Positions 1 through 30,128 of a stretch of DNA of 30,128 bases are shown here, one piece after another; positions within the stretch are counted from its first letter, which is position 1, and every line of letters starts with the position of its first letter. The notes beneath the pieces were generated by a model, which was not told the DNA's origin, did no database searches, and saw only the letters and a list, made by a program, of their open reading frames with translations. Source of the stretch: a virus; the IMG/VR virus record IMGVR_UViG_3300042197_001175, positions 1 through 30,128 of that record, one strand, 5' to 3'. Position numbers and translations under genes: made by a program.

Positions 1-678
1 AACGTCATTACTCTCTACCCATCCAATTAGTGTTGCAGGCTTGCCTGTAACTGGGGAGTCATAAGACGCATCAGTTGAAATAAAAACTGAGTCGGACTCT
101 TCGCAATAAAAAATATTTTCTGTAATTGTCTCTGCAGCAATTCCTTTGAATACAAGTTGGCCATTCATTTTCTGAATAGACAAAATGTTGCAAAGCTCGT
201 TTGCTGGTGAGTCTACTACTGACAACTCAATTAAAGAATAATCTTTAATAAAACGAACTGGCTTACCAGTAGCCTTATTAACTTCATTCTCTGAATCGAG
301 AATCTTTCCGCCAATTGAAAATCCTTGAAGGGTTCCGTCAAGAATTTTCTCCCACGTATCTTGTGCACCTTTTGAAATATATGCGTCTACATAAACTCCA
401 TTGTAAAATTCTTTTGTTGTTGGATCATAATATGTCTCTGGCTTAAATGAAACCATTTTGCCAACTGCATGTGATCCATGCATCTCACGAATATTGCCAC
501 GGAAATTTTCAAAAGCTTTGATGCTTGCTTCCTGTGTAACAACATCGCCTGTTTGATCTAGATTGTCTAATGTAGCAAAACCAGACACTGTACGTTTTTC
601 ACGATTTACTTTTGTGAAAGGTACGGATAGGCTGATATTCTCGCCATGCGAAGACCATAAAGATTTCTCAATATTCAT
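1..678 (-). CDS. Prohead (capsid maturation) serine protease, C-terminus cut by window edge
   Basis: The reading frame is open for 226 codons from ATG at 678 to the window edge. The family cleaves the scaffold and the capsid N-terminus inside the procapsid. Seen here: an N-terminal beta region with VSGFATLDNLDQTGDVV (residues 31-47), a histidine segment MHGSHAVGK (His67/His70), GFSIGG with Ser121, and IELSVVDSPANE with Glu151. This matches the His-Ser-Glu pattern of HK97/XkdF-type prohead proteases. It lies downstream of portal on the same strand, the usual order portal-protease-capsid, so the major capsid gene should be just outside the window. The start is the first ATG after the portal terminator; the ribosome site is weak. 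About 65 residues follow the catalytic domain before the edge, so a fused scaffold-like tail is possible but not visible. Confidence 0.88.
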   Translation of the reverse strand, partial: MNIEKSLWSSHGENISLSVPFTKVNREKRTVSGFATLDNLDQTGDVVTQEASIKAFENFRGNIREMHGSHAVGKMVSFKPETYYDPTTKEFYNGVYVDAYISKGAQDTWEKILDGTLQGFSIGGKILDSENEVNKATGKPVRFIKDYSLIELSVVDSPANELCNILSIQKMNGQLVFKGIAAETITENIFYCEESDSVFISTDASYDSPVTGKPATLIGWVESNDV

Positions 679-704
679 ATGCTTAATTTTATCTTTTTAA
701 ATAT

Positions 705-728
705 AAAAAGGCAAATAACTAGTTGCCT
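705..728 (-). terminator. Rho-independent-type hairpin between portal and protease
   Basis: On the minus strand AGGCAA, an 8-nt loop and TTGCCT form a perfect 6-bp stem (709-714 with 723-728) followed directly by a T run and an A/T-rich tract. It starts six bases after the portal stop codon. The stem is short, so it may attenuate rather than fully stop transcription into the protease gene. Confidence 0.55.
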
Positions 729-733
729 AATAA

Positions 734-2314
734 TTATTCGGTGACTCTACCCTCACCTTGTGGATTTCTGGCCTCCCCTGAAATATCAGGTGAATTATTG
801 TCTCTTTCCTGGTCCCGACGTCTACTATTCTGGGCTTGGGCTCTTATTTCTGCCTGTTGCTGTGGTTTTAGTACTACAACCTCATCGCCAGTATCTAGAG
901 GAACCATACCCTTACGAATTCTGATTTCGTTAGGTGTGATTACCTGCATTCTCAAATATCTCTCATCAATCTTAGACATAGTATCTTCATCTGTAAGAGC
1001 TAATTCGTTGAATTTGATTTCTAGAGCATCTGTCATTTCAGAGATTAATTTATTTAGTTTCTTCTCAAGGATGTCCTGTGCTGGACGACATACCTGCTCT
1101 TTAAATGTCTTATCTGCATCTCGTGCTGCTGCTAAATTGATTCCTTCTGGAGTTCCAATTTTATTAATTGGAGTTCTATGAGCCATAAGAATTTCATCAC
1201 GGTTCATCTTACGATATGTATTAAAGGATGAGTCTTGAGTTCCCGCCTCAACTGGCTCCATCTTAAATTCAACCTTTTGATCTGGTGAATCTGCTGGAAG
1301 AGGAATATACAAAGATCTGTGATTCTTTCCTCGTAGTCCAACCTGGAAGAATTCTAGAAGCTTTCGCTCTGATTCATTTGAAAGCTTGGCACCCTTTACG
1401 GTAATAATATATCGTGGAACAGCCTTGTTCTCAAAGTAGTCAAGATTATACTTGGAAGCAAACTCATTTCCCGCCATCGCATTTGAGGCTGCTACGATAT
1501 CTGGAATTCCGTAGTAGTTATTTTGTGGGGTATATTTCTTTACATGAATAATTTCGTTTGGTCTATCTAGACCGCCTGCAATTGGGTTAGGGGTTTCTTG
1601 ATCTCCAAAGTTACGGAAGAATACTGCCTTGCCGTATAGCAATTGAATAAAACCATCTCGCAAACGACGTACACGCATAGTCTTTGCTGGGATATGTCCG
1701 ATATATCCGATCTTGCCAGCAGATGTTCTACCAACCTCTAGATATCCATTTCCTGTTGCTTCTACGTCTGTATAAAACTTAATAAGAGTTTCTTTAAATG
1801 TTTCTTCTTCGTTGCAATCTTCTAGCCACTCGTGTAAATCTTGACGTAGTCTATTTAATTTACGACGGGCTCTTTCTAATTGGACATCATTCTCAATGCC
1901 GTCCATTGCTTCAACTGTTTTACGAGTCTCAATAAAATCAAAACCTAGTCCAACAATGTTTGCTACTTTAGCGTTGATTGCAGCATAGTTGTATGGAGAT
2001 ATTTCATAAACTTGTGATAAATATTCTAAATTGTATGGTGGCTCAATAAGGTCAAACATTGCATAGCCAGTAATTGCTTGTGCAAGAAGATTCTGTTGTG
2101 TGCCAGTTCCATCAATACCAGTAAATCTCTTTTGTAGATCTCTGTTCATTTTACGACGGAATGTTGGACTTAGTCCAGAAACTTTTACTAGATCTTCGCC
2201 TTCGATCTTAAATGGGTCATTAGTCTTTTGTGTAATTGGGCTATTGAATTTTACCCAGTCGGCAGCATTAGAGATTTGAATCTCTTCTGTATTATCGTCT
2301 TCTATGTGATCCAT
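734..2314 (-). CDS. Phage portal protein (PBSX / HK97-like family)
   Basis: 526 aa. The dodecameric portal forms the DNA channel at one capsid vertex and the docking site for terminase and head-tail connector. Evidence from the protein: an N-terminal FDLIEPPYNLEYLSQVYEIS segment (about residues 88-107) and AINAKVANIVGLGFDF, typical of the PBSX-type portal N-terminal domain; a central TGNGYLEVGR...IGYIGHIPAKTMRVRR wing/core segment; then YYGIPDIVAASNAM, and IPINK-type HRTPINKIGT with AARDADKTFKEQVCRPAQ helix. The C-terminus is polar and rich in Q, R, D and N, as is common for the flexible crown. The start ATG overlaps the upstream stop (TAATG), implying translational coupling with the 112 aa gene. 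Length is usual for the family. Confidence 0.93.
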   Translation of the reverse strand: MDHIEDDNTEEIQISNAADWVKFNSPITQKTNDPFKIEGEDLVKVSGLSPTFRRKMNRDLQKRFTGIDGTGTQQNLLAQAITGYAMFDLIEPPYNLEYLSQVYEISPYNYAAINAKVANIVGLGFDFIETRKTVEAMDGIENDVQLERARRKLNRLRQDLHEWLEDCNEEETFKETLIKFYTDVEATGNGYLEVGRTSAGKIGYIGHIPAKTMRVRRLRDGFIQLLYGKAVFFRNFGDQETPNPIAGGLDRPNEIIHVKKYTPQNNYYGIPDIVAASNAMAGNEFASKYNLDYFENKAVPRYIITVKGAKLSNESERKLLEFFQVGLRGKNHRSLYIPLPADSPDQKVEFKMEPVEAGTQDSSFNTYRKMNRDEILMAHRTPINKIGTPEGINLAAARDADKTFKEQVCRPAQDILEKKLNKLISEMTDALEIKFNELALTDEDTMSKIDERYLRMQVITPNEIRIRKGMVPLDTGDEVVVLKPQQQAEIRAQAQNSRRRDQERDNNSPDISGEARNPQGEGRVTE

Positions 2315-2652
2315 TATTGTTTACCTGCTTTTTTCATTTCGTCTTTATAATTTCCAATATCCAAAGGATCTGGAACTAGACCCCAATTGAGACGTTGTTT
2401 CTGATATTCAAATTCTTCGTCATCAATCTTTCTACGCCCTGATAAAAATTTAGGAGTCCCTTCATAGATTCCAAAGGACCTAACGGTATTTGCCAAAGCA
2501 TCGATCTTTGCTTTATTGTTTTTCATGGCGGTCACAGAAAGATAATTTCCGTCATCATCACCAATCCATCTACCGTCTGGCATTTCCCAGACATATATAC
2601 CTAGGCGGGTCTCTTCTTCAGCAGATGAATATTTTATCTTTCCAGTGTCCAT
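2314..2652 (-). CDS. Small protein coupled to portal, function unknown
   Basis: 112 aa, acidic-to-neutral and soluble, no membrane segment. It has an aromatic/acidic stretch YVWEMPDGRWIGDDDGNYLS (residues 20-39) and a C-terminal WGLVPDPLDIGNYKDE. I have a general memory of similar proteins beside portal genes of actinobacterial phages but cannot name a family. The stop overlaps the portal start by TAATG. No Shine-Dalgarno precedes the ATG; instead a TGG-TAAAAT extended -10 sits 8 nt upstream, so translation may begin on a leaderless transcript. Being first in the portal-protease unit, it could be a head-assembly or packaging accessory protein; that is inference from position. Confidence 0.75.
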   Translation of the reverse strand: MDTGKIKYSSAEEETRLGIYVWEMPDGRWIGDDDGNYLSVTAMKNNKAKIDALANTVRSFGIYEGTPKFLSGRRKIDDEEFEYQKQRLNWGLVPDPLDIGNYKDEMKKAGKQ

Positions 2653-2660
2653 AGGTTTTT

Positions 2661-2689
2661 ATTTTACCACTTTCTACGACCTAAGTCCA
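2661..2689 (-). promoter_or_regulatory. Candidate leaderless promoter of the portal operon
   Basis: Minus strand: -35 TGGACT (2684-2689), 17-bp spacer ending in TGG, -10 TAAAAT (2661-2666), then 8 nt to the ATG at 2652. It is an extended -10 with a 4/6 -35. It sits in the only gap (2653-2715) between the fibre block and the head genes. Confidence 0.4.
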
Positions 2690-2715
2690 GCTTTTTGTCA
2701 GATTAATTGACAAAT

Positions 2716-4461
2716 TTATACAGATTGTAGAACAATCCAGTCATTATTATAATATACAGGTTGTAATTCTGTCAGGGTAATGGCAGATTCTGTGACTGTG
2801 TCAACAGGTTTTCCTGTGTAAAGTTCAAAATGAGTTTCTACTTTTGAGGCTGACAGGGCATCTTCGTATATTGCAATATGCTTATATAGGTTGCTTGGGC
2901 CTCCAGATGTCTCATAATTAAATTTAAATGTGCCCGTGATGGCATTTGTAAATACTAGGACTAGATGGCTAGGCTCTTCTTCTTGGAAATAATTAGTTAT
3001 ATTAGTAGCCGACGATACATCTACCCCGTTTATATAGACATAGGCTATATTGGCCTTAGAAATGGCTCCAGAGCCGTTCCAGGCGAATCTGGTAGTTGTT
3101 CCACCAGAAGCATAGAAAAGGGTGTTAGCGGCCAAGCTAGCGGGTGTAAAGAACATCTCTACAGACTTTATAGGGGAGGCGGTAGTCAAATCAAATCCAG
3201 ACCCTGTTTTAGGCCTAATTCCATTCATGTAATTTCGAGATAGAATAGGATAATTTAATGATCCTAAATAATAATCTGTTGTAGAGGTTATCTTATCCCC
3301 AAAGTTATCGGCAAATATTGTCCTGTCTGAATAGAAGGTTATGCAGAAAAATGATAGTTGAGGCAGGAATTTGCTGGCATCTGTCGTAGACATGGTAATT
3401 CTGATATATACCTTGCCGCTTGAATCAAATGAATCTTTTGTATATTGAGGCAAAGGTTGTCCATTGGTGCAGGCAGAATAGGTAATTCCATCTACGCTGG
3501 ATTCTACTGTAACCCCCAGATCATTCCGCCACTCAACCTTAGAAGTAATTAATCCTATCTGTGATGGGATAAGGAAATAATCATTAATTATAAAAGTCTT
3601 AGACTGTACGGTATCTGTCTTATAGAAAGAGATATATCCTCTGCGTTGATCATAATATGTATTTGAGTCAAGAAACTCTGTCCATGTCTTATTTACTGGA
3701 TATGAGTAATCAAATGCTGCTCTGATATTTGCATCCGTCCCGCTAAACAAAATACCGTTGTCTGGAAATACTACGTGGATTGGAGATACGGTTACATTGC
3801 CTTCTAGATAATGCCTACGAATAGATGTAGGGGTTAGGGCATATCGATATACTGCTGGGGCATCTACAATAAATGCATCTCCAGCATCTGTAGTTGGCCC
3901 AGTCTGAAGACTTAGATTGGTGTTGGTAAATTTAAAATTAGATAAAGATTTAGAGGCTACTGGAGCTGAATCAATATATAAAGATATTCCAGAAACAGAA
4001 TATGTGCCAACTAAATGTAGGGCTTTCTTGCTGTATGGAATACAGTATCTAACTGATTCTGTAGCAGATACCTTAAATACGATATCTCCTTTGTGCCAAT
4101 ACAATCCAATATTATTTGTAGTGTCTGCAAAGAGTGGTGTCTCAGTATTAGATTCTATAGATTGATTTATCCACACTTCTAATGAGAAGTCATTATCTGA
4201 TGTATATTTATTTCCAAATGCCGCTCCCACGCTGGCTGCATAATAATCTTTTGTTATTGGAAATGTAGCATATGCTGTATTGGTTATTTTAGTTCCAGAA
4301 AGTCCGCCAGGAACAATTGGTAGCATATTTGAGGCGGGAGATCCTATATAAGTCCCATGATTATTACATCCAGATTTATCATATACAACAGAACCAGAAG
4401 ACTCATCCAAGGTCCAAAATCCCATTGGTGAGTCTTTGATTACTTTTAGTTGATATGACAT
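2716..4461 (-). CDS. Tail fibre / adhesin with two LamG-like lectin domains
   Basis: 581 aa. The N-terminal 230 residues have the concanavalin-like LamG_3 signature: SPMGFWTLDESSGSVVYDKSG at the start, FSLEVWINQS, GLYWHKGDIVFKV, LHLVGTYSVSGISLYID and DAPAVYRYALTPTSIRRHY. A second LamG-like unit lies near residues 400-560 (VEMFFTPASL, HLVLVFTNAITGTFKFNYE, IAIYEDALSASKVETHFELYTG). The middle is a beta-rich region with no recognised family. Such domains usually bind cell-surface glycans, so a receptor-binding role at the tail tip is likely. It is the last gene of the fibre block before portal. The ATG has no Shine-Dalgarno but a TATAAT 6 nt upstream. Confidence 0.8.
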   Translation of the reverse strand: MSYQLKVIKDSPMGFWTLDESSGSVVYDKSGCNNHGTYIGSPASNMLPIVPGGLSGTKITNTAYATFPITKDYYAASVGAAFGNKYTSDNDFSLEVWINQSIESNTETPLFADTTNNIGLYWHKGDIVFKVSATESVRYCIPYSKKALHLVGTYSVSGISLYIDSAPVASKSLSNFKFTNTNLSLQTGPTTDAGDAFIVDAPAVYRYALTPTSIRRHYLEGNVTVSPIHVVFPDNGILFSGTDANIRAAFDYSYPVNKTWTEFLDSNTYYDQRRGYISFYKTDTVQSKTFIINDYFLIPSQIGLITSKVEWRNDLGVTVESSVDGITYSACTNGQPLPQYTKDSFDSSGKVYIRITMSTTDASKFLPQLSFFCITFYSDRTIFADNFGDKITSTTDYYLGSLNYPILSRNYMNGIRPKTGSGFDLTTASPIKSVEMFFTPASLAANTLFYASGGTTTRFAWNGSGAISKANIAYVYINGVDVSSATNITNYFQEEEPSHLVLVFTNAITGTFKFNYETSGGPSNLYKHIAIYEDALSASKVETHFELYTGKPVDTVTESAITLTELQPVYYNNDWIVLQSV

Positions 4462-4467
4462 AATGCC

Positions 4468-4486
4468 ATTATACCCTAATTGGGTA
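4468..4486 (-). promoter_or_regulatory. -10 box and overlapping palindrome before the 581 aa fibre gene
   Basis: TATAAT (4468-4473) lies 6 nt before the ATG at 4461 and no good -35 is seen. It is overlapped by the 15-bp inverted repeat TACCC-TAATT-GGGTA (4472-4486, plus strand), which could be an operator or a weak stem. Confidence 0.4.
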
Positions 4487-4488
4487 AA

Positions 4489-4734
4489 TTACTCTGCTGG
4501 AGTTTCTTCTGAAATTCCTACGTATCCAGGCTGCGTTCTATCTAAATTTGGATCTTCTTGTGGACCAGCATATGGAGATATAGTATTTACATCAATGTTG
4601 ATCCATGACAATACTACTTGATCATCTGGAGTAGTCTCGTTAAATGTACCATCTTGATAAATAACTTTTACTCTAGAATTATTTGCATCTGTATAAATAA
4701 TATTTTGAATTGGAGAACTATAATTTTGAAGCAT
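4489..4734 (-). CDS. Small fibre-cassette protein (81 aa), possible fibre accessory
   Basis: 81 aa, acidic, no membrane segment. It begins MLQNYSSPIQNIIYTDANNS and has an IYTDANNSRVKVIYQDGTFNETTPDD stretch, then a Pro/Glu-rich tail. It overlaps the end of the 470 aa LamG gene by 16 bp and has a strong GGAAGGG ribosome site, so it is a real coupled gene. It occupies the same slot as the 66 aa gene of the other cassette, and both start with short ligand-like or chaperone-like segments, although I see no clear similarity between them. Small proteins after phage fibre genes often act as fibre assembly factors; that is an analogy only. Confidence 0.7.
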   Translation of the reverse strand: MLQNYSSPIQNIIYTDANNSRVKVIYQDGTFNETTPDDQVVLSWINIDVNTISPYAGPQEDPNLDRTQPGYVGISEETPAE

Positions 4735-6130
4735 ACGCTACCCTTCCTATGTTGTCAATAAATGATATACTTTCTACTCTATAAAGATTTGCTGTTGAAA
4801 TATTTGTAGATGTAGCAATTATTTCACCTAATTTTAATTTATTAACATCATTTCCATAAAACATATGTGATGATGATCCTGTTGGACCATATGTTGTATT
4901 AGAAGATGTTGCTGAAACAATATCTAAAGAAACTGTTTCATTATTGTTTCTATAGTATCCAGTTCCTGCAACTCCTAATCCATTATAGCTTGCTTTGGTT
5001 GACGGTGTTGCTGCTGCAAAAATAATTCTATCGCTAGAAGTATAATCTAGTGGGGTTGCAGACTGGAAAATATTAAGAACTTCTGCTTGAGTTAATGCTT
5101 TATTGTATAACAAGAATTGTTCTACTGTTGAATTTGCCCATCTTGAACTTGCTGGATCTTGACCTAAGTATACAGTTTCAAAAGTATGAAATTCTGTACC
5201 AGCAGATGCTGTTAATAATGATGCATCTCCATCTTTTGCAACGTATACCGTTACAGTTAATCCATCATTTACAATTGCACCAAACACTACATCTCCTGGG
5301 GCATAGTTTACTGAGGAAATTTGAATATCTGTATTTGGGTCTGTGTCATCTTTAAATGCTTGAATTTTTGTTGCACCCTCTTGATAATTCAGAGTTAGAT
5401 AATCAGTGGATGTATTGTATAGTGTAAAAAATGGATGATAATCTTGTGCTTGAGTACTGCATTGTGGTCCAATTTTTGTCCAAATTAAAGCTGTGTAGTC
5501 TGGACCAGTTTTAGGAATTGTATAAGATAATTGTCCACCTAATCTAGCTTCTTGGTTCTGAAATGCTGTTGCATATCTTAAATTTTCTACCTGTACTTGA
5601 TCAACATAAAATATTTTACCAGTATCATTTGTAGTATTAACATTTAATAAATTTAAAGTTGCTGTATAGCTAGCACCAGAAGTATTTGAAGAAACTGATA
5701 TAGAATTCCATACATTTGGAGTTAATGTAAGAGATGTACTATCAGTATTTCCATCCATTACAATATCTAATCTTGTTTGAAGAGCATGCTCGCTAAATAT
5801 TTTTAAAGAAGCTGTTTTATAACTAGATACACCAGTATTATATGCAGAAGAAGTTGGGAATTTAATATTAGGACTTGGATTGCTGCCATCGATCATGTAC
5901 CTTGCAGCGCCAACCCCATAAAGTCCAGCCTGTGCATCATAAAATCCAGTTACACCAGTTGTCGAAAATGTTGAATAATCTGCAGTAGCATCATGCTTAT
6001 AAATTGTATTAGTTGTTGGACCATAAATTGCAGGAGATAGGTCATATTTACATGTACCATACCACAAATTACCATTTAAGGTTGGCGTTATTGTTCCGTA
6101 TCTATCAAAAGTATTATATGTTGTTGGCAT
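4718..6130 (-). CDS. LamG-like fibre protein, cassette copy A
   Basis: 470 aa and clearly paralogous along its whole length to the 477 aa product of 12732-14165. Both start MP(T/S)TY..(F/Y)DRYG.I(T/S)PT, share GFYDAQ.G.YGVG.ARYM, KIF(Y/F)VD.VQVE..RY.T.F, FKDDTDPNTD(I/L)QISS, FETVYLGQDP.(S/N)S.WAN, and end (A/S)(Y/F).SKL. The middle (about residues 210-360) has a LamG/concanavalin fold pattern ending FLLYNKALTQAEVLNIFQ; the region around residues 90-200 resembles a carbohydrate-binding beta sandwich. Likely a receptor-binding component. The ATG is preceded by GGAGGAAGAA. It overlaps the following 81 aa gene. Confidence 0.82.
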   Translation of the reverse strand: MPTTYNTFDRYGTITPTLNGNLWYGTCKYDLSPAIYGPTTNTIYKHDATADYSTFSTTGVTGFYDAQAGLYGVGAARYMIDGSNPSPNIKFPTSSAYNTGVSSYKTASLKIFSEHALQTRLDIVMDGNTDSTSLTLTPNVWNSISVSSNTSGASYTATLNLLNVNTTNDTGKIFYVDQVQVENLRYATAFQNQEARLGGQLSYTIPKTGPDYTALIWTKIGPQCSTQAQDYHPFFTLYNTSTDYLTLNYQEGATKIQAFKDDTDPNTDIQISSVNYAPGDVVFGAIVNDGLTVTVYVAKDGDASLLTASAGTEFHTFETVYLGQDPASSRWANSTVEQFLLYNKALTQAEVLNIFQSATPLDYTSSDRIIFAAATPSTKASYNGLGVAGTGYYRNNNETVSLDIVSATSSNTTYGPTGSSSHMFYGNDVNKLKLGEIIATSTNISTANLYRVESISFIDNIGRVAYASKL

Positions 6131-6146
6131 TTCTTCCTCCGTTTAT

Positions 6147-6152
6147 ATTATA
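6147..6152 (-). promoter_or_regulatory. Possible -10 box before LamG gene copy A
   Basis: TATAAT in the 30-bp gap before 6130, followed by AAAC and the GGAGG ribosome site. No -35 is recognisable. The paralogous gene at 14165 has TATAAT in the same place, which is the main reason to list it. Confidence 0.3.
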
Positions 6153-6160
6153 CACCATTA

Positions 6161-6799
6161 TTACTTTGAGCCTATTCCGTAAAGTGTAATCTTTGATATT
6201 TCTTTAAATTTAACATCGCTTTCCCAGGAAAAGTCTAGGCGGGTTACTGGGTTTTTTACTACGTCGTTATTATAATATGCAAATCCCCATGGGATTGTAT
6301 AATCTAAACTGTTTAAATTCCAAGAATTTCCATATGCAAGCCTGAAGTTATTTGGAAGGGTAGAAGAATAATTTGGGATAGTAATATCTCCTATTGAGCC
6401 CCATGAAGTTTGTGTATGGTTTCTGCAGTACATAAAATAGTGTCTGTCTGTATTATCTGAGTTATGTCCTGGAGTACCAGTTGCTACAGTACCTCCACGG
6501 GAATAGTATCTGTTGTTTGTTGTATCGTTGTTGTACCACCAAGAAATTCTGTACTGGCTTGTGTTTGCGGTATTGTGAGACATGTAAGAAAACTGAATTT
6601 TAATATCTCTGTATGTTTGAGGAATATTAGAAAAGGTTAATGTTCCAGTTCCATCAATCATCTGAGGATTGGTCATTCCACTAACTGCATTAATAGTTCC
6701 CAAAGTAGGGCTAGTTTCAGCCAGAAGGACGTAAGAAGAGTAATTTTGAGTTACTGGCACGGAACTTGATAAAGTACCACCTATTTTTCTAACTGTCAT
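6161..6799 (-). CDS. Fibre protein with IPQxYxDL...LYGI module, cassette copy A
   Basis: 212 aa. Paralogue of the 211 aa protein at 14189-14824: both begin with a Thr-rich RK/RF GGTL stretch and share NYSSYVL(L/I)AET.PT.GT.N..SGMTNP.M(I/V)DGT. They then carry the module F..I(P/S)Q.YRD(I/L)(K/R)I.F..M.HNT.NTS.YRI and finish with SDV......SKI(T/S)LYGIG. The same module, more diverged, occurs in three upstream genes (17492-18013, 18015-18488 and the C-terminus of 18492-20093). It is probably a jelly-roll-like fibre tip domain; the fold is inferred from the alternating beta pattern. It follows the 373 aa gene with a 1-bp gap and a weak TAGGA ribosome site. Confidence 0.75.
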   Translation of the reverse strand: MTVRKIGGTLSSSVPVTQNYSSYVLLAETSPTLGTINAVSGMTNPQMIDGTGTLTFSNIPQTYRDIKIQFSYMSHNTANTSQYRISWWYNNDTTNNRYYSRGGTVATGTPGHNSDNTDRHYFMYCRNHTQTSWGSIGDITIPNYSSTLPNNFRLAYGNSWNLNSLDYTIPWGFAYYNNDVVKNPVTRLDFSWESDVKFKEISKITLYGIGSK

Positions 6800-6800
6800 A

Positions 6801-7922
6801 TTATCCTACCGTTAACTCTGATCCAAATAGCTGGAACTGTACTTTATCGGTATCTGATTGAACAATAACTTTATCTCCAGCGGCTAATGAAAGTCCTATT
6901 GTCATTGTTTCTGCAGATGTTTGAACAATTGGGTGGTCAAATGCTATCATGCTTTTATGGCTTAAGGATTCTCCATACTTAACAACTGCAATTCTGTAAG
7001 TAGCAGAAGATGATCCAATATTGCTTACTACAATTGAAGATGCTACTGCAGCTCTATTATCTGGACAAACATAAAGATTTACCCAAGGACCTGTGACTTT
7101 TCTTACTGTTGGTGATCCATAAGTAAGTCCTGACCATCCTTCTGATCTTGTTGTATAAGGACTTGTATAAAGAGCATTTGGATTTCCTGAATTTCCATCA
7201 ATTGGTCTGCGTGGAAGCAGTGCTTTTGGAATAGCACCTTCAATTAAAGAGATATTATCTAAATGTAAATAAGTCCAATCATTATAGCCAGCGTTATAAG
7301 GTTTTACTTGAAAATCAAAGTATCCGCCTTGTCCTGTAAATGTTTGATAATGTCTTCCCCAGTGTCCCCAAATATTATTGTGGTTTCCTACTGGGCTGTC
7401 CCATCCAGGATTGTATGTAAGTCCATTTCCATGCATTGAAGCATCGCCTTTTTCTTCAATAATATTAAACCATGAAGATCCATTATATGCAGTTACGCTC
7501 CAGTGATTGTTGCTTTGATATCCATGATATCCGCCTGTAAATTTACCCCATAATGAAAGTGTATATGGTTGTCCTGCTTTTAAATAAGGTTTTGTTGTTG
7601 TTGCTAATCCATTACTAATTCTCCACATTGGTCTATAGTTACTGTTATGTGAATCAAATCTTATTGAATTTGTTCTACCAGTTGTATTTTCACTTGATGG
7701 AGCATGCTCTCCAGTTAGATAATAAATTGGGTTATTTTCATTAACTCCTGAATGGTGACTATGGTGTCCAAAAAGTGGTCCTGGGGTAGCATGAGCAGTT
7801 CCACCATGAGAAGTACTTGTTGCATAAAACTCTAAATTTGGATCTGGAAATCCATTAAGAGTGGTTTCTGCTGTTGCTACAGATCCACTAGCCTGACCTA
7901 AAACTTTAATATACTCTGCCAT
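6801..7922 (-). CDS. Fibre/adhesin protein with LGQASG start, cassette copy A
   Basis: 373 aa. Paralogue of 14834-15937. Shared parts are the N-terminus (Y.K(V/I)LGQASG), a LNGF.DP..E(F/Y)Y segment, a carbohydrate-binding-like core (KAGQPYTLSLWGKFTGG, LHLDNISLIEGAIPKALLPRRPIDG), a junction YTSPYTTRSEGW and a C-terminal domain with LYVCPD...ATYRIAV.K(Y/F)GE.LSHK.M.AFDH and AGDK.IVQSD.DK. The C-terminal domain is typical of phage fibre or head-fibre beta domains. A His-rich stretch near residues 44-58 (GPLFGHHSHHSG) is present only in this copy and could bind metal. The ribosome site GGGAGC lies inside the last codons of the preceding gene. Confidence 0.75.
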   Translation of the reverse strand: MAEYIKVLGQASGSVATAETTLNGFPDPNLEFYATSTSHGGTAHATPGPLFGHHSHHSGVNENNPIYYLTGEHAPSSENTTGRTNSIRFDSHNSNYRPMWRISNGLATTTKPYLKAGQPYTLSLWGKFTGGYHGYQSNNHWSVTAYNGSSWFNIIEEKGDASMHGNGLTYNPGWDSPVGNHNNIWGHWGRHYQTFTGQGGYFDFQVKPYNAGYNDWTYLHLDNISLIEGAIPKALLPRRPIDGNSGNPNALYTSPYTTRSEGWSGLTYGSPTVRKVTGPWVNLYVCPDNRAAVASSIVVSNIGSSSATYRIAVVKYGESLSHKSMIAFDHPIVQTSAETMTIGLSLAAGDKVIVQSDTDKVQFQLFGSELTVG

Positions 7923-7923
7923 G

Positions 7924-8610
7924 TTATGCTCCCATTAGTAAGAATGTTCCGTATTTACCTCCGCCAGTTGATATTTCAAGGTTACCACCTAATGATACCG
8001 CAGATCCATTTATGGTGATGCCTGAATTTACAAGGGCTGAGTTTGGAATATTAGTAAGCGTATTTTGAGAGCCGCTAATGCTCTTATTTGTAAGGGTATC
8101 AGATGTATTTCTACCTATAAGGGTGTCGGTAGAGTTTGGAAGGGTAATTACCCTATCATCTGTTGGCTCTCCAGCACTTAATGTAGTTTCGTATGAGTCT
8201 GCTGTTGTACCCTCAAAAACAATACTTTGTGAAAATGCTATTTGTAGTCCGCTTGCTTGACCAGTAAAAGTAGGGTTATCAATAACTGGACTGGTTAGAG
8301 TCTTATTTGTCATGGTCTCTGTTCCAGTCAAAGTTACAAAGTTATCATCTGAAAGAGCCGTATTGAATTGTGCTACTGTTCCAGATAATGTATTGTTTGA
8401 AAGATTAATTGTTTTGTTTGTAAAAGTATCTATTGTGTTAGGAGTAAGTCCTGCATATTCTAGAGAAGTCCATGCTATGGTTCCACGGCCAATTTTAAAT
8501 CTGCCAGTGTCTTTCTCAAAACCCCATTCACCTGCCGCTAATGTTGGATTAGAAGCGGTCCATTCTGCTGCTGTACCTCTGCGAATCTGAAATCTTGAAT
8601 TTACGCTCAT
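7924..8610 (-). CDS. Fibre protein with hyaluronidase-like/TNKT repeats, ends LLMGA
   Basis: 228 aa. It begins MSVNSRFQIRRGTAAEWTASNPTLAAGEWGFEKDTGRFKIGRGT, the N-terminal module widespread in phage fibre and hyaluronidase-like proteins (also in the 207 aa protein at 16392-17015). It then has TFTNKTINLSNNTL, TETMTNKTLTSP and NTSDTLTNKSISGSQNTL repeats, a trimeric fibre-shaft type of sequence. The C-terminus KYGTFLLMGA matches that of the 138 aa protein at 15941-16357. The start overlaps the previous gene by 4 bp (ATGA). It is the first gene of cassette A. Confidence 0.75.
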   Translation of the reverse strand: MSVNSRFQIRRGTAAEWTASNPTLAAGEWGFEKDTGRFKIGRGTIAWTSLEYAGLTPNTIDTFTNKTINLSNNTLSGTVAQFNTALSDDNFVTLTGTETMTNKTLTSPVIDNPTFTGQASGLQIAFSQSIVFEGTTADSYETTLSAGEPTDDRVITLPNSTDTLIGRNTSDTLTNKSISGSQNTLTNIPNSALVNSGITINGSAVSLGGNLEISTGGGKYGTFLLMGA

Positions 8611-9863
8611 GCGGCTATCTCTCCTGCATCAAATGTATTTTCGAAGGTTGTTGCGTCTGGCGCTCCACCATCGTATGGAGAAACTGAGTCAAAGTTACCG
8701 CCATCGATTAACTCTGGTGTTCCTCCTGTAATTGTAACATTTATTCGGTTATTAGCCAAGTCATCTTGGACCAATGCTCCGCCAAGGAAATTCAGGGTTG
8801 GACGTTTATTTAAGGCGGTTCCATTTTGTTGTACTGTAGATATTACTCCATTGACCGTAGCAGAAGAAAAGTCTACAGTTCCTGTAAAGGTTGGGCTGGC
8901 AAGAGGAGCTTTGAGAGATAGAGCGTTAGTAATTGTAGTCGCATAATTTGCATCATCTGCTAAAGCTGCCGCTAGCTCATTAAGAGTATTTAAAGCTCCT
9001 GGGGCTCCATCAATTAAATTTCCTAGCTGAGTAACTGGAATATTTCCAGTAGAATCTAAAGAGGCTACGCCGTCAGGTTGACCTACATCTCCAATTGGAA
9101 CATAGTCATCAAGCGTGTTTCCCAGGTTGTCTGTAGTTACAAAATTATTTAATGTATATTTTTCCCATAGATCTGTTACCTGGTTGTATCTGATTGTATC
9201 ACCAGTAGATGGACTTAATGCTGAAACATTATGTAATTCATGAAGCTCAAATCCATTTTGAATGCTTACATTCATTGAGCCTGTATTTTGCTGTCCGCCT
9301 CTTACTACCGCTCCAAGATAAACTAAATGATTAGGTGCAGATGGCTTATTTACAAAACCGAATATTTTAGCTCCAGCTATTCCAAGCCATACTGGATCTC
9401 CGTCTACAGCTCCAGTTGTATCTATGCCTTCGAGTAAACCAAATGTAATTATTTGACCATTTGAATTATTTGATATTGCAGAAGTTGTAAGGCCAAGTGT
9501 TTTTGATGATCCAGATTCTGTAAGATTTGTTGAAGCTGCAACTAATAATTTACCAGACGCACCGTCTGAGCCAACAACATATACTGGTGTTCCTTTAGCA
9601 ATTGGAGATCCGCTTTGATTTCTAACATCTGCATAAATATTTCTTGCTCCAGCTACCTGAGATGTAACTAGACCCTCAAGCTGTGCAATTTTATAATCAT
9701 GTGATGTTACTACTGTAGAATTATTTTGACCAACTTTGGCCTCTAAGGCTTCAATAGCATCGTTAGCATTTACGTGTTGTTCTGCGTGACTTATCTCATG
9801 TAATGGAGTAGTCGAATGTGGGTTAACCAGAACATCTAGGGCGGTTGGGAATAAGGTTGCCAT
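8607..9863 (-). CDS. Long tail fibre-like protein with DDYVPxGDVGQPDG module
   Basis: 418 aa. The N-terminus (FPTALDVLVNPHSTTPLHEISHAEQHVNANDAIEALEAKVG) is a coiled-coil-prone start like those of phage fibre proteins. Residues about 70-210 resemble the adhesin segment IYADVRNQSGSPIAKGTPVYV...WLG. Residues about 245-325 carry the module LGNTLDDYVPIGDVGQPDGVASLDS...LNELAAALADDANY....LKAPLASPTFTGTV also found in 16392-17015 and 20093-21376. The C-terminus is FTGT-type shaft then an acidic tail. It follows the halogenase group and begins cassette A, coupled by 4-bp overlap to the next gene. No Shine-Dalgarno; TATAAT lies 8 nt before the ATG. Confidence 0.78.
   Translation of the reverse strand: MATLFPTALDVLVNPHSTTPLHEISHAEQHVNANDAIEALEAKVGQNNSTVVTSHDYKIAQLEGLVTSQVAGARNIYADVRNQSGSPIAKGTPVYVVGSDGASGKLLVAASTNLTESGSSKTLGLTTSAISNNSNGQIITFGLLEGIDTTGAVDGDPVWLGIAGAKIFGFVNKPSAPNHLVYLGAVVRGGQQNTGSMNVSIQNGFELHELHNVSALSPSTGDTIRYNQVTDLWEKYTLNNFVTTDNLGNTLDDYVPIGDVGQPDGVASLDSTGNIPVTQLGNLIDGAPGALNTLNELAAALADDANYATTITNALSLKAPLASPTFTGTVDFSSATVNGVISTVQQNGTALNKRPTLNFLGGALVQDDLANNRINVTITGGTPELIDGGNFDSVSPYDGGAPDATTFENTFDAGEIAA
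8881..9123 (-). repeat. DDYVP...FTGT module, copy 3 (in the 418 aa gene)
   Basis: This segment encodes DDYVPIGDVGQPDGVASLDS through LASPTFTGTV and is similar at protein and DNA level to 16499-16783 and 20556-20802. Boundaries are approximate. Such dispersed copies can serve as recombination substrates between fibre genes. Confidence 0.7.
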
Positions 9864-9871
9864 ATAGATAT

Positions 9872-9877
9872 ATTATA
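9872..9877 (-). promoter_or_regulatory. Leaderless-type -10 box before the 418 aa fibre gene
   Basis: TATAAT preceded by GGG lies 8 nt before the ATG at 9863; no ribosome site is present and no clear -35 is seen. Confidence 0.4.
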
Positions 9878-9895
9878 CCCTAGGCTAGTTATAAA

Positions 9896-10600
9896 TTAGT
9901 TATATTCTTTTCTGAACCATCCACTATTTTTGTACCAACCTGTAAAAACTGAGTTCATTGCATATATAGCTTTAGGGAAAGTCTTTAATAATGAGCTATC
10001 TGCCGATGACTCCCAAGATTCTCTTTTAAAAGGAACTACCTGCAAAATAGGGCTACCCTTTGGAATGATTCCTTCAAAATCTTTTCTTAAAAATACTGGA
10101 TAAGCTCCTGGTCTTAAAGGCTCTAAATCTGCATCTACAATTCCAGATAAAGCAATAAATGGAAGATCTAATCTATTTAAAGGTTGAGTAATCAAAAGAC
10201 TATATCCTTTAGGAGTTTGAACATGCATTGTATGTATAAATATAAAATGTATGTCATAACAATAATCTGGAATTTTAATATTACCAACATTTTTGACATC
10301 TCTAATACTTAAAATTTGATGATCTTGATTAAAAGTTATTTTAGGACTAGATCCAGGAACTCTTTCTACAGAAATGTCTGTAGGAGTTTCTACAATATAT
10401 CCAGTCAAAAATGCATCTGTAAATGGCATGCAATGTTTAAAGTTTAGTCTTTTAGAGTCATGCATATTATTTACTTTAACAGATGTTGTTGATTTAAACC
10501 AATCTGGTATATGTTTTTTAGCGGGTACTGGAATACTGGAATGTAATAAAGTGCTATTTAAATCTGAGCCAGAGGCTGCAAATTTTATTTTTTTAGCCAT
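9896..10600 (-). CDS. Unrecognised 234 aa protein linked to the halogenase
   Basis: 234 aa, soluble, no signal peptide. Seen: KKHIPDWFK near residues 28-36, LNFKHCMPFTDAFLTGYIVETPTDI near 52-76, a His-rich strand YCYDIHFIFIHTMHVQTPKGY and a C-terminal PFIALSGIVDADLEPLRPGAYPVF...IPKGSPILQVVPFKRESWE, ending in aromatic-rich GWYKNSGWFRKEYN. The pattern of short strands with HxxFIHxMH and a PxGxPxxQVxPF turn suggests a beta-barrel (cupin-like) enzyme or binding protein, but this is inference. It is third in a tight operon with the halogenase and the membrane protein (1 bp gap, no clear ribosome site, likely coupled), so it may act in the same modification pathway. Confidence 0.75.
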   Translation of the reverse strand: MAKKIKFAASGSDLNSTLLHSSIPVPAKKHIPDWFKSTTSVKVNNMHDSKRLNFKHCMPFTDAFLTGYIVETPTDISVERVPGSSPKITFNQDHQILSIRDVKNVGNIKIPDYCYDIHFIFIHTMHVQTPKGYSLLITQPLNRLDLPFIALSGIVDADLEPLRPGAYPVFLRKDFEGIIPKGSPILQVVPFKRESWESSADSSLLKTFPKAIYAMNSVFTGWYKNSGWFRKEYN

Positions 10601-10601
10601 A

Positions 10602-10904
10602 TTATAAAATTAATCCAAAGTGTTTAGCTATGTAGGCTATTGCTAATCCGCTCCAAAGAATATTAAACCAAATAAGGGTAGGAATAGTTTTTACAGTAGA
10701 AGACCATATGAGCCCTAGGCTTGAAACTAGGGCAAAGATGTAGAACCACCATATACTTACATCAAACATAAGTCCTGGAATAATGATGGCGGCCTTGGCA
10801 ACAAAAGCTAAAAATTCTACAGTATTAGCCCTAGTCCAATATTTTTTGTGGCCCATTGTTTTTAAAGCCACAACCCATTGCATATGTTTTCTAGTCTTGG
10901 CCAT
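10602..10904 (-). CDS. Three-helix membrane protein linked to the halogenase
   Basis: 100 aa. A basic N-terminus (MAKTRKHMQW, then HKKYWTRAN) is followed by three hydrophobic segments, about residues 28-47 (VEFLAFVAKAAIIIPGLMF), 50-68 (SIWWFYIFALVSSLGLIWS) and 75-92 (PTLIWFNILWSGLAIAYIA). No family recognised. It overlaps the 3' end of the halogenase by 14 bp and has no separate promoter, so the two are made together. A role in bringing the halogenase or its substrate to the membrane, or in export, is possible; the sequence does not decide. Confidence 0.75.
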   Translation of the reverse strand: MAKTRKHMQWVVALKTMGHKKYWTRANTVEFLAFVAKAAIIIPGLMFDVSIWWFYIFALVSSLGLIWSSTVKTIPTLIWFNILWSGLAIAYIAKHFGLIL

Positions 10905-12453
10905 TATAAAACTTTTTCTTTAAATACTCATAATGAGATGGAAGTTCAGATGCTTCATCATTCCATATTTTTTTAGATTTATTGCTTCTAAATTCAAATC
11001 CTGCAGCAACGGTATGGACATCTTGATCTTGACTCCAATCCCATAATTTAAGGCTGGTTTTATTTAATGGTGTAAGTTCATGTCCAACCATTACGCAAGC
11101 TACTCCTAAATTTTGAGGACTAAATCCAAATAAATGGTTTGTAAACATTCCTGAAATTTCTTCTTTATGCCCAGCTGGAGATTTTTTATCTGTCATATAT
11201 CTCCAAAACTCTGTGTCTTTTCTTTCGCTATGAGAATAATGAATTTCAACAAAATCAAAGAATCCCATAAATACTTTTTCGCATCCCTTATTAAAAATAT
11301 CTTTCATGGGCTTATTGTTTAAGTCCTTATCCAGTACTTTTACTAATGCAATTAAATATTCATGAGTTGTGTGTAGCCCATTACTTTCTAGAGGCTCAAT
11401 AAAGCCAGCAGAAAGACCGATAGTAACAACATTCTTATTCCATACCTCTGACATCCTACCAGTTTTAAATTTAACTTGATTAAATTTTAAATCTATCAGA
11501 TCCTCTTCAGTTCTTGGGACAACCATTTCATCGGAACAAAGGTGGGCTTTAAATTCTTCCAAAGCCTCTTCGTCTGTCGTGAACTTATCGCTATAAACGT
11601 ATCCAGTTCCAATTCTTGAATACAGAGGAGTATTCCAAACCCAGCCATTTCCAAGAGCTGTACAATTTGTATAATTCTCTAATTCTTTTTCTACATTCTT
11701 ATATGGTATTTGAACTGCCCATGCTTTATTACAAGGAAGTCTGTCTGACATATCTAAAAATTCTACTTCCCCAACAGCATTAGCAAGCAATGCTTTGAAG
11801 CCAGTACAGTCAATATAGAGATCGGCAGAAATTTCTTGACCGTTATCTAAAACAAGAGCAGCTACTCCATTTTCATCAGTTTTAACTTCAGATACAGTAG
11901 CCTCTATTCTCTTTACACCTTTAGGAATAGAAAATTTATTTCTCAACCATTCAGCAAATTTTATTGCATTAAAATGTAATGCATAATCTTTATCTCCATT
12001 AAATTCCGCTATAGCTCCTGACCTATTTACTGTATATTTACCCTTATTTACTATTGCCATTTGTGGAAAATATGTTTCTGCAAAATCTGTGAATGGAGTC
12101 TCTGGACTTAATGCTTTTTTAATAAACCAGTCTTGGAATCCAAATTGTGAATCTCCTAGGTAAGCTTTACCAAATGGGTAATGAAATCCGTCATCTTTCT
12201 TTCTATGAAAGTTTTTAAATCTAATACTTAATTTATAAGAGGCATCAGTATCAACCATAAAGTCATCAATATTTGCATCAATTGATTTAAGCCATGTAAG
12301 TATTCTTTGTTGTGTGCTTTCGCCTACCCCAATTGTAGGAATATCTGGACTTTCTACTAGGGTAATATTATATTCTGGATAATGAGATATTAGTGTGGCT
12401 GCTGTCATCCATCCAGATGATCCTCCGCCTACAATTACGATTGATTTTGACAT
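10891..12453 (-). CDS. Flavin-dependent (tryptophan-type) halogenase
   Basis: 520 aa from ATG at 12453. The family uses FADH2, O2 and halide to form HOX, relayed by a lysine to an aromatic substrate. Seen: FAD-binding GGGSSG (residues 9-14), IPTIGVGEST (38-47), ASYK with the expected catalytic Lys74, WVWNTP (271-276) in place of the usual WxWxIP, and GFIEPLESNGLH (350-361) with the expected catalytic Glu356. All key parts are present, so an active enzyme is likely; the Ile to Thr change in WxWxIP is a mild departure. A marine cyanophage member (VirX1) is known to halogenate, with preference for iodide. Tryptophan need not be the substrate. An upstream in-frame TTG at 12474 is rejected because it lies in the -10 box; AGAGGA precedes the chosen ATG. 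No reductase gene is in the window, so reduced flavin must come from elsewhere. Confidence 0.92.
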   Translation of the reverse strand: MSKSIVIVGGGSSGWMTAATLISHYPEYNITLVESPDIPTIGVGESTQQRILTWLKSIDANIDDFMVDTDASYKLSIRFKNFHRKKDDGFHYPFGKAYLGDSQFGFQDWFIKKALSPETPFTDFAETYFPQMAIVNKGKYTVNRSGAIAEFNGDKDYALHFNAIKFAEWLRNKFSIPKGVKRIEATVSEVKTDENGVAALVLDNGQEISADLYIDCTGFKALLANAVGEVEFLDMSDRLPCNKAWAVQIPYKNVEKELENYTNCTALGNGWVWNTPLYSRIGTGYVYSDKFTTDEEALEEFKAHLCSDEMVVPRTEEDLIDLKFNQVKFKTGRMSEVWNKNVVTIGLSAGFIEPLESNGLHTTHEYLIALVKVLDKDLNNKPMKDIFNKGCEKVFMGFFDFVEIHYSHSERKDTEFWRYMTDKKSPAGHKEEISGMFTNHLFGFSPQNLGVACVMVGHELTPLNKTSLKLWDWSQDQDVHTVAAGFEFRSNKSKKIWNDEASELPSHYEYLKKKFYNGQD

Positions 12454-12473
12454 TATGTCCTCTCGACATGTCA

Positions 12474-12502
12474 ATTATAGCAAAACTGGAACTTCCAGTC
12501 AA
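12474..12502 (-). promoter_or_regulatory. Strong sigma70-type promoter of the halogenase operon
   Basis: Minus strand: -35 TTGACT (12497-12502), exactly 17-bp spacer, -10 TATAAT (12474-12479) preceded by TGC, which also fits an extended -10. Transcription would start near 12467, giving a leader of about 14 nt containing the AGAGGA ribosome site. It separates the halogenase group from the preceding fibre cassette. Confidence 0.85.
12486..12498. promoter_or_regulatory. 13-bp palindrome in the halogenase promoter spacer (possible operator)
   Basis: CTGGAA-C-TTCCAG is a perfect inverted repeat that occupies the spacer and touches the -35 box. A protein bound here would block RNA polymerase. The one-base centre is too short for a useful RNA hairpin, and it lies upstream of the expected start, so a DNA site is more likely. 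Confidence 0.5.
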
Positions 12503-12521
12503 TAGGTTGTTTTATTTATTA

Positions 12522-12722
12522 TTACTCGGAAGCAGCCTCAGCTGCAATGGCGTCTAACCCAGCCTGTATATAATCTGGGGTATCTGCAACATTTCCTTCT
12601 TCTGAAGCCCATGCAGCATACTCTGAATCATCTACACTTACTTCTTTCCATAGATGTCCATCATCGGATACCTTCATTTTTAATTTAGTTTTTTCTAAAT
12701 TCATCCATTCATATTTAGCCAT
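12522..12722 (-). CDS. Small acidic fibre-cassette protein (66 aa)
   Basis: 66 aa, acidic. It reads AKYEWMNLEKTKLKMKVSDDG then a segment rich in Asp, Glu, Ala and Trp (EYAAWASEEGN), ending GLDAIAAEAASE. No family recognised. It is last in cassette B after the 477 aa LamG gene (9-bp gap, AGGAG ribosome site), the position taken by the 81 aa protein in cassette A. A fibre accessory or chaperone role is suggested only by position. Confidence 0.7.
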   Translation of the reverse strand: MAKYEWMNLEKTKLKMKVSDDGHLWKEVSVDDSEYAAWASEEGNVADTPDYIQAGLDAIAAEAASE

Positions 12723-12731
12723 TTTAATCTC

Positions 12732-14165
12732 CTAAAGTTTGCTAACAAATGCTGATTTTCCAGCGGTTGGAATATCAATAATTTTATCTACTCTATACAG
12801 GTTTGCTACCTCTAGATTAGTAGAAGTTGATATGACTCCACTCATATTTAACTTATCAACATCTGCTCCGAATACAACGTGTGAAGATGTCTCTGACGGA
12901 ACGGCTGCGTTATTTAAATTAATTGCAGGAATTATATCTAAGCTTGCTGTTGAGTTTAAATATCTATATGAACCAGTTCCAGTAATTGATTCTGCTTTTA
13001 AATTTCCAACAAGGGTTGGGGTTGCAGCTGCTAAAATAATTGACTTATCTTCAGAAAAATTTCTTCCATTAGCATCTTGGAAAATTGATAATATTTCTGA
13101 CTCTGTTAAAGCACGATTAAATAGTAGGAAATTTTCTATAGGACCATTTGCCCAATAAGAGTTTACTGGGTCTTGACCTAGATATACTGTTTCAAAGTAC
13201 TCAAAATCTGTGTTTCCAGAAACTGTTTGTAAAGAGGCATCCCCATCTTTTGCAAAGTAAGCTGTCATGCTTGTTCCGCTATGAACAAGTGCTCCAAACA
13301 TAAGGGTTCCTGGCTCTACAGTAAGTGATGATATCTGTAAATCAGTATTTGGATCTGTGTCGTCTTTGAATGCTTGAAGTTTTGTAGAACCTCTTTGATA
13401 ATTTAAAGTTGCATATGAGCTGCTATCTGCATATAAAGTAAAGAATGGGTGTGTACCGCCAGCAGCTGAAGATACCTGTGGACCTGCAACTGTCCAGCAA
13501 AGCGCTGTGTAGTCTGCGGTCATTTTTGGAACATTGTAGTTTAAGGTTCCAGCTGCTCTTGCTGGCGCATTAACAAAAGGAGTTTGGTATCTGTTGTCTT
13601 CTACTTGAACAGAGTCTACAAAGAAAATCTTTCCTGTATCATTTGTTGCATTAAAGTTTATAATATTTAATGTCATTAAAAATCTTACACCGTTCACAGC
13701 AGAAGTAACGGCAATATTAGTCCATTTTCCAGGAACTAAAGTAACTGAAGTGCTATCAGTTCCACCGACCTGAGTACCACCGCTATCTTGTAATTGAATA
13801 TCTAAACGTAATTGTAATGCATGATCACTTTTTACTCTCAAGCTTGCTGTTTTATAAGAGTTTGTTGAAGTATTGTAATATGAAGCTGATGGGAATTTAA
13901 TATTTGGAGAAAGAGATGTTCCATCTAGCATGTAGCGGGCTGAGCCTACGCCATAAACGCCATTTTGTGCATCATAAAATCCAACAATTCCAGTTAAATT
14001 AAATGTTGAATAGTCAGCTGTTGCGTCAGCTGCAAAAATTCTGTTGTTTGTTGCCTGTGAAACTACAGGGGCAAGACTATACTTACATTTAGCAAGCCAT
14101 GTCTCACCTGTAAATGTTGGTGATATCTGTCCGTATCTGTCGTATAAATGATATGTTGATGGCAT
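12732..14165 (-). CDS. LamG-like fibre protein, cassette copy B
   Basis: 477 aa. Full-length paralogue of 4718-6130, with the same order of segments (DRYGQISPTFTGETW, GFYDAQNGVYGVGSARYML, FFVDSVQVEDNRY, FKDDTDPNTDLQISS, FETVYLGQDPVNSYWANG, FLLFNRALTESEILSIFQ). Compared with copy A it has a short insertion near residue 126 (QDSGGTQVGGTD). The LamG-like domain lies near residues 215-370. Likely surface-binding. GGAGGAAAT precedes the start, after a gap with a TATAAT palindrome. Confidence 0.82.
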   Translation of the reverse strand: MPSTYHLYDRYGQISPTFTGETWLAKCKYSLAPVVSQATNNRIFAADATADYSTFNLTGIVGFYDAQNGVYGVGSARYMLDGTSLSPNIKFPSASYYNTSTNSYKTASLRVKSDHALQLRLDIQLQDSGGTQVGGTDSTSVTLVPGKWTNIAVTSAVNGVRFLMTLNIINFNATNDTGKIFFVDSVQVEDNRYQTPFVNAPARAAGTLNYNVPKMTADYTALCWTVAGPQVSSAAGGTHPFFTLYADSSSYATLNYQRGSTKLQAFKDDTDPNTDLQISSLTVEPGTLMFGALVHSGTSMTAYFAKDGDASLQTVSGNTDFEYFETVYLGQDPVNSYWANGPIENFLLFNRALTESEILSIFQDANGRNFSEDKSIILAAATPTLVGNLKAESITGTGSYRYLNSTASLDIIPAINLNNAAVPSETSSHVVFGADVDKLNMSGVISTSTNLEVANLYRVDKIIDIPTAGKSAFVSKL

Positions 14166-14183
14166 TTTTATTTCCTCCGTTTA

Positions 14184-14196
14184 CTGTATTATACAG
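14184..14196 (-). promoter_or_regulatory. TATAAT inside a 13-bp palindrome before LamG copy B
   Basis: CTGTAT-A-ATACAG (minus-strand reading) is a perfect inverted repeat; TATAAT is at 14188-14193 and also contains the stop codon of the upstream gene. No -35 recognised. It could be a regulated -10 region or chance. Confidence 0.3.
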
Positions 14197-14824
14197 CACC
14201 TATCCCATAAAGGCTAATTTTTGAACGTTGTCTGTATCCGACATCGCTTTCTACTTTAAAAGTTAATTTAGTTATTGCTTTGTCTGCATCTGCTGAGTTG
14301 TAATAATCAAATTTATATTCAATCATATAGGCAAACTGACTCAAATGACTCCACCTTCCCCAAAATGTTCTCTGGTTCCATCCGCCTCTTGTTTTTGAGT
14401 ATCCTGGAATATATATTTCTCCAGATCCAGTCCATGTTACGTTTTCTGGACGATACATGTATCCATAATAGAAATAGTTTGTGTTATCAACATTCCAAGT
14501 TGATGTCATGCTTTCAGCTCTAGTATAATATCTATTTGTAGTTGTATCTCCATTTATGGTCATCATGATTCTATATCCAGAGGTATTACTTGTATTATGA
14601 CCCATGTTATCAAAAACAATTCGGAGATCTCTATAATTTTGCGAAATATCAGCAAATTCTATAGTATTTGTTCCATCTACCATAACTGGATTAGTCATAC
14701 CGCTGAATGAATTTTTTGTTCCAGCAGTTGGCATAGTTTCGGCAATTAAAACATAGGACGAGTTATTTTGAGTAACTCCACTAGAAGCTCCTCCTAAAGT
14801 TCCACCAAATCGTTTATTAGTCAT
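14189..14824 (-). CDS. Fibre protein with IPQxYxDL...LYGI module, cassette copy B
   Basis: 211 aa, paralogue of 6161-6799 (details there). Here the module reads FADISQNYRDLRIVFDNMGHNT near residues 56-77 and ends KVESDVGYRQRSKISLYGIGAV. The first 50 residues (RFGGTLGGASSGVTQNNSSYVLIAET) match copy A closely, the middle less so, as expected for a receptor-contacting surface. AAGGA precedes the start; the stop overlaps the next TATAAT. Confidence 0.75.
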   Translation of the reverse strand: MTNKRFGGTLGGASSGVTQNNSSYVLIAETMPTAGTKNSFSGMTNPVMVDGTNTIEFADISQNYRDLRIVFDNMGHNTSNTSGYRIMMTINGDTTTNRYYTRAESMTSTWNVDNTNYFYYGYMYRPENVTWTGSGEIYIPGYSKTRGGWNQRTFWGRWSHLSQFAYMIEYKFDYYNSADADKAITKLTFKVESDVGYRQRSKISLYGIGAV

Positions 14825-14833
14825 TTATATTCC

Positions 14834-15937
14834 TTATAGAGTTATTTCTGATCCGTATGCGCTAAATGTAATTTTATCAACATCTGATTGAACAATTATC
14901 TTGTCTCCTGCAGAAAGTGTAATACCAAGTGTTAGTGTTTCTGCTGAGTTTGAATTAATTGCATGATCAAAAGCTAGCATATGCTTGTGAGATAAAACTT
15001 CTCCAAATTTTTGAACTGCGATTCTGTAAGTAGCAGCTGCGGTTCCAATATTAGAGATTGTTATAGTTGATACTACAGTTTCTGTTAAGTCTGGACAAAC
15101 ATAAAGGCTTTGCCATCCTCCTGTTAATCTTCTAATAGTTGGTGAAAGATATGCTGTATCTTGCCATCCTTCAGATCTTGTGGTGTATGGTGAAGTATAA
15201 AGAGCATTAGCGTTTCCAGATGTTCCATCTGTAGCTCTATTTGAAAGAAGAGCAAATGGGACAGCTCCTTCTAATAATTGAATATTATCTAGCCATGCAA
15301 CAACATCTCTACCGCCGTGTGTTGAGTAACATCTTTGATGTAAATTAAAAAATCCGCCAGTTCCTGTAAATGTTGTATAATGTTGTTTCCAGTTATCCCA
15401 GAAACCATTATTTGTTGTAGTTCCCCATAGCCTTGACTCGTTGGCATGGCTATGTCCTGTTGTTTCATATATATTTTGAGTTGTGCCATTACCTGTGTCA
15501 AAGTAAAGGTTTCTATGTGCATGGCTATTATTTGAGTCATTTGTAATTTTAGTCCATAATGAAAGTGTATAGCTCTTTCCAGCAGTTAAATATGGTCTTG
15601 TTACTTCTGGACGAATTCTCCAGTTAGCATCAGAACCAGAATGATGAGACCTTAATCTAAGAGCTGAAGTTCTTCCTGTTAAAGATGCACCAGATGTTGG
15701 GTTATCTCCACTATGATAATACTGTGATGTGTGATCAGAGCTATCATTTCCGCCAGTTACATAAAATAATGGTCCAACTCCACGGTTTCCAATTACGGCT
15801 GTCGATCCGTTAGTTCCCTGATGTTCTGTTTGTGTTGGATAGTATTCAAATTGTGGATCTTGAAAGCCATTTAGCAATTGTGTTCCAGATGCTGCAACTC
15901 CACTTGCTTGTCCTAAAATCTTATAATTTGTTGCCAT
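14834..15937 (-). CDS. Fibre/adhesin protein with LGQASG start, cassette copy B
   Basis: 367 aa, paralogue of 6801-7922. Shared: YKILGQASG, LLNGFQDPQFEYYP, a carbohydrate-binding-like core (LTAGKSYTLSLWTKIT, AWLDNIQLLEGAVPFALL), the junction NALYTSPYTTRSEGW and the C-terminal SLYVCPD...SHKHMLAFDH...AGDKIIVQSDVDK. The region around residues 35-75 differs and is Ser/Gly/His-rich. The ribosome site is inside the LLMGA codons of the preceding gene (GGGGGC). Confidence 0.75.
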   Translation of the reverse strand: MATNYKILGQASGVAASGTQLLNGFQDPQFEYYPTQTEHQGTNGSTAVIGNRGVGPLFYVTGGNDSSDHTSQYYHSGDNPTSGASLTGRTSALRLRSHHSGSDANWRIRPEVTRPYLTAGKSYTLSLWTKITNDSNNSHAHRNLYFDTGNGTTQNIYETTGHSHANESRLWGTTTNNGFWDNWKQHYTTFTGTGGFFNLHQRCYSTHGGRDVVAWLDNIQLLEGAVPFALLSNRATDGTSGNANALYTSPYTTRSEGWQDTAYLSPTIRRLTGGWQSLYVCPDLTETVVSTITISNIGTAAATYRIAVQKFGEVLSHKHMLAFDHAINSNSAETLTLGITLSAGDKIIVQSDVDKITFSAYGSEITL

Positions 15938-15940
15938 TTA

Positions 15941-16357
15941 TTATGCCCCCATCAACAGGAATGGATTTGTTCCACCCGCTGCGCTCATTACTAATGCCGT
16001 TGCTTGTGTCTTTGCAACCTCAATGTCTGCCAGCGCTGTTGTTCTATTTGTATTAATATTTGTTACGCTAGTTGTTCCAGCTGTATTTACTAGACCAACC
16101 TGTGTGGTTCCTGCAGTATTTACTGCTGCTACCTGAGTAGTTCCTGCAGTATTTACTGCTGCTACTTTTGTATCACCAATATCTGTAATAGCATTTGCAT
16201 TGTTAATTGCAGTACCATTTAAAATTGTAGCATATGCCGATTCTAGCGCCTTTAGGATCAAAATCATATCATTGGCGGAAGTTGTGGAATGCAGTTGATT
16301 CATCTTCGCCTGTATGACGGAGTTGAAGTTAGTTAAATCAAACTGTACTGCTGGCAT
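15941..16357 (-). CDS. Short fibre shaft protein with 11-residue repeats, ends LLMGA
   Basis: 138 aa. An N-terminal helix-rich part (FNSVIQAKMNQLHSTTSANDMILILKALESAYATIL) is followed by tandem 11-residue units of the form VAAVNTAGTTQ (about residues 64-107), then an Ala-rich helix and NPFLLMGA. Repeats of this kind build trimeric beta or coiled shafts. The end matches the 228 aa protein that opens cassette A, so this gene takes the same place in cassette B. AGGAG precedes the start, and TGG-TAAAAT lies about 20 nt upstream. Confidence 0.75.
   Translation of the reverse strand: MPAVQFDLTNFNSVIQAKMNQLHSTTSANDMILILKALESAYATILNGTAINNANAITDIGDTKVAAVNTAGTTQVAAVNTAGTTQVGLVNTAGTTSVTNINTNRTTALADIEVAKTQATALVMSAAGGTNPFLLMGA
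16071..16169 (-). repeat. Tandem 33-bp repeats in the 138 aa gene
   Basis: Three successive 33-bp units starting at 16071, 16104 and 16137 (plus-strand coordinates), two of them almost identical, encode the VNTAGTTQ-type units. A fourth, more diverged unit lies at lower coordinates. Unit number may vary by slippage, changing shaft length. Confidence 0.75.
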
Positions 16358-16391
16358 ATTTATCTCCTAACAAATTTTACCATTTACACGC

Positions 16392-17015
16392 TTATAAGGC
16401 TAGTGCCATTGCCATGGCTAAAGAGTCTTGTACATAAGCTGTAGTGGCTATTTGTGTTGTATTTGTTCCCGCCGCTGCAGTAGGCGCTGTAGGCGTCCCT
16501 GTAAAGGCTGGAGAGGCCAATGGAGCCTTAGTTCCAAGGGCGGTGGTAACTGTTCCAGCAAAATTAGCATCGTCGTTTAAAGCGGCTGCTAACTCATTTA
16601 AAGTATCTAAGGTTGCTGGAGAAGAATCAATTAAATTAGATATAGCGGTAGAAACATCTGTGGCTCTTGCTATAGTTGAAGCAATCTGGGTATCTGGTAT
16701 TAATCCAGAAGAGTTAAGAGAAGCAACTCCATCTGGTTGACCAACATCACCGACTGGCACATAATCATCTAATGTATTATTTAAATTTGTAGACAAGGCA
16801 TCAATCTGGCCTTGTAGCCCAGCAATAAGGGCATTAATTTCTGTAGGGGTTAATGTAGCATATGGAAGGGCATTCCATGCCGCCAAACCTGTTCCAATTT
16901 TAATCTTGTTATTGGTTGTATCAATTCCAATTTCTCCCGCCAAAAGGGTGGGGTTAAGGGAAGTCCAATCAGAAGCAATATCTCTTCTTAATTTAATTCT
17001 TGTATATACGCTCAT
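16392..17015 (-). CDS. Fibre protein with hyaluronidase-like start and DDYVP module
   Basis: 207 aa. It starts MSVYTRIKLRRDIASDWTSL followed by NPTLLAGEIGIDTTNNKIKIGTG, the same N-terminal module as the 228 aa protein at 7924-8610. It then has NNTLDDYVPVGDVGQPDGVASLNS (about residues 80-103), LNELAAALNDDANF and LASPAFTGTPTAPTAAAGTNTTQIATTAYVQ, a motif frequent in phage fibres. The end is Ala/Met/Leu-rich. It overlaps the preceding 64 aa gene by 4 bp. Confidence 0.75.
   Translation of the reverse strand: MSVYTRIKLRRDIASDWTSLNPTLLAGEIGIDTTNNKIKIGTGLAAWNALPYATLTPTEINALIAGLQGQIDALSTNLNNTLDDYVPVGDVGQPDGVASLNSSGLIPDTQIASTIARATDVSTAISNLIDSSPATLDTLNELAAALNDDANFAGTVTTALGTKAPLASPAFTGTPTAPTAAAGTNTTQIATTAYVQDSLAMAMALAL
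16499..16783 (-). repeat. DDYVP...FTGT module, copy 2 (in the 207 aa gene)
   Basis: Encodes DDYVPVGDVGQPDGVASLNS through LASPAFTGT. It is the most diverged of the three copies and has an extra ~12 codons before LNELAAAL. Boundaries are approximate. Confidence 0.65.
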
Positions 17016-17206
17016 GCTTCACCGCCATCTAATGTAGCAACTGCTCCATTTACTGATAAAATTGCTCCATCATATCCATGGACATGTTCAAAGACCTGTG
17101 CTACATCTGTGTATAATTGCCACAATGTTCCAGTCCAACGCCAAGTTATTCCACCAGTTGTATATGTCTGGTTGACTGTTGGGTTAAGCGGGAATACTGT
17201 TGCCAT
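17012..17206 (-). CDS. Small fibre-associated protein (64 aa)
   Basis: 64 aa. It reads FPLNPTVNQTYTTGGITWRWTGT then LWQLYTDVAQVFEHVHGYDG. The NPTVNQTYTTGGITWRWTG part is a common structural motif of phage fibre proteins (short beta hairpin with TWxWxGTxW). The stop overlaps the next gene by ATGA. The ATG has no Shine-Dalgarno at a useful distance but TATAAT 6 nt upstream. Confidence 0.7.
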   Translation of the reverse strand: MATVFPLNPTVNQTYTTGGITWRWTGTLWQLYTDVAQVFEHVHGYDGAILSVNGAVATLDGGEA

Positions 17207-17212
17207 ATTCTA

Positions 17213-17218
17213 ATTATA
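17213..17218 (-). promoter_or_regulatory. Leaderless-type -10 box before the 64 aa gene
   Basis: TATAAT preceded by AGG lies 6 nt before the ATG at 17206; no convincing -35. Confidence 0.4.
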
Positions 17219-17242
17219 CCTCACCATATATAAATTTCAATC

Positions 17243-17479
17243 CTAGATAACCAAGACATCTGCTTCTTCAGCAGTCAATGGTTGTCCAGCAATTAATTTA
17301 GCTTTTGCAGATGCTTTAAGTTCTGCTTTAGCCTGTGCATCAGCTTCTTCTTGAGCTTTTCTAGCAGCTGTAGCAGTAGAAGATGCTTCCATCTCAGAAA
17401 TTTCTTCTTGAGTAAGCGGTCTTTCTACAACTTCACCTGTTGTACAATTAATTTCAACAGCTGTTAATGTTTCTGACAT
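17243..17479 (-). CDS. Small Ala-rich coiled-coil protein, fibre-assembly type
   Basis: 78 aa. It begins MSETLTAVEINCTTGEVVERPLTQEEI, a start common to small phage proteins next to fibre genes, followed by a long Ala/Glu/Lys helix (about residues 30-66). The strong AAGGAGG site supports the start. A chaperone or tail-accessory role fits the context but is unproven. Confidence 0.7.
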   Translation of the reverse strand: MSETLTAVEINCTTGEVVERPLTQEEISEMEASSTATAARKAQEEADAQAKAELKASAKAKLIAGQPLTAEEADVLVI

Positions 17480-17491
17480 TATTCCTCCTTA

Positions 17492-18013
17492 TTAAGTGTT
17501 TTTTATTCCGTATAAATAAAAAGTTGATCCTGCAATAAAATTAAGACCCGCAATTTGTTTAAATGTTAAACTTGTAATTGCTTCTCCAGTTGATGGTCTA
17601 GAATTTCCAAATACCTGTATTCCTGAAGGTTGATTTCCTCCAGCATAAATAATATTTACAACATCTCCACTTGCATAATTAGGTATATATATCCAGTTAA
17701 AAGAAAAAACATTTGCATCATTATCATTAGTGCCAGAAGCCCATATTGATATTGGAGATGAAGTTTGTGAATACAGTGTGCTGTTTGAATCTCCAGGTCT
17801 AAAATACGCAAATCCTCCTGAGTAACTTGACTCTGTGCTTTGATTATTTATTTGAATTAAATTATTTAAGCTATATGAAGATCCTACATTTGTTCTAGAT
17901 GATATGTATATAGATAAATCTGAATAGGTTTGAGGTATTGGGTTAAATGTTACCTGATTTGTAGAACTACCAGATACTGTGTATGAAGAAATTAAACTAA
18001 ATGTATTTGCCAT
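17492..18013 (-). CDS. Fibre protein made of the IPQxYxDL...LYGI module (173 aa)
   Basis: 173 aa, essentially one module: VTFNPIPQTYSDLSIYISSRTN near residues 21-42, SFNWIYIPNYASGDVVN, ITSLTFKQIAGLNFIAGSTFYLYGIKNT at the end. It is the third member in a row of this family (with 18015-18488 and the C-terminus of 18492-20093). Ser, Thr and Asn are abundant, as in fibre tips. A weak AGGAAG site sits within the end of the upstream gene, suggesting coupling. Confidence 0.72.
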   Translation of the reverse strand: MANTFSLISSYTVSGSSTNQVTFNPIPQTYSDLSIYISSRTNVGSSYSLNNLIQINNQSTESSYSGGFAYFRPGDSNSTLYSQTSSPISIWASGTNDNDANVFSFNWIYIPNYASGDVVNIIYAGGNQPSGIQVFGNSRPSTGEAITSLTFKQIAGLNFIAGSTFYLYGIKNT

Positions 18014-18014
18014 A

Positions 18015-18488
18015 TTATGTAAACTTCCTAATTCCGTATAATGTTAATTTAGAAGGGCTTGTAAAGCTTGGACCACTTGTATATATTGTTATTGATGTTA
18101 TAGCATTTGATGTTCTTAATCCTGCCCCAAGATAGTACATTCCGCTTCCCCACCCATGATATCCAATAACACACTTGTTTAATAATGTTGTAGCTGAATA
18201 ATTATTAATATTTAAATGAAATGACCCTAGAGAAGTAGATAAAACATCTCCTATTTCTATAGCTCCAACTTGATCATTGCTGTTTGTTCCACCAGTTCTA
18301 TTTAAATAAGACCAATCATAACTACTGCCAATACCATTTAATTGTAAATAAGCTGTTCCAGTTCCACTCGTTTTTATTGATCCAGATAATACTAAATCTG
18401 TATAATTTTGAGGAATTGAGCTAAAAGTATATGAAGTCCCACTTGTTGGACTAAATGTTGCTATTGGTTCATATGTTCCTGTTGGCAT
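18015..18488 (-). CDS. Fibre protein made of the IPQxYxDL...LYGI module (157 aa)
   Basis: 157 aa, a single module: YTFSSIPQNYTDLVLSGSIKTSG near residues 20-42 and ITSITIYTSGPSFTSPSKLTLYGIRK at the end. The middle (RTGGTNSNDQVGAIEIGD, NKCVIGYHGWGSGMYY) differs from its paralogues. AAGGGG precedes the ATG. Tandem position with two relatives points to local gene duplication. Confidence 0.72.
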   Translation of the reverse strand: MPTGTYEPIATFSPTSGTSYTFSSIPQNYTDLVLSGSIKTSGTGTAYLQLNGIGSSYDWSYLNRTGGTNSNDQVGAIEIGDVLSTSLGSFHLNINNYSATTLLNKCVIGYHGWGSGMYYLGAGLRTSNAITSITIYTSGPSFTSPSKLTLYGIRKFT

Positions 18489-18491
18489 AGG

Positions 18492-20093
18492 TTACCCCTT
18501 TATTCCATATAATGATACAGTAGTTCCCGCACAAAGTGGGTACGAAGGTTTAGACTGAAACGTAATAGAATTTATAGCTGAAGTAGAAGATCCAAATTGA
18601 TTTATTAAAGTTATTAGGCTGTTATATGGTCCAGTTGAATGTGGCCTTACAAGAAGTATTTTCGCCTGCTTTACTTTTGTTGTATTTGAATAATCTAAAA
18701 TATCTATTATTCCGCTTGCTGGTTCGCTTACATCAATTCCACCAAACCACATTTCGGTTCCATATGTAGCATCGCTATCATAGTTTGCTGCATTATAAAT
18801 AGTTGTTCCTAAAAGGGCCATTCTTGAAACTTTTGTTGGAGAAATATTACTCTTTATATACATATAATCTCCGCCTACTGTTGCTCCTACCCACCTTATT
18901 TGTAAATGTTTATAATCTTGTGGAATTGAATTGAATGAAATTGCTGCTTGAGAAGATGTTAAAGTTGTGCTTGCAATAGATTCATAATCTCCAAGTAGAA
19001 TATTTGTAGACAAAATGCTAAAAGATCTAGATGAACTATTTACCCCATCTGATGCTGTGATATCAAAAGTGTAGTTTGTGTCTGATTCTATTTCTGGGGC
19101 TGTGCCAGTAAGTGCTCCTGTTGATGAATTTAAAGAAATCCATGGAGATGCACTAATTATATTTATTTGACCATACATTGATGAATGATATTGACATTGA
19201 TAAAATAAAGTATCTGGTGCATTATTAGGGACTACAAACGTAACGGTTCCAACTTGTGTTCCCGCTCCAGTTACTCCTGTTGAATAAACATTGTTTGAAT
19301 TATATCCATTGCCAGTAGTTTGAATATAAAAAGGGTGACCTGATGCATTTACGTTAAATGTATATGTACCGCCACGGGTTAATGTAATAGATCCATTTGA
19401 AACTCCATCAATTAAGTATGCTCCTGATCCGCTATTTGTTACTTGATACGTTACTGGCGTAGGAGTAGCAGTTGGTAAATTTATTGAAGAATAAACTATT
19501 GAAGTACCATCTGGATCTGTTGCAGATACGGATGCGTTTAAAGATGTTAATTCTGCTATTGTGGCAATATTTCCAGATGGGGTGTTCCATACAGGAGTTC
19601 CACCAGCATCTAAAGCATTTTCTAATATTGAAAATTTATTATCGTCATTTATAACTTTAATATCATACGGTTCAAAAGATACGGATAGTGCTGGGGTTGT
19701 AGCGGTAATACTTGTCTGGCTAACAAAAGTCACAACTGGTGAATTATAAGATGTTGAATTAGTTCCAATAAATTGAACTGTTGCCCCTGATCTAAAATTA
19801 AGTCCAGTAATATTAATTGTTGTTCCTATAGTAGATGCGGTTGTTGGAGATATACTAATTATTTCAGGAGCAGGATCTGGAGATACTTTATCCCATCCCG
19901 TTGAAAAATATTGAATTAATTTATTTAAAGTTGTATCAAAATATAACTCTCCAATAATTGGAAATAGTGGTCTATTGGCAGAAGTTCCTCTATTTACTCT
20001 TACTGTATTTTGTGTTCCGTCTACAGTCTTATTTTCAAGGGTCTCTAAATGCTTAGGCCCTTGTGGTTGTGTTCCAGATAGCTTAAGTACCAT
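18492..20093 (-). CDS. Multidomain fibre: IPT/TIG, cadherin-like with inserted cupredoxin, LYGI tip
   Basis: 533 aa from ATG at 20093. Order: an N-terminal fibre segment (NRGTSANRPLFPIIGELYFDTTLNKL), an IPT/TIG Ig-like domain (about 76-150, PEIISISPTTASTIGTTINITGLNF), the first half of a cadherin/dystroglycan-like domain (168-210, VWNTPSGNIATI...SATDPDG), a cupredoxin-like domain (215-313) with GHPFYI (His253) and FYQCQYHSSMYG (Cys300, His303, Met306), the second half of the cadherin-like domain (317-362, LNSSTGALTGTAPEI...SDGV) and a C-terminal LYGI module (367-533). The start overlaps the upstream stop (TAATG) with GGAGG 8 nt before; an earlier TTG at 20108 is rejected. Likely a receptor-binding fibre; the copper ligand set looks complete. 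Confidence 0.8.
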   Translation of the reverse strand: MVLKLSGTQPQGPKHLETLENKTVDGTQNTVRVNRGTSANRPLFPIIGELYFDTTLNKLIQYFSTGWDKVSPDPAPEIISISPTTASTIGTTINITGLNFRSGATVQFIGTNSTSYNSPVVTFVSQTSITATTPALSVSFEPYDIKVINDDNKFSILENALDAGGTPVWNTPSGNIATIAELTSLNASVSATDPDGTSIVYSSINLPTATPTPVTYQVTNSGSGAYLIDGVSNGSITLTRGGTYTFNVNASGHPFYIQTTGNGYNSNNVYSTGVTGAGTQVGTVTFVVPNNAPDTLFYQCQYHSSMYGQINIISASPWISLNSSTGALTGTAPEIESDTNYTFDITASDGVNSSSRSFSILSTNILLGDYESIASTTLTSSQAAISFNSIPQDYKHLQIRWVGATVGGDYMYIKSNISPTKVSRMALLGTTIYNAANYDSDATYGTEMWFGGIDVSEPASGIIDILDYSNTTKVKQAKILLVRPHSTGPYNSLITLINQFGSSTSAINSITFQSKPSYPLCAGTTVSLYGIKG

Positions 20094-21376
20094 TATTTCA
20101 TCCTCCAACCATATGTAGATCCAGTGTATATAAATGATACCGTAAATCCGTTTATATCTAGGGCTGCATCTTCAGTTAGCCCGTTTATTTTTTCACCATT
20201 TCTTAGAATGACTACGTCATTAGTAAAAGCATTATTTGCCGCATCGTATAATTCTATTTCATCGCCAAGGCTTGGGGTGGCTGGTAAAGTTAATGTTAAA
20301 TCTGCTGTAGTATCAACAAAATATCTAGTATTTTTTACCATGGTTATATTAGTTGATACGGCTACTGGAGAAAGTCCTGCAGCTATAGTTGTTGATCCGC
20401 CAAGAGATACTGCTGAGCCATTAATAGTAATTGCAGAGTTTGCTAGCATAGCATTTGTAACTGTAGAGTTAGGCAATATTACAGTACCTGTAAATGTAGG
20501 AGAATTAAGGGGGGCAAATCCTGAGATGCTTGCGCCTGAAGGAATTGTTACTGTGCCTGTAAATGTAGGGCTTGCTAGAGGGGCTTTAAGAGCAAGAGCA
20601 TTTGTTATTGTAGATGCATATGATGAGTCATCATTGATTGCTGCCGCCAACTCATTTAATGTATCTAAAGCAGCAGGTGCTCCGTCTATAAGATTACCAA
20701 GCTGAGCAATTGGAATTTTACCTGTCGAATCAAGAGAGGCTACTCCGTCTGGCTGCCCAACATCGCCTATTGGTACATAGTCATCTAAAGTATTTCCAAG
20801 GTTTGTTGATATAGTATTTATCTGTGTTTGTAAATTAGATGTTGCACCAGTTAGATAAGATATATCTGTAGACGTTAAAGATGCTGCTGGTAATGTAGAC
20901 CAGGTTGTTTCGTAATCATTGTTTGAAGATTTTACTAAATATTGTCCAGTAGTTCCGCCGCTTGATACTCCAGGACCTGGGGTGCTTGATCCTGCAGGTC
21001 CTTGAGGACCAATTGCTCCAGTTGCTCCAGTTGGTCCTGCTGGTCCAGTTGCTCCAGTTGGTCCTGCTGGTCCCTGTGGTCCTTGTGGTCCTACTGGACC
21101 TAAAGAAACTTCAACCCAGTATGTGCCATCATAAACATAAAGATGAGCATCATCATTGTCATACCAAAGTTTACCTTCGGTTGCTGTTGCTGGGATTGTT
21201 GTGCTTACTTCTACTGTTGCTCCGCCAGCGGCAGCGCCAAGATCTTGCCAAGTATTTTGTGTATAGTATCTTACTTTATTAGAAGATGTATTAAAGTAAA
21301 GATCACCATTTGTGGCAGATCCTGGATCGCTGGTAAGTCCTACGAGATTTAGTGGGACTTTAAATTTTCTGGACAT
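20093..21376 (-). CDS. Tail fibre with collagen-like repeats and DDYVP module
   Basis: 427 aa. The N-terminus (KVPLNLVGLTSDPGSATNGDLYFNTSSNKVRYY) is a typical virion-attachment start. Residues 93-135 are Gly-X-Y collagen-like repeats. Residues about 190-275 hold the LGNTLDDYVPIGDVGQPDGVASLDS module, followed by repeated PTFTGTV(T/I)(I/L)P shaft units. The C-terminus is a head-fibre-like beta domain (NTRYFVDTTADLTLTLPATPSLGDEIELYD) found at the ends of many phage fibres. It is stop/start coupled to the 533 aa gene. Confidence 0.82.
   Translation of the reverse strand: MSRKFKVPLNLVGLTSDPGSATNGDLYFNTSSNKVRYYTQNTWQDLGAAAGGATVEVSTTIPATATEGKLWYDNDDAHLYVYDGTYWVEVSLGPVGPQGPQGPAGPTGATGPAGPTGATGAIGPQGPAGSSTPGPGVSSGGTTGQYLVKSSNNDYETTWSTLPAASLTSTDISYLTGATSNLQTQINTISTNLGNTLDDYVPIGDVGQPDGVASLDSTGKIPIAQLGNLIDGAPAALDTLNELAAAINDDSSYASTITNALALKAPLASPTFTGTVTIPSGASISGFAPLNSPTFTGTVILPNSTVTNAMLANSAITINGSAVSLGGSTTIAAGLSPVAVSTNITMVKNTRYFVDTTADLTLTLPATPSLGDEIELYDAANNAFTNDVVILRNGEKINGLTEDAALDINGFTVSFIYTGSTYGWRMK
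20556..20802 (-). repeat. DDYVP...FTGT module, copy 1 (in the 427 aa gene)
   Basis: Encodes DDYVPIGDVGQPDGVASLDS through LASPTFTGTV; closest to the copy at 8881-9123. Boundaries are approximate. Confidence 0.7.
20990..21100 (-). repeat. Collagen-like Gly-X-Y coding repeat
   Basis: About 14 Gly-X-Y triplets (GPQGPAGPTGATGPAGPTGA type) are encoded by short near-identical DNA units based on ggtcctgctggtccagttgct. They are expected to form a trimeric shaft; unit number may vary. Confidence 0.85.
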
Positions 21377-21380
21377 TTAA

Positions 21381-22793
21381 TTATCCAATAACTACGACTT
21401 TATATTCTCCTGCTGAAGGCGCAGTCGCAAATTTAATTGTAACTGCTGAAGTAGAAGTTAACTCTACATCCGTTTCGACTTTGGCGTATGGAGATGCTGT
21501 TTCAGATACTTGTACCAAAACATCAGCCGTTCCTAGATTGTGAGTGACGGTATAAGAAGTTGCAGATGTGGCAAGTGTCTCTACATACTTTCTTGAAATC
21601 GCATGGTAGTTGGTACCGTCATTGGACAATTGCCATTGATCAGCATTTTCTTTCCATAGAATTTCTACGTCAGCCGAATCTCCACGCTCAACACGGATTC
21701 CAGCATCCGCTACTGGGGTTCCAGTAGCATTGCTATTGAGGTTAATCTTATTATCCTCAATATTAATTTGTGTAGTATTTACTGCATTGATTGATCCTGT
21801 AACATTTAAGTTACCGCCAACTTGAAGGTTTCCAGTAATTTGAACATCATTTGGAAGACCAACTGTTACAGCTGCACCTTCACCAGTTCCTGAAACCTCG
21901 ATTTCATTAGGAGTACCAGTAACGCTTGCTACATAGTTTCCTGTTGTATCTGTTCCAAGTTCTACTGAGTTTGCTGAGATAGTCGTGGTAATTGTTACGT
22001 TACCAAGATCTGTCATTGTGGCAGAACCAGTTACCTCACCAGACAAGGTGATGGTTGGATCATTTACGTTAAAGTTTAATTTACCTGCATCGTCATCGTA
22101 TGTTACTGAAATGCCAGACTCTGTATTTGAATCCACCATTCCGCCAACAATATCTTGAACACGTTCTGAATTTAAAACTACGTTGCCGTTTGTTACTGTA
22201 AAGTCAATTGCATCAAAGCTTGCAATACCTTTGTTTGCAGAAGTAGCATCTTCTCCAGAAATTGTAATTGTTGTTGTAGTGGTATTATCTGTTACAACTG
22301 CATCTATACCTTCGCCACCAACTACTTTTAATGTATCAGTTAGAAGATTTACGCCATATGTTTCTACGTTATCTGATCCAACAGTTAGTGTTGTAGCAAC
22401 GCTTACTGTTCCCGCTGCAGTCAAACGACCTTGTGCGTCAACTGTGAATGTTGGAATTGCAGTTGCGGAACCGTATGAACCAGCTGTTACTGTAGTATTG
22501 TCTAAATCGATTGTTGTGGTTCCAGCATTATCGTCATAAGTTGCTGTGAGACCTGTTCCGCCTATTACGGAAGAACCAATAATATCCTGGACTACCTCTG
22601 TAGATCCAGACATTGGCATCCACGGACCATTTGGTGCCGTTAAGCCATTGTAGTAGTACATCGTGTTATTCGATGTATCGTAGTAAATCTGTCCAGTTAC
22701 TGGATTAGATACTGGTCCAGAGTTGTGATGTATTCTAGCTTTGATTAACTCGTTCTGGTTAAGATCAAGGCTAACTAAAAATTTTCTTGCCAT
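21381..22793 (-). CDS. Tail fibre protein (470 aa), beta-repeat shaft
   Basis: 470 aa, Thr/Val/Gly-rich. It starts with MARKFLVSLDLNQNELIKARIHH and GQIYYDTSNNTMYYYNG, a virion-attachment type N-terminus shared with cyanophage and actinophage fibres. Two copies of a unit VQDI(I/V)G....(G/S)(G/V)TYDD(N/D)AG (about residues 68-95 and 215-240) flank beta-rich segments, followed by LQVGGNLNVTGSINAVNTTQINIEDNKINLNSN and a C-terminal domain with TSYTVTHNLGTADVLVQV. No enzymatic motif. AAGGAG precedes the start. Confidence 0.8.
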   Translation of the reverse strand: MARKFLVSLDLNQNELIKARIHHNSGPVSNPVTGQIYYDTSNNTMYYYNGLTAPNGPWMPMSGSTEVVQDIIGSSVIGGTGLTATYDDNAGTTTIDLDNTTVTAGSYGSATAIPTFTVDAQGRLTAAGTVSVATTLTVGSDNVETYGVNLLTDTLKVVGGEGIDAVVTDNTTTTTITISGEDATSANKGIASFDAIDFTVTNGNVVLNSERVQDIVGGMVDSNTESGISVTYDDDAGKLNFNVNDPTITLSGEVTGSATMTDLGNVTITTTISANSVELGTDTTGNYVASVTGTPNEIEVSGTGEGAAVTVGLPNDVQITGNLQVGGNLNVTGSINAVNTTQINIEDNKINLNSNATGTPVADAGIRVERGDSADVEILWKENADQWQLSNDGTNYHAISRKYVETLATSATSYTVTHNLGTADVLVQVSETASPYAKVETDVELTSTSAVTIKFATAPSAGEYKVVVIG

Positions 22794-22805
22794 TTGCTAT
22801 GCTCC

Positions 22806-23255
22806 TTAAGACAGGTACGCTGTCCCTGAAAACGGTTGAGCCATTGTCAGTGTTAAAGTATTAAGACTATTATAATCTATTCCAGTTTCCAATACATCTC
22901 CATTGCTCGATTTAACGGTAACGGCAGGGGAGAATCCAAGGTTATGATTTATAACTATTGAATATAGTCCATTTGTTGGACCACTGACCTGTACTAGCTC
23001 CCAAGAGTATACGAAAGCTATATCTTCTTTTGTTACTAGGTCAATTATATTGGCCCCAGCCCAGGTTGTGTCTGAAAGCTTTGGCCCATAGAATTCGTTT
23101 GTGGTCGTATTGAAATAAAAGTCGCCTTCAAGTCCAAGATTATTGGAGGGTGCAGCAGACCCATTGAGAATTGTTCTACCTCTAGGACCTTGCGGACCAG
23201 GGGAAGCAATAACAACTTTATTTTTTTGCTCTATTACCTTAATTGTCTCTGGCAT
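22806..23255 (-). CDS. Fibre/baseplate-associated protein with HNLG domain
   Basis: 149 aa. It begins MPETIKVIEQKNKVVIASPGPQGPRGR with a very short collagen-like turn, then GLEGDFYFNTTTNEFYGPK and a C-terminal SIVINHNLGFSPAVTVKSSNGD...ITL-type domain like the one ending the 470 aa fibre. The stop/start with the previous gene overlaps by 1 bp. Likely a small fibre or adaptor between baseplate and fibre. Confidence 0.72.
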   Translation of the reverse strand: MPETIKVIEQKNKVVIASPGPQGPRGRTILNGSAAPSNNLGLEGDFYFNTTTNEFYGPKLSDTTWAGANIIDLVTKEDIAFVYSWELVQVSGPTNGLYSIVINHNLGFSPAVTVKSSNGDVLETGIDYNSLNTLTLTMAQPFSGTAYLS

Positions 23256-23602
23256 TATATTGTGACCGATCTACTCAAAGTCAGAAAACCCTCAAGAAGT
23301 TTTATCTTATTTAAATTGGTATCGGTTACCATTAGATCATAAGATGACTTTGGGTAAAATAATTTATTTGTTTGAGTAGGAGTCATTTTACAAGTGACTT
23401 TACCATTAGGTCCGTCAATTGTAATTCCGCCTGAAGGGGATGTTAGAGTAAATGCTAATTTTGTTCCACCCTTTGTATCTCTAACTTGTAACTTTGCAGT
23501 TGAACCAGTTAAATCAATGGGTAGATCATTGTCGTCTTTATATTCGACAATAAATGTGAAGGTGGTATTTTGATCCACTTCGAAATTCTTTTGTGCTGCC
23601 AT
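23255..23602 (-). CDS. BppU-like baseplate N-terminal domain protein
   Basis: 115 aa. NFEVDQNTTFTFIVEYKDDNDLPIDLTGSTAKLQVRDTKGGTKL (residues 6-49) is the characteristic strand pattern of the BppU/DUF2479-type N-terminal domain that anchors receptor-binding proteins to siphovirus baseplates; the rest (GGITIDGPNGKVTCKMTPTQTNKL) completes the fold. It is the first structural gene after the holin and probably forms the attachment platform for the fibres. The ribosome site TAGGAG (10 nt before ATG) lies in a structured leader. Confidence 0.72.
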   Translation of the reverse strand: MAAQKNFEVDQNTTFTFIVEYKDDNDLPIDLTGSTAKLQVRDTKGGTKLAFTLTSPSGGITIDGPNGKVTCKMTPTQTNKLFYPKSSYDLMVTDTNLNKIKLLEGFLTLSRSVTI

Positions 23603-23612
23603 TTGCTAAAAT

Positions 23613-23655
23613 CTCCTAAAATAGGAAAACTCCTATGCCCATTTTAGCATAGGAG
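23613..23655 (-). promoter_or_regulatory. Structured leader before the BppU-like gene, hairpin/attenuator
   Basis: Minus strand: CTCCTATGC and GCATAGGAG form a perfect 9-bp stem with an 8-nt loop (23630-23638 with 23647-23655), followed by TTTTCC. Just downstream TCCTA (23622-23626) can pair with the ribosome site TAGGAG (23613-23618). The 5' arm of the first hairpin could also pair with that site. It may be a weak terminator after the holin or a translation control element. Confidence 0.5.
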
Positions 23656-23679
23656 CCGTCCTAATCTATTATTAAGTTT

Positions 23680-23913
23680 TTACTTTTTTGTGAAGCCGAA
23701 TGAAGACTCGTTTGGATTTAATGCCTTCAAAATAACTGGTAGACAAGCTGCAATACCACCCTTAATTAAATCTCCTGGGTCAGTATTTCCAGTCATGTAA
23801 AGAGCAATGGCGGCACCTAGAAAGTGACGACCATAGCTTGCTAACGCTGCTAGAATTTTTTCCTGCATTGTTACCTTTCCATCATTGTTTAGATCTTCTT
23901 TGATTGTTGCCAA
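23680..23913 (-). CDS. Holin-like membrane protein with EF-hand loop
   Basis: 77 aa from a TTG start with an excellent AAGGAGG site 7-8 nt upstream. Holins form lesions in the cytoplasmic membrane that release or activate the endolysin. Seen: a 12-residue loop DLNNDGKVTMQE (residues 7-18) with D, N, D, G, V and E at positions 1, 3, 5, 6, 8 and 12, matching an EF-hand or dockerin calcium loop; then RHFLGAAIALYMTG and LIKGGIAACLPVILKALNP, two hydrophobic segments near residues 27-42 and 50-65. The arrangement resembles small holins of actinobacterial phages. It is first after a strong promoter. It could instead be another small membrane protein. Confidence 0.65.
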   Translation of the reverse strand: MATIKEDLNNDGKVTMQEKILAALASYGRHFLGAAIALYMTGNTDPGDLIKGGIAACLPVILKALNPNESSFGFTKK

Positions 23914-23931
23914 GTTAGATCCTCCTTATTT

Positions 23932-23969
23932 CTGGGCCTTGTGCCCAGGAATTTTGGGGTTGCCCCCAA
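23932..23969 (-). promoter_or_regulatory. Two tandem hairpins in the holin leader RNA
   Basis: Minus strand: TTGGGG-GCAA-CCCCAA (23954-23969) has a GNRA loop and a 6-bp stem. CTGGGC-ACAAG-GCCCAG (23932-23948) follows 5 nt later with another 6-bp stem. Both lie between the promoter and the AAGGAGG site. Neither is followed by a T run, so RNA stability or timing control is more likely than termination. Confidence 0.55.
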
Positions 23970-23974
23970 TCTTT

Positions 23975-24003
23975 ATTATATACCTTTTAGGCGAAAATGT
24001 CTA
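23975..24003 (-). promoter_or_regulatory. Strong promoter for the holin and fibre (late) genes
   Basis: -35 TAGACA (23998-24003, inside the last RNR codons), 17-bp spacer, -10 TATAAT (23975-23980). Five of six and six of six matches to sigma70 consensus. It lies where the RNR gene ends and the structural block begins. Confidence 0.75.
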
Positions 24004-25918
24004 CAATCTCACAATTTCCATCGGAAGTACAAGCAAGAGTTTGGGTTCCGCTAGTTCCATCTTCTGTTTCGTAGAAAGATAAATCTTCCCAACGAATACT
24101 AGATGGCATCTTTGCAAGAAGTTCTAGGTACTCTGTCTCTGTTACCTCTTGATAAGGAGCTTGCTTATATGAATGGTCTGAATGTGGCAGAAATGAAATT
24201 CCAGATACTTCATCAAAATGCTTATACACCCAAGCACCCACTTCCATCCATTCATCTTCTTTTACAGATACAGTAATAGATGGCTTATGTTCGCACCATG
24301 ATCTTTGATATACAAGCCATGTATTTAAATGCTCAATAGCAGTAAGATCATTTCTCAATATAGCACCCTCTGGAGCTTTTACTGGAAATGAAAATACTTG
24401 AGTATCATTTGGCTTCATGAAGTCATCTTCACATGGAATTCCGACTTCTTTTAAAAATGTTGATAGTGGATCTTTTTTGTCTCCACGAACTGTACGGATA
24501 TAATATTGAGAATGCCATGGATGCATTCCAGAAGATACTCCAACTAATTGAGATACGGTTCCAGAAGGTTTTACGCATGTAATTGCTGCAGACTCATTAA
24601 TGCCGATATTTGCAGCCTCTGTTTTATTTGTCTCTCTGGCTAATTCTCTAGCCTTCTCAAGAAAATCAGATAAAGCATTTAGGTCTTCTTTTCCAGACAT
24701 GAACTTATGTCCAAATTGTCCAGTTAGAGATACCCCTAGCAGTCTTTCCTCTTCTGTGTTGTCTTTCCAGATTTTACGCAAATACTTGAAATCTGTAAGT
24801 GTAGATTGCCATGTACCAAGAATAGTAGCTAGTTTAACCTTATTTGAAATATCCTCTAGAGTATCGCTTTCACGAATTACCACTTCGGATAAATTACAAA
24901 ACTGATAAGGTCGTAGGATAATTTCTGAGCATGGGTTAGTTCCGTAGTGGACTTCAGGGTCTCTTCTTCCCCACCTCGCTGCTTGTTTTTGAGCAGCGGC
25001 AACATTGTATATGCCACGCTCACCAGATTTTGAGTCATATAGGTTTTTCCATTCTGCAATAAACTGTTCCATTTCTGGCTTACGAGAATATGCAACTGAA
25101 TTATTTGATAAAGCACGTTGTGAATTGTTTTCCCACCAGTTACCTGATTTAGCTGATGCCATTTCAATGTCATTAATATTAGACAGAGAAATCATTGCAG
25201 ATCTGCGGACTCCACCAACAACTACAACTTCACCAATCTTACACATAATATCATGAGCCTCAATAGGCTTCAATTGACGACCTGCTGCTGATTTAAACTT
25301 TGCAATAGTAAAATCAAAAAGGTTTACTAATGGCTGTGGTCCTGAAGAACGGCCTCCCATGGTTTTTAATCTTGCTCCAGCTGGACGCAGTTTAGAAACA
25401 TCAATTGATGGAATCTGTCCCGCCCAAAGCATAGCAAGAAGTTCTCGGTAGGATTTTGCCCAACCATTCTTTGAATCTTCTACAACAATTACAGTTGTTG
25501 ATTTTTCAAAAGATTCTGGAACGGCAGGTAATTTATTAACATATTTATATTCAACTGAGAAGCCGACTCCAGTTCCACACATTAGGATATACATTGTTTC
25601 GTCAAAAGAACGTGGACTATCTACTGGTACAAATGAGCAGTTATATCCTGCAACATGATCTCTATCTAATGCTGCACCAGCAGTCATGACAGCTCTCATA
25701 GATGGCATTACATTTCTGTCATATACTGCTTGTTTTAGTTCTTCAACAACTTTTTTATCTGGGAAGTAATTATATGATTCAAGATGAGATAGCATATAAC
25801 TAAAATATCGATCTACTGTTTCACCCCATGTTTCACGACGGTTATCTTCCTGCAACCATCTTGCATATCTTGACAATGCAATAAAATTTTCGTATGGGTT
25901 TTCAATAGTCTTTGACAT
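23987..25918 (-). CDS. nrdJ: Adenosylcobalamin-dependent (class II) ribonucleotide reductase
   Basis: 643 aa. It reduces ribonucleotides to deoxyribonucleotides for phage DNA synthesis, using coenzyme B12 rather than an oxygen-dependent partner. Seen: AGYNCSF with Cys94 (redox cysteine), MCGTGVGFSVE (113-123), NPCSEI with Asn328, Cys330 and Glu332 (thiyl radical Cys and its partners), FCNLSEV with Cys341 (second redox cysteine), and a C-terminal ACTSDGNCEIVDI with Cys630 and Cys636 that would re-reduce the active site. Shorter than the Lactobacillus enzyme (about 740 aa), as in many phage forms. No small-subunit gene nearby, consistent with class II. GAGAAGGAAG precedes the ATG. The last codons hold the -35 of the next promoter. 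Confidence 0.92.
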   Translation of the reverse strand: MSKTIENPYENFIALSRYARWLQEDNRRETWGETVDRYFSYMLSHLESYNYFPDKKVVEELKQAVYDRNVMPSMRAVMTAGAALDRDHVAGYNCSFVPVDSPRSFDETMYILMCGTGVGFSVEYKYVNKLPAVPESFEKSTTVIVVEDSKNGWAKSYRELLAMLWAGQIPSIDVSKLRPAGARLKTMGGRSSGPQPLVNLFDFTIAKFKSAAGRQLKPIEAHDIMCKIGEVVVVGGVRRSAMISLSNINDIEMASAKSGNWWENNSQRALSNNSVAYSRKPEMEQFIAEWKNLYDSKSGERGIYNVAAAQKQAARWGRRDPEVHYGTNPCSEIILRPYQFCNLSEVVIRESDTLEDISNKVKLATILGTWQSTLTDFKYLRKIWKDNTEEERLLGVSLTGQFGHKFMSGKEDLNALSDFLEKARELARETNKTEAANIGINESAAITCVKPSGTVSQLVGVSSGMHPWHSQYYIRTVRGDKKDPLSTFLKEVGIPCEDDFMKPNDTQVFSFPVKAPEGAILRNDLTAIEHLNTWLVYQRSWCEHKPSITVSVKEDEWMEVGAWVYKHFDEVSGISFLPHSDHSYKQAPYQEVTETEYLELLAKMPSSIRWEDLSFYETEDGTSGTQTLACTSDGNCEIVDIFA

Positions 25919-25973
25919 ATAAACTTCCTTCTCCGCCTTGCGGGGTAATATTAGTTTTTTGAGTGAGATACCA

Positions 25974-26002
25974 ATTCTACCAAACTTTATTTAGCGTGGG
26001 AA
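25974..26002 (-). promoter_or_regulatory. Candidate promoter of the RNR gene
   Basis: -35 TTCCCA (25997-26002), 17-bp spacer ending TGG, -10 TAGAAT (25974-25979): an extended -10 with moderate -35. It gives a leader of about 50 nt that contains a small CCGC-AAG-GCGG stem just before the ribosome site. Confidence 0.45.
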
Positions 26003-26008
26003 GGGGTT

Positions 26009-27013
26009 TTAGAATTTTTCTTCTAAATGTTTAAAAGCATTCTTAGTCAACTCAATCCAATTATATTTATTATGGATTTCAGTCGACTGAGTATAGTAAT
26101 AATTAGATAAACCTTTATAATTAATAGCAGCAAATACCATTAAGTCTTCTAAATGTCCTGCATCTGGTTTATAAAAACTTCCAAGATGAGAATCTCCTAC
26201 CGCTTTAGGAACTCCTTCTGTCTCTGCATCTGTAAGTCTCGACTTTAGATTTAGGGGTCCTAGAAATTCTTTGTAATGTGCCCAATCATATGTTGAGATA
26301 ACTGGCATACCAGTTGCTAAACCTTGTAACGGAATAAATCCAAATCCTTCACCCCAACTAGGATATACAAGAACATGGTGGCGGTGATAAAGATTAACTA
26401 AATTCTCTAAAGTATATTCTTCTGTAATAATCTCTATATTGTCACATATTTTTTCTGGTGTAACTAATTGACCACGTTTATCATACATTCTGATCATATG
26501 ACTATTGTGTGCTTTAATGGTTAAATGATAATCTGGATTATTTCCAAAAAGTTTTATAAAAGTATCTGCAACTAATTGTCCATCTTTTCTTGGAGAAGGT
26601 TCTCCTATATGTAAAAATTTTATAGGCCCATCATTAACAACTCTTTTATATGGCTTCCATATAGATTCTATTCCATGTGGATAAACATAGATTGGTTTAG
26701 TTATTTGATTATTTCTATATACATCTGCCGTCCAATCAGATGTTGCCCAAATCTCATCACAGAGATTCATTCTAGTTTTCCACTCATCCCTAATACCTGT
26801 AGATTCCCAAGGAGTGTATCCAATTTGATATTGATCTTTATGTAATTTATAGTGGTGGGGTTGTGTAAAGTTTATCTGAACTGGAGCTTTAGGGTTTGCA
26901 AAATCTACTTTATGTCCCAATTCTTGAAGGGTACGAACAATATTTTGGCCTGCATATCCAAATCCGACAGCTGGATTTAAGCCTGCCCGTATTGTGTAAT
27001 ATGAAATATGCAT
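26009..27013 (-). CDS. GT-B fold glycosyltransferase (GT4-like)
   Basis: 334 aa from ATG at 27013. The N-terminal half (MHISYYTIRAGLNPAVGFGYAGQN) is a Rossmann start with glycine-rich acceptor loop; GYTPWESTG, EIWATSDWTADVYR and YVYPHGIES are typical of this family. The C-terminal half has FLHIGEPSPRKDGQ (phosphate-binding Arg142/Lys143) and VYPSWGEGFGFIPLQGLATGMPVI. In the EX7E motif Glu222 is present but the second acid is Gln230. Acceptor unknown: virion protein, modified DNA base or host wall glycan are all possible. AGGA precedes the start; an in-frame TTG one codon earlier is less likely. It is transcribed away from the lysozyme-like operon. Confidence 0.85.
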   Translation of the reverse strand: MHISYYTIRAGLNPAVGFGYAGQNIVRTLQELGHKVDFANPKAPVQINFTQPHHYKLHKDQYQIGYTPWESTGIRDEWKTRMNLCDEIWATSDWTADVYRNNQITKPIYVYPHGIESIWKPYKRVVNDGPIKFLHIGEPSPRKDGQLVADTFIKLFGNNPDYHLTIKAHNSHMIRMYDKRGQLVTPEKICDNIEIITEEYTLENLVNLYHRHHVLVYPSWGEGFGFIPLQGLATGMPVISTYDWAHYKEFLGPLNLKSRLTDAETEGVPKAVGDSHLGSFYKPDAGHLEDLMVFAAINYKGLSNYYYTQSTEIHNKYNWIELTKNAFKHLEEKF

Positions 27014-27034
27014 CAATTTTCCTAGTCAACTGAC

Positions 27035-27064
27035 TTGACAGTAACTTACCGCCAATGCTACTAT
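27035..27064 (+). promoter_or_regulatory. Promoter of the lysozyme-like operon
   Basis: -35 TTGACA (27035-27040, exact consensus), 18-bp spacer, -10 TACTAT (27059-27064). The start site near 27071 leaves a leader of about 27 nt with AGAGGAGG. Confidence 0.7.
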
Positions 27065-27091
27065 TATAGTTCGTTATCTCTAGAGGAGGAA
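27063..27091 (-). promoter_or_regulatory. Overlapping divergent promoter for the glycosyltransferase
   Basis: Minus strand: -10 TATAAT (27063-27068) with a poor -35 TTCCTC at 17 bp (27086-27091). It overlaps the plus-strand -10 by 2 bp within the palindrome ACTAT-T-ATAGT, so the two promoters cannot be occupied together. Confidence 0.45.
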
Positions 27092-27097
27092 ATGCCA

Positions 27098-27658
27098 ATG
27101 GAGAGAATCAAAGAACGCTTGAGCGATGTTGCTCATAACTGGTCTTATATAGGAATGATAACATTATTCCTGTTTACTGTCCAGCCTGGGCCAATAGCAA
27201 CTCAAGCTTTAACACAACTACCTGTAAAGGTAGAGAAAACTGAAAGACAACTAAAGAGAGAAATAATAGATAAGTTCAGTAATGACACTTATAAGCACTC
27301 AGAAATGCTTGCACCTGAAGATTTAAAAGATTTACTATGGGCTGTAGGTTTTGAGGGAACTGCTTTAAAGACAGCTTGGGCTGTTGCTAGGGTAGAGTCA
27401 AATGGGAGACCAATGGCTCTAAACGACAACCGTCGAACTGGAGATAAATCTTACGGAATTTTTCAGATCAACATGCTAGGGGAACTTGGCATAGATCGTA
27501 AAGATAAATTCGACTTAGTTTCAAATAAGGAATTATTTGATCCAGTAACTAACGCAGAGATAACGTATCATATGACCAAAGGCGGAAAAGATTGGTCATC
27601 TTGGCCTAACTCAATAGGAAAGGCCAGGGAGCTCATAGTAGAGTTTCCTAAGTACTAA
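27098..27658 (+). CDS. Membrane-anchored lysozyme-like / lytic transglycosylase protein
   Basis: 186 aa from ATG at 27098. A basic N-terminus, then one hydrophobic segment (about residues 17-36, SYIGMITLFLFTVQPGPIA) that would serve as signal anchor or signal peptide, a polar linker, and a lysozyme-like domain from about 72: AWAVARVESNGRPMALND with the expected catalytic Glu100, SYGIFQINM (118-126), and WSSWPNSIGKAREL near the C-terminus. It should cut peptidoglycan either at lysis or at entry. The start is set by AGAGGAGG 8 nt upstream; the ATG at 27092 is too close, and an apparent TTG start at 27035 is the -35 box. First gene of a four-gene operon. Confidence 0.82.
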   Translation: MERIKERLSDVAHNWSYIGMITLFLFTVQPGPIATQALTQLPVKVEKTERQLKREIIDKFSNDTYKHSEMLAPEDLKDLLWAVGFEGTALKTAWAVARVESNGRPMALNDNRRTGDKSYGIFQINMLGELGIDRKDKFDLVSNKELFDPVTNAEITYHMTKGGKDWSSWPNSIGKARELIVEFPKY

Positions 27659-27667
27659 GGAGCGATA

Positions 27668-27883
27668 TTGGGAAAGATACAAACTGTATCTAAATATATA
27701 GCTTTGTCAGAAGAGGGCCTTGTTCCAAGACTTGAATGTCCAATGGATCAGGGCTTTCTGATGCCTAATATTGACACAAATGATAATATATACCTATACT
27801 GCCTTTCATGTGCCTATAAAAATATTATGGGTATAGAGGTTTACGAAAACCTTCTGGGCGTGGTAAATGAAGCGGGAAAATAA
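27668..27883 (+). CDS. Small cysteine-containing phage protein (71 aa)
   Basis: 71 aa from a TTG start with AAGGAG 6 nt upstream. It contains RLECPMDQGFLMPNIDTNDN (21-40) and YLYCLSCAYK (42-51): Cys24 plus a CxxC pair (45, 48), with aspartate and glutamate around them. It may bind a zinc ion, although only three cysteines are seen. No family named. It is coupled to the next gene by TAATG overlap. Confidence 0.72.
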   Translation: MGKIQTVSKYIALSEEGLVPRLECPMDQGFLMPNIDTNDNIYLYCLSCAYKNIMGIEVYENLLGVVNEAGK

Positions 27884-28125
27884 TGGAAGAATGTGCTTGT
27901 GTAGATTTCTACAATCGATGTGATGAACATAAAGACCTTGTCATAGGTCCAAATCTTGTAGGCGGAGGTTATCAACCTTGGAGTTCTGGAGCTATGGAAG
28001 AAGTTCCAAGTCCAGAAAATTTAGGGGCTCCCGTAAATCCAGTTTTTGAATCAGGTCAAATATCTGAAAAAGACGCTATGGGTAGAGAGATATTCTGGGA
28101 AGATCTAGGACGACCTAATGTCTGA
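27883..28125 (+). CDS. Small acidic protein (80 aa), unknown
   Basis: 80 aa. The N-terminus is cysteine- and His-bearing (ECACVDFYNRCDEHKD: Cys4, Cys6, Cys13, His16), which could hold a metal. The rest is Gly/Pro/Glu-rich and looks disordered (GGGYQPWSSGAMEEVPSPENLG), ending FWEDLGRPNV. No family recognised. Its start overlaps the previous stop and its end overlaps the next gene by 8 bp, so it belongs to the operon. Confidence 0.65.
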   Translation: MEECACVDFYNRCDEHKDLVIGPNLVGGGYQPWSSGAMEEVPSPENLGAPVNPVFESGQISEKDAMGREIFWEDLGRPNV

Positions 28126-28327
28126 GCAGGAACAACCACAAAATTTAGAAGATAACCTTCCTATGGTTAATTACATCATGCTCCATAGGATATATGATTT
28201 GCTTACCCTAATTTCAAATAAGCTGGTAGGGCCAGATGATACAGCTAAGATGGTTGAATATCATAACCAAGGATACCTACTAGGACCTACCCCATCTTTT
28301 ACACCATCTGATCAAGAAAACTCTTGA
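28118..28327 (+). CDS. Small protein (69 aa), unknown, last of the operon
   Basis: 69 aa. A polar start (SEQEQPQNLEDNLP) is followed by an amphipathic helix VNYIMLHRIYDLLTLISNKL (about 17-36) suited to oligomerisation, then a Pro/Ser tail. No family recognised. The stop codon lies within the -35 box of the next, RNA-encoding unit. Confidence 0.62.
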   Translation: MSEQEQPQNLEDNLPMVNYIMLHRIYDLLTLISNKLVGPDDTAKMVEYHNQGYLLGPTPSFTPSDQENS

Positions 28328-28352
28328 CTTAGAAAATTGCCTATGTGATAAT
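28324..28352 (+). promoter_or_regulatory. Promoter of the candidate small RNA
   Basis: -35 TTGACT (28324-28329), 17-bp spacer, -10 GATAAT (28347-28352). The predicted start (about 28359) coincides with the first base of the RNA's first stem. The -35 is the same TTGACT as at the halogenase and zinc-ribbon promoters. Confidence 0.65.
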
Positions 28353-28358
28353 AATCTT

Positions 28359-28450
28359 GCACGGATTGTAGCATTCCACCAATTTTGCTCTCCGTGCTTG
28401 CGCTTAGGCGCAGCGAAACCCATTTGGATCCGCCTCCGAATGGGTTTTTC
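28359..28450 (+). ncRNA. Candidate structured small RNA, about 92 nt
   Basis: Three consecutive stems without an open frame of note. Stem 1: GCACGGA (28359-28365) with TCCGTGC (28391-28397), perfect 7 bp around a 25-nt loop. Stem 2: TGCGC-TTAG-GCGCA (28399-28412). Stem 3 is the terminator. A promoter is placed so that transcription starts at the first base of stem 1. No known RNA family was recognised; tRNA, tmRNA and 6S patterns do not fit. The long loop of stem 1 is the likely interaction site. Confidence 0.6.
28416..28449 (+). terminator. Strong Rho-independent terminator of the small RNA / operon
   Basis: AAACCCATTTGG (28416-28427) pairs with CCGAATGGGTTT (28436-28447), 12 bp with one wobble pair and an 8-nt loop, ending in a T run. 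It can end both the small RNA and read-through from the 27098-28327 operon. Confidence 0.88.
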
Positions 28451-28542
28451 GTTTAATAGGGGGCAGGCTACCCGTATATTGTTTTTATAGTGCCTTTTGA
28501 AAAAAATTGCGCCGAAAAAAGTGCCGCCGAAATAGAAGCTAA

Positions 28543-28558
28543 TGTTTCACATGAAACA
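28543..28558. promoter_or_regulatory. parS-like ParB binding site
   Basis: TGTTTCACATGAAACA matches the bacterial parS consensus TGTTTCACGTGAAACA at 15 of 16 positions, the single change being in the centre. It lies between the small RNA and the HNH group in a stretch without other genes. A phage site could recruit host ParB. No parA or parB gene is in the window. Confidence 0.55.
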
Positions 28559-28606
28559 ATGGGCCAATTTCTGCCTTTACGAGATACTCTCGAAAATCCC
28601 AGAATA

Positions 28607-28616
28607 TGTCCGATTT
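28607..28616 (+). repeat. Isolated TGTCCGATTT copy
   Basis: Matches the unit of the repeats at 30004-30017 and 30077-30098, 1.4 kb away. It falls at the end of the 29 aa membrane peptide gene. Confidence 0.4.
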
Positions 28617-28704
28617 AGCTTAATATAATTAAAGACCACATCACCAGATATAGCACCAATATTCCAGAAGCTATTCTAGTCAACTGCTTTTTATTGTTTA
28701 TCAT
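28615..28704 (-). CDS. Single-helix membrane peptide (29 aa)
   Basis: ATG at 28704 overlaps the HNH stop codon (TAATG), so it should be translated by coupling. The product has a basic start (MINNKKQLTR) and one hydrophobic helix (IASGILVLYLVMWSLIILS), the inside-positive pattern of a small membrane protein. It may act on the membrane, for example as an antiholin-like or exclusion peptide; that is speculation. No similar sequence is recognised. Confidence 0.5.
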   Translation of the reverse strand: MINNKKQLTRIASGILVLYLVMWSLIILS

Positions 28705-28988
28705 TATGATACTCGTTTCTGATTTTTACGGAGATGGGTGCGGATGCGGTGGCAATTAGAACATACAATCTCACACTTAGCTATCTCTTCATCTATTTTC
28801 TTTTTGGAGAGGGTAGGAATAAGCTCCATAACATTCTTATGCTTCTTGCCACGAACATGATCAAAGTCCATCACATAATATGGATAATACTCTCCACAAT
28901 CTAAACAAGGAGATTTTTCCTTTAGGTCTCTAATGTAAGACGCCAAATAAGCCTTCTGGCGGGCTATAGAGAGCTTTTCAGCTTTCAT
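28704..28988 (-). CDS. HNH endonuclease (small phage/actinobacterial type)
   Basis: 94 aa. Zinc ligands CLDC (28-31) and CSNC (76-79), catalytic VMDFDHVRGKK with His44, and the NCHRIRT motif with Asn78/His80. This compact type is common in actinobacteria and their phages. It may nick DNA in genome packaging or be a free-standing homing enzyme. Terminase, its usual neighbour when packaging-related, is not present here. The start overlaps the stop of a 10-codon leader ORF (ATGA). Confidence 0.85.
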   Translation of the reverse strand: MKAEKLSIARQKAYLASYIRDLKEKSPCLDCGEYYPYYVMDFDHVRGKKHKNVMELIPTLSKKKIDEEIAKCEIVCSNCHRIRTHLRKNQKRVS

Positions 28989-29017
28989 CCTAGTATATTA
29001 CCTGCAATGAGGATCAT
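28985..29017 (-). CDS. 10-codon leader ORF before the HNH gene
   Basis: ATG at 29017 encodes MILIAGNILG; its TGA overlaps the HNH ATG. It begins 8 nt after TACAAT, so it would be read from a leaderless transcript, and ribosomes finishing it could restart at the HNH gene, which lacks a good ribosome site. It may serve only as a coupling device. Confidence 0.35.
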   Translation of the reverse strand: MILIAGNILG

Positions 29018-29025
29018 ATGGCTTA

Positions 29026-29034
29026 ATTGTAGCA
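29026..29034 (-). promoter_or_regulatory. Extended -10 promoter of the HNH unit
   Basis: TGC-TACAAT (minus strand); -10 at 29026-29031, no clear -35. Start predicted at the leader ORF ATG. The same TGC-TACAAT occurs at 29884 and TGC-TATAAT at the halogenase. Confidence 0.45.
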
Positions 29035-29065
29035 AAGAATGATTTCTAAATTCCCGCCTTTTTAA

Positions 29066-29173
29066 TTATTTACAAGTTTTATAGTGATTAGATAAAGTGA
29101 TATGTGCAAAGTCTGATCGAACCTCGATCTCTTTATTGCACCTGTCACAGATTACAATTCTATTTGATGCCAT
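29066..29173 (-). CDS. Tiny zinc-binding protein (35 aa)
   Basis: 35 aa: VICDRCNKEIEV (7-18) gives a CxxC pair, and the end FAHITLSNHYKTCK supplies His24, His30 and Cys34, enough for a zinc site. No Shine-Dalgarno; -10 TAAAAT 7 nt before the ATG, with a TGTACA -35 at 17 bp. Such tiny proteins are often missed in annotation. Function unknown; DNA or protein binding is likely. Confidence 0.6.
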   Translation of the reverse strand: MASNRIVICDRCNKEIEVRSDFAHITLSNHYKTCK

Positions 29174-29180
29174 AGGCTAT

Positions 29181-29209
29181 ATTTTATAATATTATTTGCA
29201 AGATGTACA
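29181..29209 (-). promoter_or_regulatory. Leaderless-type promoter of the 35 aa gene
   Basis: -35 TGTACA (29204-29209), 17-bp spacer, -10 TAAAAT (29181-29186), 7 nt to ATG at 29173. Confidence 0.4.
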
Positions 29210-29332
29210 GTAGTTATATACTCTTAAATTATCTTTTGCTACCCATGTAATTTTTCCACATCTATAGCAAGATAGCATAGAGTACTTTTTCTCTCTACGA
29301 TCACGTCTAATCTCTAACCCTAAAGCATACAT
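29192..29332 (-). CDS. Tiny zinc-ribbon protein (46 aa)
   Basis: 46 aa. A basic N-terminus (EIRRDRREKKY, 7-17), then SCYRCGK (CxxC at 22-25) and YCTSCK (CxxC at 42-45), a complete four-cysteine zinc ribbon. It is preceded by a near-consensus promoter whose start is at the A of the ATG, so it is probably leaderless. Likely a nucleic-acid-binding or protein-binding regulator. Confidence 0.7.
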   Translation of the reverse strand: MYALGLEIRRDRREKKYSMLSCYRCGKITWVAKDNLRVYNYCTSCK

Positions 29333-29338
29333 AGATAC

Positions 29339-29367
29339 ATTATATACTATCTATAAATCTTAGTCAA
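29339..29367 (-). promoter_or_regulatory. Near-consensus promoter, leaderless zinc-ribbon gene
   Basis: -35 TTGACT (29362-29367), 17-bp spacer, -10 TATAAT (29339-29344), 6 nt to the ATG at 29332. Same -35 and -10 as the halogenase promoter. Confidence 0.75.
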
Positions 29368-29375
29368 CTAGAATA

Positions 29376-29549
29376 TTAGATACCATATTCTTCCATATAC
29401 CTTAAGCGTTCAGTATGCTTATCTATGGAATTAGTATCTTTATGCTTAGATTTATTTAATTTTATACAATTAGGACAAGCCGTCTTTTTACCAAATTCTA
29501 TTTTGTATATATTCCCACAAGTATAGCAAAGGTAGTCGTATGTGTTCAT
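29376..29549 (-). CDS. Tiny zinc-ribbon protein (57 aa)
   Basis: 57 aa. LCYTCGN (CxxC at 8-11) and ACPNCIK (CxxC at 25-28) form a zinc ribbon within the first 30 residues, then a Lys-rich helix (KLNKSKHKDTNSIDKHTERLRYMEEYG). The start overlaps the stop of the 25 aa membrane peptide by ATGA, implying coupling. Function unknown. Confidence 0.68.
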   Translation of the reverse strand: MNTYDYLCYTCGNIYKIEFGKKTACPNCIKLNKSKHKDTNSIDKHTERLRYMEEYGI

Positions 29550-29623
29550 TTCTTAGGATTTCGAATAAATAGAAAATACATGATCCAAAGAGTAAATCCA
29601 AGGAATATAATAGCGCCTGTCAT
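29546..29623 (-). CDS. Single-helix membrane peptide (25 aa)
   Basis: 25 aa: MTGAIIFLGFTLWIMYFLFI then RNPKK. The whole N-terminal part is a hydrophobic helix with a basic C-terminal end. AGGCGGG lies just upstream of the ATG. Coupled to the 57 aa zinc-ribbon gene by a 4-bp overlap. Confidence 0.5.
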   Translation of the reverse strand: MTGAIIFLGFTLWIMYFLFIRNPKK

Positions 29624-29634
29624 ATTTCCCGCCT

Positions 29635-29673
29635 TTTCTATATATGTATATATATTTTATATATTTTTTTATT
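29635..29673. other. Extremely A/T-rich tract
   Basis: All A or T except one G over about 39 bp, with alternating TATATA runs. It lies between tiny genes. It could ease DNA melting or bend DNA; nothing more can be said. Confidence 0.5.
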
Positions 29674-29764
29674 GGATACTTCCAGATTCTTGCAAATGAA
29701 ACCCTATACCCTTTTTTAGTAAAAACAAAAGGAACCCCATAAATGGCAAGTTATAAATTTGCAT
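29669..29764 (-). CDS. Possible tiny membrane peptide (31 aa)
   Basis: 31 aa: MQIYNLPFMGFLLFLLKKGI then a polar end. The hydrophobic core is short (about 12 residues). It follows a 20-codon frame with one base between stop and start. No ribosome site. Listed because of its place in the run of tiny genes. Confidence 0.25.
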   Translation of the reverse strand: MQIYNLPFMGFLLFLLKKGIGFHLQESGSIQ

Positions 29765-29765
29765 T

Positions 29766-29828
29766 TCAATGGTTGAACTCTATAGAGCCACTGCACAGAT
29801 CTGAAAGTATATGATACACTTCCGTCAT
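29766..29828 (-). CDS. Possible 20 aa peptide, low support
   Basis: ATG at 29828 encodes a 20 aa mixed sequence starting MTEVYHILSD. AAGGCGGG abuts the ATG, too close to act as a ribosome site. It is the first frame after the promoter at 29884-29913. May be chance. Confidence 0.2.
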   Translation of the reverse strand: MTEVYHILSDLCSGSIEFNH

Positions 29829-29883
29829 CCCGCCTTGAAGTTTAAACCCTTGATATTATCTCCGAAAACTGTTCAAGACTAGA

Positions 29884-29913
29884 ATTGTAGCATAGATTAA
29901 ATTGTCGAGTCAA
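29884..29913 (-). promoter_or_regulatory. Promoter facing the tiny-gene cluster
   Basis: -35 TTGACT (29908-29913), 18-bp spacer ending TGC, -10 TACAAT (29884-29889). It is the furthest upstream promoter of the cluster; the first ORF lies about 50 nt downstream. Confidence 0.6.
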
Positions 29914-29933
29914 TAGATATATAAAAATATTTT

Positions 29934-29943
29934 TAGTCGACTA
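29934..29943. promoter_or_regulatory. 10-bp palindrome TAGTCGACTA
   Basis: A perfect inverted repeat about 20 bp upstream of the -35 at 29908. It could be an operator for that promoter. Base composition makes a chance palindrome possible. Confidence 0.25.
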
Positions 29944-29981
29944 CAATTTAGATCTACTAAAATGTTAATATATTTTTAATT

Positions 29982-29992
29982 TGTATGATACA
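29982..29992. repeat. TGTATGATACA palindrome, related to a copy near 29807
   Basis: TGTAT-G-ATACA is an odd palindrome; a related site GTAT-ATG-ATAC lies at 29807-29817. Both contain the direct repeat TATGATACAC (29810-29819 and 29984-29993), one on each side of the promoter at 29884-29913. Confidence 0.4.
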
Positions 29993-30003
29993 CGTTTTTA
30001 GAA

Positions 30004-30017
30004 TGTCCGATTTGTCC
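30004..30017 (+). repeat. TGTCCGATT-TGTCC direct repeat
   Basis: One full and one partial TGTCCGA unit spaced 9 bp apart, similar to 30077-30098. Positions 29829-30128 have no convincing gene and hold this repeat, the promoter and the palindromes listed. Confidence 0.5.
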
Positions 30018-30076
30018 AAATAGAGCGACCATAAATAGGGGGTATGTGTCTTAACTCACACAATTAATTTTCAAAT

Positions 30077-30098
30077 TGTCCGACATGTCCGATTTGTG
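30077..30098 (+). repeat. TGTCCGA tandem units with 9-bp period
   Basis: TGTCCGACA, TGTCCGATT and a partial TGTG follow each other at 9-bp spacing. A further partial copy (TGTCGG) starts at 30109. Likely a protein-binding array (repressor, replication initiator or stoperator-type). Confidence 0.5.
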
Positions 30099-30128
30099 AG
30101 TGGCAAAATGTCGGTGCCCGCATATAGA

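Follow-up and report, generated by a model that had tools for sequence, protein, structure and literature searches.

A conserved three-helix membrane protein as a candidate partner of flavin-dependent halogenases in environmental phages

Why would a phage carry a gene for a halogenase? Cyanophages were found to carry such genes well over ten years ago and, to our knowledge, neither their natural substrate nor their purpose is known. One paper goes no further than to suggest antibiotic protection (PMC2984593), and the reviewed activities of one of the cyanophage enzymes, VirX1, were measured on a panel of test substrates (PMC8407142). The same question is raised by a virus record from IMG/VR that is 30,128 bases long (the window). 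Here, a halogenase gene (HAL) forms a tight minus-strand operon with genes for a 100-aa membrane protein (TM100) and a 234 aa protein (D234), and this operon lies between two blocks of tail-fibre genes.

HAL (10891..12453, minus strand) encodes 520 aa from its ATG, or 527 aa if translation starts at an alternative TTG at 12474. TM100 (10602..10904, minus strand) shares 14 nt with HAL, and D234 (9896..10600, minus strand) follows TM100 after a gap of 1 nt, which bears out the tight three-gene operon proposed in the initial annotation. That annotation also assigned the operon a promoter of its own. A promoter-like site (TTGACT-17-TATAAT, with a TG before the second hexamer; 12474..12502, minus strand) is indeed found 21 nt upstream of HAL, and its score of 11/12 matches was reached in only 0.1% of shuffles of that intergenic stretch. 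Because the region holds no excess of promoter-like sites overall (15 observed vs 18 expected) and by-eye inspection found no copy of the site upstream of HAL in two relatives, we rate a real promoter at this position as plausible only.

The halogenase appears complete. HAL matches PF04820 over its whole length (2.4e-104; 350 bits against a cut-off of 21), and also matches phrog_2928 'tryptophan halogenase' (9e-143) and VirX1 (9e-91), the phage flavin-dependent halogenase of cyanophage Syn10 (PDB 6qgm). VirX1 is similar to HAL in length (~520 aa), is its best solved homologue and shares its catalytic residues at ~39% overall identity. In an alignment of 41 sequences, G9, G11 and G14 of the FAD box (GGGSSG) and the catalytic residues K74 and E353 (aligned with those of VirX1 and Thal) are invariant, while W271xW273xxP276 and F351xE353P354 are conserved; the WxWxIP motif reads WVWNTP in HAL, where both Trp and the Pro are kept and Ile is replaced by Thr. 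By these sequence criteria, HAL is a VirX1-type flavin-dependent halogenase with intact FAD-binding and catalytic residues. Purifying selection acts on both HAL and TM100, and comparison with Pfam and PHROG found no flavin reductase among the three operon genes.

The closest isolate relatives of HAL are cyanophage halogenases (~40% identity), and just 70 of 50,697 isolate phage records contain a relative. A single-sequence scan for relatives returned none; an alignment-based scan found HAL relatives encoded in at least 587 IMG/VR stretches, and phage halogenases as such are thus not rare in metagenomes.

In the AF2 model of TM100, helices span residues 25-47, 52-69 and 75-95 (mean pLDDT 73, i.e., medium confidence), consistent with the three-helix membrane protein first read from the sequence. 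TM100 has no trustworthy match in Pfam, PHROG or the PDB, and a Foldseek search with its model returned no solved fold with a significant score. A resemblance to SemiSWEET (PF03083) was considered and rejected (weak Foldseek E of 3-9; hhalign probability of 1.5%, against 0.4% for a reversed control). Since the fold is not recognisable, any role for TM100 is one that we infer. TM100 is present in 96 IMG/VR stretches, in one copy per contig; the best 80 of the 96 are 64-91% identical, and 28 of its residues are invariant in 46 sequences. It was absent from isolate phages, plasmids, a genome scan of 84,980 species and 397 genomes of one phylum; this cellular scan used conserved peptides, which remote homologues could escape, and the same profile does match phage contigs.

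We found that TM100 is closely tied to halogenase genes. HAL directly adjoins TM100, on the same strand and within 60 nt, at 46 of 80 TM100 loci. When every locus is counted, 65 pairs are adjacent and 61 of these overlap (as called from the longest frame); HAL lies upstream of TM100 in 37 pairs and downstream of it in 28. Where HAL is not adjacent, the TM100 contig often carries a halogenase elsewhere, and a halogenase is present in 17/17 tested TM100 contigs of at least 40 kb (15, plus G590 and G597); some TM100 contigs of 28-35 kb, which are fragments, have none. Four long contigs that share the portal but have no TM100 anywhere along their length have no halogenase either (4/4). Of the loci selected by portal and extending more than 3 kb upstream, six have both HAL and TM100, none has HAL only, one has TM100 only and 42 have neither (p=5e-7, a value that overstates independence because the contigs are related). 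Only 1 of 19 long (>31 kb) HAL contigs without an adjacent TM100 has TM100 elsewhere. Many phage halogenases therefore do without TM100, which is not needed for halogenation in general; in long contigs, TM100 implies a halogenase (17/17) and not the reverse (1/19).

TM100 is also far more uniform than the halogenases that it accompanies. Over 50 non-redundant pairs, mean identity is 65% for TM100 vs 33% for HAL, and dN/dS against relatives in the same set is ~0.06 for TM100 vs 0.38-0.46 for HAL; because dS is similar for the two and near-saturated, this contrast reflects constraint and not recent transfer. TM100-paired halogenases are spread over widely separated clades; the HAL tree (built with FastTree, some branches being weak) requires the TM100 link to have changed at least 9-12 times. 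Furthermore, the pairs occupy two sites in one phage family, the BillNye-like phages: the fibre/portal region, as in the window, and the replication module, where a primase lies on one side and an SSB-like gene or DNA polymerase III on the other (the names primase and SSB are our own reading of the sequences). A constant TM100, varied HAL clades and two sites fit a general halogenase helper better than a substrate-specific one.

Three-helix proteins of ~100 aa are common among holins, and TM100 has just this size and helix count. TM100 and HAL might thus be independent cargo genes that hitchhike at a shared insertion site, with TM100 serving in exclusion or as a holin-like protein, an account that would also suit the exchangeability of that site (described below) and the roughly one third of TM100 loci that lack an adjacent HAL. 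However, it does not sit well with pairs that occur at two genomic sites, in both orders and with overlapping genes, nor with the halogenase found elsewhere in every contig of at least 40 kb that lacks adjacency. TM100 is, moreover, strongly constrained, unlike typical holins, and matches no holin family in Pfam or PHROG. We consider hitchhiking improbable, and a functional link between TM100 and HAL the better reading.

Other arrangements of these genes were also seen. At L089:6423-7868, an in-frame joined HAL-TM100 frame follows an intact halogenase; it has internal deletions, has lost the C-terminus and part of the second flavin region, and may be a fusion, a pseudogene or an assembly error. 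At L042:8304-8831 and five similar loci, a carboxymuconolactone decarboxylase/AhpD-like protein (PF02627) replaces HAL directly downstream of TM100.

Portal, ribonucleotide reductase and DNA polymerase have their nearest relatives in Streptomyces phages, and the portal and polymerase indicate a single BillNye-like, actinophage-related family, to which we assign the window phage; an actinobacterial host is suggested by these nearest phage relatives only. The same portal family is found in 8 of 13 long TM100 contigs. An earlier view that two unrelated phage lineages carry TM100 was dropped, as both have a portal and a DNA polymerase of the BillNye-like type. The operon is part of a gene order in which a glycosyltransferase and a class II ribonucleotide reductase are followed by fibre genes and then by the portal. 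In the window, genes for the class II ribonucleotide reductase (23987-25918; 67% to Streptomyces phages), the glycosyltransferase (26009-27016) and a lysozyme-like protein (SLT_3; 27035-27658) lie by the fibre block.

Upstream of the operon, the fibre block (12522..16357, minus strand) comprises genes of 66, 477, 211, 367 and 138 aa, the 477 aa product having a LamG/ConA domain; the downstream block (4489..9863, minus strand) encodes a 418 aa fibre, a 228 aa Mtd_N protein and products of 373, 212, 470 and 81 aa. The initial annotation described paralogous five-gene cassettes on the two sides. This held for three of the five genes, namely the 470/477 aa pair (4718-6130 vs 12732-14165, 55% identity), the 212/211 aa pair (6161-6799 vs 14189-14824, 48%) and the 373/367 aa pair (6801-7922 vs 14834-15937, 46%), and not for the first and last genes of the cassettes, which show no homology at E 1e-4. 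At only 46-55% identity, the blocks are old duplicates or imports rather than fresh copies.

In the closest relative of the window (the longest contig among the nearest by portal, at 94%), the same two fibre blocks flank the three genes. Most neighbouring genes there are 80-94% identical to those of the window, with some flanking genes at only 32-49%, and the module itself has diverged to 51% for HAL, 51% for D234 and 63% for TM100, with the order HAL-D234-TM100 as opposed to HAL-TM100-D234 in the window. The order HAL-D234-TM100 is also found after one fibre block at L040/L324. A module that is diverged and reordered within mostly 80-94% identical flanks indicates an exchangeable site in which the module has been swapped or evolves fast, in agreement with the initial view of a cargo module in a recombination-prone locus. 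The three genes therefore do occur together in other phages, as a three-gene system would predict; the conserved unit among them is nevertheless the HAL-TM100 pair, and D234 belongs to a broader family.

The position of HAL among fibre genes raises the possibility that the neighbouring tail fibres are its target, through their aromatic residues or their glycans (in relatives together with 2OG-Fe(II) oxygenases), and that adsorption or stability is altered as a result. HAL relatives lie directly after tail-fibre or collagen-like genes in cyanophages such as S-WAM1, S-CREM1, Sf-FP1 and S-RIM44, and HAL gene sets come after tail-fibre or structural genes in most cyanophages examined. Among 104 non-redundant neighbours of phage HAL genes, 31 are 2OG-Fe(II) oxygenases and the rest include epimerases, sulfotransferases and carbamoyltransferases; oxygenases of this type flank bacterial halogenase relatives as well. 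Together, such neighbours and the fibre context amount to a tailoring context, which leaves room for virion or glycan modification. On the other hand, TM100-HAL often lies in the replication module within the same phage family, HAL lies among recombination or photosynthesis genes in S-B64 and S-MbCM6, and modification of fibres in the cytosol would not call for a membrane partner. We thus regard modification of the virion as unlikely, if worth keeping in mind, and favour a role for HAL that involves the membrane.

Comparison with known systems sets the TM100 pairing apart. The VirX1 locus, from a phage of a marine cyanobacterial host, lacks TM100 and, unlike the window, contains a second halogenase and a 2OG oxygenase. 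In Syn10, the VirX1 gene is directly followed downstream by a second full-length halogenase and then by a D234 relative, each of which was deposited as a hypothetical protein (L122:6469-8833). A second halogenase is likewise deposited as hypothetical in P-RSM6, and tandem halogenases are annotated in S-RIM44 and P-TIM40. Bacterial tryptophan-halogenase clusters (Sphingobium, Catenovulum and Maricaulis) contain members of the same Pfam family as HAL that adjoin 2OG/cupin oxygenases, and bacterial halogenase relatives also neighbour SapC and TonB receptors; these clusters differ from the window in having no TM100, and no D234 was seen in them.

D234, which had initially gone unrecognised, could be placed by profile and structure comparison. 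It matches phrog_7084 (2e-30) and, more weakly, PF19541 (DUF6065; 4e-4, 20.3 bits, under the gathering cut-off of 26.6), and PF19541 is matched by 28 of 66 D234 relatives (best 1e-35), placing D234 in the wider DUF6065/phrog_7084 family. Our search of the literature turned up no paper on DUF6065, and the sources consulted assign it neither fold nor function. The AF2 model of D234 (pLDDT 92) matched a dUTPase in the PDB (Foldseek E 4e-5, prob 1.0), and viral models (BFVD) agree on dUTPase/dCTP deaminase. In a profile alignment (probability 34%, weak on its own), GIVDAD and GSPILQ of D234 pair with dUTPase motifs 3 (GxIDSDY) and 4 (GxRIxQ); the motif 3 Asp and the motif 4 Gln (GxPIxQ) are kept, whereas the motif 1 Asp, the RSG of motif 2, the motif 3 Tyr and the GGFGxTG of motif 5 are missing. 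Unlike dUTPases, D234 also has extra N- and C-terminal segments. D234 is thus DUF6065-like, with a fold predicted to be that of a dUTPase and without the full catalytic motifs; it probably binds a ligand and either has no catalytic activity or acts in a different way. A proposed relationship to bacterial SapC was rejected by profile comparison.

Relatives of D234 range to haloarchaeal viruses and to bacterial MAGs, where they are sometimes in tandem and have no HAL nearby. Among 57 D234 genes collected independently of HAL, there were eight HAL-adjacent sides, and D234 relatives are found at 5 of 13 annotated HAL loci of phage isolates, all five in cyanophages and including the VirX1 locus; one copy in an isolate cyanophage is annotated 'triphosphate nucleotidohydrolase'. 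Within the portal family D234 and HAL do not co-vary (p=0.66), which excludes a strict partnership, and these gene neighbourhoods describe D234 as a frequent companion of HAL. On three viral contigs (L156:42-8314, L183:1664-8323 and L142:2281-8664), D234-like genes bracket arrays of three or four consecutive halogenases that differ from one another. Matches similar to the D234 relative of Halorubrum virus HRTV-9 occur in dozens of tailed viruses of haloarchaea. The dUTPase in a record named Campylobacter phage A11a (MG065691.1, 127132-127587) shows 100% identity to Dut of E. coli K-12, so that record may be contaminated or mislabelled.

The predicted dUTPase/dCTP-deaminase fold of D234, with its retained motif 3 Asp and motif 4 GxPIxQ, could mean that HAL halogenates a base or nucleotide and that D234 handles the product. 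The TM100-HAL pairs in the replication module of relatives would be in keeping with such a unit, as would the D234 relative of HRTV-9 (L120:6003-9693), which lies at the end of the tail block with one small gene between it and a class II ribonucleotide reductase. Nevertheless, we find this very improbable: D234 lacks the remaining dUTPase motifs, it does not track HAL within the portal family, the membrane protein is left unexplained, and known members of the halogenase class act on indoles and phenols, not nucleotides (PMC8407142).

Our preferred explanation is a phage-carried halogenation module in which TM100 is a dedicated inner-membrane partner of HAL, a reading that the genomic comparisons make reasonably likely. 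HAL would act as a two-component flavin-dependent halogenase, with FADH2 probably supplied by a host flavin reductase, and would use this FADH2, oxygen and halide to form hypohalous acid and halogenate an electron-rich aromatic. TM100 would act on something common to all paired halogenases rather than on one substrate. This shared need could be to work close to reduced flavin, to halide, or to a substrate or product that is lipophilic; most likely, TM100 would hold HAL at the membrane, or pass on halide, electrons from flavin or such a lipophilic compound. The target would then be a host or membrane-associated aromatic rather than the virion alone. D234 is a frequent accessory that would bind a ligand through its dUTPase-like fold, and the module occupies an exchangeable site among tail-fibre genes. 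More tentatively, and with slightly more doubt than confidence, we propose that TM100 is the first member of a family confined to phages, whose proteins are obligate partners of flavin-dependent halogenases at the membrane, i.e., a constant part that serves many halogenases and allows halogenation at or across the host membrane.

Phage halogenases were already known, and TM100 is the new element; in the limited literature searched, we found no description of a conserved membrane partner of phage halogenases or of a dUTPase-fold companion in the VirX1 locus. With these results, the range of phage halogenases reaches beyond cyanophages to a large group of actinophage-related phages from the environment. 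With TM100 (small, extremely conserved and so far found only in phages) and the dUTPase-fold protein of the VirX1 locus, the question of phage halogenation becomes experimentally approachable, and TM100 offers a first way to test for what purpose halogenated compounds are made by phages. If the proposed role of TM100 is correct, it would define a membrane-coupled halogenation system that has not been described before.
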